From: Luteimonas mephitis DSM 12574
GTDB lineage: Bacteria > Pseudomonadota > Gammaproteobacteria > Xanthomonadales > Xanthomonadaceae
Assembly: GCF_000422305.1 (NCBI RefSeq)
Contig: NZ_KE383816.1
Location: 236,566 to 300,565 of the forward strand
Reading direction: 5' to 3'
Length of the DNA: 64,000 nucleotides
The position numbers and the translations under genes were made by a program. Below the pieces are notes generated by a model, which ran no database searches, was not told the DNA's origin, and was given only the letters and a program-made list of their open reading frames with translations. The stretch's first letter is position 1. Each line of letters opens with the position of its first letter. This document shows, in pieces, positions 1 to 64,000 of the stretch.

Positions 1-53
1 CTGCTGCGGACGCCCCCTATACTCGACCGGAATCGCCGGATGGACCACCCGCC

Positions 54-1673
54 TTGACGCGCACGCCCCGCCGCCCCGATGCCGCCGAAGACGCGCTGCG
101 CCGCGAGCTGTACCTGTTCGCGCTGTACCGCACGCTCGAGGCCTCGCTGCTGGCGCTGATCGTGTTCAGCCCCTTCGGCGGCCTGGTCAGCGAGCCGCGC
201 GACCGGTTCCTGGCCGTGACGGTCGCCATCGCCTACCTGCCGATGGCGCTGGCCCTGCTGCTGGCTTCGCGCCGCGACCATTCCTCGCTCGCCTGGCAGG
301 CCTGCGTCGGTGTCGGCGTCGACATCCTCGTGGCCGCCCTGATCACCCACGCCATCCCGGGCGCCGCGCCGGGCGTGGCGATGATGCTGCTGTTCAACGT
401 CGGCGCCGCGGCGCTGCTGGTCCCGCTGCCGCTGGCGATGGCCACGGCCGCCGCCGCCGCCGCCGCGGTGGTGGGCGAGTACCTGTGGAACTCCCTCGCC
501 GGCGCGCCCAGCGAGCGCCCGCTCGCCGAAGTGCTGATGTTCTCGGTGAGCTTCTTCGCCATGGCCACGGTCAGCAACCTGCTCGGGCGGCAGATGCGCG
601 AATCCCACGCCGTGGCCGACCTGCGCACCGCCGAAGCCGCCAACCTCAACGAGGTCAACGGCCTGATCATCCGCCGCATGCGCATCGGCGTGCTGCTGGT
701 CGACGGCGGCGGCTTCGTGCGCCTGGCCAACGAGGCCGCGCTGATGCTGCTGGGCGACATCGACCTCGCCGTCGAAGGCAAGCCGCGCAACCTGCGCGAC
801 ATCGCGCCCCAGCTCGCCACCCGGCTGCACGACTGGCGCAAGAACGACGTCACCAGCGACGTCCCCATCCAGCTCGGCACCGAGGAACAGGTCGAAGTGC
901 TGCCCCGCTTCGCCCGCCTGCTGGTCGACGGCGAGACCACGCTGGTGTTCCTCGACGACACCTCGCTGGTCTCGCGCCGCGCCGAGTCGCTGACCCTGGC
1001 CGCGATGGGCCGCTTCTCGGCCAGCCTCGCCCACGAGATCCGCAACCCGCTGGCGGCGATCAGCTACGCCACCCAGCTGCTGGAAGAATCGAACAACCTC
1101 GACGACGGCGACCGCCGCCTGCTGCAGATCGTCCACCAGCAGTGCATGCGCACCAACGGCATCGTCGAAAGCGTGCTCGGCCTGGCCCGGCGCGAGCGCG
1201 CCCAGCCCGAGAACATCGACCTGGTGGCCTTCGTGCGCCGCTTCCTCGACGAATACCTGGAGACGATCCCGCCGGACCTGGACGACATCAAGTTCAGCCA
1301 CGGCATCGCCTCGCTGCCGGTGCTGGTCGACCCGCGCCACCTGCAGCAGGTGCTCACCGTGCTGCTGCAGAACTCGCTGCGCTACGGCCGCATGCCCGGG
1401 CAGCCGGCGCGGGTGATCCTGCGGGTGGAAAAGCGCGGCGACAGCCCGGTGATCGAAGTGCTCGACCGCGGCCCCGGCATCCCCGACGCGGTGGTGGCGC
1501 AGCTGTTCCGCCCGTTCTTCACCACTTCCGAGCACGGCACCGGCCTGGGCCTGTACATCGCCCGCGAACTGTCCCGCGCCAACGGCGCCAACCTCGAATA
1601 CATCGCCGTCCCCGCCGGCGGCGCCTGCTTCCGCCTCACCCTGCCGGGACCGGATGCGCTGCCGCCAGCGTAG
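54..1673 (+). CDS. pilS: PilS, sensor histidine kinase of type IV pilus expression
   Basis: This 539-residue membrane kinase phosphorylates PilR to control pilin transcription. The N-terminal ~180 residues form several hydrophobic membrane segments, including an Ala run near residues 130-140. A PAS-like region follows, then the HisKA H-box SLAHEIRNPL with phospho-acceptor His327, and a C-terminal HATPase with DRGPGIPD and GTGLGLYIAREL. The start is TTG, because no in-frame ATG or GTG is near; a TATACT -10-like box lies at 17-22. The TAG stop (1671-1673) is the first part of a REP-B repeat. The adjacent pilR supports the assignment strongly. Confidence 0.95.
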   Translation: MTRTPRRPDAAEDALRRELYLFALYRTLEASLLALIVFSPFGGLVSEPRDRFLAVTVAIAYLPMALALLLASRRDHSSLAWQACVGVGVDILVAALITHAIPGAAPGVAMMLLFNVGAAALLVPLPLAMATAAAAAAAVVGEYLWNSLAGAPSERPLAEVLMFSVSFFAMATVSNLLGRQMRESHAVADLRTAEAANLNEVNGLIIRRMRIGVLLVDGGGFVRLANEAALMLLGDIDLAVEGKPRNLRDIAPQLATRLHDWRKNDVTSDVPIQLGTEEQVEVLPRFARLLVDGETTLVFLDDTSLVSRRAESLTLAAMGRFSASLAHEIRNPLAAISYATQLLEESNNLDDGDRRLLQIVHQQCMRTNGIVESVLGLARRERAQPENIDLVAFVRRFLDEYLETIPPDLDDIKFSHGIASLPVLVDPRHLQQVLTVLLQNSLRYGRMPGQPARVILRVEKRGDSPVIEVLDRGPGIPDAVVAQLFRPFFTTSEHGTGLGLYIARELSRANGANLEYIAVPAGGACFRLTLPGPDALPPA

Positions 1674-1852
1674 GTCGGGCCTGTGCGCCCGACGACACAC
1701 GATGTGGAGCGGAACGTCGGGGGCGTAGCCCCGACCTACGGCGCGCGTCAGATGCGGCAGGCTTTCGTGGGGAGCGGCTCCAGCGGATTCCGCCCACCCT
1801 GCCCGGGCCGGATGCACTGCCGCCGGCGCAGGTCGGGCCTGTGCGCCCGACA
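1629..1852. repeat. Duplicated pilS 3' end with REP-B repeats
   Basis: The last ~45 bases of pilS plus the following REP-B unit (1629-1692) recur with few mismatches at 1788-1852. An inverted REP-B unit (1716-1740, CGTCGGGGGCGTAGCCCCG...) lies between the copies. The second copy has CAG in place of the TAG stop, so it is a non-coding relic. The arrangement suggests a local duplication that carried the repeat and the adjoining end of pilS together. Confidence 0.8.
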
Positions 1853-1891
1853 CCACCGGATCCACGCCCATCCCGCAATTCCCGACCAGCC

Positions 1892-2057
1892 AGCCCTTCT
1901 CCCGCTTGCGGGAGAAGGTGGCGCGCAGCGCCGGATGAGGGCGCGAGCGCAGCGAGCCCGCATCAACGCCTTGCGCGAGGAACAAACGCGCGCTTCGCTG
2001 CGCTCGCGCCCCTCATCCGCCCTCCGGTCACCTTCTCCCGTACACGGGAGAAGGGCT
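1892..2057. repeat. Long imperfect palindrome (MITE-like)
   Basis: Two arms of ~65 bases are inverted copies of each other. The outer tips are AGCCCTTCTCCCG and CGGGAGAAGGGCT; each arm has its own small hairpin (CTCCCGCTTGCGGGAG on the left), then GGATGAGGGCGCGAGCGCAG, mirrored on the right. A ~35-base centre separates them. There is no coding potential that I credit. It resembles a small non-autonomous inverted-repeat element. The rest of 1853-2408 shows no convincing gene. Confidence 0.6.
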
Positions 2058-2408
2058 GGCCCCCCTGCCCTGCGTCCGGCATGGCCACGCCTCGTACGCA
2101 AAGCGAACCCCAGCTCCCCGCCCGAGAAAAAATCCCGTCGCCAGCCGCCCCGCCAGCCGTGACAATGCCCCATCCGGCATTCCGCCCGCCTCGCATGCCT
2201 TCCTGGTTCCGCATCCGCGACACGACACTTCGCCCTCGCCCCCAGCGCTTCGCCGCACGGCAGCCACGCCCACCCCGCGTACCGGCAAAAACCCGAAACC
2301 GCACTGCAGCACGCTCCATTTGTGTCCTGAGTTCCCTGCAATGCGCGTAAAAGGCTTAAAATTGACCCACTTGGTCACCCGGCCAGTCCCCCAGCAAGGT
2401 TCCCGTGC

Positions 2409-3833
2409 ATGAGCGAGACGCGCAGCGCCCTGATCGTCGATGACGAACACGATATCCGCGAGCTGCTGGTCCTCACCCTGGGCCGCATGGGCCTGCGCAC
2501 GGACACCGCGCCCACGCTCGCCGCCGCGCGCGAGATGCTGGCCACCGTCTCCTACGACCTGTGCCTCACCGACATGCGCCTGCCCGACGGCTCCGGGCTG
2601 GAACTGATCAGCGACATCTCCACTCGCTTCCCCAACACGCCGGTGGCGATGATCACCGCCTTCGGCAACGTCGAGGCCGCGGTGGAAGCGCTCAAGGCCG
2701 GCGCCTTCGACTTCGTCGCAAAACCGCTCGACATCAACGTCCTGCGCGGCCTGGTGCGGCAGGCGCTGGAACTCAACACCAAGCGCCAGGCCCAGCCCGA
2801 GGAAGCCAGCCGCCTGCTCGGCAATTCCGAACCGATGGTGGGCCTGCGCGCCACCATCGCCAAGGTCGCCCGCAGCCAGGCGCCGGTGCACATCAGCGGC
2901 GAGTCCGGCACCGGCAAGGAACTGGTCGCCCGCACCATCCACGCCCAGGGCGCGCGCGCCGGCGGGCCGTTCGTGCCGGTCAACTGCGGCGCGATCCCGT
3001 CGGAGCTGATGGAAAGCGAATTCTTCGGCCACAAGAAGGGCAGCTTCACCGGCGCCCACGCCGACAAGCCCGGCCTGTTTCAGGCCGCAGACGGCGGCAC
3101 CCTGTTCCTCGACGAGGTGGCCGAGCTGCCGCTGTCGATGCAGGTCAAGCTGCTGCGCGCGATCCAGGAAAAGAACATCCGCCCGGTCGGCGCCTCGATC
3201 GAGGTCCCGGTGGACGTGCGCATCCTCTCGGCCACCCACAAGGACCTGGCCACGCTGGTCAACGACGGCCGCTTCCGCCACGACCTGTACTACCGCATCA
3301 ACGTCATCGAACTCGACGTGCCGCCGCTGCGCGAACGCACCGGCGACCTGCCGCTGCTGTCCGACGCCATCCTCCAGCGCCTCGCCCAGGCGATGAAGCG
3401 CGCCACGCCCAAGCTGTCGGCCGATGCCCTGGCCGCGCTCGACGCCTACCCCTTCCCGGGCAACGTGCGCGAACTGGAAAACATCCTCGAACGCGCCCTG
3501 GCCCTGGCCGACGGCGACGCCATCCACGCCGACGACCTGCGCCTGCCGGTGCAGCAGGGCGTGACCCCGGCCGCGGTCGCGTCCGCTTTCGTAAGCGCCA
3601 ACGCCGCGGCCGCCAGCAACCCCGGCGCCGCTGCCGCGCCGCCCGATCCGCGCAGCCTCGGCCCGCGCGAAACCGCCAGCAGCGCCCTGCCCTCGTACAT
3701 CGAGGAAATCGAACGCGCCGCCATCCAGCAGGCCCTGCAGGAAAACCGCTACAACAAGACCAAGGCCGCCGCCGCCCTGGGCATCACCTTCCGCGCGCTG
3801 CGCTACAAGCTCAAGAAGCTCGGCATCGACTGA
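2409..3833 (+). CDS. pilR: PilR, sigma-54 dependent response regulator
   Basis: This 474-residue NtrC-type activator turns on pilin transcription with RpoN. The receiver domain spans residues ~8-120, with phospho-acceptor Asp55 in [11 protein letters not shown]. The AAA+ domain has Walker A GESGTGKE starting near residue 164 and the sigma-54 contact loop GSFTGA at about 211-216 (Ser in place of the usual Ala). An Ala/Pro-rich linker (~385-420) leads to a Fis-type helix-turn-helix in the last 45 residues. It lies 735 bases after pilS with repeats between them, so it may have its own promoter. The sigma-54 sites before both pilin genes and pilB are its likely targets. Confidence 0.96.
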
Positions 3834-3911
3834 GCCGCCCCAGGGCGCAACCACATCGCACCGCAGGCCGGGGCTACACCCCCGACGCCCCTCCCCACCA
3901 ACACGACGCCC

Positions 3912-3981
3912 GTAGGAGCGCCCCATGGGCGCGATGAAGCCTGACCGGTAACGCCCCATCGCGCCCATGGGGCGCTCCTAC
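3912..3981. repeat. REP-A inverted pair
   Basis: GTAGGAGCGCCCCATGGGCG and its inverted copy are separated by ~25 bases, a typical REP doublet placed after pilR. A degenerate REP-B copy lies just before it (about 3862-3890). The remaining gap up to the pilin promoter contains no gene I can support. Confidence 0.85.
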
Positions 3982-4442
3982 CGCGCAGGCCTGGGCCACG
4001 CCCCGACCCACGGCAAGCCCAATCACAAATCGCGCAAACCCGGCATCAAACACCAGATGCAACTCTCAACGGCGAGCCACCATGCCAGTCAACCCGCACC
4101 AAAGCCGTGACCTGGAACGCACGCGTGTGCTGTACGCCGTCGGCGCAATGACCGCTGCCCACATATGCCCTGCCCCGGATGACGCGATGCGTCCACGAAT
4201 CCCCGACACGGATACGAACCGCCCCCAGCGACAGGCTTTGCCTGCCGCACCTCGTCGCAGCGAAAGAAAAACCGCATTGCGATGGAAATCACAGATCAGC
4301 CGAAGCAGCGAGACAAAAGTGACAACAAACGTCACCACATCTCCGAAAACAGACGCTCCGCGTCACCTTCTGCTGCGCCGTGCCAGCGCCAATCCGTGAG
4401 CCCGATTGCAGATCGGAGCATGGGAATTCCTCTGGGCCGCAT

Positions 4443-4458
4443 TGGCACGCGATGTGCG
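4443..4458 (+). promoter_or_regulatory. Sigma-54 promoter of the first pilin gene
   Basis: TTGGCACGCGATGTGCG carries GG at 4444-4445 and GC at 4456-4457 with exactly 10 bases between, and matches the -24/-12 consensus TGGCAC-N5-TTGC at nearly every position. The predicted transcript starts near 4469, giving a ~90-base leader before the pilin ATG. PilR, encoded just upstream, is the expected activator. Confidence 0.85.
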
Positions 4459-4559
4459 TATATTTCCCTGCACGTGCGGTGTCGCACGGCTGCCGAAGGA
4501 CCGAAGCAGTTGGGGCCACACGGCACGTGAAGTATCAAACCACTCCTAGGGGATACACC

Positions 4560-4913
4560 ATGAAGAACAACCAGCAAGGCTTCACCCTGATCGAACTGAT
4601 GATCGTTGTCGCGATCATCGCCATCCTGGCCGCCATCGCGCTGCCGGCGTACAACAACTACCGCATCAAGTCGGCCGAAAATGCCTGCATGGGCGAGGCC
4701 AAGGCGTTCATGAATTCGTGGGTTGCCGCCGCCAAGAGCGGTTTCACCGTGCCCACCTACGCTGCCGGCGCCTGCGTATCCAACGATGTCGCGCCTGTTA
4801 TTGCCAACGCCGAGGCAACCACGGTGACCTACGCCGCGACGTTCACCACCAAGGATCCTGGCGTGCGTGATCCGCGCTGCTCCGAGCAGACCGCGACCTG
4901 CACCTGGCAGTAA
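4560..4913 (+). CDS. pilA: Type IV major pilin, first copy
   Basis: A 117-residue type IVa prepilin. The short leader MKNNQQG is followed by the PilD cleavage site and mature start Phe8, with the invariant Glu at mature position 5 (residue 12) and the hydrophobic N-terminal helix [16 protein letters not shown]. Four cysteines (43, 72, 107, 114) are present; the last two frame a short C-terminal disulfide loop. The protein is short for the family (140-150 is usual). The ATG at 4560 is chosen because it alone gives a proper prepilin leader. It is preceded by a sigma-54 promoter, followed by a strong terminator, and so is transcribed alone. Confidence 0.95.
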
Positions 4914-4937
4914 TCGTCGATCCCATGCATTGCCCGC

Positions 4938-4966
4938 AAACCCCGCTTCGGCGGGGTTTGTTTTTT
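4938..4966 (+). terminator. Rho-independent terminator after the first pilin gene
   Basis: Stem AAACCCCGC / GCGGGGTTT with a TTCG loop, followed by G and six T. It closes the monocistronic pilin transcript. Confidence 0.92.
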
Positions 4967-5063
4967 GAGCTTTGCGACCTCGGAGCCGACGCATCGCTGC
5001 AGGCCAACGAAACCCTGCACGCGGTCACACAACCGGCAGGAAGTGCGCCAACGCCTCGAGTCT

Positions 5064-5079
5064 TGGCGCGCTCCTTGCG
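5064..5079 (+). promoter_or_regulatory. Sigma-54 promoter of the second pilin gene
   Basis: TTGGCGCGCTCCTTGCG has GG at 5065-5066 and GC at 5077-5078, spacing 10, with a perfect TTGC -12 element. The predicted start is near 5090, about 22 bases before the ATG. The second pilin therefore has its own promoter rather than reading through the terminator. Confidence 0.8.
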
Positions 5080-5111
5080 TGACATATGGCTGCAAACAGG
5101 GGGAAAACGCC

Positions 5112-5459
5112 ATGGTCCGCAGAGCGCGCGGCTTTACACTCATCGAACTGATGATCGTGGTAGCGATCATCGCCATCCTGGCCGCGATCGCGCTGCCGGC
5201 CTACAGCAACTACCGGATCCGCGCCGCGGAGACCGCCTGCCTGTCCGAGGCGAAGGCCTACGCCAACGACGCCCTCGTCCAGCTCTACCAGGAAGAAACG
5301 CCCGCCGCGCCAACGCTTGGCGCGTGCGCCACCCTGAGCGGCGGCTCGGCCATCGGTGACGACGTGGCGGCGACGCCGCGCACGCCGGGTAGCAGGGCCA
5401 TCACCTGCGCGATGGACAGCACCGGCAGCCATGGGCAGGCCAGCTGCCGGTACAACTGA
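5112..5459 (+). CDS. pilA2: Type IV major pilin, second copy
   Basis: A 115-residue prepilin paralogue of the gene just upstream. The leader MVRRARG precedes mature Phe8; the N-terminal helix is almost identical to the first copy, and cysteines 43 and 72 fall at the same positions. The C-terminal half is unrelated in detail (cysteines 99 and 112, ending SCRYN). The ATG at 5112 follows a purine-rich AGGGGGAAAA ribosome site. Conserved stalk with divergent globular part is typical of tandem pilins. Which copy is the main subunit cannot be told from sequence. Confidence 0.93.
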   Translation: MVRRARGFTLIELMIVVAIIAILAAIALPAYSNYRIRAAETACLSEAKAYANDALVQLYQEETPAAPTLGACATLSGGSAIGDDVAATPRTPGSRAITCAMDSTGSHGQASCRYN

Positions 5460-5643
5460 AGACTCCTTCGCCACTGGCAATGTTCCGCCTGCGTTCTGCG
5501 GGGGAATTTCCAATGCGCAGTGCCGGCTGTGCGTTCTGCCTGTCGGCCAGCGCAAGCTGCCATGGAAAGCGGCAACGCCACTGTGAGGGCGCTCGCGGCC
5601 AACATGAATACAATGCCGTGAATCCCTAGCGCGACTCTCCGGC

Positions 5644-7494
5644 ATGCCGCTTCGTTCGCTTCGCTACTTTCCGGCCGCCGTCCTGTGCGCACTGCTTGCC
5701 GCTGCCTTGCTGCTTCCCGGCCTGGGCGGCGGCTTCCTGCTGGACGACACGCCGACGATCGGCAACAACGCGGCGGTGCACGTTGCCACGCTGGATGCTG
5801 GCTCCCTGCAGCGGGCCGCCTACAGTTTCGCAGCCGGGGGCGGTTCGCGCGCCCTGCCGATGCTCACCTTCGCGATCGATTACTGGCGCGCCGGGCTGGA
5901 TCCCGCCGCTTTCAAGTCGACCAACATTGCCATCCATGCATTGACGACGCTGGCACTGGCCGGGCTCCTGCGCCTGCTGCTGACGCTCGCGGGCTGGCCG
6001 GCCCGACGTGCCGGCTACGGCGCGATCGCGCTGACGCTCGCTTGGGCCATCCATCCACTGCAAGTGTCTTCCGTGCTCTACGTCGTCCAGCGCATGCAGA
6101 CCATGGGCACCCTTCTCCTGGTGCTGGCGCTGTACGCCTACCTGAAGATGCGGCAGGCGCAGATGGCCGGCGAGCGCAGCCGCCAGTACGGCGTGCTCTC
6201 CGGACTGTGCTGGGTCCTGGCGCTGGCGTGCAAGGAAGACTCCGCACTGCTGCCCGCCTACACCCTGGCGCTTGAGCTGACCGTGCTGCGATTTCGCGCG
6301 GCACGGCCAGATTTCGCCAAGGCCATTGGCCGGCTGTACCTGGCCACCAGCCTGCTCGGGATCGCGATCTTCCTGTTCTACGTCGTGCCTCACTACTGGT
6401 CGTGGGATGCCTATGCGGGACGCAACTTCTCCTCGTCCGAACGGCTTTTGACCCAGGCGCGGGTGTTGTGCATGTATCTGGGGCAGATCCTGTGGCCCCT
6501 GCCCAGCCACATGCCGTTCTATTACGACGACCTGCAGCCATCACGCGGCCTGCTGCACCCCTGGACGACCTTGCCAGCGCTGCTGCTGGTCTTCGGACTG
6601 CTGGCGCTGGCCTGGCGATTGCGCGCCCGGCGCCCGCTGTTCGCACTGGGCATCTTCCTGTTCTTTGCCGGCCACGCGATTTCAAGCAACGTCATCGGCC
6701 TGGAGCTGGCGTTCGAGCATCGCAACCACTTCCCCCTGATCGGCGCGGTACTGGCGCTCAGCGACCTCTTCGTTGCCGCCGCTGCGCGCCTGCGGCTGTC
6801 CAGCCGCGCCACCGGTCTTGCCTGTGTCGCCATCCTCGTCGCGCTTGGCGGCGGAACCCTGTGGCGCGCGCAGGCGTGGGGCTCACCGGTCGGTTTTGCC
6901 GAGTACGGCACGCGGCTCGCACCCGCTTCGGAAAGGGCATGGATCAACCTTTGCGAGATCCATTTCGAGCTGAGCGGCAATCGCCCCGGGGATCCACACT
7001 TCGCCAAGGCGCTCGACACCTGCGGCAAGGGCGCGCAAATCCCATACGGCGCCACCAACCTGACCAATCTCGTCGTGCTGAAGACCATCGACGGCAGCGT
7101 GCGGCAAAGTGATTGGGATCAGCTGTTTGAGCGCATGGGCCAGGTCACCATGACCCGCAGCAACGCCGACGTCGCCTGGCACCTGGTGCGCTATTCCAAT
7201 GGCGACAAGCGCATCGATCCGCGCAACGTGATCCACGTCGTCGACATCGTTGGAGCACGCTCTGGCTTCAGGCCGGAGGAGTACGTGGCCTTCGGTTACT
7301 ACGCCGCCAAGAACGGGCTGGACGAGGATGCTTTCCGCTACTTCGTGAAGGCCGCGGAAACATCGCCCCGCAACAGCACGCTGCCGATGGCGCTGGTCGC
7401 GGACCTGCGCAAGGAGGGCCAGCCGGAATTCGCTGCACGCCTGCTGGCACTGCTCGAACAAGAACACGCACGCGGACAGCGCGCGGGACCTTGA
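5644..7494 (+). CDS. GT-C type membrane glycosyltransferase-like protein with TPR-like tail, copy 1
   Basis: A 616-residue integral membrane protein with about ten hydrophobic segments in the first ~420 residues. The first periplasmic loop carries an Asp-Asp pair (LLDDTPTIGNN, residues 34-35), the hallmark of GT-C enzymes that use lipid-linked sugars. Later motifs HPLQVSSVLYVVQR, CKEDSALLPAY and EHRNHFPLIGA match the layout of TMTC/PMT-like proteins. The last ~190 residues are soluble and TPR-like. It follows the pilin genes and is paralogous to the next gene. Inferred role: transfer of a polyprenyl-linked sugar to pilin or another periplasmic protein. No biochemical assignment is possible from sequence alone. 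Confidence 0.75.
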   Translation: MPLRSLRYFPAAVLCALLAAALLLPGLGGGFLLDDTPTIGNNAAVHVATLDAGSLQRAAYSFAAGGGSRALPMLTFAIDYWRAGLDPAAFKSTNIAIHALTTLALAGLLRLLLTLAGWPARRAGYGAIALTLAWAIHPLQVSSVLYVVQRMQTMGTLLLVLALYAYLKMRQAQMAGERSRQYGVLSGLCWVLALACKEDSALLPAYTLALELTVLRFRAARPDFAKAIGRLYLATSLLGIAIFLFYVVPHYWSWDAYAGRNFSSSERLLTQARVLCMYLGQILWPLPSHMPFYYDDLQPSRGLLHPWTTLPALLLVFGLLALAWRLRARRPLFALGIFLFFAGHAISSNVIGLELAFEHRNHFPLIGAVLALSDLFVAAAARLRLSSRATGLACVAILVALGGGTLWRAQAWGSPVGFAEYGTRLAPASERAWINLCEIHFELSGNRPGDPHFAKALDTCGKGAQIPYGATNLTNLVVLKTIDGSVRQSDWDQLFERMGQVTMTRSNADVAWHLVRYSNGDKRIDPRNVIHVVDIVGARSGFRPEEYVAFGYYAAKNGLDEDAFRYFVKAAETSPRNSTLPMALVADLRKEGQPEFAARLLALLEQEHARGQRAGP

Positions 7495-7539
7495 CCCACC
7501 TCCCTCCGCACCCCCATCGCCTCACCACCCATCGCAGCC

Positions 7540-9411
7540 ATGTCGACCAGCCCATCCGCAGCGACTCGTCGCTTCCTGCTACCCAGCTTGCTGATCGCCC
7601 TGCTTGCAGGCTTGCTCTATCTGCCTGGCCTGCCGGGTGAGTTCGTGTTCGACGATTACCCGAATATCGTCAATAACCCGGCCATCCAGCTTCAGGAGCT
7701 CAGTGTCGGGGAACTGAAGAGGGTCATCACCACCCCGCAACCATCGGGGAGCACGCGCAACCTGCCCAACCTGACCTTCGCGCTGGATTACTGGCGCGGC
7801 GGCGCCGATCCAGCCACGTTCAAGTCGACTAACATCCTGATCCATGCACTAACGGCCTTCGCACTGGCCTGGTTATTCCGCAGCCTGCTGTTGGCAGCCG
7901 GCGTCGACAAGGCGCGCGCGTACTGGCCCGCTGCAGCCATGGCCCTGGCATGGGCAGCACACCCATTGCTGGTGTCTTCAGTGCTGTACGTGGTGCAACG
8001 GTTGCAGACGATGGGCACCTTGTTCCTGGTGCTGTCGCTGCTGGCCTATCTGCGGGCGCGACGTGCCCAGATCGCCGGCCGGCCCGGTCGTACCGGCCTG
8101 CTCGGCACGGCACTATTGTGGATCGCGGCGATAAGCTGCAAGGAAGACGCCGCAGCCTTGCCTGCCTATACCCTGGCACTGGAGTTGACCGTCCTTCGAT
8201 TCAAAGCTGCGGATCCGCGACTGGCCGGCCTGCTACGACGCGGCTACCTGGTGATGGCAGTGGCGGCCGCGGTCGTGTATTTCCTTTGGGTTGTCCCAAA
8301 TCGCTGGCACTGGGATGCGTATCCGGGGCGTGACTTTTCCACTCCCGAACGGTTGCTGACCCAGGCGCGGGTACTGGCCATGTACCTGGGGCAGATCGTG
8401 TTGCCGCTCCCCTCGCACATGCCCTTCTTCTACGACTGGCTCGTCCCTTCACGGGGTTTCCTGCAGCCTTGGACGACGCTGGCATCGATTGGACTGATCC
8501 TGGGCCTGCTCGCCCTTGCTTGGCACCAGCGCCTGAAGCAACCCCTTCTGGCGCTCGGCATCCTCCTGTTCTTCAGCGCCCACTTCATCACCAGTAATGT
8601 GGTCGGGCTGGAACTGGCTTACGAGCATCGCAACCATTTCGCCCTGATCGGCGCGCTGCTGGCTGTCGGCAGCGTGCTGGCGGGCGCCTTCCGGCGCCTG
8701 CGCCTGGATCGCCCCACACAGGCGGTCATCTGCAGTGCGATGCTGCTGGCGCTTTGCGGCGCCACCATGGTCCGCGCGCACAGCTGGAGCAGCAACCTGC
8801 GGTTCGCACAAGCCGCCACGGTCGCAGCCCCGCACTCGGCCCGGGCATGGATCCAGCTATGCGCGGAATACTATGCGCTGGGAGGCGGTCCGAGGCCGGA
8901 CAACTCCCTGCTCGATTCCGCAATCGCGGCTTGCAACAGCGGCAGCACGCTTGCACCCGGTTCCCTCAACAGCCCGGCTTTGCGGATCGTCCTGAAGACC
9001 CTGCGTGGCGACATCGCGTCGCAGGACTGGGAGGACTTCCGGCAGCGCATGAAAAACGCCCCCAGGAGCGGAGACAACCGTCGCGCACCGACACTGCTTA
9101 CATACAACGCCCGCCGCGGCGTCAAGCTGGATCAACAGGAACTGCTCAAGGTATTCGCGGCACAGGACGAAACCACCAGTTTGCATCCGAGCGAGCTTGC
9201 CTCGATCGGCGATTTCATCATGAACGACATGGACCAACCGGACCTTGCGATGCCCTATTTCACCAAGGCCATTGCCCTGCTGCCACCGCTCGACCCGTTC
9301 CCTATGCAACTAGCCAGCGCACTGCACGCCAAGGGCAGGCCGGACCTGGCCGAAAAAATCCGGCAGCTTGCACTCGACAAAATGCAGACAGCGTTCAGTC
9401 AGACGACCTGA
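7540..9411 (+). CDS. GT-C type membrane glycosyltransferase-like protein with TPR-like tail, copy 2
   Basis: A 623-residue paralogue of the preceding gene, 45 bases downstream and probably co-transcribed. It shares the Asp-Asp loop (FVFDDYPNIVNN, residues 38-39), HPLLVSSVLYVVQR, SCKEDAAALPAY, LPLPSHMPFFYD and YEHRNHFALIGA in the same order, then a soluble C-terminal domain of ~200 residues. The two proteins are most alike in the membrane part and diverge in the C-terminal domain. The pairing of two pilins with two such proteins suggests, but does not prove, one enzyme per pilin. A hairpin follows at 9432-9448. Confidence 0.75.
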   Translation: MSTSPSAATRRFLLPSLLIALLAGLLYLPGLPGEFVFDDYPNIVNNPAIQLQELSVGELKRVITTPQPSGSTRNLPNLTFALDYWRGGADPATFKSTNILIHALTAFALAWLFRSLLLAAGVDKARAYWPAAAMALAWAAHPLLVSSVLYVVQRLQTMGTLFLVLSLLAYLRARRAQIAGRPGRTGLLGTALLWIAAISCKEDAAALPAYTLALELTVLRFKAADPRLAGLLRRGYLVMAVAAAVVYFLWVVPNRWHWDAYPGRDFSTPERLLTQARVLAMYLGQIVLPLPSHMPFFYDWLVPSRGFLQPWTTLASIGLILGLLALAWHQRLKQPLLALGILLFFSAHFITSNVVGLELAYEHRNHFALIGALLAVGSVLAGAFRRLRLDRPTQAVICSAMLLALCGATMVRAHSWSSNLRFAQAATVAAPHSARAWIQLCAEYYALGGGPRPDNSLLDSAIAACNSGSTLAPGSLNSPALRIVLKTLRGDIASQDWEDFRQRMKNAPRSGDNRRAPTLLTYNARRGVKLDQQELLKVFAAQDETTSLHPSELASIGDFIMNDMDQPDLAMPYFTKAIALLPPLDPFPMQLASALHAKGRPDLAEKIRQLALDKMQTAFSQTT

Positions 9412-9431
9412 TAACTACACTCGGCATCCAG

Positions 9432-9448
9432 CCGTCCCTGACGGACGG
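9432..9448 (+). terminator. Weak hairpin after the GT-C pair
   Basis: CCGTCC and GGACGG arms with a 5-base loop, 20 bases after the stop. There is no T-tract, so termination is uncertain. The remaining gap to 9618 has noticeably lower GC than its left flank and no gene I can support. Confidence 0.4.
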
Positions 9449-9618
9449 TCTGCGGGAGTACTACTCGTGAATGGATGCGACCTGATCATTCATAGAACCA
9501 TGGCCTTCCAATTCGCTCACATGACCCCACGCCCCGATGAGCGGACGATTGGCTGCAACCGTCGCGTCTTCCCCGATGACAAAAAGAAACGCCATCCATA
9601 CTTCCAGGCGAGCAGATA

Positions 9619-10782
9619 ATGACTGATGAATTCTTGGTGTTCGGCTCCCCGCTGATCGAAGAAGCCGAGATTGATGAGGTTATAGATTGCCTGCGTTCCA
9701 GTTGGCTCGGGACTGGCCCACGGGTGGCCAGGTTCGAGGCCGACTTTGCAAACTACAAGGCCGTATCGCCAGCGCAGGTCGCCGCTGTCAACTCGTGCAC
9801 GGCAGCGTTGCATGTCAGCATGGTCGCGGCCGGATTGGAGCCAGAAGCGGAGGTCATCACCACTCCTCTCACGTTCTGCGCAAGTATCAACGCCATCATC
9901 CACGCCGGACTAACCCCCGTGCTTGCCGACGTGGATCCCCAGACCTTGTGCATTTCGCCCGGCGCAATCGAGGCCGCGATCACCCCGCGCACCCGGGCCA
10001 TAGTGCCAGTTCATTTTGCGGGCCGTCCGTGCGAAATGGAGAGCATCATGCAGATCGCGGACAAGCACGGCCTGATAGTTATCGAAGACTGCGCCCACGC
10101 GATAGAAACCGAGTACCACGGTCGTAAGGCGGGCACTTTCGGGGATTTCGGCTGTTTCAGCTTCTACGCCACCAAGAACATCACCACAGGCGAAGGCGGC
10201 ATGATCCTCGGTCGCGATGAGACGCGCATCGCCCGCGCACGTGTGCTCGCCTTGCACGGCATGAGCAAGGATGCCTGGCACCGCTTTGGGGACGAGGGCT
10301 ACAAGCATTACCAAGTGGTGGAATGCGGTTTCAAGTACAACATGATGGACCTGCAAGCTGCGATCGGGCTCCACCAGCTGGCACGAGTCGAAGCAAGCTG
10401 GCGCCGGCGGCAGGCGATTTGGTCGCTCTATCAACAGGCATTCGCCGATCTGCCGATCACTCTTCCCACCGAGCCCGATCTGGACACCCGCCATGCGTAC
10501 CATCTGTATACGGTCCTCGTGGATGAGGCTCGGAATGGCGTCACTCGGGACGCTTTCCTCGACCGCATGAATGCCGCACGCATCGGTGCAGGCGTGCACT
10601 ACCTATCGCTGGCCGAGCACCCCTACTACCAAGAGCGCTTTGGCTGGCGTCCGGAGCAATGGCCCAATGCGATGCGAATCGGCCGACAGACCGTAAGCTT
10701 GCCGCTGTCGCCCAAGCTGGATAACGATGACGTGGAACGGGTCTCACGCACAGTACGGGCAAGCCTGTCGAGCGCGACGTGA
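9619..10782 (+). CDS. DegT/DnrJ/EryC1/StrS family sugar aminotransferase
   Basis: A 387-residue PLP enzyme of the family that aminates nucleotide-linked keto-sugars (ArnB, PglE, PseC type). Seen: the N-terminal segment SPLIEEAEIDEVIDCLRSSW, the PLP phosphate region EDCAHAIETEY, and the Schiff-base lysine Lys186 in FSFYATKNITTGEGGM. Length is normal. Its stop overlaps the GTG start of the next gene in GTGA, so the two are translationally coupled. Inferred role: making an amino-sugar for the glycan assembled by this island. The exact substrate is unknown, and no dehydratase partner lies in the window. Confidence 0.9.
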   Translation: MTDEFLVFGSPLIEEAEIDEVIDCLRSSWLGTGPRVARFEADFANYKAVSPAQVAAVNSCTAALHVSMVAAGLEPEAEVITTPLTFCASINAIIHAGLTPVLADVDPQTLCISPGAIEAAITPRTRAIVPVHFAGRPCEMESIMQIADKHGLIVIEDCAHAIETEYHGRKAGTFGDFGCFSFYATKNITTGEGGMILGRDETRIARARVLALHGMSKDAWHRFGDEGYKHYQVVECGFKYNMMDLQAAIGLHQLARVEASWRRRQAIWSLYQQAFADLPITLPTEPDLDTRHAYHLYTVLVDEARNGVTRDAFLDRMNAARIGAGVHYLSLAEHPYYQERFGWRPEQWPNAMRIGRQTVSLPLSPKLDNDDVERVSRTVRASLSSAT

Positions 10783-11732
10783 CCGAACCCGAGTCGCCCT
10801 CTGCAATGCGCGCCGGGAAGAATCCGGGAAATTGGCTTCGCCGCGCGCTGGTCGTCGTCCTTTTCGGCCTCGCCATCACATGGATTGGCTGGCGCATGTC
10901 CGGCGAGTTCGGCGACGCCCTCAGCAACATCGCCTCGATCGGAATGTGGCCATTCCTCGCGGCGATCGGACTGACATTGCTGTCACTGCTGTTCAGGGCG
11001 ATCTACAACGCGCTGATCCTCGACAGGCTGGCATCCTCGCCCTTTCCCTTCGGGCTGGCCATCACCGCCTACCTGCAGATGCAGCTGATCCGCTACCTGC
11101 CAGGGAAGGTTTGGGGACTTATCTATCAATCCCAGCGAATGGCAAACGTCCGCGCCCCGGCCTACGTGGTACTGGCGAACCTACTGCAGCTCGCCGTGGA
11201 CAGCTTTCTCACGCTGGGCGTACTGGCCCTTACGGCCGCGGTAATCTGGTTGTCCACGACTTGGCTCTGGGGAATCGTGCCCCTCCTGATTGCCGTGGAG
11301 TGGCTGCACCGCAATCCTGGCGCAGAAGTTGGGCTGCTCCGCCTGGCAGCCCGTTTCATGCCGCGGCTCGGGATCGTGGCGGATCACCGGCCGCGCCCCC
11401 TCCTGTGGCTGGGAACCGGATTGCTCGTTGCCGAATGGGTGACCTACCTGCTTTCGTTCGTTGTGCTTCTGACCCGCCATGGCTCCGTGCCGCAAGCCCT
11501 GGAAATGGGCGTTTCCTATGCGGGCTCCTCTCTGATGGCCACGGCAGCATTCGTTGTCCCGGCAGGCCTAGCGGTCCGCGAGGCAATCTTCTTGGCGCTA
11601 CCCGCACCGTCCGGGATTTCCATCGGCCTGCTCGCCACCACGGCGGTATTGCTGCGACTTATGCAGCTGGCGGCAGAATTGCTCGCCGCCCTGATATCCA
11701 CGGTCTTTCATTGGGTTCAAGCCCGTGAATGA
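10779..11732 (+). CDS. Flippase-like / LPG-synthase-TM family membrane protein
   Basis: A 317-residue integral membrane protein with about eight hydrophobic helices. The pattern of short charged loops, the segment FRAIYNALILDRL and the motif RYLPGKVWGL resemble the lysylphosphatidylglycerol-synthase transmembrane (UPF0104) family found in polysaccharide and glycolipid loci. It starts with GTG inside the previous stop and ends 8 bases into the following methyltransferase gene, so it belongs to a tight operon. Function (lipid-linked intermediate handling?) is an inference only. Confidence 0.65.
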   Translation: MTEPESPSAMRAGKNPGNWLRRALVVVLFGLAITWIGWRMSGEFGDALSNIASIGMWPFLAAIGLTLLSLLFRAIYNALILDRLASSPFPFGLAITAYLQMQLIRYLPGKVWGLIYQSQRMANVRAPAYVVLANLLQLAVDSFLTLGVLALTAAVIWLSTTWLWGIVPLLIAVEWLHRNPGAEVGLLRLAARFMPRLGIVADHRPRPLLWLGTGLLVAEWVTYLLSFVVLLTRHGSVPQALEMGVSYAGSSLMATAAFVVPAGLAVREAIFLALPAPSGISIGLLATTAVLLRLMQLAAELLAALISTVFHWVQARE

Positions 11733-12474
11733 ATTCTACGATCGACAGAAGGCGTACTGGGATTCGCTCGCAACGCTGGATCCCGACGCTTCCATCATCG
11801 ACCCGCGCGACAAACGCGGCTACAAGAACGCTTATCTCGCGCAGATGCGGGACTCGACTCTCCGCGAGGCGCTCGGCGTTCGCGTGAGTCCGGGCGCCAC
11901 GCTGCTCGACTACGGATGCGGGACAGGTAGCGCGACGATCGCACTCACGCGACTTGGCTATTCCGTAGTCGGCGCGGACCTGTCCACCTCCCTGCTATCA
12001 CATGCCCGGCACCGATGTGGCGATCAACGCGCGTTGTTTGTAGCGGTGGATGGCCGGTCAGTCCCGCTTCGCGATCACAGCATGGACGCTGCGATAGCTT
12101 ACGGTGTCTTCTGCTATGTCACCGACGAAGCAGAGGCAACCGCATTGCTTGCAGGCATACGCAAGACACTGATACCCGGTTCGCCGCTGTTGATCATCGA
12201 GCAGGCGCGACGTCACCGCACCGTTTGCGAACAGGGGCTCAAGGTCCAGCGAACCACCGATCAGTGGCGCGGCCTTCTGGCGGGCGCCGGCTTCAAGCGG
12301 ATCGGTCAAGCAATCCTGCGGCACGGCCGCTTTCCGACGACACCCCTGATCCGCCATGGCCTTGTGCCGAGAGGAGCATGGAGCGCACTAATGCGGGCCG
12401 AACGCGCCATTCCGCGGATCACTGGCGTGTGGCCTTGGGACTACGCCGACGTGTTGTTCAGCGCCGAGGCTTGA
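11725..12474 (+). CDS. Class I SAM-dependent methyltransferase
   Basis: A 249-residue soluble protein with a Rossmann methyltransferase fold. Motif I LLDYGCGTGS lies at residues ~60-69, acidic strand-2 end VVGADLS follows, and a post-I region has DAAIAYGVFCYV. It overlaps the upstream gene by 8 bases. Its 3' end overlaps the convergent acyltransferase gene by 34 bases. The likely substrate is a sugar or lipid-linked intermediate of this locus, but sequence does not identify it. Confidence 0.82.
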   Translation: MNEFYDRQKAYWDSLATLDPDASIIDPRDKRGYKNAYLAQMRDSTLREALGVRVSPGATLLDYGCGTGSATIALTRLGYSVVGADLSTSLLSHARHRCGDQRALFVAVDGRSVPLRDHSMDAAIAYGVFCYVTDEAEATALLAGIRKTLIPGSPLLIIEQARRHRTVCEQGLKVQRTTDQWRGLLAGAGFKRIGQAILRHGRFPTTPLIRHGLVPRGAWSALMRAERAIPRITGVWPWDYADVLFSAEA

Positions 12475-13331
12475 GCTTCGCTCCCGCGGCCCGATCCGAT
12501 AAGCCTCAGCACGGCCACAGCGCTCCTGCCCCGGAGCGTAAGCGGCTGCTGCCAGTACACGCGCCAGTGGGTCACGGCACCAAACGACTCCTTGTACTCT
12601 CGAAGTGCTGTCTGCCCCAAGGGCGATGCCAGCATGTCGAAGGTTCGGCTGCCGCGGTCACGGCTGGCTTCAATCGCCCAGGCCATTGCGAAGTAGCCAG
12701 GGCGAAGAGACGCATGTGAGTCTGCATAACCGCCATGCAGGTAGATGCTGTCCATTCCCTGATGAAGAACGGCGATGAAACCTGTCACGGCGTCATCCAA
12801 CACCACCTTGGCGACCATCAAGTCAGGGCTTCCCAGGCACAGTTCCTCGAAATACCGGCGTGTGTAGCGCACGGTGCCTCGCTGACGCCTGACGGTCCTT
12901 TCATAAAGCGCATACAACAGCTTGCCGTCACCCGGCTCAGCCGCGCGCATCCGAAGTCCGGCGCCCTCAGCCTTCCGCAGCTTGCGCCGCACTGGCGCGG
13001 CAAGGCGGCTGCGGTCCCATGCCTGAAGCCCTTCAATGCGACTTTCTGGCAGTCGAGCCAGTACTCCACAGTTGATTCCAGCCATCGCGTCCTCGGGGGC
13101 GCTGAGCCTGAGCAGGTCAACGCGAGCGCGGCACAATGCGGGGAGCGAGCCAGCCAAGCATTGCTGGATCGGAGTGTTGGCCATGCTGAAACCTACCGGA
13201 AATGACGGGTAGGCGATGCGGAACGGTCCTCGTCGAAGCACCAGCCAGTCAAGCGGGCCGACGCGCAGGATGACACCACCGAGTCCGTACAGCGCCCGAT
13301 GCCACGCAGCGGGAGACGCGTGGAGAGTCAT
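12441..13331 (-). CDS. FemAB/GNAT-like acyltransferase
   Basis: A 296-residue protein with the layout of FemAB-related GNAT enzymes (BioF2/CelD-like acyltransferases). A central basic helix, RSRLAAPVRRKLRKAEGAGL, precedes LLYALYERTVRRQRGT, and the C-terminal half has FIAVLHQGMDSIYLHGGY and ALREYKESFGA. Such proteins add amino-acyl or acyl groups to cell-envelope or polysaccharide acceptors. The ATG start overlaps the stop of the upstream glycosyltransferase gene by four bases. It is convergent with the methyltransferase gene. GC is visibly below that of the housekeeping genes. Confidence 0.75.
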   Translation of the reverse strand: MTLHASPAAWHRALYGLGGVILRVGPLDWLVLRRGPFRIAYPSFPVGFSMANTPIQQCLAGSLPALCRARVDLLRLSAPEDAMAGINCGVLARLPESRIEGLQAWDRSRLAAPVRRKLRKAEGAGLRMRAAEPGDGKLLYALYERTVRRQRGTVRYTRRYFEELCLGSPDLMVAKVVLDDAVTGFIAVLHQGMDSIYLHGGYADSHASLRPGYFAMAWAIEASRDRGSRTFDMLASPLGQTALREYKESFGAVTHWRVYWQQPLTLRGRSAVAVLRLIGSGRGSEAQASALNNTSA

Positions 13332-14452
13332 CGCAATGCCCCCGCGAGCGTGGCCAAGTCAAACTTGGACGCCATCGCAGACACGTCTTCCGCAAACTGA
13401 TCCGGTGATGTAGCCAAAGCCACTCGCAATGCGTCGGCATACGCGTCGGCGCGCAGCGCGCCCGCCAGAACGCCAGTTGGCGCTGCGCCAGCCACCAGCC
13501 GTGGCAGGTCACCAACCGGCATCGAGACCACTGGCCGCCCCAGTTTCATGGCGTCGGAAAACACCACGGGAATGCTCTCGATGCGCGAGGGGATCAGCAC
13601 CCAATCCGCGCTCGCGATTGCGGCTTCGGCTTCTACCTTGGCGAGATATTGCCCTGCGTGTACCGGGCGGCCAGCGCGCTGCAATCCTAGCGCACGGGAG
13701 CGAACCATTTTGTCGAGTGGCCCGCCGCCTTGGATGTCGATCCGTTCGATTCGCTCCCAGTCGTCGTCGCCAAGCCGATCCAGCGCATCCAGCAGTAAAT
13801 CGACCCCTTTGTTCGCATGCCAGCGCCCTAGAAAGATCAGCCGGTATGGCGGACTGTAACGCGGCCCGGCGGGTGCGGACAGAGCGATCCTGCGCGTGCT
13901 TGGCAGGAACGTCACCGGCGAGCCCGCAATACGCCCGGCATCGTCCGCGAGCCGGTAACCGTCGGCATATGCGTGTTCGGCCTGCCTGATCACACGCGCC
14001 AGCGCGCCACGCAGGCCAGGAATCTTTCCCAGCGACCACACGTCGCTTCCCAGCATCCAAACCGAATAACCGATGCGCCGCTCTCGCGCCACCCTGCGCG
14101 CCCATTCACCGCAAGGCAGGCCCCACAGCGCAAGCAAGTGGCTGGGGCCATCCGCAGTGGCGGCCCGCGTGGCCTGCAAGCCCCCTCGCAAGACCCGGGC
14201 AATCCATTTGGCATCGGGCAAGCGCCAGGGTCTGAGCGTAGATAGCGGCTTCTCTGGCGCGGGGTAGCGGAAGACGTCGACGCCGCCACACCAATGCTCG
14301 CGCGTGCTGTCGCCACCCGGTGCGACGACATGGACCGGGCCATCGATTGCCAATTGCTCGGCCAAGTCAGACACGAACGATCCGGCAGCCTCGCTCCCGT
14401 CACCGGCGATCGGGAAAGACGTGGTCACCAGGACAAAGGCCTGCCGCGTCAC
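13328..14452 (-). CDS. Glycosyltransferase family 4 (GT-B fold)
   Basis: A 374-residue cytoplasmic glycosyltransferase. The start is GTG at 14452, which overlaps the upstream methyltransferase stop (GTGA) and yields the typical first strand FVLVTTSFP; an upstream open extension has no such features. The C-terminal domain shows LIFLGRWHANKGVDLLLDAL and the donor-binding motif PSRIESIPVVFSDAMKLGRP, an E-x7-E variant with Asp as the second acid. Expected role: addition of a nucleotide sugar to a lipid-linked glycan. Donor and acceptor are unknown. Confidence 0.88.
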   Translation of the reverse strand: MTRQAFVLVTTSFPIAGDGSEAAGSFVSDLAEQLAIDGPVHVVAPGGDSTREHWCGGVDVFRYPAPEKPLSTLRPWRLPDAKWIARVLRGGLQATRAATADGPSHLLALWGLPCGEWARRVARERRIGYSVWMLGSDVWSLGKIPGLRGALARVIRQAEHAYADGYRLADDAGRIAGSPVTFLPSTRRIALSAPAGPRYSPPYRLIFLGRWHANKGVDLLLDALDRLGDDDWERIERIDIQGGGPLDKMVRSRALGLQRAGRPVHAGQYLAKVEAEAAIASADWVLIPSRIESIPVVFSDAMKLGRPVVSMPVGDLPRLVAGAAPTGVLAGALRADAYADALRVALATSPDQFAEDVSAMASKFDLATLAGALR

Positions 14453-15144
14453 GGCTTGACTGCCTCCAGCGAGTATCCAGTGGCCATGCCGCTCCAGTCC
14501 GGCCACAAGCGTCCGAGCGCGACCGTCGACAGGTTGATCACCGTTACAAGCATGGCGGCAATCGGCATCAGCAGCACGCTCAAGAGCCCCTTGCGGTAGT
14601 AGGCGCCGCCCGAGATCGCCAAGCACAACAGCAAACCTGCAGCACACACGGCATGTCCGCTCTTTTCTATCGCCGTGACCTGCAAGCCAGCCTGCTCAAT
14701 GTCTCGCCTCAGCCCGTGTTCGGTGAGGCGCTGGAAGTCGAAGGGGGCATCATGAATCGGATACAGGAATGGCATGGACAGATACAACCGCCCCCCTGGC
14801 CGAAGCACGCGGGCGATCTCGCCCAGAACCTCGCGGGGACGGCGCACGTGCTCCAATACTTCCAGGCAAACCACGGCATCGATTGTCTGGTCGGCGATTG
14901 GAAGCCGGGCGGCATCAGCGAACACGTCAGGGCGCGCGTGGTAGAGGTCGCGTCCGGTTGGAGGGTAGTCAAGCGCGATGTAGTCAACGCCGTCCGGCAA
15001 GTGGTGCGAAAGCCAGCGATCTCCGGCGCCGATGTCGAGCACGGTGCCTTGGAGGCTCACTGGCGCGCATCGACGTCTCATCAACCACTGCGGATGTAGC
15101 GGTGTACGCGCGAGCCACGCTAGCGAGGAACGAAGTTCGCCCAA
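14449..15144 (-). CDS. SAM-dependent methyltransferase with C-terminal membrane segments
   Basis: A 231-residue protein. The methyltransferase core has motif I TVLDIGAGDRW (residues ~34-44), YIALDYPPTG, and the post-I loop VVCLEVLEHVRRP. Unlike the other methyltransferase here it ends in two hydrophobic stretches (about residues 165-215), so it is probably membrane-anchored, which fits action on a lipid-linked sugar. It lies 4 bases after the GT2 gene and overlaps the GT4 start. Confidence 0.82.
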   Translation of the reverse strand: MGELRSSLAWLARTPLHPQWLMRRRCAPVSLQGTVLDIGAGDRWLSHHLPDGVDYIALDYPPTGRDLYHARPDVFADAARLPIADQTIDAVVCLEVLEHVRRPREVLGEIARVLRPGGRLYLSMPFLYPIHDAPFDFQRLTEHGLRRDIEQAGLQVTAIEKSGHAVCAAGLLLCLAISGGAYYRKGLLSVLLMPIAAMLVTVINLSTVALGRLWPDWSGMATGYSLEAVKP

Positions 15145-15148
15145 GACG

Positions 15149-16000
15149 CTATCGCTTTTGATAGGTGAGGCTCGTGATCTGCTCGGAGATCAAGCCGATC
15201 AGAAAGATGATTACCGCCGCGCTCAGCAACAGCATGCTCATGTTGGTGAATCGATGTTGGGTGACGAAGGTATACGCGTAGTAGCCAAGACCGATCAGCC
15301 CGAATCCGACGCTGACCGGTGCGAAGAGCTTCAGCGGCGAGTAAAGCGTGGCGATCTTGAAGATGATCAAGAGAAACCGGATGCCATCCCGAAGCGGACG
15401 GATGTGGCTGGTGTTGCCGACTCGCCGTGCCACGTGAATGGGCACGTATGCCACTGGATAGGCGCTGCGAAAGAACGCCATGGTGCTGGTGGTGGGATAG
15501 CTGAACCCATTCGGCAGCAGGTGCAGGAACTCCCGGAACCGGTCAGCGCGCGTGGCGCGGAATCCCGACGTCAGGTCGGCCACGCGATGGCCTGTCATCC
15601 AGCTGGCCAGGCGGTTGTAGAAGCGGTTGGCCAGGCTGCGGCCGGCGCTGGCCTGGCCCGCGCCGTCGCGCGCCCCCACCACCATGTCGTAGCCCTGCCC
15701 CAGCCGTTCCAGCAGATTGGCGATCTCGGCAGGGTCGTGCTGCCCGTCGGCATCCATGAACACGAGGATCTCGCCGCTGGCGGCCCGGGCGCCGCGCTTG
15801 ATCGCCGCGCCGTTGCCCATCGAGTACGGGCTCGAAAGCACCCTGGCCCCGTGGGCGGCGGCCACGTCGGCCGTGTCGTCGGTGGAGCCGTCATCCACGA
15901 CGATCAGTTCGGCGTCGGGCTGGGCGGCGCGCAGCCGCGGCAGGGTCTGGCGCAGGCCTTCGGCCTCGTTCTTGGCAGGCAGGATGACGGATAGGCGCAT
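15149..16000 (-). CDS. Glycosyltransferase family 2, DPM1-like polyprenyl-phosphate sugar synthase
   Basis: A 283-residue GT-A enzyme. The start at 16000 is chosen because MRLSVILPAKNEAEGL is the canonical N-terminus and an AGAGGGGAA ribosome site precedes it; a 29-codon upstream extension looks spurious. Seen: ELIVVDDGSTDDT, FMDADGQHDPAEI with the catalytic Asp-x-Asp, and two C-terminal hydrophobic helices (about residues 210-235 and 245-270), as in polyprenyl-phosphate mannosyl/glucosyl synthases. Such enzymes make the donors used by GT-C proteins, which links it to the two GT-C genes beside the pilins. It is divergent from pilB. Confidence 0.88.
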   Translation of the reverse strand: MRLSVILPAKNEAEGLRQTLPRLRAAQPDAELIVVDDGSTDDTADVAAAHGARVLSSPYSMGNGAAIKRGARAASGEILVFMDADGQHDPAEIANLLERLGQGYDMVVGARDGAGQASAGRSLANRFYNRLASWMTGHRVADLTSGFRATRADRFREFLHLLPNGFSYPTTSTMAFFRSAYPVAYVPIHVARRVGNTSHIRPLRDGIRFLLIIFKIATLYSPLKLFAPVSVGFGLIGLGYYAYTFVTQHRFTNMSMLLLSAAVIIFLIGLISEQITSLTYQKR

Positions 16001-16081
16001 GGATTCCCCTCTGGCGGCAAGAGTAGCCCGAAACGGTCGCCGACTGGAGGCGATGTCTCCGGAAAGTGGCGCAAGTCCCTT

Positions 16082-16097
16082 TGGCATATGACGTGCT
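16082..16097 (+). promoter_or_regulatory. Candidate sigma-54 promoter of pilB
   Basis: TTGGCATATGACGTGCTT has GG at 16083-16084 and GC at 16095-16096 with the required 10-base spacing. It matches TGGCA in -24 and TGC in -12. The predicted start is near 16108, 22 bases before the pilB ATG, which has an AGGGAGA ribosome site. It would put pilB under the same PilR/RpoN control as the pilins. Confidence 0.65.
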
Positions 16098-16129
16098 TGC
16101 GATAAAGTCCGGGCATTAGGGAGAAAGAC

Positions 16130-17854
16130 ATGAGTGCAGCCTCAACCGCCAACCTGGTCGGCATCACCGGCATCGCCCGCCGCCTCGTCCTGGACGGCGC
16201 GCTGGACGAAGCCACCGCCCGCGACGCGCTGGACAAGGCCACGGCCGGGCGCAAGCCCATCGCGGGGTACCTGCGCGAGCACAAGCTGGTGACCTCGGTG
16301 CAGATGGCCGCCGCCAACTCTGCCGAGTTCGGCATGCCGGTGTTCGACCCGGCGGCGATGGACGGCACCCAGAGCGCGGTCAAGCTGGTGAAGGAGGACC
16401 TGCTGCAGAAGCACAACGTGCTGCCGCTGTTCAAGCGCGGCGGCAAGCTGTTCGTGGGCACGGCCGACCCCACCAATGCCCATGCGCTGGACGAGATCAA
16501 GTTCCATACCAACCTGGCGGTGGAACCGATCCTGGTGGCCGAGGATGCGATCCGGCACACCCTGGAGCTGTGGCTGCAGGCGGCCGACAGCTTTGGCGAT
16601 GCGCTGGAAGACAGCGAGGGACTCGAGAACCTCGACATCGAATCCGGTGAAGAGGAGCAGCGCGACACCGGCACGGACGGCAAGCAGGACGACACGCCCA
16701 TCGTCAAGTTCGTCAACAAGGTGTTGATCGACGCGATCAAGCGCGGCGCCTCGGACATCCACTTCGAACCCTACGAGACCGACTACCGCGTGCGCCTGCG
16801 CATCGACGGCATCCTCAAGCAAACTGCCAAGGTGCCGGTGAAGCTCAACCAGCGCATCAGCGCGCGCCTGAAGGTGATGTCGCAGCTGGACATCGCCGAG
16901 AAGCGGGTGCCGCAGGACGGGCGCATGAAGATCAACATCAGCAAGACCAAGCAGATCGACTTCCGCGTCAGCACCCTGCCCACGCTGTTCGGCGAGAAGG
17001 TGGTGCTGCGCATCCTGGATGCCGGCGCGGCCAAACTGGGCATCGAAAAGCTGGGCTACGAGCCGGACCAGCAGAAGCTGTTCCTGGATGCGATCCAGAA
17101 GCCGTACGGCATGGTGCTGGTCACCGGCCCCACCGGCTCGGGCAAGACGGTGAGCCTGTACACCGCGCTGGGCATCCTCAACGACGAGATCCGCAACATC
17201 TCCACCGTGGAGGACCCGGTTGAAATCCGCCTGCCGGGCGTGAACCAGGTGCAGCAGAACGAACGCCGCGGCATGACCTTCGCCGCCGCGCTGCGCAGCT
17301 TCCTGCGCCAGGACCCTGACGTGATCATGGTGGGCGAAATCCGCGACCTGGAGACCGCCGAGATCGCGATCAAGGCCGCGCAGACCGGCCACATGGTGCT
17401 GTCCACCCTGCATACCAACGACGCGCCGCAGACCATCGCACGCCTGATGAACATGGGCATCGCGCCGTACAACATCACCAGCTCGGTGACCATCGTGATT
17501 GCCCAGCGCCTGGCGCGGCGGCTGTGCGAGCGCTGCAAGCGGCCGGTGGAGCTGCCGGACCATGCGCTGCTGGCCGAGGGCTTCACCGACGACGAGGTGC
17601 ACGCGGGCTTCACCGTCTACGAGGCGGCGGGCTGCGACGAGTGCACGGCCGGCTACAAGGGCCGCACTGGCCTGTACCAAGTGATGCCCATGACCGACGA
17701 GATCGCGAGCATCGTGCTGGCGGGCGGCAACGCGCTCCAGATTGCGGAGGCGGCGCAGCGTTCGGGCGTGCGCGACCTGCGCCAGTCGGCATTGCAAAAA
17801 GTGAAGGCAGGCGTGACCAGCCTGGCCGAGATCAACCGCGTGACCAAGGACTGA
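16130..17854 (+). CDS. pilB: PilB, type IV pilus extension ATPase
   Basis: A 574-residue hexameric GspE-family ATPase that powers pilus polymerisation at the inner membrane. The N-terminal GspE/MshEN domain covers ~1-170. Walker A GPTGSGKT is at residues 333-340. The Asp box IMVGEIRDLETAE and His box HMVLSTLHTNDAP follow. The zinc tetracysteine is LCERC...GCDEC near residues 465-510. Length is as expected. It is followed by pilC after a REP-A doublet and preceded by a sigma-54 type promoter. Confidence 0.97.
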   Translation: MSAASTANLVGITGIARRLVLDGALDEATARDALDKATAGRKPIAGYLREHKLVTSVQMAAANSAEFGMPVFDPAAMDGTQSAVKLVKEDLLQKHNVLPLFKRGGKLFVGTADPTNAHALDEIKFHTNLAVEPILVAEDAIRHTLELWLQAADSFGDALEDSEGLENLDIESGEEEQRDTGTDGKQDDTPIVKFVNKVLIDAIKRGASDIHFEPYETDYRVRLRIDGILKQTAKVPVKLNQRISARLKVMSQLDIAEKRVPQDGRMKINISKTKQIDFRVSTLPTLFGEKVVLRILDAGAAKLGIEKLGYEPDQQKLFLDAIQKPYGMVLVTGPTGSGKTVSLYTALGILNDEIRNISTVEDPVEIRLPGVNQVQQNERRGMTFAAALRSFLRQDPDVIMVGEIRDLETAEIAIKAAQTGHMVLSTLHTNDAPQTIARLMNMGIAPYNITSSVTIVIAQRLARRLCERCKRPVELPDHALLAEGFTDDEVHAGFTVYEAAGCDECTAGYKGRTGLYQVMPMTDEIASIVLAGGNALQIAEAAQRSGVRDLRQSALQKVKAGVTSLAEINRVTKD

Positions 17855-17856
17855 CC

Positions 17857-17923
17857 GTAGGAGCGCCCCATGGGCGCGATGGGTTGCTGGCGACGGCTAA
17901 TCGCGCCCATGGGGCGCTCCTAC
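17857..17923. repeat. REP-A inverted pair between pilB and pilC
   Basis: A perfect doublet GTAGGAGCGCCCCATGGGCG / inverted copy with a short centre, starting 3 bases after the pilB stop. It can form a long hairpin in the mRNA and may affect coupling of pilB to pilC. Confidence 0.88.
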
Positions 17924-18041
17924 GATGCGGAAATGCTGCCCGCCGTCACACGCCGCGGCTTCACATGCGGCCGCAACCGGCTACCATCGCAGGCTGGGGC
18001 TCCGGCAATGCCGGAATCTGGGGACCAAGGGGAAACACATC

Positions 18042-19322
18042 ATGGCCGTGACACGTTCCGCCGCCAAGACCGCCGCCGCCCGCGATGCCGCCAAGCCGGT
18101 GCGCGACGGCGTGACCTTGCAGATGTTCGTCTGGGAGGGCACCGACAAGCGCGGCAAGAAGATGAAGGGCGAGCAGCAGTCGAGGAATGCCAACATGCTG
18201 CGCGCCGAACTGCGCCGGCAGGGCATCCAGCCGCGCGTGGTCAAGCTCAAGCCCAAGCCGCTGTTCGGCAGCGCCGGCAAGCCGGTCTCACCGAAGGACA
18301 TCGCCATCTTCAGCCGCCAGATCGCGACGATGATGAAGTCCGGCGTGCCGATCGTGATGGCGCTGGAGATCATCGGCAACGGCCAGAAGAACCCGCGGAT
18401 GAAAAAGCTGGTGGACAGCGTGCGCCTGGACATCGAGGGCGGCTCGTCGATCTTCGAGGCCATGAGCAAGCACCCGGTGCAGTTCGACGAGCTGTACCGC
18501 AACCTGGTGCGCGCGGGCGAATCCTCGGGCTCGCTGGAAACGGTGCTGGAGACCATCGCGGACTACAAGGAAAACATCGAGGCGATCAAGGGCAAGATCA
18601 AGAAGGCGATGTTCTACCCGCTGGCGATCATCGCGGTGGCGATCCTGGTCTGCGGCGTGCTGATGGTGTACGTGGTGCCGATCTTCAAGGAGCAGTTCGC
18701 GAGCTTCGGCGCCGACCTGCCTGCCTTCACCACCCTGGTGTTCGGCATCTCGGACATCCTGGTCGGGTGGTGGTGGGCGATCCTTGGCGTCGCGCTGATC
18801 GCCTTCTTCAGCTTCATGTACTTCTACAAGCGCTCGCAGAAGCTGCAATACACCATGGACAGGCTGCTGCTGAAGGTGCCGATCATCGGCCAGGTGCTGC
18901 ACAACTCCTCGATCGCGCGCTTCGCGCGCACCCTGGCGGTGACCTTCAAGGCCGGCGTGCCGCTGGTGGAGGCAATGGAGAGCGTGGCCGGCGCCACCGG
19001 CAACCGGGTCTACACCAACACCGTCCACGAGATGCGCGATGACGTCGCCGTGGGCTACCCGCTCAACGTGGCGATGAAGCAGGCCAACCTGTTCCCGCAC
19101 ATGGTGGTGCAGATGACCGCGATCGGCGAGGAGGCCGGCGCGCTCGACACCATGCTGTTCAAGGTGGCCGAGTTCTACGAGCAGGAAGTGAACAACTCGG
19201 TGGACGCGATCACCAGCCTGATCGAGCCCTTCATCATGGTGATCATCGGCGGACTGGTGGGGTCGATCGTGATCGCGATGTACCTGCCGATCTTCAAGAT
19301 CGCCATGACCGTGATGGGCTGA
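18042..19322 (+). CDS. pilC: PilC, inner-membrane platform protein of the type IV pilus
   Basis: A 426-residue GspF-family polytopic protein. The start at 18042 has an AAGGGGAAAC ribosome site and gives the standard N-terminus; an in-frame extension to 17925 lies over repeat DNA and is rejected. Two homologous GspF domains (about 95-215 and 300-420) each carry a hydrophobic segment (MFYPLAIIAVAILVCGVLMV; SLIEPFIMVIIGGLVGSIVI) and the motifs FSRQIATMMKSGVP and FARTLAVTFKAGVP. It anchors PilB and pilin assembly. Confidence 0.97.
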   Translation: MAVTRSAAKTAAARDAAKPVRDGVTLQMFVWEGTDKRGKKMKGEQQSRNANMLRAELRRQGIQPRVVKLKPKPLFGSAGKPVSPKDIAIFSRQIATMMKSGVPIVMALEIIGNGQKNPRMKKLVDSVRLDIEGGSSIFEAMSKHPVQFDELYRNLVRAGESSGSLETVLETIADYKENIEAIKGKIKKAMFYPLAIIAVAILVCGVLMVYVVPIFKEQFASFGADLPAFTTLVFGISDILVGWWWAILGVALIAFFSFMYFYKRSQKLQYTMDRLLLKVPIIGQVLHNSSIARFARTLAVTFKAGVPLVEAMESVAGATGNRVYTNTVHEMRDDVAVGYPLNVAMKQANLFPHMVVQMTAIGEEAGALDTMLFKVAEFYEQEVNNSVDAITSLIEPFIMVIIGGLVGSIVIAMYLPIFKIAMTVMG

Positions 19323-19329
19323 GCGCCGG

Positions 19330-20190
19330 ATGGCGTTCCTCGACCAGAACCTGCAGCTCGGCTATCCGCTGGCCGCCGGGATGGGGTTGCTGGTCGGCAG
19401 CTTCCTCAACGTGGTGATCCTGCGCCTGCCCCGCCGGCTGGAGTGGGAGTGGAAGCGCGACAGCCGCGAGATCCTCGGCGAGCCGGACCTGTACGACCCG
19501 CCGCCGCCGGGCATCGTGGTGGAGCGATCGCACTGCCCGCACTGCGGGCACCAGTTGAGCTGGTACGAGAACATCCCGGTGTTCAGCTGGCTGGCGCTGC
19601 GCGGCAAGTGCCGCAGCTGCAAGGCGCCGATCTCGCCGCAGTACCCGCTGGTGGAGCTGCTGACGATGCTGCTGGTGCTGGCCTGCGTGTGGCAGTTCGG
19701 GTTTGGCTGGCAGGGGTTCGGCGCGATCGTGCTGACGTGCTTTTTGATCGCACTGTCCGGCATCGACCTGCGCACCCAGTTGCTGCCCGACCAGCTGACC
19801 TTGCCGCTGATGTGGCTGGGGCTGATCGCCTCGGTCGACAACCTGTACATGCCGGCCAAGCCCGCGCTGGTGGGCGCGGTGATCGGCTACCTCAGCCTGT
19901 GGTCGGTGTGGTGGCTGTTCAAGCAGCTCACCGGCAAGGAAGGCATGGGCCACGGCGACTTCAAGCTGCTGGCGGCGCTGGGCGCGTGGATCGGGCTGCA
20001 GGGGATTTTGCCGACGATCCTGCTGTCGTCGCTGGTTGGCGCGATCGTCGGTTCGATCTGGCTGGCGGCAAAGGGCCGCGACCGGGCGACGCCGATCCCG
20101 TTCGGCCCGTACCTGGCGATCGCCGGCTGGATCGTCTTCATGTGGGGCGAGCAGATCATCGGCGCGTACCGGCAGTACGCCGGCATCTGA
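19330..20190 (+). CDS. pilD: PilD, prepilin peptidase and N-methyltransferase
   Basis: A 286-residue polytopic aspartyl protease that cleaves the pilin leaders and methylates the new N-terminal Phe. Seen: the cytoplasmic zinc-type loop CPHCGHQLSWYENIPVFSW...CRSC, catalytic Asp in SGIDLRTQLLPD, and the second Asp motif EGMGHGDFKLLAAL. About eight hydrophobic helices are present and length is typical. It starts 7 bases after the pilC stop, so it is co-transcribed. It would process both pilins here. Confidence 0.97.
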   Translation: MAFLDQNLQLGYPLAAGMGLLVGSFLNVVILRLPRRLEWEWKRDSREILGEPDLYDPPPPGIVVERSHCPHCGHQLSWYENIPVFSWLALRGKCRSCKAPISPQYPLVELLTMLLVLACVWQFGFGWQGFGAIVLTCFLIALSGIDLRTQLLPDQLTLPLMWLGLIASVDNLYMPAKPALVGAVIGYLSLWSVWWLFKQLTGKEGMGHGDFKLLAALGAWIGLQGILPTILLSSLVGAIVGSIWLAAKGRDRATPIPFGPYLAIAGWIVFMWGEQIIGAYRQYAGI

Positions 20191-20208
20191 CCCAAAACCG
20201 CAGGCCGT

Positions 20209-20276
20209 GTAGGAGCGCCCCATGGGCGCGATTGGCGTTCCCGGTAAAGCCGTTCGCGCCCATGGGACGCTCCTAC
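20209..20276. repeat. REP-A inverted pair after pilD
   Basis: GTAGGAGCGCCCCATGGGCG with an inverted copy (one mismatch: GGGACGCTCC). It starts 18 bases after the pilD stop. Confidence 0.85.
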
Positions 20277-20300
20277 GGGCCTCCGGCGTGAGACGCCGCA

Positions 20301-20487
20301 CGTGACCGGATATCCATCGTGGCCCGTGCGCGGGCAAAACCGTCGGGGACGTAGCCCCGACCTACGCAGGATGCGCGGCCCGCCGATGCCGTAGGTCGGG
20401 CCTACGCGCCCGACGCTTCTCATCACCGGATATCCATCGCGACCCCATGCGCGGGCAAAACCGTCGGGGACGTAGCCCCGACCTACG
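20301..20487. repeat. Tandem duplicate carrying REP-B units before coaE
   Basis: A ~65-base block (CCGGATATCCATCG...GGGCAAAACCGTCGGGGACGTAG...) occurs at about 20301-20366 and again at 20421-20487. An oppositely oriented REP-B (20391-20413) lies between. The second copy ends 14 bases before the coaE start and so lies in its leader. Confidence 0.8.
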
Positions 20488-20500
20488 CCATAATCGGGCC

Positions 20501-21109
20501 ATGAGCGATTTCATCGTTGGGCTCACTGGCGGCGTGGCTTCCGGCAAGAGCGAGATCACCCGCCGCTTCGAGGCGCTGGGCATCGCCGTCGCCGACGCGG
20601 ACATCGCCGCGCGCGAAGCCGTGGCGGCGGGTTCGGCGGGGCTTGCCGAGGTGGTCGCCGAATTCGGGACCGGCGTGCTGGCGGAAGGCGGCGAACTCGA
20701 CCGGTTGGCGATGCGCAAGCGGGTGTTCGCCGACGACAGCGCGCGCAGGCGACTGGAGGCCATCGTGCATCCGCGCGTGCGTGCCACGTTGCGGGCTGCC
20801 TGCATCAGCGCAACCGGGCCCTACGCGATCGCGGCGATTCCGCTGCTGGCCGAGGGCGGCGGCCGCGCCGCCTACCCGTGGCTGGACCGCATCCTGGTGA
20901 TCGACGTGCCGGCAGCCGTGCAGCACGCGCGGCTGCTGCAGCGTGACGGCATCGACGGCGCCCTCGCCGATCGCATGATCGCCGCCCAGGCCACGCGCCA
21001 GCAGCGGCTGGCGATCGCCGACGACGTCATCGTCAACGACGGCCCCGTCGATGCGCTGGACGCCCACGTGGCCGCGCTGGACAGGCGCTACCGCAGCCTG
21101 GCCGGGTAG
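20501..21109 (+). CDS. coaE: Dephospho-CoA kinase
   Basis: A 202-residue P-loop kinase for the last step of coenzyme A synthesis. The start at 20501 gives the canonical N-terminus FIVGLTGGVASGKS with its Walker A loop; the upstream in-frame extension is repeat DNA. LID/CoA-binding segments such as ADADIAAREAV and IVHPRVRATLRAAC are present. The pilBCD-coaE order is usual in related bacteria. The TAG stop (21107-21109) lies within GTAGGAGCACCCC, the first bases of a REP-A unit. Confidence 0.96.
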   Translation: MSDFIVGLTGGVASGKSEITRRFEALGIAVADADIAAREAVAAGSAGLAEVVAEFGTGVLAEGGELDRLAMRKRVFADDSARRRLEAIVHPRVRATLRAACISATGPYAIAAIPLLAEGGGRAAYPWLDRILVIDVPAAVQHARLLQRDGIDGALADRMIAAQATRQQRLAIADDVIVNDGPVDALDAHVAALDRRYRSLAG

Positions 21110-21384
21110 GAGCACCCCATGGGCGCAATGGAAACCGATTCCGCCACCAGCCGCCCGGAATCCCCGTAGGAGCGCCCCGTGGGCGCGATCGGCATGCCGG
21201 GGAAAGCTTTTCGCGCCCATGGGGCGCTCCTACAGCGAGAGGTGTGGTGTGAACGTTGAGCCGGGCAACTGAGGGCGTGATTGCCGCCAATGTGCCGGAT
21301 GCCTGCGGCACAACCCGTAGGAGCGCCCCATGGGCGCGATCGGCATTCCCGGTAAGCCCAATCGCGCCCATGGGGCGCTCCTAC
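21105..21384. repeat. REP-A cluster left of the RAYT gene
   Basis: One single REP-A half (from 21106, containing the coaE stop) is followed by two inverted pairs at 21166-21233 and 21317-21384. The second pair runs into the RAYT gene and supplies its stop codon. The ~80 bases between pairs contain no gene. Confidence 0.9.
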
Positions 21385-21857
21385 AGCCAGTGGGCGTTCC
21401 AGAAGGGGTAGTTGCCGATGTGCCGGGTAATGCCTGCGCGGATCGGGTTGCAGACGATGTAGCGCGCGATCGCCCTCAGGTCTTCTTCCTTGCGCACTGC
21501 GTGGTCGTGATACGCCCTGCTCCATAGCGATCCCGTTTTGCCGATGACACGATGCGCCCGCCTTGCGCTGGCGGACTTGAGCCGCATCACGATGCTTGCC
21601 AGTTCGTCGCACTCGCCAAGCTGCAACAGCCAATGGGCGTGGTCGGGCATCAGCACCCAGGCAAGCATGCGCGCGTCACCCAGCAACATCGGATCCTCGA
21701 AACACCTTGCCGCTTCGCAGGCCGCTTCGAACCCCAGGAAAACAGGCTCGCGGTGCAGCGTGGTGACCGTCAGGTGGTAGGCGTGGTTCGGAAGCGATGC
21801 GCGTCCACGACGCAGTGCTGCGTGGCCCGGACATGAAACGATGCGCTGGCTTTCCAT
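21381..21857 (-). CDS. REP-associated tyrosine transposase (RAYT)
   Basis: A 158-residue single-strand DNA nuclease of the Y1 (IS200/IS605-like) superfamily, known to act on REP hairpins. Seen: N-terminal YHLTVTTLHREPVFL, the metal-binding His-x-His MPDHAHWLLQL (residues 73-75), SLWSRAYHDHAVR, and the putative catalytic Tyr133 in RYIVCNPIRAG. The gene is flanked on both sides by REP-A pairs. Its TAG stop is the TAG of GTAGGAGCGCC in the left REP-A unit. It is single-copy in this window and intact. Likely function: spread or maintenance of the REP-A family; a host role is not established. Confidence 0.92.
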   Translation of the reverse strand: MESQRIVSCPGHAALRRGRASLPNHAYHLTVTTLHREPVFLGFEAACEAARCFEDPMLLGDARMLAWVLMPDHAHWLLQLGECDELASIVMRLKSASARRAHRVIGKTGSLWSRAYHDHAVRKEEDLRAIARYIVCNPIRAGITRHIGNYPFWNAHWL

Positions 21858-21937
21858 CCGGCAAGCGTGATGGCCACACGCAACGCGCGGTATCGGCGAA
21901 CCCCGTCAAAACGCGTAGGCGAACCCCGCGCATGCGC

Positions 21938-22054
21938 GTAGGAGCGCCCCATGGGCGCGATGGAAACCGATCCCTTCGGAATGTCTGTAGGAGCGCCCCA
22001 TGGGCGCGATCGGCATGCCGGCGAAAGCTTTTCGCGCCCATGGGGCGCTCCTAC
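21938..22054. repeat. REP-A cluster right of the RAYT gene
   Basis: A single half at 21938-21961 is followed by an inverted pair at 21987-22054, mirroring the left cluster (single plus pair). The stretch GGAAACCGAT that follows the single half also follows the single half at 21106, showing that the flank is conserved too. Confidence 0.88.
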
Positions 22055-22058
22055 GGGA

Positions 22059-23012
22059 TCAGGCGGAGGCGGGCCACAGCCCGCGGATGGCGGCGATGCC
22101 CTGGGCGCCGTGTTGTCGCGCGATGGCGATGTCGCGCGGGCCGAGGCCGCCGATGGCGTAGATCGGCAGCGAGGCGTGTTCGCGCAGGGTTTCGAAGGCG
22201 GGCCAGCCGATGCCTGCAACGCCAGGGTGGGTCGTGGTTGCGTTGACGGGGCCGACGACGGCCAGGTCGCAGCCGAGGGCTTCGGCCAGGCGCAGCTCCT
22301 TGATGTCGTGGCAGGAGGCCGCCAGGCGGATGTCGGCTGGAACGGGACGCGTGGCGAGTGGGCGCAGCCGTGCGGCAGGCAGGTGCAGGCCGATGCCGAG
22401 ATCGCATGCGAGGGCCAGGTCATCGTTGACCAGGAGTTCGGCGCCGGCGAGCGCGCATTGGCCGGCGGCCTCGGTGACCAGGGCGCGACGGCGCGACGCG
22501 TCCATGCCGGGCAGGCGCGCCTGGATGCGGCGGATTCCGGAGGCCAGGGCACGGCCCAGTGCGTCGAGCCATGCGCCATCTTCCGCAGGCGACGCAGGCT
22601 GCGGGGTCACCAGGTAGCGGTCCGGCTGCAGCAGGGCGGCGACCACGGGGCGGTCGGCGGGCGGCATGGCGTAGCCGGACAGCTTGCCGGGCGGCGCCCA
22701 GGCCAGCGCCTGGCCTTCGTGGCCGCGCGGGATGCCGCGCCAGCGGGTGACGTGGCGGACGTCCAGGCGCAGCCGCTTGTGCGGGTACTGCTGGGCGACG
22801 GCGATCAGCGGCGCGCCGATTTCCGCTTCGATGCCGAGTTCTTCGCGCAGCTCGCGGACCAGCGCCTGCTCCGGCGATTCGCCGGGCTCGCGCTTGCCGC
22901 CGGGGAATTCCCACAGGCCGGCGAGGTCACGGCCCTCGGTGCGACGCGCCAGCAGCACGCGGCCGCGGGCGTCGGTGATGGCGGCGGCCACGACCTCGAC
23001 GCGGTCAGGCAT
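22059..23012 (-). CDS. MutT-type Nudix hydrolase fused to a ThiE-like domain
   Basis: A 317-residue fusion. The N-terminal Nudix domain (1-~130) has the complete box GGKREPGESPEQALVRELREELG, as in MutT 8-oxo-dGTP diphosphatases (quoted in parts: GGKREPGES, RELREELGIEAEIG). The C-terminal domain (~150-317) resembles thiamine-phosphate synthase/TenI: LLVNDDLALACDLGIGLHLP, VVGPVNATTTHPG, YAIGGLGPRDI. This fusion is known in many gammaproteobacteria downstream of secA. The start at 23012 is chosen because the 37-codon extension is translated REP DNA. Confidence 0.9.
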   Translation of the reverse strand: MPDRVEVVAAAITDARGRVLLARRTEGRDLAGLWEFPGGKREPGESPEQALVRELREELGIEAEIGAPLIAVAQQYPHKRLRLDVRHVTRWRGIPRGHEGQALAWAPPGKLSGYAMPPADRPVVAALLQPDRYLVTPQPASPAEDGAWLDALGRALASGIRRIQARLPGMDASRRRALVTEAAGQCALAGAELLVNDDLALACDLGIGLHLPAARLRPLATRPVPADIRLAASCHDIKELRLAEALGCDLAVVGPVNATTTHPGVAGIGWPAFETLREHASLPIYAIGGLGPRDIAIARQHGAQGIAAIRGLWPASA

Positions 23013-23034
23013 CAGCCAGCAGCCGCCTGGTTCC

Positions 23035-23170
23035 GTAGGAGCGCCCCATGGGCGCGATCGGCCTTTCCGGCAGGAACGCCCCACGGGCGATCGGCCTTTC
23101 CGGTAGGAGCGCCCCGCGGGCACGATTGGCCTTGCCCGTAGAGCGAATCGCGCCCATGGGGCGCTCCTAC
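23035..23170. repeat. Expanded REP-A array
   Basis: Three direct REP-A units (starting 23035, ~23070 degenerate, ~23104) are each followed by a GATCGGCCTTTCC-like linker, then one inverted unit ending at 23170. This is the only array with more than two units in the window. Confidence 0.85.
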
Positions 23171-23183
23171 GAGGGGCAGGCCC

Positions 23184-25934
<2,751 letters not shown>

Positions 25935-26024
25935 GGGTGTACCGGTTGGGAGAACTGGAATGGAAGCGCGGGACGGAGCCGGTGGCCCCGGGCCACGGCG
26001 AACCCTGGCCAATCCCCGCAAATG

Positions 26025-26051
26025 AAAAAAGGGCGCCGGGCGCCCTTTTTT
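26025..26051 (-). terminator. Bidirectional-type terminator between the M23 gene and secA
   Basis: A perfect stem AAAAAAGGGCG / CGCCCTTTTTT with a 5-base loop. Oriented for the minus-strand M23 gene it ends in six T. secA therefore probably has its own promoter between here and 25934. Confidence 0.88.
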
Positions 26052-26151
26052 GGCAACGGGACATTGTACGTGGAGACGCCAGCGGGGGGTATCAAGCCCC
26101 TCAGGCGTCCCTCTCCGACCGCCAGGCGGGCGGAAAGTTCGTCATCGTTTC

Positions 26152-26217
26152 GTAGGAGCGCCCCGTGGGCGCGATCCGGCGGTACCGAAACGCATCGCAC
26201 CCTCGGGGCGCTCCCAC
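26152..26217. repeat. REP-A inverted pair, diverged
   Basis: GTAGGAGCGCCCCGTGGGCG and an inverted, partly degenerate copy ending CTCCCAC, just downstream of the M23 gene. Confidence 0.75.
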
Positions 26218-26236
26218 GCATCCGGTTTTGCCCGGC

Positions 26237-27229
26237 CTACATCCGCTTGGTGGCGGCCTGCTCGCCGAGGAACTTGCGCGGGTTCAGCACCCGGCCGTCC
26301 TGCCAGACTTCGAAATGCACGTGCGCGCCCGTGGAGCGCCCGGTCGAGCCCGCCTTCGCGATCTGCTGGCCGCTGCGCACCAGGTCGCCGACCTGCACGA
26401 TCAGCCGCGAGTTGTGGGCGTAGCGGGTGACATAGCCGTTGCCATGGTCGACCTCGACGACGTTGCCATACCCCGAGCGCTGGCCGGAGAAACTGACCAC
26501 GCCATCGGCCACGGCCAGCACCGGGTCGCCCTTGCTGGCGTGGAAGTCGATGCCCTTGTGGAAGCCGCGGCCACCGCCGAACGGATCGGCTCGGCCGCCG
26601 TAGCCGGAGGTGATGTAGGTGTTGAGGATCGGCATGCGCGACGGGGTCGCGCTGCGGTCCAGTTCGCGATTGAACAGCAGCGATTCGAGCACCGACAGCT
26701 GCTTGCCAGAACTGGCCAGCTGCGCGCCGAGCTTGTCCATGCCGCCGCGCAGGTCGCCGGCCGCCATGTCGCGCACCGGGCCTTCGCCACCGACGCCGAC
26801 CGGCTTGTTGAAGTCGAACTCGCCGTCGCCGAGCTGGCCGATGCGGGTCAGGCGCTCGCCGAGCGCGTTGAGCCGGTTGGTCTCGGCCTGCAGCTCGCCC
26901 AGGCGCGCGGCCAGCGCGTTGACCTCGCGCTGGGCCTCGCGGCGGGTGTTGTCGAGCTGCGCCCGCTGGGCGTCGTTGCTGGCCTGCAGGTGCGCCATGC
27001 GCGCGGTGCTGATGCCCTGGGTGGCACCCGCGCCCAGCGCCACGCCACCGACCAGCAGCACCGCGATCGCGGTGGCCGGGCGGCCTGCGCTGTACGCATG
27101 CAGGCGGGAAGCGCCGGCATGGCTGCGGGCCGAAACGTTGGCGGCCAGGGCAAGGCTGTTCCGGCGCGTCCATCGCCAGGTGCTGGCGGAAAGATCACGC
27201 GCCGATGTCAGGAAGCTGTGTAGAGTCAT
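26237..27229 (-). CDS. M23-family peptidoglycan endopeptidase
   Basis: A 330-residue envelope protein. One N-terminal membrane segment (around residues 45-65, AIAVLLVGGVALGAG) is followed by a coiled coil (QASNDAQRAQLDNTRREAQ onward, ~75-125) and a C-terminal LytM/M23 domain with GFHKGIDFHASKG and HVHFE zinc ligands; the HxH pair indicates an active enzyme. The start at 27229 is nine bases from the divergent dciA start. Likely role: cross-link hydrolysis in cell growth or separation, or an activator, in the dcw-secA neighbourhood. Confidence 0.9.
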   Translation of the reverse strand: MTLHSFLTSARDLSASTWRWTRRNSLALAANVSARSHAGASRLHAYSAGRPATAIAVLLVGGVALGAGATQGISTARMAHLQASNDAQRAQLDNTRREAQREVNALAARLGELQAETNRLNALGERLTRIGQLGDGEFDFNKPVGVGGEGPVRDMAAGDLRGGMDKLGAQLASSGKQLSVLESLLFNRELDRSATPSRMPILNTYITSGYGGRADPFGGGRGFHKGIDFHASKGDPVLAVADGVVSFSGQRSGYGNVVEVDHGNGYVTRYAHNSRLIVQVGDLVRSGQQIAKAGSTGRSTGAHVHFEVWQDGRVLNPRKFLGEQAATKRM

Positions 27230-27238
27230 GTTCTGCCA

Positions 27239-27685
27239 ATGTCTGATTCGAGATCCAGGTCGTCCCCCCCGGTCCCGCGCGCGGCGCTCGATGCGCTGCT
27301 GGGCGATGCCGTGGGTGGCAATCCGATCCGCCGCGCCATGTGGCTGGACGAACTGGACCGTCGCTTGAGCCCCCTCCTGCCGCCTTCGCTGGCCGCGCAT
27401 GCGCGACTGGCGAATGTCGATGGCGACAGGCTCGTCTACCTCGTCGACTCGCCCGTCTGGCATGCCAGGCTGCGCCTGGCTTCCAGCGAACTGATCGACG
27501 CCGCCCGCTCCCTCGGGCTGGATGTCACGCGCTTCGTCGTCAGGACGACGAAGCTGGTGCCTGGCGCGCAAGCGCAATCCGGGCCGGCAGTCCTGCCTGT
27601 ATCGGCCACCGCGCGTGCCGCCGTGCGCGATGCCCTGGCGTCGCTTCGCGGCACTGAAGACAAGCCGACGACCGACGATCCTTGA
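27239..27685 (+). CDS. DciA-like (DUF721) protein
   Basis: A 148-residue protein with the DUF721 fold: DELDRRLSPLLPPSLAAHARLANV and the signature VYLVDSPVWHARLRLASSELI. The family includes DciA, the replicative helicase loader of bacteria without DnaC. It is divergent from the M23 gene with only nine bases between start codons, so each promoter must lie in the other gene. A DUF721 gene between lpxC and secA is common in related genera. Confidence 0.85.
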   Translation: MSDSRSRSSPPVPRAALDALLGDAVGGNPIRRAMWLDELDRRLSPLLPPSLAAHARLANVDGDRLVYLVDSPVWHARLRLASSELIDAARSLGLDVTRFVVRTTKLVPGAQAQSGPAVLPVSATARAAVRDALASLRGTEDKPTTDDP

Positions 27686-28189
27686 CTGTCCGGAGGGGGT
27701 GCCGGGTCACGTTTTGCGCGGCCCTGGCGGGGGCGGACGGGGCATCCTAACGGCCATGGGCCGTCGGCACGTTAACCAGCCGATAATTTTTCAGAAATCT
27801 AAGGTTAATTTTTAGTTAAAATTCACCTCGCGCTCACTTCTGTGAGCACGACACGGCGCGCCTCGGTGACTCGTGAGACGGGGGCAACGCGCGCAAATCC
27901 TTCCACGTGCGGCGGGCGAATCCCGGCGTCCCGCAGAGCCCCCCTTGGGCGCGAACCGAGACCGTACCGCCGAAAAGCGATCGCGCCCATGGGGCGCTCC
28001 TACGGAAAGTCATCCCGCAATGGCGCGGGCGTCGGGGGCGTAGCCCCGACCTACGGTTTGACCAGCGTGCAGATTGACTGGCGTGCAGCGCCGCCTTCGT
28101 AGGTCGGGGCTACGCCCCCGATGCGCGAGGCGTTGACCATCGCGCAGGATCCGCCCCGCGATGCGATCGGCGGCGTTCCGGACCCCGCT
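27686..28189. other. Gene-free stretch with an A/T-rich island and repeats
   Basis: A strikingly AT-rich segment (about 27780-27826, runs such as TTAATTTTTAGTTAAAATT) sits in otherwise ~70% GC DNA and is followed by a small hairpin GCTCAC-TTCT-GTGAGC at 27832-27847. Then come a half-degenerate REP-A pair (27932-28003) and two opposed REP-B units (28029-28055 and 28100-28123). dciA and lpxC converge here. No coding region is supported. Confidence 0.7.
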
Positions 28190-29095
28190 TCAGGCCGGCA
28201 GCGGCTCGGCGTACGCGAGCGGGACGCCGGTCTTGTCGGGGAAGGTGACTTCCTCCCATGCCGAGCGTTCGGCCAGCAGCGCGCGCACCAGCTTGTTGTT
28301 GAGCGCGTGGCCGGACTTGTAGCCCTCGAAGGCGCCGATCACGGCGTGGCCGGCCAGATACAGGTCGCCGATGGCGTCGAGGATCTTGTGGCGGACGAAC
28401 TCGTCGCCGTAGCGCAGGCCGTCGTCGTTGAGCACGCGGAACTCGTCGAGCACGATCGCGTTGTCCATCGAGCCGCCGAGACCGAGGTTGCGCTCGCGCA
28501 TGTACTCCAGGTCGCGCATGAAGCCGAAGGTGCGGGCGCGGCTGACTTCGCGGATGTAGTTCTCGGTGGAGAAGTCGATCACCGCACGCGACTGGGTGCT
28601 GGGGATCGCCGGATGCTTGAAATCGATGGTGAAGCCCAGGCGGAAGCCGTCATGCGGCTCGAACCGGGCGATCTTGTCGCCGTCGCGCACTTCCACCGGG
28701 CGCTTGATGCGGATGAAGCGCTTGGCCGCGGCCTGCTCGACGATGCCGCCGGACTGCAGCAGGAACACGAACGGGCCGGCCGAGCCGTCCATGATCGGCA
28801 CCTCGGCCGCCGACAGGTCGACGTACAGGTTGTCGAGCCCGAGGCCGGCCAGCGCCGACATCAGGTGTTCCACGGTCTGCACCTTGGCGCCACCCTGCGA
28901 CAGGCCGGTGCACAGGGTGGTTTCGCTGACCAGTTCGGCGTCGGCGGGAATCTCCACCGCCGGCTCGACGTCGACGCGGCGGAACACGATGCCGGTGTCG
29001 ACCGCGGCCGGGCGCAGGGTGAGATAGACCTTCTCGCCACTGTGCAGCCCCACGCCGGTGGCGCGGATCACATTCTTGATGGTGCGCTGCTGCAT
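28190..29095 (-). CDS. lpxC: LpxC, UDP-3-O-acyl-N-acetylglucosamine deacetylase
   Basis: A 301-residue zinc deacetylase, the committed step of lipid A synthesis. The start at 29095 ([20 protein letters not shown]) is canonical; the long upstream extension is out of character. Zinc and catalytic elements are visible: [24 protein letters not shown], and the C-terminal [12 protein letters not shown]. Length is typical. It follows ftsZ as in other gammaproteobacteria, with a REP-A pair between. Confidence 0.98.
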
Positions 29096-29298
29096 GGGCG
29101 GGGGTTGGATCCGGGGTGTCGCCGCAAGGGCGGAAAACGGCGAAAGATTAGCACGCGCGATACTGAACCTGAACGAAAGCGGGGCCGTCCCTCGGCTCGC
29201 GCCACACGCCTGCCTGGCCGCGCTTCGGGTCGCGCCTTGGTGGTTGAAAAGACCACCGGGCCGGCGCAGGCCCGGTGGGTCGAACGAGGACATTTCCC

Positions 29299-29365
29299 GC
29301 AGGAGCGCCCCATGGGCGCGATGAAGCATTACCCACAACGTTTCGCGCCCATGGGGCGCTCCTGC
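29299..29365. repeat. REP-A inverted pair between ftsZ and lpxC
   Basis: A doublet beginning GCAGGAGCGCCCC and ending GGGGCGCTCCTGC, i.e. the variant with GCAGG tips. The rest of the 307-base ftsZ-lpxC gap shows no gene. Confidence 0.85.
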
Positions 29366-29402
29366 GGGCGGCGGCCGGGAATCCCCGGCCACCGTCACGC
29401 GA

Positions 29403-30650
29403 TCAGTCGGCCTGGCGGCGCAGGAAAGCCGGAATGTCCAGGTAGCTGTCGCTGCCGAAATCAGCCGTGGCCGGGGCCGGCGCTGCCGCCGGTTCGCTGC
29501 CGCCGGTGCGGCCGCGCAGGCTCGAGGCAATGCTGTGGCCGGGGCTGAACGCCGTGGCCTCGTCCTCGATCAGCATGCCGGTGGTGCCGTCGCGACGACC
29601 CTGGCTGCGGACCAGTTCGACCTGCGGCTTGCGCACGATGTCGTGGCCGAAGCCGCGGTCTTCGTGGCGACCGACCTGGCGGCCGGCATTGCGGTTCAGG
29701 CCGGTGGCCACGACGGTGACGCGGACCTCGTCCTGCATGTCCGGGTCGAGCACGGTGCCGATGACGATGGTCGCGTCCTCGCTGCCGAAGTTCTCCACCG
29801 TGCGGCCGACCTCGTCGAATTCGGCCATGGTAAAGTCCGCGCCGGCGGTGATGTTGACCAGGATGCCGTTGGCACCGGCCAGGTTGACGTCGTCGAGCAG
29901 AGGGTTCTGGATCGCGGCTTCGGCGGCGGCCTGCGCACGGTCGTCGCCGCGGGCGGTGCCGGTGCCCATCATCGCCAGGCCCATCTCGCTCATCACGGTG
30001 CGCACGTCGGCGAAGTCGACGTTGATCAGGCCCGGGCGCACGATCAAATCGGCGATGCCCTGCACCGCGCCGAGCAGCACGTCGTTGGCGGCGCGGAACG
30101 CCTGGATCATGGTCGCGTTGCGACCGAGCACGGTGATCAGCTTCTCGTTGGGGATGGTGATCAGCGAGTCGCAGTGCTGGCCGAGCTCGTCGATGCCCTT
30201 GAGCGCCACCTGCATGCGGCGGCGGCCCTCGAACGGGAACGGCTTGGTGACCACGGCCACGGTCAGGATGCCCATCTCCTTGGCCAGCTGCGCGACCACG
30301 GGCGCGGCGCCCGTGCCGGTGCCGCCGCCCATGCCGGCGGTGATGAACACCATGTCCGCGCCCTGCAGCGCGTCCATGATCTGCTCGCGGTCCTCGAGCG
30401 CGGCCTGGCGGCCGACCTCCGGGTTCGCGCCCGCGCCCAGGCCCTTGGTGACATTCTGGCCAAGCTGCAGCTGCAGCTTGGCGCCGCAGTTCTTGATCGC
30501 CTGCGAGTCGGTGTTGGCGGTGATGAACTCCACCCCGTCCACGCTGCTGTTGACCATGTGCGCGACCGCGTTGCCGCCGCCGCCGCCGACCCCCACCACC
30601 TTGATGTTGGCATTGGGTGCCATCTTCTCTACCAGTTCGAAATGCGCCAT
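29403..30650 (-). CDS. ftsZ: FtsZ, tubulin-like cell division GTPase
   Basis: A 415-residue protein forming the Z ring. Seen: the N-terminal [15 protein letters not shown], the tubulin signature [11 protein letters not shown], catalytic loop [11 protein letters not shown], a variable linker rich in Ala/Pro (from ~330), and the conserved C-terminal peptide DIPAFLRRQ that binds FtsA and ZipA. It is the last division gene of the dcw cluster. A 273-base gap with heptad repeats separates it from ftsA. Confidence 0.99.
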
Positions 30651-30676
30651 GTCCGTGTCCTCGTTTTTAAGTGCCG

Positions 30677-30905
30677 GGACTGGGGATTCGGGACTGGGGA
30701 TTCGGAGAAGCTGCTCCGTTTCCTTGCCCGCGGCCTGCCGCCCGGCGTTTATGTGGTTTTTCGTGTCGCGTTACTGCAATCGTTTGCCCTTCGCCTGCCG
30801 CTCTTTACCGCCCCGTTCCCGCTCCGTCCGCCCCACCGCTCTTGTCGTTGCCCTTCCGAATCCCGAATTCCCGCTTTCAACAGCCGAACGGCTGGTCATC
30901 CCGAA
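30677..30905. repeat. Inverted G-rich heptad pair between ftsA and ftsZ
   Basis: A G-rich end (GGGACTGGGGATTCGGGACT..., 30677-30707) and a complementary C-rich end (CCGAATCCCGAATTCCC, 30858 onward, then CCCGAATCCC near 30900) flank a unique centre. The right end also contains CAACAGCCG...CGGCTGGTCAT, which recurs at the ftsQ-ftsA junction. GGGATT-type repeats of Xanthomonas relatives are known to be able to form G-quadruplexes. Confidence 0.8.
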
Positions 30906-30923
30906 TCCCGCGCGGTGAATTCA

Positions 30924-32159
30924 TCAGAATTCGCCGCGATACCAGTTCTTCAATTTGTTGAAGAGCGTCCCGGCGCGGCCGGTGGGGATCACCGGGCGTC
31001 GCGGATGCTCGATCTGGCTGCCCATCAGCAGCAGGCCCACGCCGCTGGCGTGCACCGGGTTGTTGACCACTTCGCCAAGGCCGGTGACGTGCTGCGGGAT
31101 GCCCACGCGCACCGGCATCTGCAGCATCTCTTCGGCCAGCTCGACCACGCCTTCCATCTTCGAGGCGCCGCCGGTCAGCACCATGCCGGCGCGCACGTGC
31201 TGCTCGAAGCCCGAGCGACGCAGTTCGGCCTGCACCATCTCGAAGATTTCCTCGTAGCGGGCCTGCACCGCCTGCGCCAGCGACTGCCGCGGCAGCCGGC
31301 GCGGGGCGCGATCGCCGACGCTCGGCACCTGGATCGATTCCTCCGAGGTCGCCAGCTGCGCCAGCGCGCAGGCGTATCGCACCTTGATCTGCTCGGCCTC
31401 GGGCGTGGGCGTGCGCAGCATGTGCGCGATGTCCTCGGTGACCTTGTCGCCGGCGATCGGCAGCGAGGCGGTGTGGCAGATCGCGCCCTGCACGAACACT
31501 GCCAGGTCGGTGGTACCGGCGCCCATGTCGACCAGCACCACGCCCAGTTCGCGCTCGTCGCCGGTGAGCACCGCGGTGCTCGACGCCAGCGACGACAGGA
31601 TCAGGTCGTCGATCTGCAGGCCGCAGCGCTGCACGCACTTGCTGATGTTGGCCGCGGCGGACTGCGCGCACACCACCAGGTGCGCGTGCACCTCCAGGCG
31701 CACGCCGGTCATGCCGACCGGGTTGCGGATGCCTTCCTGCGAATCGTCGAGCACGTACTCGCGCGGGATCGCGTGCAGGATCTTCTGGTCGGCGGGGATC
31801 GCGACCGCCTTGGCTGCTTCCAGCACGCGGTCGAGGTCGGCGTAGGTCACCTCGCCGTCGCGGATCGGCACGATCCCCGGCGAGTTGCGGCACTGCACGT
31901 GGTTGCCGGAGATCGACGCGTAGACCGAGCGGATCTCGCAGCCGGCCATCAGCTCGGCCTCTTCCACCGCGCGCTGGATCGACTGCACGGTCGACTCGAT
32001 GTCGACGACCACGCCGCGCTTGAGCCCGCGCGATTCGTGGGAGCCGATCCCGATCACCTCGATCGGGTTGCCGGGCGAGTATTCGCCAACCAGCGCCACC
32101 ACCTTGGAGGTGCCGATGTCGAGGCCGACGATCAGGGCCTTGTCGCCTTTGCGGTTCAT
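30924..32159 (-). CDS. ftsA: FtsA, actin-like membrane anchor of the Z ring
   Basis: A 411-residue ASKHA ATPase. Seen: N-terminal LIVGLDIGTSKVVALVGE, phosphate-2 loop VVLVDMGAGTTDLAVF, adenosine motif MVLTGGASKMEGVVELAEE, and the C-terminal amphipathic tail LKNWYRGEF that binds membrane. The start overlaps the ftsQ stop by four bases (ATGA). Confidence 0.98.
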   Translation of the reverse strand: MNRKGDKALIVGLDIGTSKVVALVGEYSPGNPIEVIGIGSHESRGLKRGVVVDIESTVQSIQRAVEEAELMAGCEIRSVYASISGNHVQCRNSPGIVPIRDGEVTYADLDRVLEAAKAVAIPADQKILHAIPREYVLDDSQEGIRNPVGMTGVRLEVHAHLVVCAQSAAANISKCVQRCGLQIDDLILSSLASSTAVLTGDERELGVVLVDMGAGTTDLAVFVQGAICHTASLPIAGDKVTEDIAHMLRTPTPEAEQIKVRYACALAQLATSEESIQVPSVGDRAPRRLPRQSLAQAVQARYEEIFEMVQAELRRSGFEQHVRAGMVLTGGASKMEGVVELAEEMLQMPVRVGIPQHVTGLGEVVNNPVHASGVGLLLMGSQIEHPRRPVIPTGRAGTLFNKLKNWYRGEF

Positions 32160-33034
32160 GTCGTGGTACCGGGATTCGGGATTGGGGATTCGGGATTCGG
32201 GAAGGCGGCGTGGAACCAGGGTATGCGGCGAACCGGGGCTGGATCGGCAACGGACAGACGCGCATGCCCCTCGCCGAGTCCCGCGCGCTCTTCAACAGCC
32301 GCAGGCTGGTCATTCCGAATCCCCGATCCCGGCTCCTCGCCCCACGTCAGCGCAAAGCCGTTGGTGTAGCGCAGGTCCGCGCGTGCCAGCGGCAGCGGGT
32401 TGCGCGCCAGCAGGTTCGGCAGCAGGCGCGCGAAACGGGCCAGGCGCAGGCGTGCTTCCTGGCTGCCGACCACCACCTGGATGCCGTTGGACAGCAGCAG
32501 CGACCAGCTGCCGCGGCGGTCCAGCGACACCTCGCTCACGCGCACGCCTTCGGGCGCGAACATGGCGCTGGCCTCGTTGTAGAGCGCCACCACATCGGCA
32601 GTCCGCGCGGCCGGCGCATCGACGTCGAAGCGCGGCAGGCCGCGCGGGACTTCCGCGCCGGCGAGCGGGAACAGGTCACCGTCCTCGGACAGCAACTGGT
32701 CCTGGCCCCAGCGCGCGAACGGCCGGTGCTCGACGATGCGCACCTCGACCACGTCCGGCCAGCGCTTGCGCACTTCGGCGCGTTCGACCCACGGCAACTT
32801 CGCCACCGCGGCCTGCGCATCCTCGAGGCGGACCGCGAAGAAGCCCTTGCGCGCGTACGGCAGCACCGCCGCGCGCAGCTTCTGTTCGTCGACGCGATGC
32901 AGATCGCCACCGATGCGCAGCGTGCGCAGCGGCCAGCGCTCGGCGCCGATCCAGCCCTCGAGCACGGCCACCACCGGCAACACCACCAGCGCCACGGCGA
33001 GGATCCATGCAGCGATGCGCAGGAAGGCGCTCAT
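32156..33034 (-). CDS. ftsQ: FtsQ, division protein with a repeat-derived C-terminal tail
   Basis: A 292-residue bitopic protein linking FtsA/FtsZ to FtsB/FtsL. One N-terminal membrane helix (residues ~5-27) is followed by a POTRA domain (LRTLRIGGDLHRVDEQKL onward) and a beta domain ending near LRYTNGFALTWGE. The last ~60 residues (GSGIRNDQPAAVEER... to [13 protein letters not shown]) are encoded by heptad-repeat DNA and look acquired. The ATGA overlap with ftsA is nevertheless kept. Confidence 0.94.
   Translation of the reverse strand: MSAFLRIAAWILAVALVVLPVVAVLEGWIGAERWPLRTLRIGGDLHRVDEQKLRAAVLPYARKGFFAVRLEDAQAAVAKLPWVERAEVRKRWPDVVEVRIVEHRPFARWGQDQLLSEDGDLFPLAGAEVPRGLPRFDVDAPAARTADVVALYNEASAMFAPEGVRVSEVSLDRRGSWSLLLSNGIQVVVGSQEARLRLARFARLLPNLLARNPLPLARADLRYTNGFALTWGEEPGSGIRNDQPAAVEERAGLGEGHARLSVADPAPVRRIPWFHAAFPNPESPIPNPGTTT
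32165..32340. repeat. Inverted G-rich heptad pair inside the 3' end of ftsQ
   Basis: G-rich units (GGGATTCGGGATTGGGGATT..., from ~32173) and C-rich units near 32318-32335 (TTCCGAATCCCCGATCCC) bound a ~120-base centre. The right end shares CAACAGCCG...GGCTGGTCAT with the ftsZ-ftsA element. The whole element is translated as the C-terminus of FtsQ. Confidence 0.8.
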
Positions 33035-33053
33035 GGGTTGGCTCCTTCGGAGC

Positions 33054-33290
33054 CGGGAATCGGGAATCGGGAATCGGGAACCGGAAGAGCGGGCCTGGCC
33101 GTCACTCGGAACGCAGCGTTGGATCCAACTTGGCGTGCGCGGGAGAACAGCAAAGCACGATTCCTCCCCTCGCCTGCCTGGGGGCCAAAGGCCACGCCAC
33201 TCGGGATGGCAGCACAGGTGTGCGCACGGCCAGTACGCGGCCGATCCGGCGCACTTCCCATTCCCGATTCCCGATTCCCGATTCCCGGCT
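33054..33290. repeat. Inverted G-rich heptad pair between ddl and ftsQ
   Basis: Four GGGAATC units at 33055-33083 and four GATTCCC-type units at 33263-33289 form near-perfect inverted ends around a ~180-base unique centre. This is the cleanest example of the element in the window and is non-coding. Confidence 0.85.
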
Positions 33291-34244
33291 TCATACCGCC
33301 GTCTCCAGGATCCGCCAGCACAGCTCCTCGAACGACACGCCCAGCGCAGCAGCCGACTTCGGCATCAGCGAGTGGCTGGTCATGCCCGGCGCGGTGTTGG
33401 CTTCGAGCAGCCAGTTGCGGCCGTCGCGGTCGCGCATGAAGTCCACGCGCGCCCAGCCGCGCAGGCCGAGCGCGGCGAAAGCGCGTTCGGCCTGGTCGCG
33501 CGCTTCCGCTTCGCCGGCCTCGTCCAGGCCGGGGCAGATGTACTGCGTGTCCTCGGCCTTGTACTTGGCGTGGTAGTCGTAGTACTCGCCGGCCGGGACG
33601 ATATGGATGCTGGCCAGCGCGCGGCCGTCGAGCACGCCGATGGTGTATTCGCCGCCTTCCACCAGCTGCTCCATCAGCAGCTCGCCGGGATAGCGCGCGG
33701 CCAGTTCGATCGCCGCATCGAGGTCGGCCTCGTTGAAGACGCGGCTGACGCCGACGCTCGAACCTTCCAGCGACGGCTTGACGATCACCGGCAGGCCAAG
33801 CGCGCGCGCGGCGGCGTGCACGTCATCGCTGCCGCCCGTCCTGGAGCCGGCCAGCCGGATCCAGCGCGGCGTCGGCAGTCCGTCGGCGATCCACACCTGC
33901 TTGGCGCGGATCTTGTCGAGCGACAGCGCGCTGCCGAGCACGCCCGAGCCGGTGTACGGCACGCGCAGCGATTCGAGCAGGCCCTGCAGCACGCCGCTCT
34001 CGCCGTCGCCGCCGTGGAGGATGTTGAACACGCGGTCGAAGTGCTTGTCCTGCAGCTCGCGCACGAGGTTGGGGATGCCATCCACGCCGTTGGCGTCGAC
34101 GCCGCGCGCGCGCAGCGCCTCGAGCACGTTGCGGCCGGAGTCCAGCGACACCTCGCGCTCGGACGTGGTGCCGCCCATCAGCACGGCGACGCGGCCGAAC
34201 ACGGCGGGATCGTCGAAGCGCGGCGGTGGTAGCGTGCGGCTCAT
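33291..34244 (-). CDS. ddl: D-alanine--D-alanine ligase
   Basis: A 317-residue ATP-grasp enzyme making the D-Ala-D-Ala dipeptide of peptidoglycan. Seen: [53 protein letters not shown], and the metal site [15 protein letters not shown]. It is DdlB-like in position and length. The start overlaps the murC stop by four bases; a heptad-repeat gap follows before ftsQ. Confidence 0.97.
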
Positions 34245-35692
34245 CGGCTGCCTCCTTCGAACCCGTTCGCCGCCAGCTGCTGCGCGGCGTGGCCGATGTC
34301 GCCGGCGCCCATCATCAGCAGCAGGTCGCCGTCGCGCAGCACGTCGGGCAGCACCGAGGCCAGTTCGCCCGCGCCGTTGACCACCACCGGGTCGATGCGC
34401 CCGCGCGCGCGGATCGCCCGGGCAAGCGCGCGCGCGTCGGCGCCTGCGATCGGCGCTTCGCCGGCCGGGTAGACCTCGGTGAGCACCAGCGCGTCGACGT
34501 CGGACAGCACGCCGGCGAAGTCGTCGAACAGGTCGCGCGTGCGGCTGTAGCGATGCGGCTGGAACGCGACGACGAGGCGCTTTTCCGGCCAGCCACCGCG
34601 GGCGGCGGCGAACACCGCGGCCAGCTCCTTGGGATGGTGGCCGTAGTCGTCGACCAGCTGCACGGTCGCACCCTGCGCCGTGGTGAGTTGCGCGAGCAGG
34701 TTGAAGCGGCGGCCGATGCCCTGGAACTTCTCCAGCGCCGTTGCGATCGCCTCGGCCGGGATCCCGAGCTGCCAGGCCACCGCGGCGGCCGCCAGCGCGT
34801 TCTGCACGTTATGGCGGCCGGGCAGCGCCAGCGTGATCGGCGTGCAGGTGCCGTCGGGCAGGCACAGTTCGAAGCGCATGCGCGGGCCTTCCTGCACCAC
34901 CGCGTTGGCGCGCACTTCGGCGCTGTCGGCGAAGCCGTAGGTCATCACGTGGCGCGGCGTGTTGTTCGCAAGCTCGGCGACTTCCGGGTCGTCGATGCAC
35001 AGCACCGCGACGCCGTAGAACGGCAGCCGGTGCAGGAATTCGAGGAACGCGGCCTTCACCCGGGCGAAGTCGCCGCCATAGTTCTCGAGGTGGTCGGCGT
35101 CGATGTTGGTGACGATCGCGACCAGCGGGTTCAGGCGCAGGAAGCTGCCGTCGCTCTCGTCGGCTTCGGCCACCAGCCAGTCGCCGCCGCCGAGGCGCGC
35201 GTTGGCGCCGGCGGCGAGCAGCTGGCCGCCGATCACGAAGGTGGGGTCGAGCCCGCCCTCGGCCAGCACGCTGGCCAGCAGCGAGGTGGTGGTGGTCTTG
35301 CCGTGGGTGCCGGCGACCGCGATGCCGCGGCGGAAGCGCATCAGTTCGGCCAGCATCTCCGCGCGCGGCACCACCGGGATGCGCTGCGCGCGCGCTTCCA
35401 GCAGCTCCGGGTTGTCGGGCTTGATCGCGCTGGACACCACCACGCAGTCGGTGCCCAGGACGTTGGCCGCGGCGTGGCCGCGATGCACGCTGGCGCCAAG
35501 CTGCTGCAACCGGCGCGTAACCGCGTTGTCGGCGGTGTCCGAGCCGGACACGTGGTAGCCCAGCGTGCACAGCACTTCGGCGATGCCGCTCATGCCGACG
35601 CCGCCGATGCCGACGAAGTGCACGCGCGAGTAGCGCCGGGCGAAATCGCCGGGGGCCGCCGCGTCACGGGTATCGAGCATCCTGCGGATCAT
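34241..35692 (-). CDS. murC: MurC, UDP-N-acetylmuramate--L-alanine ligase
   Basis: A 483-residue Mur ligase adding the first residue of the stem peptide. Seen: [18 protein letters not shown], the ATP loop [18 protein letters not shown], and [19 protein letters not shown]. It directly follows ftsW with a four-base overlap. murG, which normally lies between these two genes, is not present. Confidence 0.98.
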
Positions 35693-37055
35693 GCGAGGCG
35701 TCCCGGGGTCTGTTTGTCACGCCACGTTGGTTCGATGCGCTGGCGCAGGCGGCTGGTGCCGCGCGCCACCGCGGGGTTGGCGTTGGTGGGGACGGGCTGC
35801 GCGGCCGCGGGCGTCTTCGCGCGCGCGGGCTTGTCGCGCGACGGCAGCGACGAGGGTTCCGGCGCGGGCGTCGCGCCCTCGCCACGCAGGCGCGCGACCT
35901 GCCGCTCGGCGCGGTCGAGTTCGTACGACACCCGCAGCAGCAGTCCGAGTGCGGCGCAGGTCATCAGCACGCTGGAGCCACCGGACGAAATCAACGGCAG
36001 CGTCAGCCCCTTGGTCGGCAGGATGCCGAGGTTGACGCCGATCGAGACGAACGCCTGCAGGCTGATCGCCAGCGCCACGCCGAACGCGCAGTAGCCGGCG
36101 AAATGACGGCGCATGCCGACGCAGCGATAGCCGATCCAGAACGCGCGCCCGACCAGCAGCGCGTACAGGCCGATCACCAGGCACACGCCGGCGAAGCCAA
36201 GCTCTTCGGCGATCACCGAGAAGATGAAGTCGGTGTGCGCCTCGGGCAGGTAGGACAGCTTCTGCACCGATGCACCCAGGCCAACGCCGAACCACTCGCC
36301 GCGGCCCACCGCCATCAGCGCGTTGCTGAGCTGGTAGCCGGAGCCGAGCTGGTCCGCCCACGGATCGAGGAAGGAGGTCAGGCGGCGCACGCGGTACGGC
36401 TCGAGGATGGCGACGAAGGCGAAGATCGGCAGGCCGAACACGATCGGCATCGACATCCGCGGCAGGTTGACCCCGCCCAGCACCAGCATGCCCGCGGTGA
36501 TCGCCAGCAGCAGCGACGACGAGCCGAAGTCCGGCTGCAGCAGCAGCAGGCCGACCAGCAGCACCGCCACGCCCAGCGGCTTGAGCATCGCCGGCCATGT
36601 CGCGTTGACCTCGTCGCGGAAGCGCACCAGGTAGCTCGACAGCCAGACGATGTAGAGGAGTTTCACCGCCTCGACCGCCTGGAAGTTCGACACGCCCAGG
36701 TTGATCCAGCGCCGCGCGCCGTTCACCGAATCGCCCAGGCCCGGCACGAACACCGCCAGCAGCAGCACCACGCAGCCCAGCAGGAACAGCTGGTTGTACT
36801 GTTCGATCGTCTTGAGCTCGGTGCGCATCGCCCAGATTGCCAGGCCGATGCCCATCGCCAGGAACATCAGGTGGCGGTTGAGGAAGTAGAACGGGCCGAC
36901 GTCGAGCCCCTCGCCGATGGCGATGGAGCTGGACGCGACCATCACCACGCCGAGGCTCGCCAGCGCCACGCACGCGCCGAGCAGCCAGCCGTCGTAGCGG
37001 CCGGTGATGGCATCGAGGCGGGTCGCCTGGCGAGGGTTGCTGGCGTGCATGTCCA

Positions 37056-37056
<1 letters not shown>
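35689..37056 (-). CDS. ftsW: FtsW, SEDS peptidoglycan polymerase of the septum
   Basis: A 455-residue SEDS membrane protein with ten hydrophobic segments. Seen: [20 protein letters not shown], the catalytic-region loop [28 protein letters not shown] and [15 protein letters not shown]. The start is set at 37056, where the ATG shares its A with the mraY TGA; a longer in-frame reading runs through mraY and is rejected. A basic Pro/Ala-rich cytoplasmic tail of ~65 residues is longer than in E. coli. Confidence 0.97.
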
Positions 37057-38133
<1,077 letters not shown>

Positions 38134-38144
<11 letters not shown>

Positions 38145-39546
38145 GCGCGGCCTCCCCGTTGAGCAGCGCCTTGGCGACGCGATCCATCGCGCTGCCGCGC
38201 GAACCTTTCACCAGCACCTGCAGCCTCGCAGGCGCATCAGCTCCTGCAGGAGACGCGCCTGCAAAGGCGGCGATGTCGGCGCGCAGCGCTTCTGCAAGCG
38301 CGGCGTGCGAATCGAACGCCCGCCCGCCTTCGCCGAAGGCTGCCGCGGCGGCGGCGCTCAGCGCACCCAGCGCGTACAGCCGCGTGATGCCCGCCTCCTT
38401 CGCCCGGCGGCCCGCCTCCTCGTGCAACGACTGCGCATCGGCGCCCAGTTCGCGCATGTCGCCCAGCACCAGCCAGGCCTCGCCGGGCGCCGCCGCCAAC
38501 GTATCGATCGCGGCGTTGAGCGAGCCGGGGTTGGCGTTGTAGCTGTCGTCGACCAGCAGCACGCCGCCGCCGAGGCCGTGCCGCACCAGCCGCCCAGCCA
38601 CCGGCTGCGCGTCGCGCAGGCCGGCGACGATGTCGTCCAGGCCGACGCCGCAGGCCAGCGCCAGGCTGGCTGCGGCCAGCGCGTTGGCGACGCTGTGACG
38701 GCCAGGCATCGGCACCACCGCCTCGCGTTCGCCGCCGGGCGCGACGAGGACGAAGCGCATGCCGTCGTCGGCAGGGCGCAGGTCCCGCGCGCCGACGTCG
38801 GCCTCCGCATCCAGGCCAAAGCGCAGCAGGCGCCGGCCGTGCGCGCGTTCGGCGAAGAACGGCGCGAAGGCGTCGTCGGCGTTGATCACCGCGACGCCGT
38901 CGGCGGGCAATGCGTCGTAGATCGCGGCCTTGGTGTCCGCCACGCCAAGCAGGCTGCCCATGCGCTCCAGGTGCGCGGGGGCGACGTTGTTGACCAGCGC
39001 GACATCCGGCCGCACTACGGCGGTGAGGTAGGCGATGTCGCCGGGCTTGCCGGCGCCCATTTCGTAGATCGCGAACTCCGCGTCGTCCGGCGCGTCGATC
39101 ACCGCCAGCGGCAGGCCGATCTCGTTGTTGCGGTTGCCCGGGTTGGCGTAGGCGTTGCCGGCGCGCCGGAGGATCGACAGCAGCAGCGTCTTGACGCTGG
39201 TCTTGCCGTTGCTGCCGGTGACGCCGACGACCTTGCCGCGGCGCGCGTGCTGCATCGCCGCGGCCAGCGAGGCCAGCGCGCGCTGCGTGTCGGCCACCAG
39301 CACCTGCGGCAGCGGGCAGTCGACGAGGCGGGACACGAGCGCGGCGCGCACGCCCAGTTCGCCCGCCCGGGCGACATGGTCGTGGCCATCGAAGCGCTCG
39401 CCCTTGATCGCGACGAACAGCGCCGCGCGGCCATCGTCGGCCCCGATCGCCCGGGTGTCGGTGACGATCGCGTCGATCGGCATGTCGGCGCCCTGCAGGT
39501 GGCCGCCGGACCACTGGGCGATGCGCGCGAGCGGCAGCGGGTTCAT
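38134..39546 (-). CDS. murF: MurF, UDP-MurNAc-tripeptide D-alanyl-D-alanine ligase
   Basis: A 470-residue Mur ligase. Seen: [66 protein letters not shown]. It is ~18 residues longer than the E. coli enzyme; the extra part near the C-terminus ([17 protein letters not shown]) is encoded over a short CTCCTGCAGGAG palindrome that resembles REP-C tips. Overlaps murE by four bases. Confidence 0.97.
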
Positions 39547-41018
39547 GCCTTGCCCTCCAGCATTTCGCGTGCAACCTGGCCGTCGTCGAACGGATGCTTG
39601 ACGCCGGCGACTTCCTGGTAGGTCTCGTGGCCCTTGCCCGCGATCAACACGATGTCATCCGCGCCGGCCTCGCCGAGCGCGCGCGCGATCGCCTTGCGGC
39701 GGTCGCGTTCGACCACGACCGCCTGCGGATTGGAGAATCCGGCCACGATGTCGGCCACGATTGCGTCGCCGTCCTCGCCGCGCGGGTTGTCGTCGGTGAC
39801 GATCACCAGGTCCGCGTTGGCCTCGGCAATCGCCGCCATCTGCGGCCGCTTGCCGCGGTCGCGCTCGCCGCCGCAGCCGAACACGCACACCAGCCGTCCG
39901 CGCAGGTGGCCGCGCAGCGAGGCCAGCGCCTGTTCCAGCGGATCGGGCTTGTGCGAGTAGTCGATCACCACCAGCGGCAGCATGCCGTCGCCGCCGAGGC
40001 GGTTCATGCGGCCCGGGATCGGCTGCAGCCGCGACAGCACGTCGGCAATCGCCCGCGGCTCGACGCCCTGGAACGACAGCACCCCGGCCACGACCAGCAG
40101 GTTGGCGACGTTGAAGCGGCCCAGCAGCGGCGACCGCACCGGCAGGCGGGTTCCTTCGACGTGCAGGTCGAACGCAATGCCCGAAGCATCGAGGGAAAGG
40201 TTGTCGGCGCCCACCTGCGCAGCCGAGTCGCCGCGCGCGCTGGTGCCGATCCGCTGCACGCCCGCGGGGATGCGTTCGAACAGCCCGCGGCCATAGTCGT
40301 CGTCGAGGTTGACCACCGCCGCGCGCAGGCCATCGCGCGAGAACAGCCGCGCCTTGGCCGCGCCGTAGGTGGCCATGTCGCCGTGGTAATCGAGATGGTC
40401 GCGGCTGAGGTTGGTGAACACCGCGACATCGAAGTGCACGGCGTCCACGCGCCCCTGGTCGAGCGCGTGCGAACTGACTTCCATCGCCACCGACTTGGCG
40501 CCGGCATCGCGCAGGTCGGCCAGCAGCGCGTGCATCTGCAGCACCAGCGGCGTGGTGAAGCCGGTCGCGACCGCTTCGCCGTACAGGCCCGCGCCGAGCG
40601 TGCCGACGGTGCCGCTGGGCGTGCCCAGAAGCGTCCATGCCTGCGCCAGCAGCTGCACGGTCGACGTCTTGCCGCTGGTGCCGGTGACGCCGACCATCTC
40701 CATCGCGCGCGAGGGATGGCCGTGGAAGGCATCGGCCATCGCGCCCATGCGCGCGCGCAGGCCGGGAACGGCGATGGCGTCGTCCGGCGGCGCCGGCACG
40801 TCGTCGGGCACGGGCGGTTCGAACAGGATCGCACCGGCGTTGGCCGCGCGCGCCTGTTCGATGAAATGCAGGCCGTGGGTGCCGAACCCGCCGATCGCAA
40901 CGAAAGCGTCACCCGGCGCGATCACGCGGCTGTCGAGGACCAGGCCGGTGATCGCCAGCGTCGGTGGCACGGCGGCCACGTCGGGCAGCAGCTCGGACAG
41001 GAGCATGGCGCGGGTCAT
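39543..41018 (-). CDS. murE: MurE, UDP-MurNAc-dipeptide meso-diaminopimelate ligase
   Basis: A 491-residue Mur ligase. Seen: [52 protein letters not shown], and the meso-DAP specificity motif [13 protein letters not shown] (Asp-Asn-Pro-Arg), which indicates a diaminopimelate peptidoglycan. The start overlaps the ftsI stop by four bases. Confidence 0.98.
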
Positions 41019-42952
41019 GGAGCGCCTCCTTGCGGAGTCGCCGGGACCGGGGATTGGGGATTGGGGACTGGATGGAGCGCAGGCTTGGCCTTCCCCAATC
41101 CCGAATCCCCCATCCCCAATCCCTTCTTTGCCTGCGCCTTGGCCTGCGCCGCCAGCCAGGTCTCGATGTCGTCCGGCGGCACGTCCATCAGCCGCAGCGA
41201 GCCCTCCATGACGTTGTGGAACACGGGGCCAGCGACGCGGCCGCCGTAGTAGCCGCGGCGGCTGGGGTCCGGGTCCATCACCACCACCGCCATCGAGAAG
41301 CGCGGGTTGTCGACCGGCACGACGCCGGCGAAGAACGCGGCGTAGCGGCGCGAGTAGCCGCCGCCGCTGGCGATGCGCGCGGTGCCGGTCTTGCCGGCGA
41401 CGTGGTAGCCCAGGATGGCGGCGTCCTTGGCGGTGCCGCCGGGCTCGGTCACCGTCTGCATCATCTTCATCACTTCGTGCGCGATCTTCGGATCGAGCAC
41501 CTGGCGCGTTTCCTGCGGCTGGCCCTTGACGAAGGTCGGCTCGATCAGCTTGCCGCCGTTGGCCAGCGCGGCGTAGGCGTGGGCGATCTGCAGCGGCGTG
41601 ACCGAAATGCCATAGCCGTACGACATCGTCTGCTTGGTGGTGCCGCTCCAGCGCGACGGCGGCGGGAACAGGCCCGCGGCTTCGCCGGGGAACCCGCTTT
41701 CGGTGCTTTGCCCGTAGCCGAACCGGCGCAGGAACTCGTAGAAGTCCTGGTCGCCGAGCTTGGCGACGATCTTCGACACGCCCACGTTCGAGCTCTTGGT
41801 GATCACGCCGGTGACCGTGAGCACGCCGTGGTTGCTGGTGTCGGTGGTGCGATAGCGGCCGTTGGGCATCCAGCCCGGATTGGTGTCGATCAGGGTGTTG
41901 GGCGTCACCACGCCGGCTTCCAGCGCGGCGGCCACGGTCAGCGGTTTCATCGTCGAGCCGGGCTCGATCAGGTCGGTGACCGCACGGTTGCGGTGCGACT
42001 CGCGCTGCCCGGATTCAACCGCGTTGGGGTTGAACGACGGCAGGTTGGCCATCGCCAGCACTTCGCCGGTGTTGATGTCGAGCACCACCGCCGACGCACT
42101 GCTTGCTCCGCTTTCGAGCAGCGCATGCTTGAGTTCGCGATAGGTCAGGTACTGGATGCGGCGATCGATGCTGAGCGTCAGGTCCTTGCCCGGCTCGGCC
42201 GCGCGCACCAGGTCGACGTTCTCGACGATGCGGCCGCGCCGGTCGCGGATCACCTTCTCGGCGCCGGGCTTGCCGCGCAGCCAGGTGTCAAAGGCCAGCT
42301 CGACGCCTTCCTGGCCCTCGTCGTCGATGTTGGTGAAGCCGAGGATGTGCGCCATCGCTTCGCCCTGCGGGTAGAAGCGGCGGTATTCGCGCTGCGAGAA
42401 CACGCCGGGGATGTTGAGCGCCAGGATCCTGCGCGCGGCGCCGGGGCTGATCCGGCGATGGCGCGGGATGTACATGAACTCCTTGTCGGCGCGCTGCGAC
42501 ACGTAGCGCGTCAGGTAATCCAGCGGCAGGTCGGTGGCCTTGGCCAGTTCCGGCAGGCGGTCGGGATACTTGCTCAGTTCCTGCGGGTTGGCCCACAGCG
42601 ACGCGACCGGCGTCGACACCGCCAGCGGCTCGCCGTTGCGATCGGTGATCATGCCGCGCGAGGTCGGGATCGGGATCTCGCGCAGGATCCGCGCGTCGGC
42701 CTTCTTCTGGTAGAAGGCGTTGTCGATCAGCTGCAGGTCGACCGCGCGGCCGACCAGCGCCACCGCGCACAGGCCGAGCGTGCCGACCACCAGCTTGAGC
42801 CGCCCGCGCAGGTTGAACTGCGCGCGGTTGCGTCGCGGAGGCGGTGCGTCGTGCTGGCCGGATCGCGACGCAAACAGCGAACGCAGGCGCGCGAGCACGC
42901 CCTCGCGCCCCTGCCGATCCCGTCCCCCGGTGCGCGAGTCGCGGCGCCTCAT
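41015..42952 (-). CDS. ftsI: FtsI (PBP3), septal transpeptidase with a repeat-derived tail
   Basis: A 645-residue class B penicillin-binding protein. One N-terminal membrane helix lies at ~30-55. The transpeptidase domain has the active-site box STMK (in [15 protein letters not shown]), SSN ([10 protein letters not shown]) and KTGTARIA. The conserved domain ends near [13 protein letters not shown]; the last ~45 residues ([15 protein letters not shown]..., [13 protein letters not shown]) are translated heptad repeats. The family usually ends some 40-60 residues earlier. Confidence 0.96.
41041..41127. repeat. Inverted G-rich heptad pair inside the 3' end of ftsI
   Basis: GGGATTGGGGATTGGGGACT (41051-41070) and CCCCAATCCCGAATCCCCCA onward (41094-41125) around a ~25-base centre. 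The whole element is read as the end of FtsI. Confidence 0.85.
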
Positions 42953-43212
42953 GGCCTGATCACCACGATGTCGGCGGTCTCGGGGAACTTCATCCCCAGC
43001 CGCGTGCGCGCGATCTGGTCGATGCGGTTGGCCTCGGCCCAGGTCGCCTGCTCGAGCTGCAGGCGGCCGAAGTCGATGTTGAGCTCATCGCGCGCGTGCT
43101 CCAGCTTCGTGAGCTGCACGAACAGCTGGCGATGCTGGTGGCGCGCGTTCACCACGCCGATCGCCGTGACGATGTTGGCCAGCACCAGGACGGCGACGAT
43201 GAAGCGGGTCAT
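42949..43212 (-). CDS. ftsL: FtsL, small bitopic division protein
   Basis: An 87-residue protein. One membrane helix ([19 protein letters not shown]) is followed by a short leucine-zipper-like coiled coil ([19 protein letters not shown]). Part of the FtsQLB complex. Position between rsmH and ftsI, with four-base overlaps on both sides, makes the call firm despite low sequence conservation. Confidence 0.94.
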
Positions 43213-44291
43213 GGCTGCAGCTCCGCTGCAGCGGCGATTGGGGATTGGGGATTGGGGATTGGGAAAGGCGAAAGCGTGACACCGTCTTCGCTGCCGCCTT
43301 CACGACGCGCCTGCCGCTCTTCCAATTCCGAATCCCCAATCCCCAATCCCAGCTTCTCGGCCACCCGCAGCACCGCGCTGCGCGCGCGCGGGTTGCCGGC
43401 GAGCTCGGCGGAATCGGCTTTCCGCGCATCACCGATCGCGCGCAGCGTCGGCACGAATTCCTCCACCGCCGGCAGGCGGCGGTTGCCCGCCGGCGCCTTC
43501 GCGTGGCGGGCGATGAAGCGCTTGACGATGCGGTCTTCCAGCGAGTGGAAGCTGATCACCGCCAGCCGGCCGCCGGGCTTGAGCGCGGCATGCGCGGCGT
43601 CGAGCCCGGCCTTGAGGTCGGACAACTCGCGGTTGACGTGGATGCGGATCGCCTGGAACGAGCGCGTGGCCGGGTGGATTTCCTTCTGCCCGGGCTTGCC
43701 GCGCGGCATCACCGAGGCGATCAGCTCGGCCAGCTGCGCGGTGCGCAGCAGCGGCTGCTCGGCGCGGCGCGCGACGATGGCGCGGGCGATGCGCCGGCTC
43801 ATGCGTTCCTCGCCGTAGTTCCACAGCACGTCGGCAATCGCCGCTTCGTCGGCGCGCGCCAGCCACTGCGCTGCGCTCTCGCCGCTGTCGGGATCCATGC
43901 GCATGTCGAGCGGGCCGTCCTTGCCGAAGCTGAAGCCGCGCCCGGCGACATCGAGCTGCGGCGAGGACACGCCAAGGTCGAACAACACGCCATCGAGGCC
44001 TTCGCTGGCGGCATCCCACTGTGCAAGGTCGGTGAAGCTGCCGCGATGGATCGCCACGCGCGGGTCCGCGCCGAACTCCTGTCCGGCGACCGCGATCGCT
44101 TCGGGATCCTTGTCCATCAGCAGCAGCCGACCTCCCGGCCCCAACCGTTGCAGCACGCCGCGCGCATGCCCGCCGCGACCGAACGTGCCATCCAGATACG
44201 TTCCGTCCTCGAGTACCCGCAGCCCTTCCATGACCTGCGTGAACAACACAGGGAGGTGGGCGGACCGGGCGTCCGCGCCACCGCCGGTCAC
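43209..44291 (-). CDS. rsmH: RsmH, 16S rRNA m4C1402 methyltransferase with repeat-derived tail
   Basis: A 360-residue SAM enzyme (formerly MraW). Seen: [55 protein letters not shown], and [15 protein letters not shown]. The family normally stops soon after [11 protein letters not shown]; here ~45 further residues ([16 protein letters not shown]..., [13 protein letters not shown]) are encoded by heptad repeats. It overlaps mraZ and ftsL by four bases. Confidence 0.96.
43234..43352. repeat. Inverted G-rich heptad pair inside the 3' end of rsmH
   Basis: Four GATTGGG units at 43236-43262 and CCGAATCCCCAATCCCCAAT at ~43327-43349 flank a ~65-base centre. All of it is translated as the RsmH tail. 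Confidence 0.85.
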
Positions 44292-44734
44292 AACTGCAAA
44301 TCGAGCAGCTCTTCACCCAGATCGGCATCGCCCAGCGTTTGCCTGATCTGCGCGAGGTGCGCCTGCTCGCTCCACAATTCGAACTTGTCGCCCATGCCCA
44401 CCAGCACGGCTTTTTTTTCGATGCCGATCGCATTGCGCTGGCTGGCCGGGATGCTGATGCGGCCACTGCCGTCGGGCTCGACGAAGGTCGCCGCGCCGAC
44501 CAGCTTCAGCTGCAGCAGGCGACTGTTCTTCTTGGTCCGCGGCAGCTTGTTGACCTGGTCGCGAACGCCCTCCCAGACCGACTGCGGATACAGGTACAGG
44601 CAGCCGGATTCGAAGGGGTTGTAGGTGATGACAAGATGGTTGCCGCACTCACGCGCGACGACATCGCGGTAACCGGTCGGGATCGCCAGCCGGCCCTTGT
44701 CGTCGATCGTGATGGCAGTCTCACCCTGGAACAC
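44288..44734 (-). CDS. mraZ: MraZ, transcriptional repressor of the dcw cluster
   Basis: A 148-residue protein with two AbrB-like SpoVT halves: [22 protein letters not shown] and [20 protein letters not shown]. It opens the cluster and in E. coli represses its own promoter by binding phased TGGGN repeats, which are present just upstream here. The stop overlaps the rsmH start by four bases. Confidence 0.97.
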
Positions 44735-44784
44735 AACAACCCCGACCCGTCATGTCCGTCTTTGGGCGGACTTCAGCACAGGAT

Positions 44785-44819
44785 AACCACTAATTTCCCG
44801 GTTATCCCACGAGTCGCCA
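44785..44819 (-). promoter_or_regulatory. MraZ-type operator (phased repeats)
   Basis: Read on the minus strand, four pentamers follow each other at exact 10-base intervals: TGGCG, TGGGA, GGGAA, TGGTT. This matches the TGGGN-N5 direct repeats bound by MraZ in E. coli. The same segment contains an inverted repeat GGATAACC / GGTTATCC (44781-44788 and 44800-44807). It overlaps the predicted -10 and start of transcription. Confidence 0.75.
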
Positions 44820-44847
44820 CCTTATGGGCGCCCCACAGGGTTGTCAA
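44819..44847 (-). promoter_or_regulatory. Probable sigma-70 promoter of the dcw cluster
   Basis: A perfect -35 TTGACA (44847-44842), a 17-base spacer and a weak -10 TAAGGT (44824-44819) point at mraZ. The placement relative to the MraZ-type repeats supports it. Confidence 0.6.
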
Positions 44848-44916
44848 CAGGCCGCGCGCGCTTTTTCGCCAATGCCGTCAATGACTTGCGTGACACTTGA
44901 GAGACTTGTTCAAGCT

Positions 44917-44925
44917 TTATCCACA
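44917..44925 (+). promoter_or_regulatory. DnaA box upstream of mraZ
   Basis: TTATCCACA is a perfect strong DnaA box, ~70 bases upstream of the predicted -35. It is a single box, without the cluster expected of an origin. Confidence 0.5.
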
Positions 44926-44934
44926 AGCGGCTGA

Positions 44935-45580
44935 TTCGTCTCAAATTTTGAGAATTGGGCGTTTGGTCTCAATCTGAACGTGGTCTCGACATTGCTGAAG
45001 GGCGCAGGCGTCGGATCGTCGCTGGGGACGGCCGAGTGCGCATTGTTCTATTTTTTATAGAAAAATTACCTGCAAGGCCTGGTTGTTCCACTGCGACTGC
45101 TCGGCATGCGCATCAACTCCTGTAGGAGCGGCTTGAGCCGCGAGCTTTCGCTTTCCGCTGTCGTAGGAGCGGCGGAAGCCGCGATGACTTTCCCGGTGAA
45201 GCATCGCGGCTTCCGCCGCTCCTACGGGAATCAATGTAAGAAGCTCGCGGCTGAAGCCGCTCGTACAAGAGCCGGGGGCGGCGCGGTGTCGTGGGTCGCG
45301 ACTATGCCCCCGCCACCCCGCGCCTGCCGTTCGCCTTGGGAGGAAAGCTCACGGCCGAAGCCGCCTACAAGGGTGCGCGGAGCGGGAGTCCCGCTTGTGT
45401 CGTGCGGGAGACGCCAGGGGAGTTCTGGCTGTCGTGGCGTTGGCTTCGGATGCCGTGTCGCTGCGTCGCCCCCACCCCCCCCCCCCCGCAAGCGGGGGAG
45501 GAGCGTTCGTGCTGTGCGGGAAACGCCTCGAAGGCCACGACGCGATCCGATGATTCACGGGCTTCGGGCATTTCGATTTT
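44935..45580. other. Gene-free stretch with REP-C repeats
   Basis: After the mraZ promoter region there is AT-rich DNA (44940-45075), then REP-C units: one at 45121-45150 and a near-perfect inverted pair at 45163-45225 (GTAGGAGCGGCGGAAGCC and its complement), with a degenerate copy to ~45270. A run of 13 C lies at 45475-45487 followed by a G-rich inverted partner (GCGGGGGAGG). No coding region is supported. Confidence 0.7.
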
Positions 45581-45588
45581 CTGGGGGC

Positions 45589-46000
45589 GGAGCCGGCCGA
45601 TAAGCCGGGTCCTGTCTTGGACAGTCATTCCTCTAGGCGCAACGTCACCGTTACGCTCAAGCAGCCTACCCGGACCCGACGCGGGCAACGTCATGAGGTC
45701 CCTATTTGGCCTTGCTCCCGGTGGGGTTTGCCGTGCCGGCCTGTTACCAGGCTCGCGGTGCGCTCTTACCGCACCATTTCACCCTTGCCACGCCTCCTGC
45801 CTCCGCCTTTCGGCGGTCCGGGAACACTTTGCCGGACATTCGTCCGGCAAGTGCCCCGGAGCGGCAGGAGCGTTCGGCGGTATCTTTCTGTTGCACTTTC
45901 CGTCGGCTCGCGCCGCCCAGGCGTTACCTGGCACCGTGCCCTGTGGAGCCCGGACTTTCCTCGGCATTCTTTCGAATGACGCGACTGCCTGGCCGACTCC
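45589..46000 (-). ncRNA. rnpB: RNase P RNA, class A
   Basis: The catalytic RNA of RNase P on the minus strand. Landmarks in order: 5' GGAGTCGGCCAGGCAGTCGC (46000 down), GAGGAAAGTCCGGGCTCC (45964-45947 region), CAGGTAACGCCTGG, GGGTAGGCTGCTTGAG, and the 3' GACAGGACCCGGCTTATCGG. The first ten bases pair with the last (GGAGTCGGCC with GGCCGGCTCC), which sets the ends to within a few bases. Length (~410) fits class A. It lies between mraZ and rsmI. Confidence 0.95.
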
Positions 46001-46371
46001 GCCGATGCGGATTGTCGCACGCCGCGCGCCCCGATACCGGTCGCGATCGCCATGCCCTTCGGATCCCGCCCGCAGCAGCGTTGTTTTCCCATGGCATCAC
46101 ATGGTGTTGTGCGGCGCGGCCCGCGACAGGAGTTGGGCGGCCGCATGGCCAGTCAAATCGAGGCATGCCGATCCAGACAGCGTGCCAGGCGCCCGTGCGG
46201 TTGCCCTCGGCCCTTCCGGGGCCCATCCGTAGCGGCGGAGACGGCGGGTAAAACCGCAGGGCGCCGCACAGGGATGTGCGGCGTTTCCGGACGGGGCAGG
46301 ATGCCCCTTCCGAAAATTCCCGCCGGCTCCGCGAACCCGACGCGCAGCGTCGGGCGCGCAGGCAGAGTGTG

Positions 46372-46410
46372 CTTTCTTTGCGCCGGGTTTCTTTGCACAA
46401 GCAAAGAAAG
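46372..46410. repeat. Inverted repeat CTTTCTTTGC / GCAAAGAAAG
   Basis: Ten-base arms (46372-46381 and 46401-46410) around CGCCGGGTTTCTTTGCACA-type DNA, followed by GCGCCGTCACGGCGC. It lies in the 470-base gap between rnpB and rsmI, which otherwise shows no gene. Confidence 0.55.
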
Positions 46411-46471
46411 GTGGCTTCGCGCCGTCACGGCGCAAAGCGCTTTTGACGTTGCCGACCGAATCATCGGCACC

Positions 46472-47335
46472 CTAATGCCCGTACAAGGCCTTCCGCGGCG
46501 CGCCGGTGATCTCGGCGGCCAGCTTCGCCGCGGTCGACGGCGGCAGGTGTTCACACAGCTTCGCGTACATGCGCCGGCCCTCGGCGATGCGCGCATCCGC
46601 ATCCTCGCCTGCCCCCTGCACCAGCAGCACGAACTCGCCCTTGCGCTGGTTGGCGTCGGCCGCGACGCGGGCGTGGAGGTCGGCCAGCGTGCCGTCGAGC
46701 ACGGTCTCGAACAGCTTGGTCAGCTCGCGTGCGACCACTGCGGGCCGGTCGCCGCCAAACGCGACGACGCAGTCCGCCAGCGTGTCCTCGATGCGGTGCG
46801 AGGACTCATAGAACAGCAGCGTGCGCGGTTCGCCGGCCAGCGCGGCCAGCCGCGCGCGGCGGGCGCCCGCCTTCGCCGGCAGGAAGCCTTCGAACACGAA
46901 CCGGTCGCTCGGCAGCCCCGCCACGCTCAGCGCCGTCACCAGCGCGCTGGCGCCCGGCACCGGGCTGACCCGCACGCCGGCTGCGCGCGCCGCGCGCACC
47001 AGGCGGAAGCCGGGATCGCTGACCAGCGGCGTGCCCGCATCCGACACCAGCGCCAGCGATTCCCCGCCCAGCAGCCGCGCCACCAATCCGCCGGCGACTT
47101 CGTCTTCGTTGTGTTCATGCAGCGCGACCAGCGGCCGCTCGATCCCGAAGTGCGCCAGCAACTGGCGGGTGTGGCGGGTGTCCTCGGCGCAGATCGCCGC
47201 CACCGCGCGCAGGGTCTCCAGCGCGCGCGGGGACAGGTCGGCGAGGTTGCCGATCGGGGTGGCGACGACGTGCAGCGTGCCGCTGGCGCCACCGCTGGAA
47301 GGGACCGAAACCTGAACGTGATCGCGGGTGGACAT
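46472..47335 (-). CDS. rsmI: RsmI, 16S rRNA 2'-O-ribose C1402 methyltransferase
   Basis: A 287-residue tetrapyrrole-methylase-fold enzyme that modifies the same nucleotide as RsmH. Seen: [81 protein letters not shown]. The start at 47335 gives a 13-residue lead to the domain; the upstream extension is uncharacteristic. It is divergent from the lipoprotein gene, the usual arrangement. Confidence 0.97.
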
Positions 47336-47462
47336 CGCTCTCCTCGGCTGTCGCGGCGGCCGGAGGCCACGCCGGCCATCGACGAACGCCGCACCGGCGC
47401 CCGGCCCCGGCAACACGCACGGAACGGTAGAATCCTAGCCGTTCCCGCTTCCAGGTCGGCAT

Positions 47463-48641
47463 ATGCGTCGTTCATCGAAATGGATCTTCGCCACCGCGCT
47501 GCTCGCGGCGTTCGTCGCCGGCTGCTCGACGGTGCAGGTCACGCCCTCCGGAGTGCCGTCGGCCGAAGTGCCCCAGGACACCAGCCAGCGCAACGCGCAC
47601 TGGCAGTTCGACGCCGCCAGCCGGCCGCCCGCCGAGCGCGACGGCTACCGGCCACCGACGAAGCTGGCCGTGCTGCTGCCGCTGAGCGGCGAGCTGGCCA
47701 CCGCCGCCGCGTCGGTGCGCGACGGATTGCTCGCCGGCTACTACGGCGAGCATCGGCGGCGTCCGGAAATCCGCTTCTACGACACCGCCAACAGCAGCGG
47801 CGGCGCGATCGCCGCATACAACAAGGCCGTGGCCGACGGCGCCGACCAGGTGCTCGGGCCACTCGGCCGCGACGGCGTCGACGCGGTGTTCCGCAGCGTG
47901 CAGCCCGGCGTGCCGGTGCTGGCACTGAACCACGGCGTTGTCGCACCGCCGGTCAACAGCGCCAGCTTCTCGCTGGCCCCGGAGGACGAGGGCAGCAGCG
48001 CCGCCGATTACATCGCCTCGATCGGCGCGAAGCGGGTGCTGGTGCTCAGCGCCGGCGACGACCACGCGCGGCGCAGCACCGAGGCATTCGGCCGCCAGCT
48101 GGCGGCCCGCGGTGGCGAGATGCAGGTGCTGGCGGTGACCGGCGAACGCCCCGACCTGCTGCCGCTGCTGCAGTCGGCGGCGACCGGCCCGGGCGTCGAT
48201 GCGGTCTTCATCGCCCTGCGCGGCAACCAGGCGCGCTCGATCGCGCCGCAGCTGGCCGCTGCCGGGCTGTCTGCCAGGCCGCGCGTGGCCACGTCGCAAC
48301 TGCTGTCGGGCACCGGCAAGGCCGAGGAGGACCGCGTCCTCGACGGGATCAAGTTCCCCGCCGAGCGCTGGGGACTGGTGCAGGTGAACGGCCTGCCGAA
48401 CGCGGCCGAGACCCAGAAGTCGCTGCCCAGCGCGCGCGGCCCGGCGGCGAAGCTGTTCGCCTTCGGCTTCGATGCCTGGCTGCTGACCGCCTACCTCGAA
48501 CACCTCGCACTGACCGCCGACGGCAGCGTGCAGGGCGCGACCGGCGTGCTGCGCATCAGCCCCGAGGGCAACGTGTTGCGCACGCCGCTGTGGTCGACCT
48601 TCAGCAACGGCTACGTGGTCTCGCTGGGCAGCGGCGGTTGA
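47463..48641 (+). CDS. lpoA: LpoA/LppC-like penicillin-binding protein activator lipoprotein
   Basis: A 392-residue lipoprotein with signal peptide and lipobox ending FVAGC (lipidated Cys21). The mature part has the periplasmic-binding-protein fold of the LpoA C-terminal domain: [55 protein letters not shown]. It lacks the ~250-residue TPR domain of E. coli LpoA (678 residues). Activation of PBP1A is inferred from family and position between rsmI and yraN. Confidence 0.85.
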
Positions 48642-49006
48642 CGGATACCCGCGCGCGCGGCGCGGGCGTCGAAGCCAAGGCGCGCGAATTCCTGCTCGAC
48701 CAGGGGCTGCGCGCGGTGGCGGCCAACGCCAACTACCGCTTCGGCGAGCTCGACCTGGTGATGCTCGACCGCGACACCTTGGTGTTCGTCGAGGTGCGCT
48801 ATCGCCGCGATGCGAGCTTCGGCGGCGGCGCGGCGTCGGTGGACGCCGGCAAGCGCCGCAAGCTGGTGAAGGCGGCGCAGGCGTTCCTCGCCGCGCACCG
48901 CGCATTTTCGGATGCGCCGTGCCGGTTTGATGTGGTCGATGCCAACGGCGATCCCGCGCAGCCGGCGTTCAACTGGCTGCGCGACGCCTTCCGCGCCGAC
49001 GACTGA
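48638..49006 (+). CDS. yraN: YraN, UPF0102 nuclease-fold protein
   Basis: A 122-residue protein of the restriction-endonuclease-like UPF0102 family: [41 protein letters not shown] and [14 protein letters not shown]. The start is a TTG at 48638 overlapping the lipoprotein stop in TTGA; no ATG or GTG fits. A much longer open frame upstream is antisense/shadow and rejected. Function is unknown, although homologues lie in the same rsmI-lpoA-yraN block. Confidence 0.88.
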
Positions 49007-49087
49007 GCGGGTGCGGCGTCCGCGAGCGGGTTTCGAGGCGCGCGGCGAGTATCCACGGCGAAGGAATCCCGTGCGCCGGCGCCTACA

Positions 49088-50476
49088 ATGACGCGCATGG
49101 ATGCCCCGCTTCCCGCCCCGCTCGACGCCGCGCTGCGCGCGCGGCTGGGCGACGGCTGGCAGGTGGGTGGGGACCTGCGCGGTTACGGCGAGGACAGCTC
49201 GAAACGCTGGGCCATGCCGGCCGCGGTGGCGCGGCCGCGCAGCGTCGACGACGTGGTCGCCATCGTCCGCGCCTGCCGCGAGCACCGCGTGCCGATCGTC
49301 GCCCGCGGCGCCGGCACCAGCAGCACCGGCGCGGCGATTCCGTACGCCGGCGGCGTGGTGGTGTCGTTCGAACGCATGGCGCGCGTGCTCGAGATCCGTC
49401 CCGACGACCGGCAGGCCCAGGTCGAGCCAGGCGTACTCAACGGCGACCTGCAGCGCGCACTGGCCCCGCACGGCCTGTTCTGGCCGCCCGACCCGGCCAG
49501 CGCCGACCAGTGCACGGTCGGCGGCAACCTCGCCTGCAACGCCGGCGGCCCGCACGCGGTGAAGTACGGCGCCACGCGCGACAACGTGCTCGGCCTGGTG
49601 GCCGTCACCGGCCGCGGCGAGGTGATCCGCGTCGGCAGCAACACCACCAAGGACGCGACCGGTTACAACCTCGCGCAGCTGCTGGTCGGCAGCGAAGGCA
49701 CGCTGGCGCTGGTCGTCGAGGCGACGCTGAAACTCGCGCCGCTTCCGACGCAGCGCGCCAGCTTGCGCGCGTCGTACGCGGACGTCGCCAGCGCCGGCGC
49801 CGCGGTGGCGCGGATCATGGCGCAGCCGGCGACGCCATCGATGCTCGAATTCATGGATGCGGCCTGCATCGCGCTGGTCCGCGAGGTCGGCGGCGCCGAC
49901 ATCGCCGACGCCGGTGCGCTGCTGATGATCGAGGCCGACGGCGACCATGAAACCCTGCCGCACGTCGTCGCCGCGCTGGAGCGCGCCGCGCGCGGCGACG
50001 GCCTGCGCGACCTCGCCACGGCCACCGACCCGGCCGCGAACGAGGCGCTCTGGGCCGCGCGCAAGGCGCTGTCGCCCGCGCTGCGCACGATCGCCGCGGG
50101 CAAGATCAACGAAGACGTGGTGGTGCCGGTCTCGCGCATCCCGGCGCTGGTCGCAGGCATCGAAGCGCTGGCGCAAGAGTTCACGCTGCCCATCGTCGCC
50201 TTCGGCCACGCCGGCAACGGCAACCTGCACGCCAACATCCTGTTCGACCCGGATGATCCGGCGCAGTCCGCGCGCGTGCATGCCGCGCTGCCGCGGCTGT
50301 TCGCGCTGACGCTGTCACTCGGCGGCACGCTGTCGGGCGAGCACGGCATCGGTGTGGCCAAGCGCGATTTCATGGTCGAGGCGTTCGACGCGCCGACGCT
50401 GGCGGCGATGCGCGCGGTGAAGGCCGCGTTCGATCCCGACGGCATCCTCAACCCCGGGAAAGTGCTGCCGCCGTGA
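49088..50476 (+). CDS. FAD-linked oxidase (D-lactate dehydrogenase / GlcD type)
   Basis: A 462-residue flavoprotein. The FAD_binding_4 domain shows VARPRSVDDVVAIVRACREH, IVARGAGTSSTGAAIPYAGG and GGNLACNAGGPHAVKYGA. The C-terminal FAD-oxidase domain shows AFGHAGNGNLHANILFD and LSGEHGIGVAKRDF. It probably oxidises a 2-hydroxy acid such as D-lactate or glycolate. The ATG at 49088 or the one nine bases later may be used. It is coupled to the next gene by a GTGA overlap. Confidence 0.88.
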   Translation: MTRMDAPLPAPLDAALRARLGDGWQVGGDLRGYGEDSSKRWAMPAAVARPRSVDDVVAIVRACREHRVPIVARGAGTSSTGAAIPYAGGVVVSFERMARVLEIRPDDRQAQVEPGVLNGDLQRALAPHGLFWPPDPASADQCTVGGNLACNAGGPHAVKYGATRDNVLGLVAVTGRGEVIRVGSNTTKDATGYNLAQLLVGSEGTLALVVEATLKLAPLPTQRASLRASYADVASAGAAVARIMAQPATPSMLEFMDAACIALVREVGGADIADAGALLMIEADGDHETLPHVVAALERAARGDGLRDLATATDPAANEALWAARKALSPALRTIAAGKINEDVVVPVSRIPALVAGIEALAQEFTLPIVAFGHAGNGNLHANILFDPDDPAQSARVHAALPRLFALTLSLGGTLSGEHGIGVAKRDFMVEAFDAPTLAAMRAVKAAFDPDGILNPGKVLPP

Positions 50477-51072
50477 GCAGCGGGCTGGACGGGCTGCTGC
50501 GCGACATCCGCGCCTGCCGCATCTGCGAGGCGCACCTGCCGCTGGGACCGCGCCCCGTTCTGCAGGCCGGCGCCACGGCGCGCATCCTGATCGCCTCGCA
50601 GGCGCCCGGCGTGCGCGTGCACGAAACCGGCATCCCGTGGAACGACCCCAGCGGCCGGCGCCTGCGCGACTGGCTGCGGATGGACGACGCCACCTTCTAC
50701 GACGCGAGCAAGGTCGCCATCGTGCCGATGGGCTTCTGCTATCCGGGCAAGGCCGGTTCCGGCGACGCGCCGCCGCGCCCCGAGTGCCGCGCCACCTGGC
50801 ATCCGCGCCTGCTGCCGCTGCTGCCGGAGGTGCGGCTGACGCTGCTGGTCGGCCAGTACGCGCAGGCGTACTTCCTCGGCAAGCGGCGCAAGCCCAGCCT
50901 CACCGAAACGGTGCGCGCATGGCACGAGTTCATGCCGACGCTGCTGCCGCTGCCGCATCCCAGCCCGCGCAACGTCGGCTGGTTCAAGGCCAACCCGTGG
51001 TTCGAAGGCGAAGTGCTGCCGACGCTGCGCGAGCGGGTGCGCGAGGTGCTTGCAGGGGCACCACGGGCGTAG
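50473..51072 (+). CDS. Uracil-DNA glycosylase superfamily protein
   Basis: A 199-residue protein of the UDG-like fold (family 4/5 related): LLRDIRACRICEAHLPLGPRPVL, LIASQAPGVRVHETGIPW, VAIVPMGFCYPG, and the C-terminal LPLPHPSPRN loop. Only the first CxxC is visible, so the four-cysteine iron-sulfur cluster of family 4 is probably absent, and the water-activating motif reads SQAPG rather than GEAPG. Activity on uracil is therefore uncertain. GTG start overlaps the oxidase stop. The TAG stop lies in GTAGAAGCGGCGG of a REP-C unit. Confidence 0.8.
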   Translation: MSSGLDGLLRDIRACRICEAHLPLGPRPVLQAGATARILIASQAPGVRVHETGIPWNDPSGRRLRDWLRMDDATFYDASKVAIVPMGFCYPGKAGSGDAPPRPECRATWHPRLLPLLPEVRLTLLVGQYAQAYFLGKRRKPSLTETVRAWHEFMPTLLPLPHPSPRNVGWFKANPWFEGEVLPTLRERVREVLAGAPRA

Positions 51073-51178
51073 AAGCGGCGGAAGCCGCGACGCGTTCGCC
51101 GGCAGGGCATCGCGGCTTTCGCTGCTCCTGCAAGAGCAATACCGAAAGCTCGCGGCTGAAGCCGCTCCTGCAGGAAAT
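51070..51178. repeat. REP-C cluster between the UDG-like gene and thiL
   Basis: GTAGAAGCGGCGGAAGCCGC, an inverted partner (GCGGCTTTCGCTGCTCCTGC) and a further REP-C unit with its complement (GCTCGCGGCTGAAGCC, GCTCCTGCAGGA). The two flanking genes converge here. Confidence 0.8.
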
Positions 51179-51222
51179 AGCGCCTTCCAACTGCGCGTGG
51201 ATGACGGTTTCGCTGAAATCCA

Positions 51223-52176
51223 TCAGCCCGCGAAATGATCGAAGCCGCGCTGCGGCGGCTGCCACGGATTGCCGTCGCCGTCGAACGCGACCACCCCGCT
51301 GCCAGGCACGATGCGGCCGATGCGCGTCATCTCCAAGTCGCCGTTGCCGACGATGGCCAGCAGCGCCTCGCGATGCCGGCGCGCAGCGGTGAAGCACAGC
51401 TCGTAATCGTCGCCGCCGCTGCACTGCAGGGCGCGGCGCCGGACGTGGTCGAACGCAGCGGCCAGCGCGGGCGACGTCGGCAGCGCGTCGAGTTCGACCT
51501 GCGCACCCACGCCGCTGGCCGCACAGACGTGGCCGATGTCGGCCAACAGACCGTCGGACACGTCGATCGCCGCGTTCGCGAGCGGTGCCAGCGCGACGCC
51601 GGCGGCAACCCGCGGCGCCGGGCGCTCGAGCCGCGCGCGCAGCGCCGGGTCGCGATCGCCGCCGCGGCGCCACTGCACCAGCGCGGCCGCGGCATCGCCC
51701 AGCGCGCCGGTCACCCAGACGTCGTCGCCGACACGCGCACCGTCGCGCCGCAACGCGCCGTCGGGCGCGACGAAGCCGTGCGCGGTCACGCAGACCGACA
51801 GCGGCCCGCGCGTGGTGTCGCCGCCGACCAGGGCGACGTCGTGCAGCGCGGCGAGCGCGAGGAAACCGTTGAGGAAGCCGTCGACCCAGCCCGCATCGGA
51901 GTCCGGCAGCGACAGCGACAAGGTGCACCACGCCGGCTGCGCGCCCATCGCCGCGAGATCGGACAGGTTCACCGCCAATGCCTTCCAGCCGATGTCGGCC
52001 GGCGCGGTGTCGTCGGGAAAATGCACGCCGGCATTGAGCGTGTCCATCGCCACGACCAATTGCCGGCCCTCGGGCATGGCGAGGATCGCGGCGTCGTCGC
52101 CGATGCCCAGCACCACGTCGGCGCGCGCGGCGGCGCGGCGGGCGATGGCATCGATCAGGGCGAATTCGCTGGGCAT
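51223..52176 (-). CDS. thiL: ThiL, thiamine-monophosphate kinase
   Basis: A 317-residue PurM-fold kinase making thiamine diphosphate. Seen: FALIDAIARR, VLGIGDDAAILAMP, AMDTLNAGVHFPDDT, GGDTTRGPLSVCVTAHG, AIDVSDGLLADIGH, and GGDDYELCFT. The start at 52176 gives the standard N-terminus. It is the last gene of the riboflavin-nusB block. pgpA, which often follows thiL, is not present. Confidence 0.96.
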   Translation of the reverse strand: MPSEFALIDAIARRAAARADVVLGIGDDAAILAMPEGRQLVVAMDTLNAGVHFPDDTAPADIGWKALAVNLSDLAAMGAQPAWCTLSLSLPDSDAGWVDGFLNGFLALAALHDVALVGGDTTRGPLSVCVTAHGFVAPDGALRRDGARVGDDVWVTGALGDAAAALVQWRRGGDRDPALRARLERPAPRVAAGVALAPLANAAIDVSDGLLADIGHVCAASGVGAQVELDALPTSPALAAAFDHVRRRALQCSGGDDYELCFTAARRHREALLAIVGNGDLEMTRIGRIVPGSGVVAFDGDGNPWQPPQRGFDHFAG

Positions 52177-52181
52177 GCGTG

Positions 52182-52391
52182 TCAGGCGAGCCGATGCAGG
52201 AGCCACAGCGTCGCGGCCACCAGCACCGTCCAGACCATGATGCCGGAGCCATTGACGACGTGTGCGCAGCCGCAGCACCAGGCGTCGCGGTCGGCTCGCA
52301 GGCCGAACAGGCGCAGCGGCAGCATCAGCAGCGGATGGGCGGCGCCGGGGACCGCCTCACGCTGCTTGCATTCGCGGCAGCGCGCGGTCAC
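52182..52391 (-). CDS. Small cysteine-rich membrane protein of unknown function
   Basis: A 69-residue protein with GTG start (52391), placed 3 bases after the nusB stop and 5 bases before thiL, so clearly within the operon. It has Cys pairs CREC (residues 5-8) and CCGC (39-42), which could bind a metal, and one C-terminal membrane helix (MVWTVLVAATLWLLHRLA). I do not recognise the family. Confidence 0.6.
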   Translation of the reverse strand: MTARCRECKQREAVPGAAHPLLMLPLRLFGLRADRDAWCCGCAHVVNGSGIMVWTVLVAATLWLLHRLA

Positions 52392-52394
52392 CGC

Positions 52395-52865
52395 TCACCG
52401 GTCCCGCGCGGCCTGCATTTCCAGCGCGCGCCAGTCCGCGGCGGCGTGGTCGAGCACGCCGTTGACGTAGGTGTGCCCGTGCTCGGAGCCGAAGCGCTTC
52501 ACCGCCTTGAGCGCCTCGTCGATGATCACGCGGTACGGCACATCGAGGCGGTGCAGCAGTTCGTAGGCCGAGATCCGCAGCATGGCGCGCTCGATCGGGT
52601 CCACTTCCTCGATGCCGCGGTCCAGGAACGGCTGCAGCGCGGCGTCGAGCTCCCGCCGATGCTTCTCGACCCCGCTCACCAGGTCCTCGAAATACTCGAG
52701 GTCGGCGACTTCGTGCGCCTGTTCGTGCGCGAACTGGGCGATCGCGTTCTTCGCGTTCGCGCCCGACAGCTGCATGGCGTACACCGCCTGCAGCGCGCGC
52801 CGGCGCGAGCGCGAGCGGGCAACCGGATCGATGCCGTCGCGGCGGCGATGCGGATGGCCGCTCAC
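52395..52865 (-). CDS. nusB: NusB, transcription antitermination factor
   Basis: A 156-residue all-helical RNA-binding protein of the rRNA antitermination complex. Seen: [59 protein letters not shown] and [13 protein letters not shown]. The GTG at 52865 overlaps the ribH stop; a long upstream in-frame reading lies over ribH and is rejected. ribH-nusB-thiL is a widely conserved order. Confidence 0.96.
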
Positions 52866-53329
52866 GGCAGCTTCTCCATCAGGCTCGCCATCTCGATCGC
52901 GACCAGCGCGCATTCCTCGCCCTTGTTGCCGTGGCTGCCGCCGGCGCGGCGCTCGGCGTCTTGCTGGTCGTCGACCGCGAGCACGCCGTTGGCGACCGGC
53001 ACGCCGTGGTCCAGCGCCGCGCGCATCAGGCCGTCGGCGCAGCGGTCGGCGACGTGCTCGAAGTGGCGGGTGTCGCCGCGGATCACGCAGCCCAGCGCGA
53101 TGATGCCGGCATGCGCGCCGCCGGCGGCAATGCGCGCGGCGACCGCGGGGATCTCCCACGCGCCCGGCACGCGCACCACGTCGACCGCGTCCTCGGCGAT
53201 GCCGTGGGCGGCGAAGGTCGCGCGCGCGCCGGCGACCAGCGTGTCGCTGATGCGAGGGTTCCAGCGGCTGGCGATGATCGCGAAACGCGCGCCGTCGGGC
53301 GCGCGCAGGTCGCCTTCGTAGTGGGTCAT
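52862..53329 (-). CDS. ribH: RibH, lumazine synthase
   Basis: A 155-residue enzyme joining the RibB and RibD products to form lumazine. Seen: [49 protein letters not shown], and FGVL-equivalent [17 protein letters not shown]. Length is normal. It is coupled to nusB by GTGA. A ~98-base gap with a degenerate REP-B (around 53392-53430) separates it from the upstream ribB gene. Confidence 0.97.
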
Positions 53330-53427
53330 GTGGGGCGCTTGCGATGAAGGGGCGACAGTTTACCCCGCCGCCTGCGGGTGGGGGCACCGCGTCCGGAGAG
53401 GACGTGCGTCGGGCGCGCAGCCCTGGC

Positions 53428-54540
53428 CTACGTATCGACGTATTCGACGACTTCCAGGCCGTAGCCGGCCAGGCCGACCTGCTTGCGTGGCGTGCCCAGC
53501 ACGCGCAGCTTGCCCAGGCCGAGGTCGGCGAGGATCTGGCTGCCGGCACCGTTGCGGCGCCATTCGGCGAGCGCGCCGGCGCGCGCGGGCTGCGCCTGCG
53601 GCTGCTCGCGGATGCGCGCCAGCAGCGCTTCGGTCTGCTCGGCTTCGCTGCGATGCGGTTCGCCGAGCAACACCAGCGCGCCGCGCCCTTCGCGATCGAT
53701 CATCGCCAGCACGTCGCCGACCAGCGGACCGAAGTCCGCGCGCCGCCAGTGCAGCCCGTCGGCGAGCCGGTTGTGCATGTGCACGCGGACCAGGGTCGGC
53801 GTGGCCGGGTCCGGCTCGCCACGCAGCAGGGCGAAGTGCAGCGTGTGGCTCAGCCGGTCGCGATAGGTGTGCAGCCGGAACGCGCCGTGCTCGGTGTCGA
53901 TCTCGCGCGCATCGACGCGCTCGACCGTGTGCTCGGTTTCGAGGCGATGGCGGATCAGGTCCTCGATCGAGCCGATCTTCAGGCCGTGCTCGCGCGCAAA
54001 CGTTTCAAGCTGCGGCCGCCGCGCCATGCTGCCGTCGGCGTTGAGGATCTCGACCAGCACGCCGGCCGGTTCCAGCCCGGCGAGCATCGCCAGGTCCGCG
54101 GCCGCCTCGGTGTGGCCGGCGCGGCTGAGCACGCCGCCGGGCTGCGCGGCAAGCGGAAAGATGTGGCCGGGCTGGGCAAGGTCGCGCGGCTGCGCGTCCG
54201 GGCGCACCGCGGTGCGGATGGTGTGCGCGCGGTCGTATGCCGAGATGCCGGTGGTGACGCCCTCGGCGGCCTCGATGCTGACGGTGAAGTTGGTGTGGTG
54301 CGACGAGGTGTTGTCGCGCACCATCGGCGGCAGCCCGAGCTGGGCGCAGCGCTCGCGGGTCAGCGACAGGCACACCAGTCCGCGCGCGTGGGTGACCATG
54401 AAATTGATATCCGACGGCTTGACCAGCTCGGCGGCCATGATCAGGTCGCCCTCGTTCTCGCGGTCCTCGTCGTCGACCACGACCACCATGCGCCCGGCGC
54501 GCAGTTCTTCCAGCAGTTCCGGGATCGGGGCGAAGCTCAT
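53428..54540 (-). CDS. ribB: RibBX: DHBP synthase with a degenerate GTP cyclohydrolase II domain
   Basis: A 370-residue two-domain protein. The N-terminal 3,4-dihydroxy-2-butanone-4-phosphate synthase (1-~205) is intact: VVVDDEDRENEGDLIMAAEL, HARGLVCLSLT, RAGHTEAAADLAML. The C-terminal domain aligns in position with GTP cyclohydrolase II (RVHMHNRLADGLH...) but has no cysteine at all, so the three zinc ligands are missing and cyclohydrolase activity is not expected. Such RibBX proteins are known in proteobacteria that keep a separate RibA. The start overlaps the ribE stop by four bases. Confidence 0.93.
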   Translation of the reverse strand: MSFAPIPELLEELRAGRMVVVVDDEDRENEGDLIMAAELVKPSDINFMVTHARGLVCLSLTRERCAQLGLPPMVRDNTSSHHTNFTVSIEAAEGVTTGISAYDRAHTIRTAVRPDAQPRDLAQPGHIFPLAAQPGGVLSRAGHTEAAADLAMLAGLEPAGVLVEILNADGSMARRPQLETFAREHGLKIGSIEDLIRHRLETEHTVERVDAREIDTEHGAFRLHTYRDRLSHTLHFALLRGEPDPATPTLVRVHMHNRLADGLHWRRADFGPLVGDVLAMIDREGRGALVLLGEPHRSEAEQTEALLARIREQPQAQPARAGALAEWRRNGAGSQILADLGLGKLRVLGTPRKQVGLAGYGLEVVEYVDT

Positions 54541-55184
54541 GCGCCTGCTCCGGTTGAAGATGTCGTCGACGACGGCATGCCCGATGACGGCAGGCCCGAC
54601 GACAGCAGCCGCTCGACGTAGCGTGCGACCAGGTCGATCTCCAGGTTGACCGCGTCACCGACCTTCGTCTGCGCGAAGGCGGTGTGCGCGACGGTGTGCG
54701 GGATCAGCGCGACTTCGAAACCCGCGTCGTCGACCGCGTTGACGGTGAGGCTGACGCCGTCGACGCAGATCGAACCCTTCTGCGCGATGTACCTGCGCAG
54801 CGGCGCCGGCGCATCAAGGGCCCAGCGCTGCGCGCGCGCATCAATGGCGATGCTGCGCACGCGCCCCATGCCGTCGACGTGGCCGCTGACGAGGTGCCCG
54901 CCCAGGCGGTCATCCGGGCGCATCGCGCGCTCCAGGTTCAATGGCGCGCCGACCGGCAGGGCGCCGAGCGTCGTCAGTGCCAGCGTTTCGGTCGATGCGT
55001 CGACATCGAAATGCGCCTCGTCGAACGCAATCACGGTCAGGCAGCAGCCGTTGACGCTGATGCTTTCACCCAGTGCGACGCCGGTGAACGGCAGCGTGCC
55101 GACGTCGATCCGCAGCCGCGCGTCGCCGCCGCGCGGTTCGCGCGAGGCCAACCGGCCGACACCTTCGATGAGTCCTGTGAACAT
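54537..55184 (-). CDS. ribE: RibE, riboflavin synthase alpha chain
   Basis: A 215-residue enzyme with two lumazine-binding halves: MFTGLIEGVGRLASRE, SISVNGCCLTVIAF and GHLVSGHVDGMGRV, GSICVDGVSLTVNAVDD. The start at 55184 has a GAGGAAAACG ribosome site. It is the first gene downstream of the FMN riboswitch. The extra C-terminal residues after VERLL (SSGLPSSGMPSSTTSSTGAGA) are low-complexity and unusual. Confidence 0.97.
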   Translation of the reverse strand: MFTGLIEGVGRLASREPRGGDARLRIDVGTLPFTGVALGESISVNGCCLTVIAFDEAHFDVDASTETLALTTLGALPVGAPLNLERAMRPDDRLGGHLVSGHVDGMGRVRSIAIDARAQRWALDAPAPLRRYIAQKGSICVDGVSLTVNAVDDAGFEVALIPHTVAHTAFAQTKVGDAVNLEIDLVARYVERLLSSGLPSSGMPSSTTSSTGAGA

Positions 55185-55238
55185 GAAACGTTTTCCTCGC
55201 GCTGGGCAATGAAAAACGTCCCGGGGCATGCGGCAGCA

Positions 55239-55489
55239 CGCGGCCCCGGGGCCGCGCGCCGCTGTCTTCTTTCATCCGGACTGTGAGGAAGCTTGCGGCC
55301 TCCAACCGTCGGCTCCGGCATCGGACCGGATCTGCTGGCCTTCGAGGGCATCGAAGCCTGCACCACCAACGTGAGGTGCTGGCCTCCGCGAGGAACTCGC
55401 ATGCCATCGAAGCGCTCGCGGGCTCGCGCGTGGCCTCCTGGGAAGCGCCGCGCCTACCGCCGGTGGGGAATTTCGCCCCGCCCTGAAGA
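55239..55489 (-). promoter_or_regulatory. FMN riboswitch (RFN element)
   Basis: On the minus strand: GGGCGGGGCGAAATTCCCCA (near 55484), ACCGGCGGTAG, CCCGCGAGCGC, GCCGGAGCCGACGGTT (about 55325-55305) and AGTCCGGATGAAAGAAGA (about 55285-55265) occur in the RFN order and pair as expected. A perfect GC palindrome CGCGGCCCC/GGGGCCGCG (55239-55256) follows without a T-run directly after it. Since the ribE ribosome site is ~45 bases further, control of translation or of Rho access is as likely as intrinsic termination. Confidence 0.93.
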
Positions 55490-55577
55490 CGTCTGGTTCT
55501 GGTGCATCGCCGGGAAATCCGGCGTGGCGATTCTAGCATCGGGATGCGGGCAGCCCGCCGAACGCAGCATCCTGCCC

Positions 55578-55644
55578 GCAGGAGCGCCCCATGGGCGCGA
55601 TGGGCTTCGTCGGGAAAGCCATCGCGCCCATGGGGCGCTCCTGC
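55578..55644. repeat. REP-A inverted pair
   Basis: GCAGGAGCGCCCCATGGGCG and its inverted copy, located between ribD and the riboswitch. Confidence 0.85.
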
Positions 55645-55727
55645 GGGGCGTCTGTTATTGGCGCCGTGTGCGGATCGGAGAGCCGCCGGGGGCGCAGCCC
55701 CTAAGGTCCATCGATACATACGGCTTT

Positions 55728-55825
55728 CCGCAGGAACGGCGGAAGCCGCGAGCTCCTGGACTTTTACCCCGCCCTGCCTTCGCAAGGGAGGGGCAGAAGC
55801 TCGCGGCTGAAGCCGCTCCTACAGA
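55728..55825. repeat. REP-C pair supplying the ribD stop codon
   Basis: GCAGGAACGGCGGAAGCCGC and an inverted-orientation unit GAAGCTCGCGGCTGAAGCC...CTCCTACAG. The CTA in the last six bases, read on the minus strand, is the TAG stop of ribD. Confidence 0.8.
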
Positions 55826-56916
55826 AGCTGCTGCGGCCGCAACAGCAGGCGCAGGTCGTCGCCGACGTGGCGGGTTTCCACCAGTTGCAGCTGCAGCCGC
55901 TGCGCCATCTGGTCGATGCGCAGTCCGTCGAACAGCGGGCGCGCGCGTTCGCCCAGCAGCACCGGGGCCATGTAGACCAGCAGTTCGTCGACCAGCCCCG
56001 CCTTGACGAACGCACCCGCCAGCGTCGCGCCGGTTTCGACCTGCACTTCGTTGATCCCGCGCGCAGCCAGCAGCGCCAGCACCGCCTGCAGGTCCAGTTC
56101 GCCATCGCGCAGCGGCACCGATGCGCGCTCCGCGGAGAACTCGCGCGGCGGCTTGGCGTCCGGCGCGTGCAGGTACAGCGTCGGCGCATCGCCCTCGCGG
56201 ACCTTGCCGCGGGCGATGGTGGCCAGCCCGGTGTCCAGCACCACGCGCAGCGGCGCGGCGAATTCGGTGTCGTCGTGGAAGCGCACGGTGAGCTGCGGAT
56301 CGTCCGCGAGCACCGTGCCCGAGCCGGTCAGGATCGCCCCGCTGCGCGCACGCCAGCGCATCACGTCGGCGCGCGCAGCGGGTCCGGTGATCCACTTCGA
56401 ATCGCCGTTGGCCATCGCGGTGCGGCCGTCGAGGCTGCTGCCGAACTTGATGCGCAGCCACGGCCGGCCGCGCTGCAGTCGCGACAGGAAGCCGCGGTTG
56501 AGCGCGCGCGCCTGCGTTTCCATCAGCCCGGACTCGACCGCGATCCCGGCCGCGCGCAGGCGCTCGAAACCCTTGCCGTCGACCGCCTCAAACGGATCGC
56601 GCATCGCCGCCACCACGCGCGTCACGCCGGCGGCCACCAGCGCATCGGCGCAAGGCCCGGTGCTGCCGGTATGTGCGCAGGGTTCCAGGGTGACATAGGC
56701 GGTCGCGCCTTTCGCACGCTCGCCGGCCTGCTGCAGCGCGAACACCTCCGCATGCGGCCCGCCCTTGCGCTGGTGCCAGCCCTCGCCCACCACCTGGTCG
56801 CCTTGCGCGATCACGCAGCCGACCATCGGATTCGGACGGGTGGTGTAGGCGCCGCGCTCGGCCAGCCGCAGCGCGATGGCCATCATGGCGTGGTCGGTTG
56901 CAGTGAAATCGCTCAT
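55819..56916 (-). CDS. ribD: RibD, bifunctional pyrimidine deaminase/reductase
   Basis: A 365-residue enzyme carrying out the second and third steps of riboflavin synthesis. The deaminase domain (1-~145) has the zinc site KGGPHAEVFAL and LEPCAHTGSTGPCADALV. The reductase domain follows with RIKFGSSLDGRTAM, DSKWITGPAARADVMRWR and ILTGSGTVLADDP. It ends in a TAG donated by a REP-C unit. It lies upstream of the FMN riboswitch and is thus not controlled by it, unlike ribE-ribB-ribH. Confidence 0.97.
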   Translation of the reverse strand: MSDFTATDHAMMAIALRLAERGAYTTRPNPMVGCVIAQGDQVVGEGWHQRKGGPHAEVFALQQAGERAKGATAYVTLEPCAHTGSTGPCADALVAAGVTRVVAAMRDPFEAVDGKGFERLRAAGIAVESGLMETQARALNRGFLSRLQRGRPWLRIKFGSSLDGRTAMANGDSKWITGPAARADVMRWRARSGAILTGSGTVLADDPQLTVRFHDDTEFAAPLRVVLDTGLATIARGKVREGDAPTLYLHAPDAKPPREFSAERASVPLRDGELDLQAVLALLAARGINEVQVETGATLAGAFVKAGLVDELLVYMAPVLLGERARPLFDGLRIDQMAQRLQLQLVETRHVGDDLRLLLRPQQLL

Positions 56917-56958
56917 TGCCGCTCCAATGGTGATGGTGGGTAGCGCGGGCAGGATCCC

Positions 56959-57173
56959 TTGCCGCGGATCAACGCGAGCGAATCGGTGTGGACACGGACC
57001 CGACGGTGGACGGGCGGCTGCCAGCCGTCGCCTCGCGGGGACCGGCGAGCGCGTTGGCGCGAATCAACGACAACCGGTTGCAGAAGGGACCATCCAGCCC
57101 TGCGATCCTCGCCGCGCTTCACAACCGCTTCGCTGCTTCCCGATCCGCGCTCATCCGCGTTGATCCGTGGCAA
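56959..57173. repeat. Inverted repeat flanking the ribD-nrdR gap
   Basis: TTGCCGCGGATCAACGCG (56959-56976) and CGCGTTGATCCGTGGCAA (57156-57173) are inverted with one mismatch, 179 bases apart. They bracket most of the 274-base gap, which contains no gene I support. Confidence 0.7.
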
Positions 57174-57190
57174 GAACCCGGCTCGCACGC

Positions 57191-57724
57191 TCAGCGCTTC
57201 TTGCCCTTGTCCGCGTGCTTGTCGAACGGCACCACCTCGGCGCCGAGCAGCGGCAGCTGGCCTTCGCCCGGCAGGTCGCGCTCAAGCCGGTCGAGCTCTT
57301 CGCGGAAATCGGCCACATCCTCGAACGAGCGGTACACCGAGGCGAAGCGCACGTAGCCGACGTGGTCGAGCTTGCGCAGTTCGGCCATCACGAATTCGCC
57401 GACGCGGCGCGATCCCAGCTCGCGTTCGGTGGTCATGCGCAGCTGGTGGATCACCGCGCGCACCGCGGCCTCGATCTGCTCCTCCGACACCGGGCGCTTG
57501 TGCAGCGCGCGGTCGAAGCTCTGGCGCAGCTTGCGTGCGTCGAAGCCGTCGCGGCGGCCGTCGGACTTGATGATCGCCGGCAGCTTCAGCTCGATGGTTT
57601 CAAGCGTGCTGAAGCGCTCGCCGCAGGCCTCGCACTCGCGCCGGCGCCGGATCGTCGCACCGTCCTCGCTGACGCGCGAGTCGATGACGCGGGTATCCGA
57701 GTGCTGGCAGAAGGGGCAGTGCAT
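57191..57724 (-). CDS. nrdR: NrdR, repressor of ribonucleotide reductase genes
   Basis: A 177-residue regulator. The zinc ribbon is [11 protein letters not shown]...[13 protein letters not shown], followed by an ATP-cone ([20 protein letters not shown]). The start at 57724 gives the invariant MHCPFC; the upstream in-frame part is translated heptad repeat. glyA-nrdR-ribD is a common order in gammaproteobacteria. The C-terminal [15 protein letters not shown] is a basic tail. Confidence 0.97.
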
Positions 57725-57729
57725 CAGGT

Positions 57730-57818
57730 GACGGGATTGGGGATTGGGGATTCGGGATTCGGAGATGCGGCGGCCAGGGCTCTTGCGAATCCCCAATCCC
57801 CAATTCCCAATCCCGGCT
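57730..57818. repeat. Inverted G-rich heptad pair between glyA and nrdR
   Basis: GGGATTGGGGATTGGGGATT and a GGGATTCGG extension (57732-57764), then CGAATCCCCAATCCCCAATT and further C-rich units (57785-57815). It ends 5 bases before the last glyA codon and starts next to the nrdR ATG, so it fills the whole intergenic space. Confidence 0.88.
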
Positions 57819-57820
57819 TC

Positions 57821-59089
<1,269 letters not shown>

Positions 59090-59234
59090 CGTCACTCCGG
59101 ATGGGGGCGGGAACCTGCCAATTGTAGCCCGCGCCCCCGCGGGTGCGGCCATGGTGGCCGTGGAGCGCCCAGCCTCCGATCGCGACCGTGCGTGGTCGTT
59201 CCCGCAAAGCCCTTCCCGGGAAGGGCTTCCGACG

Positions 59235-59262
59235 AAAAAGGGCGCGCCAGTCGGCGCGCCCT
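59235..59262 (-). terminator. Terminator of the RcnB-like gene
   Basis: On the minus strand GGGCGCGCC-GACT-GGCGCGCCC followed by five T. It lies 20 bases after the stop of the RcnB-like gene and before glyA. Confidence 0.88.
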
Positions 59263-59281
59263 CGGGTCGGACCCACCACCC

Positions 59282-59767
59282 TCAGCGGTGCAGGATCAGG
59301 TCGGTGATGATCCCGGTGGCCACCGCCACCAGCAGGAAGTCGCCGGCATCGCTGCGACGCCAGTAGTGTCCCCGCGGTGGCTGGCGCAGGCCATAGCCGT
59401 AGTAGTCGTTGACCACGTAGGTGCGGCCGTAGCCGGGGTCGTAATAGCGGTGGCCGCGCGCCCAGCGCGGCGGGCCGCGGTGGACGACGACCGGTCGCGG
59501 AGCGTAGTAGCGGTCGCGATGGATCACGCGTGGCGCCGGGTAATAGACGACGCGACGATCGTGGCGGCGGTCATGTCGGTAACCACGGCGATCGGCGCGG
59601 CGGTCGTAGCGGTCGCGGTCGTGCCGATCGCCACGGTAGCGGTCGTACTGGCCGTGGTGGTCGCGGTCGCGGTGGCCACGGTCGTGGTCACGGCCTGCCG
59701 CGGATGCAGGCATCGCGATGGCGGCCAGGGCGAGCAGCAGGGCTGCGAGTTTCAGCGGGGCATGCAT
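59282..59767 (-). CDS. RcnB-family periplasmic protein, His/Asp/Arg-rich
   Basis: A 161-residue exported protein. The start at 59767 has a GGAGGA ribosome site and gives a clear signal peptide (LKLAALLLALAAIAMPASA). The mature N-terminal half is almost entirely His, Asp, Arg and Tyr, arranged as short repeats (DRGHRDRDHHGQYDRYR). The C-terminal half has the RcnB-like pattern PPRGHYWRRSDAGDFLLVAV and ends ATGIITDLILHR. RcnB of E. coli affects nickel/cobalt efflux; metal binding here is an inference from composition. Confidence 0.78.
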   Translation of the reverse strand: MHAPLKLAALLLALAAIAMPASAAGRDHDRGHRDRDHHGQYDRYRGDRHDRDRYDRRADRRGYRHDRRHDRRVVYYPAPRVIHRDRYYAPRPVVVHRGPPRWARGHRYYDPGYGRTYVVNDYYGYGLRQPPRGHYWRRSDAGDFLLVAVATGIITDLILHR

Positions 59768-59985
59768 GCGGCGATCCTCCACGGTTGTTTGCATGGCGTG
59801 AGCATGGACGACCGAGGCTGAATCCCGTCTACCCGCAGCGGTTGCGCGGGGTCCGTGTTCAGCGACCGGCAAGCCGGGCTCACCAGCCCGGCGGCGGCAC
59901 CAGCCCGGTATAATTCCCGGTATCCCCGATTTTCTTCCCGCCAGCGCGAACCGCGCGGGTGCGGCCTGTCTCACCCGGAGCCCCC

Positions 59986-61647
<1,662 letters not shown>

Positions 61648-61691
61648 CCGCGACCGGCGCGTCCGTCACCGACCCGGAACAAGACCCCACG

Positions 61692-62504
61692 ATGAGCTTC
61701 ATACACTCACTCAGGCAGCGATGGGCGACATCCGGGTCGCTGGTGTGCGTGGGCCTGGATCCGGAGCCGGCGAAGTTCCCGGCCCGGTTCGCGGGCGACA
61801 CCGACGCGGTGTTCGCGTTCTGCCGGGACATCGTGGATGCGACGGCGCAGTACGCCTGTGCGTTCAAGCCGCAGATTGCGCACTTCGCCGCGCGCGGCGC
61901 CGAGGACGCGCTCGATCGGCTGGTCGCACATATCCATGCGGCGCATCCCGACATTCCGGTGATCCTCGACGCCAAGCGCGGCGACATCGGCAGCACCGCG
62001 CAGCGCTACGCCGCCGAAGCGTTCGACCGCTTCCGCGCCGACGCCGTCACCGCCAATCCATACCTTGGCCGCGACTCGGTGCAGCCCTTCCTCGACCGCA
62101 CCGACAGGGGCGTGGTGATCCTGTGCCACACCTCCAATCCCGGTGCAGGCGACTTCCAGGACCTGCTGGTCGACGGCCGTCCGCTCTACCAGCACGTTGC
62201 CGAACGCGTCGCCCGCGACTGGAACGGCCACGGCAACTGCGCGCTGGTCGTCGGCGCGACATGGCCGGAGCAGTTGCGCGAAGTACGCGCGATCGTCGGC
62301 GACATGCCGCTGCTGATCCCCGGCGTCGGCACCCAGGGCGGCGACGTCGCGGCCGTGGTGAACAACGGCCTTGCCGCGGACGGCGCCGGCCTGCTGGTCA
62401 GTTCCTCGCGCGCGATCCTGTATGCCTCATCGGGCGACGATTACGCCGAAGCCGCAATGTCAGCTGCGAAGTCGCTGCGCGACGAGATCAACCGCCACCG
62501 TTGA
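61692..62504 (+). CDS. pyrF: PyrF, orotidine-5'-phosphate decarboxylase (type 2)
   Basis: A 270-residue TIM-barrel enzyme completing UMP synthesis. Seen: SLVCVGLDPEPAKFP, FKPQIAHFAARGAE, catalytic VILDAKRGDIGSTAQRYA, VTANPYLGRDSV, and IPGVGTQGGD. The length and the DAKRGDIGST context place it in the longer type 2 subfamily rather than the ~230-residue E. coli type. Confidence 0.96.
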   Translation: MSFIHSLRQRWATSGSLVCVGLDPEPAKFPARFAGDTDAVFAFCRDIVDATAQYACAFKPQIAHFAARGAEDALDRLVAHIHAAHPDIPVILDAKRGDIGSTAQRYAAEAFDRFRADAVTANPYLGRDSVQPFLDRTDRGVVILCHTSNPGAGDFQDLLVDGRPLYQHVAERVARDWNGHGNCALVVGATWPEQLREVRAIVGDMPLLIPGVGTQGGDVAAVVNNGLAADGAGLLVSSSRAILYASSGDDYAEAAMSAAKSLRDEINRHR

Positions 62505-62514
62505 TCACCAGGCC

Positions 62515-62665
62515 TTTGCTGGCGGCGGCTTCAGCCGCGAGCTTCCGTCAGGAACCTCGGCCAGTCGAAAACCGCGACTGAAGTTGCTTCCCCAGAATGA
62601 AGCGCTTCCCGGTTCACCCGGACCCTCGCCCGGGAACTCGCGGCCAAAGCCGCTCCTGCAGGCCC
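62515..62665. repeat. Degenerate REP-C cluster between pyrF and pncB
   Basis: Copies such as GGCGGCTTCAGCCGCGAGCT (62521 onward) and CGCGGCCAAAGCCGCTCCTG (about 62638-62659) lie between the convergent pyrF and pncB genes. They are more decayed than other REP-C copies. Confidence 0.65.
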
Positions 62666-62678
62666 GCCTTCCCGCGTC

Positions 62679-63851
62679 CTAGCCGCCTTCGACCGGCAGC
62701 CCGAACACCTGTCGCAGGTATGCCAGATAACCGGGGTCGTCGCACATTCCCTTCCCCGGCGAATCGCTCACTTTGGCCACCGGCTGGCCGTTGCAGCGGA
62801 CCATCTTCATCACGATGTTCAGCGGCGTCGGGCCAAGGTCGTTGGTCAGGTTGGTCCCGATGCCGAAGGCGACCTTGCAGCGATTGCGGAAATGCGCATG
62901 CAGGAGCAGTACCTTGTCGATGTCCAGGCTGTCGCTGAACACCAGGGTCTTGGCACGCGGGTCGATCCGCAGCGACTGCAGGTGCGCGATCACCCGCTCG
63001 CCCCAGGCGAACGGATCGCCGGAATCATGGCGGATGCCGTCGAACAGCTTGCAGAAGTACAGGTCGAAATCACGCAGGAAGGCCTCGATCCCGACCACGT
63101 CCGACAGCGCCACGCCGAGATCGCCGCGGTACTCCTGCGCCCACGCCTCGAATGCGGCCTTCTGCGAATCCACCAGCCGTGGCCCCAGCGCCTGGAAAGC
63201 CTGCAGGAACTCGTGCGCCATCGTCCCATGCGGGACAAGGTCGAACTCGCGCGCGAACAAGACGTTGCTGGTCCCGGCGAATTGCGGACCGAGCGCATCG
63301 CGCAGCAACGGCAGGATCCGCGCCTGCCAGTCGCGCGAATAGCGCCGCCGGGTGCCGAAGTCACTGATCGTGCAGGCGGGCTCGGCGCGCAGCCGCGCGA
63401 TCTTGGCGTCGAGCCGGCGCAATCCCTCGGCTTCGTCGGCGGGCGACTGGTGGCGGAACCAGACTTCGTTGACGATCGCCAGCAACGGTACCTCGAACAG
63501 GATCGTGTGCAGCCACGGCCCCTCGACCTCCAGCACGATCTCGCCCGGCATCTCGTTCGACGGCTGGAGTACGACACGCTTCGCATCGAGATGGAACAGG
63601 CCGAGGAAGTCCACGAAGTCCGGCTTGAAGTAGCGCAGCCCGCGCAGCCAGGCGAGTTCGCCGGCTTGCAGGCGCAGCGTGCACAACGCGTCGATCTCCG
63701 CGCGGATCTCGTCGACGTGCCTTGCCAGGTCGATGCCCGGCGTGCGGCATCTGAAGCGGTACTTCGCGTGCGCCGCCGGGTGCTGGTGCAGCACCGCCTG
63801 CATCATCGTGAACTTGTACAGGTCGGTGTCGAGCAAAGACTGAACGATCAC
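62679..63851 (-). CDS. pncB: PncB, nicotinate phosphoribosyltransferase
   Basis: A 390-residue enzyme of NAD salvage. The GTG at 63851 gives the invariant N-terminus [18 protein letters not shown] and overlaps the upstream gene's stop in GTGA. Further motifs: [75 protein letters not shown]. Length is as expected. Confidence 0.97.
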
Positions 63852-64000
63852 GACGCACCGGTCCGGAGGTTCGCGGCCAGGATAGCCGGAAACCGCGACG
63901 TCCAATGCAGCCAGATCGCCAGCCAGACGCCAGCGCGAACGGCAACGTTGCGGCGCGGCGCCTCGAACCTGCGGAAGTAGCGCCAAAGCCCGCGATGCTT
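63848..64000 (-). CDS. C-terminal end of a gene cut by the window edge (possible glycosyltransferase)
   Basis: An open frame enters from the right edge and ends in TGA at 63848, overlapping the pncB GTG by four bases. The last 50 residues read [20 protein letters not shown]..., then a hydrophobic segment VWLAIWLHW, ending LRTGAS. The KHRG motif followed by a hydrophobic tail resembles the C-termini of family-2 glycosyltransferases, but this is weak. Coupling to pncB makes a real gene likely. Confidence 0.6.

Follow-up and report, generated by a model that had tools for sequence, protein, structure and literature searches.

A probable island for pilin O-glycosylation in Luteimonas mephitis, with constant and exchangeable parts

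Gene content of the interval between the pilins and pilB

The window analyzed here is a stretch of 64,000 nucleotides from Luteimonas mephitis DSM 12574. Close to its left end, a group of genes for glycan-related and membrane proteins lies between two pilin genes and pilB, in the following arrangement.

54..1673, plus strand: pilS sensor kinase (PF25323 6TM_PilS, HisKA, HATPase_c)
2409..3833, plus strand: pilR sigma-54 response regulator (PF00158, PF00072, PF02954)
4560..4913, plus strand: pilA1, short major-type pilin and possible acceptor (PF07963)
5112..5459, plus strand: pilA2, short major-type pilin next to GT-C1 and likely acceptor (PF07963)
5644..7494, plus strand: GT-C1, putative TMTC-like glycosyl- or oligosaccharyltransferase with TPR tail (motifs, AF2 model, fold matches)
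7540..9411, plus strand: GT-C2, paralogue of GT-C1, 48% identical (same motifs)
9619..10782, plus strand: DegT/ArnB-like sugar aminotransferase (PF01041, E 1.7e-126)
10779..11732, plus strand: LPG_TM-like membrane protein, candidate flippase (PF03706, 19.7 bits, below the cut-off of 33.4)
11725..12474, plus strand: MT1, SAM methyltransferase (PF08241, E 4.7e-16)
12441..13331, minus strand: GNAT/FemAB-like acyltransferase (PF13480, E 1.6e-11)
13328..14452, minus strand: GT4 glycosyltransferase (PF13692, E 2e-17, longer reading)
14449..15144, minus strand: MT2, SAM methyltransferase with C-terminal hydrophobic segments (PF08241; hydropathy)
15149..16006, minus strand: GT2, predicted DPM1/ArnC/AglJ-like polyprenyl-phosphate sugar synthase (PF00535, E 3e-31)
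16130..17854, plus strand: pilB extension ATPase, right border (PF00437, PF05157)

ORF and Pfam scans find every gene listed in the initial annotation, in the order given there. Two pilins do lie upstream of the GT-C genes, although pilA1 precedes position 5112, where the island had been taken to begin. A terminator-like hairpin (4936-4961) lies downstream of pilA1, and 185 bp separate pilA2 from GT-C1. Neighboring genes overlap from DegT to MT1 on the plus strand and from MT2 to FemAB on the minus strand, and the GT4 gene probably starts with GTG at 14452, overlapping the MT2 stop. Hydropathy shows C-terminal hydrophobic segments in MT2, in agreement with the earlier mention of one membrane-anchored methyltransferase. 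Comparison of the pilA-pilB interval across genomes finds this combination of pilin, GT-C, variable genes and GT2 at 62 loci, and the arrangement is therefore not due to chance.

Neither GT-C1 nor GT-C2 matches any Pfam family, and no Pfam or NCBIfam family model matched the GT-C. Scanning 21 members against Pfam at E up to 10, where the HMMER filters remove most matches above 0.1, gave 16 families that include neither Wzy_C (PF04932, IPR007016) nor TMTC/DUF1736. Within the alignment D34 D35, K197 E198, D295, E358 and R360 (GT-C1 numbering) are invariant in 21 of 21 rows. The TMTC motif set given in the available text of PMC7801869 comprises DD in loop 1, KE in loop 3, E/R before TM10, SHKSYRP, RxD, DW and PxxP. 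The GT-C spacing is E-x-R, against ER in TMTC. R69 and R150 are invariant, with Gln152 where the TMTC RxD has Asp, and W follows D295 in 15 of the 21 rows; HK and PxxP are not seen in the alignment.

The AF2 model of GT-C1 has a pLDDT of 87.4 and a pTM of 0.83. Counted by hand in the AF2 models, 11 TM helices precede a TPR tail, which is assigned from profile and fold matches. TPR matches swamped the fold search with the full-length protein, and the TM part was therefore folded alone. Its best matches are chains of OST, DPY19, ArnT, AftB and Pmt4, but they are weak (best E 0.017), with transporters from rank 14 on. Sequence searches of the PDB returned TPR proteins and other low-scoring chains, and no glycosyltransferase.

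ArnB (1mdo, E 3.2e-82) is the nearest solved relative of the DegT protein. The LPG_TM-like protein is perhaps a flippase, judged from its sub-threshold match to PF03706. Pfam and NCBIfam scans of the window island proteins revealed no PGT (Bac_transf), Wzx/Wzy or ABC exporter family; no family of the D-arabinofuranose donor pathway (ubiA and others) was found among these proteins either. Wzx-like proteins occur in the islands of some relatives and, among the matches listed, GT4 enzymes and Wzx-like proteins are present in many islands. This interior tally took in 129 of the 144 predicted ORFs of 24 loci (22 loci kept) and 25 of 76 matched families; the 15 ORFs left out were three from L009, two from L088 and ten that were doubtful or small.

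GT2 had been called DPM1-like, and its profiles agree with this: beside PF00535 (E 3e-31), the best solved matches are DPM synthase (5mlz, E 3.4e-21) and ArnC (9hwj, E 3.6e-21). It matches the AglJ model at E 1.4e-38, below the cut-off, and hydropathy indicates two C-terminal hydrophobic segments after the GT2 domain. As judged from these predictions, this is the layout of a polyprenyl-phosphate sugar synthase of the DPMS/ArnC/AglJ kind.

Linkage to pilins and exchange of the interior

Within one bacterial family the GT-C was found in 180 of 395 genomes, and its membrane part was matched in 84 of 274 genomes across the class. Adjacency to pilins was scored by direct profile and pattern scans. 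A pilin lies within 500 bp of the GT-C in 53 of 55 family loci (three score bins, pattern scan), and a search with GT-C1 only gave 17 named loci, all with a pilin ORF within 650 bp. Among genus loci with a GT-C, the pilin pattern is found within 650 bp in 15 of 17. This pattern misses divergent pilins; at L069 and L082 a pilA-like ORF beside the GT-C is detected by BLAST and not by the pattern. Thirty short pieces around the best family matches contain a pilin ORF in 23 cases, and the other seven come from genomes with at least two GT-C matches, where another GT-C can intervene.

In other families of the class, a pilin is located 0-195 bp from the GT-C in 16 of 28 top loci and near it in 15 of 20 with lower scores; each of these last 15 also has a GT2 within 274 bp of a GT-C. 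Pooling these more distant loci gives a pilin within 500 bp in 31 of 48, and none near the GT-C in 17. Six of the 12 top loci lacking a pilin were re-examined: two are on contigs that stop beside the GT-C gene, and the pieces for the other four contain no major pilin; in one of these four there is another pilin-like ORF 2.6 kb away. For the control GT-C family PMT_2, a pilin was nearby in 0 of 30 loci, using slightly shorter pieces (~3.5 versus 4.2 kb) centered on the domain and not the whole gene. Raised Ser/Thr content of GT-C-adjacent pilins was considered as a predictor and rejected, as there is no difference (0.210 versus 0.204, p 0.66).

The GT-C also occurs together with GT2. Both are present in 160 genomes, the GT-C alone in 20 (of 180 GT-C-positive genomes), GT2 alone in five and neither in 210 (n = 395; odds ratio 336). 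The genus loci comprise 16 with both, one with the GT-C alone, none with GT2 alone and 28 with neither (n = 45).

Distances between GT-Cs and between the heads of their nearest pilins are correlated (r 0.40, p 0.001; 41 of 118 loci), and this is unchanged given PilR or GT2. The correlation with the adjacent pilin is 0.68, and 0.58 given the second pilin, whereas controlling for the first pilin leaves -0.07 for the second (55 of 118 loci). L013/L051 and L016/L073 are the same contigs, and the duplicates were dropped from both correlation sets. Thus the divergence of the GT-C tracks the adjacent pilin, and not the second pilin, GT2 or PilR. Movement of pilin and GT-C together as one piece of DNA can be an alternative source of such co-variation.

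GT2 has a median identity of 76.5% across 62 islands, whereas most interior genes have no counterpart from one island to the next (median 0). This set counts both L016 and L073 and excludes L008 and L014, since the GT-C and GT2 adjoin in these two. We take the contrast between GT2 and the interior to indicate a constant transferase and donor-synthase pair with exchangeable glycan cassettes. The interior of the window matches those of L142 and L131, from other genera, at 98% although the GT-Cs are ~37% identical; conversely, it has a 0% match to that of L003 although the GT-C is 72% identical. On these sequence matches, the predicted sugar-making genes of the interior are swapped between species.

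A model for pilin glycosylation and its alternatives

It is likely that the island is a pilin O-glycosylation locus with constant and exchangeable parts. To the gene content, linkage, co-occurrence, co-variation and interior exchange observed here we add a mechanism, in which the glycan, its chemistry, the donor, the acceptor residue and the order of steps are inferred from comparison. On the cytoplasmic face, GT2 would place a first, constant sugar from a nucleotide sugar on undecaprenyl phosphate. The variable genes, here GT4, DegT, the two methyltransferases and GNAT/FemAB, would then lengthen the glycan and modify it by amination, acylation and methylation. A flippase would carry it to the periplasm, perhaps the LPG_TM-like protein in this island and Wzx-like proteins in some others. 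The GT-C, whose Asp-Asp loop and TPR tail would face the periplasm, would bind the matching pilin within the inner membrane and pass the glycan to a Ser/Thr of the pilin head. That the block builds, modifies and transfers a pilin glycan was the central proposal of the initial annotation, and it gains from the linkage of the GT-C to pilins far beyond this genome and from its co-variation with the adjacent one. Many loci have a single GT-C, and so the twin copies to which the initial annotation gave the transferase role are not essential.

The GT-C might instead transfer a single Und-P sugar in the manner of TMTC or ArnT, with the interior genes acting on that sugar or afterwards and not on an oligosaccharide moved en bloc. 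Class loci in which pilin, GT-C and GT2 are adjacent, together with L008 and L014, suggest that the GT-C and GT2 can form a minimal unit, and GT2 is similar to DPMS and ArnC, both of them monosaccharide synthases. The GT4 enzymes and Wzx-like proteins of many islands rather suggest that a longer lipid-linked glycan is made in the cytoplasm, and we regard single-sugar transfer as possible but on the unlikely side. It differs from the mechanism above in step order only, and our confidences in the two overlap.

Other readings depart further from pilin glycosylation. GT4, DegT, methyltransferases, epimerases and some of the Wzx-like interior proteins are of types that occur in O-antigen or exopolysaccharide loci, and one of these might sit by chance between pilA and pilB. 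Yet no Wzy_C, Bac_transf or exporter family was found in the ten window proteins (Wzy_C at 0.01), in agreement with the earlier claim that the island has no canonical PglL/PilO; the two Wzy_C proteins of the genome, either of which may be a PglL, are elsewhere, on contigs C2 and C5, with one PGT on C5. Occurrence of the interior genes in relatives far from pil genes would have favored such a locus, but at E 1e-15 in 198 family genomes the LPG_TM-like and GNAT/FemAB genes each have five non-self matches, all five in pil islands. The GT-C/GT2 pair is bound to pilins across families, and the GT-C follows the adjacent pilin. We therefore reject a stray polysaccharide locus as very improbable. Slightly less probable still is a role of the GT-C/TPR protein in pilin assembly without catalysis, with the island genes serving another glycan. 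TPR tails bind proteins, which counts toward such a role. TfpY of P. aeruginosa would be the precedent; TfpY-like accessory proteins adjoin pilins and promote assembly. Against this, the DD, KE, D and E..R residues invariant in 21/21 rows correspond to residues listed as binding donor or metal in TMTC, ArnT and OST (PMC7801869), and 160 of the 185 genomes having either GT-C or GT2 have both.

Returning to the glycosylation locus, we propose with moderate confidence a broader generalization. Bacterial TMTC-like GT-C/TPR proteins may be widespread, unnamed pilin-specific O-glycosyl- or oligosaccharyltransferases using lipid-monophosphate-linked glycans from a dedicated GT2. The pilA-pilB interval would then be a serotype-like locus, at which species swap pilin and GT-C as one unit and the glycan cassette as another, probably under pressure from phages that bind pili. 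Such a design of constant and variable parts predicts many pilus glycotypes, and glycotype exchange and its effect on pilus-binding phages would become directly testable. Members of the GT-C family may also prove useful as enzymes that attach unusual glycans to proteins.

Comparison with known systems

The GT-C proteins are apparently a family without earlier description that lies beside pilus genes in many bacteria. A literature search, with most subscription journals and bioRxiv preprints outside its scope, found, among the papers listed, none naming this family as a pilin enzyme and none joining TMTC with pilin and glycosyl.

The DD loop and the KE and E..R motifs are also found in TMTC1-4, the O-mannosyltransferases of animal cadherins, which likewise have a TPR tail behind 11 TM helices and a DPM1-like donor synthase as partner (PMC7801869). 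They differ in that none of the 21 GT-C members matches TMTC/DUF1736 or shows the HK of M2, the M3 Asp or PxxP; the acceptor would be pilin, and the glycan is probably more than one mannose. Full-length prokaryotic TMTC homologues were not yet well characterized in 2021, in the part of PMC7801869 available, and the tie to pilins suggests a role for them.

PglL, PilO/TfpO, PglS and TfpM resemble the proposed system in its outcome, an O-glycan on pilin. They use Und-PP glycans and have a WaaL-like/O-antigen-ligase domain, whereas the GT-C has no Wzy_C match. The genes for TfpO, TfpM and PglS are linked to their substrate (PMC12645811, partial text); the GT-C is likewise linked to pilin (53/55 family loci), its presumptive substrate.

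At the position homologous to the window island, between pilB and pilC, the genomes of Xanthomonas vesicatoria BNM 214/216 are reported to contain genes for a pilin, two glycosyltransferases and a RarD/EamA transporter, as well as two hypothetical genes (PMC10333488). That account, in its available part, is annotation only and does not propose pilin glycosylation.

The Pgf operon of Streptococcus mutans (PgfS GT2, PgfM1, PgfE, PgfM2) likewise combines a glycosyltransferase with further operon genes in modifying proteins of the cell surface. Its PgfS model, NF047588, has a weak match in the window GT2 (E 1.7e-18, far below cut-off). The Pgf targets are Gram-positive surface proteins, and the abstract contains neither pilins nor a variable cassette.

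TfpW is a pilin arabinosyltransferase that uses a polyprenyl-phosphate sugar and is reportedly of the GT-C class. Judged from published descriptions, the GT-C of the window would act like TfpW of P. aeruginosa. In both cases the gene for a transferase of GT-C fold, predicted here from weak matches (best E 0.017), is next to pilA. TfpW, too, is specific for pilin, and its gene and that of the pilin share a horizontally mobile cassette, which in P. aeruginosa group IV/P. paraeruginosa shields from some phages (PMC11841053, PMC12369383). The P. paraeruginosa D-Araf genes are off the pilin locus (PSPA7_6245-6251 versus 5159-5161), whereas the glycan genes and GT2 of the window sit inside the pil locus and vary. 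The initial annotation had suggested a new pilin-modification system. TfpW already provides an example of a GT-C transferase that is linked to pilin and acts on it, so that what appears to be new is the family and not the kind: a second GT-C family tied to pilins, of TMTC-like build and without a curated model.

Organization of the island and the predicted fold of its GT-C proteins

The window (G000:C1:236566-300565, from a genome of 3.4 Mb) carries on its plus strand pilS, pilR, pilA1, pilA2, GT-C1, GT-C2, DegT, the LPG_TM-like candidate flippase and the methyltransferase MT1, in that order. These are followed on the minus strand by GNAT/FemAB, GT4, the second methyltransferase MT2 and GT2. 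To the right of GT2 lie pilB, pilC, pilD and a gene labelled coaE from its sequence. The gene content given for the pilin-pilB interval in the initial annotation was right, and the gene order was recovered. The overlaps between neighbouring genes (10779/10782, 11725/11732, 13328/13331 and 14449/14452) point to two convergent operons. Between pilA1 and pilA2 there is a terminator-like hairpin of 11 pairs with a T run (4936-4961), found in a scan that gave 19 such sites against 7.9 expected. Similar placement is reported in an account of pilin-accessory cassettes (PMC11841053).

A 38-nt repeat is present seven times at 20199-23170 of the window, with five copies inside 78-nt units, surrounding a transposase-like gene:

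21381-21857, Y1_Tnp (IS200-like) gene amid the 38-nt repeats

Repeats and gene look like a REP/RAYT family.

GT-C1 and GT-C2 are 48% identical, and neither matches any Pfam or NCBIfam model. Any one TPR model matches at most four of 21 GT-C relatives, and these weakly. D34, D35, R69, R150, K197, E198, D199, D295, E358, H359 and R360 are invariant in all 21 aligned sequences. The donor and metal sites described for animal TMTC proteins include DD, RxD, KE(T/Q)xxT, DW and ERxxY, with the DD aligned with active-site residues of ArnT, Pmt and EmbA-EmbB (PMC7801869). DD and KE are both retained in the present family, ER is present as E..R with one residue in between, and DW is found in 15 of the 21 sequences, whereas the Asp of RxD is replaced by Gln. 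The AF2 model of GT-C1 (pLDDT 87.4, pTM 0.83) has 11 membrane helices by our own count, followed by a helical TPR tail; the membrane part modelled alone gives a pTM of 0.89. In a PDB search with this part the 11 top hits are chains from OST-containing complexes, DPY19, ArnT, AftB and Pmt4, all weak (E 0.017 to 0.093), and transporters appear from rank 14. Four of the GT-C matches listed (in genomes G123, G290, G313 and G349) have one in-frame TGA each. The G123 locus (L050) nonetheless shows a 649-aa open frame, and the stop may sit near the end of the match.

Linkage of GT-C to pilin and GT2 genes

With GT-C1 alone as query against named genomes we obtained 17 loci, including Roseateles (L014) and a betaproteobacterial MAG (L008), and all 17 have a pilin ORF no farther than 650 bp away. 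Within the family GT-C is present in 180 of 395 genomes (E 1e-10), and a pilin lies within 500 bp of it in 53 of 55 loci picked from three score bins among the matches listed. Short pieces around the 30 best family matches contain a pilin ORF in 23 cases; in the genomes of the seven others, one of which is GT-C2 of the window, there are two or three GT-C matches. Across the class there is a match in 84 of 274 genomes. Among the 28 best loci from other families of the class, 16 have a pilin at 0-195 bp, and 15 of 20 lower-scoring loci, hand-picked and taken with wider flanks, have one at up to 442 bp; in all 15, a GT2 lies within 274 bp of a GT-C. Of the 12 best class loci lacking a nearby pilin, six were looked at again: two are cut by a contig edge and the pieces of four hold no major pilin, one of these having another pilin-like ORF 2.6 kb off. 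In 30 pieces around the control GT-C family PMT_2, slightly shorter than the GT-C test pieces, no pilin was found beside it. On these counts GT-C is tied to pilin almost without exception in the family, and at a part of the loci across the class.

More than one GT-C match occurs in several genomes of the class, and some of these matches are fragments of a single gene. One locus (L235, G557:C47) has three tandem GT-C ORFs and no pilin within its 6 kb piece.

GT2 is similar to DPM synthase and ArnC. Using cut-offs of E 1e-10 for GT-C and E 1e-60 for GT2, 160 of the 395 genomes have both, 20 GT-C only, five GT2 only and 210 neither. In the genus, pilB was detected in 50 of 52 genomes, and 45 pilB regions divide into 16 with both genes, one with GT-C only, none with GT2 only and 28 with neither. 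Where GT-C is absent the nearest pilin lies at a median of 330 bp from pilB (range 71 bp to 12.8 kb; the 21 of 28 regions where a pilin was found). Where GT-C is present the farthest pilin found lies at a median of 12.7 kb (15 of 16 loci; a 17th, L079, had no pilB in its piece).

Four genus loci without the island have other enzymes between pilA and pilB, or adjoining pilA:

L055:6264-8357, PF00884 sulfatase/phosphoethanolamine-transferase-type enzyme
L059:5982-7739, PF00884 enzyme, also EptA_B_N
L064:3474-5330, PF00884 sulfatase/phosphoethanolamine-transferase-type enzyme
L087:14534-16612, PF00884 sulfatase/phosphoethanolamine-transferase-type enzyme

These may provide an alternative, phospho-form modification of pilin, and if so the pilA-pilB interval would be a general hotspot for pilin modification. 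In a further locus, L076, a 643-aa ORF without Pfam match (4278-6206) adjoins the pilin and is perhaps another pilin transferase family. The 12.8 kb interval to pilB in which it lies contains methyltransferase- and GT-like ORFs and no GT-C of the window family.

Co-variation with pilin and the exchangeable interior

In the 41 of 118 loci having all parts, GT-C distance correlates with the distance between the pilin heads next to it (r 0.40, p 0.001), and this persists when PilR or GT2 distances are removed. GT-C distances are uncorrelated with those of GT2 (0.04) or PilR (-0.01); GT2 distances follow PilR (0.35). Where two pilins could be used (55 of 118 loci), the correlation is with the near one (r 0.68, or 0.58 with the far pilin removed), the far pilin given the near giving r -0.07. 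Such co-variation would be expected of a pilin-specific transferase. It is support and not proof, since pilin and GT-C moving as one piece predicts the same pattern. Ser/Thr content does not differ between pilins with and without an adjoining GT-C. The pilins of 41 loci, including the window, are of two types, the mature form being shorter than 120 aa in 12 and longer in 29; mean GT-C distance is 0.55 among short-pilin neighbours, 0.67 among long-pilin neighbours and 0.70 between the two.

In 62 islands drawn from the 118 loci (L016 and L073 are the same contig, counted twice), median pairwise identity is 76.5% for GT2 and 36% for GT-C, and the share of interior DNA lying in ORFs homologous to the other island has a median of 0. 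The interior does not track GT-C relatedness. Loci L142 and L131, from other genera, have 98% of the window interior in common with GT-Cs about 37% identical; L003 has 0% in common, yet its GT-C is 72% and its GT2 81% identical. When 129 interior ORFs from 22 loci are sorted by Pfam family, methyltransferases (26), GT4 (24), GT2 (12), Wzx-like proteins (8), DegT (7), epimerases (7) and LPG_TM (5) predominate. LPG_TM-like and GNAT/FemAB each have five non-self homologues (E 1e-15, 198 genomes), all within pil islands, G090 being so assigned by its GT2 within 6 kb.

Proposed function and relation to known systems

The pilin-glycosylation reading of the initial annotation is well supported by comparative evidence from linkage, co-occurrence and co-variation. 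GT2 would make an Und-P-sugar, which the interior genes would extend and modify. A flippase would turn the lipid-linked glycan over, and GT-C would pass it, as one sugar or an oligosaccharide, to its own pilin. ArnB is the closest to DegT among solved proteins, making plausible a 4-amino sugar, later N-acylated by the GNAT/FemAB protein. The window island proteins include no dehydratase for the DegT substrate, and another source would have to supply the keto-sugar. That the island is instead an O-antigen or exopolysaccharide locus is contradicted by the pilin linkage. PGT, Wzx, Wzy and exporter families are absent among the window island proteins, and the Wzy_C and PGT genes of this genome sit on contigs C2 and C5. 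This alternative fails, and we retain pilin glycosylation as the best reading.

TfpW is reportedly a GT-C enzyme by its 2008 description. As a pilin-linked GT-C it is closest in logic to the present system. Its pilin linkage as a transferase is noted in two accounts (PMC11841053, PMC12369383). The pilin O-OTases TfpO/PilO, TfpM, PglS and PglL are described as having WaaL-like domains (PMC12645811), whereas none is seen in the window GT-C family. Glycosyltransferases are reported near the pilin in two X. vesicatoria strains, and the passages concerned do not conclude pilin glycosylation (PMC10333488); horizontal exchange of Xanthomonas pilA types is reported (PMC4235730). Among the matches listed in a literature search, no paper describes the window GT-C family as a pilin enzyme. 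An enzyme of this kind, a pilin-linked GT-C that glycosylates pilin, is already known; what appears new here is a TMTC-like GT-C family, apparently undescribed, with a constant putative donor synthase and exchangeable candidate glycan genes.
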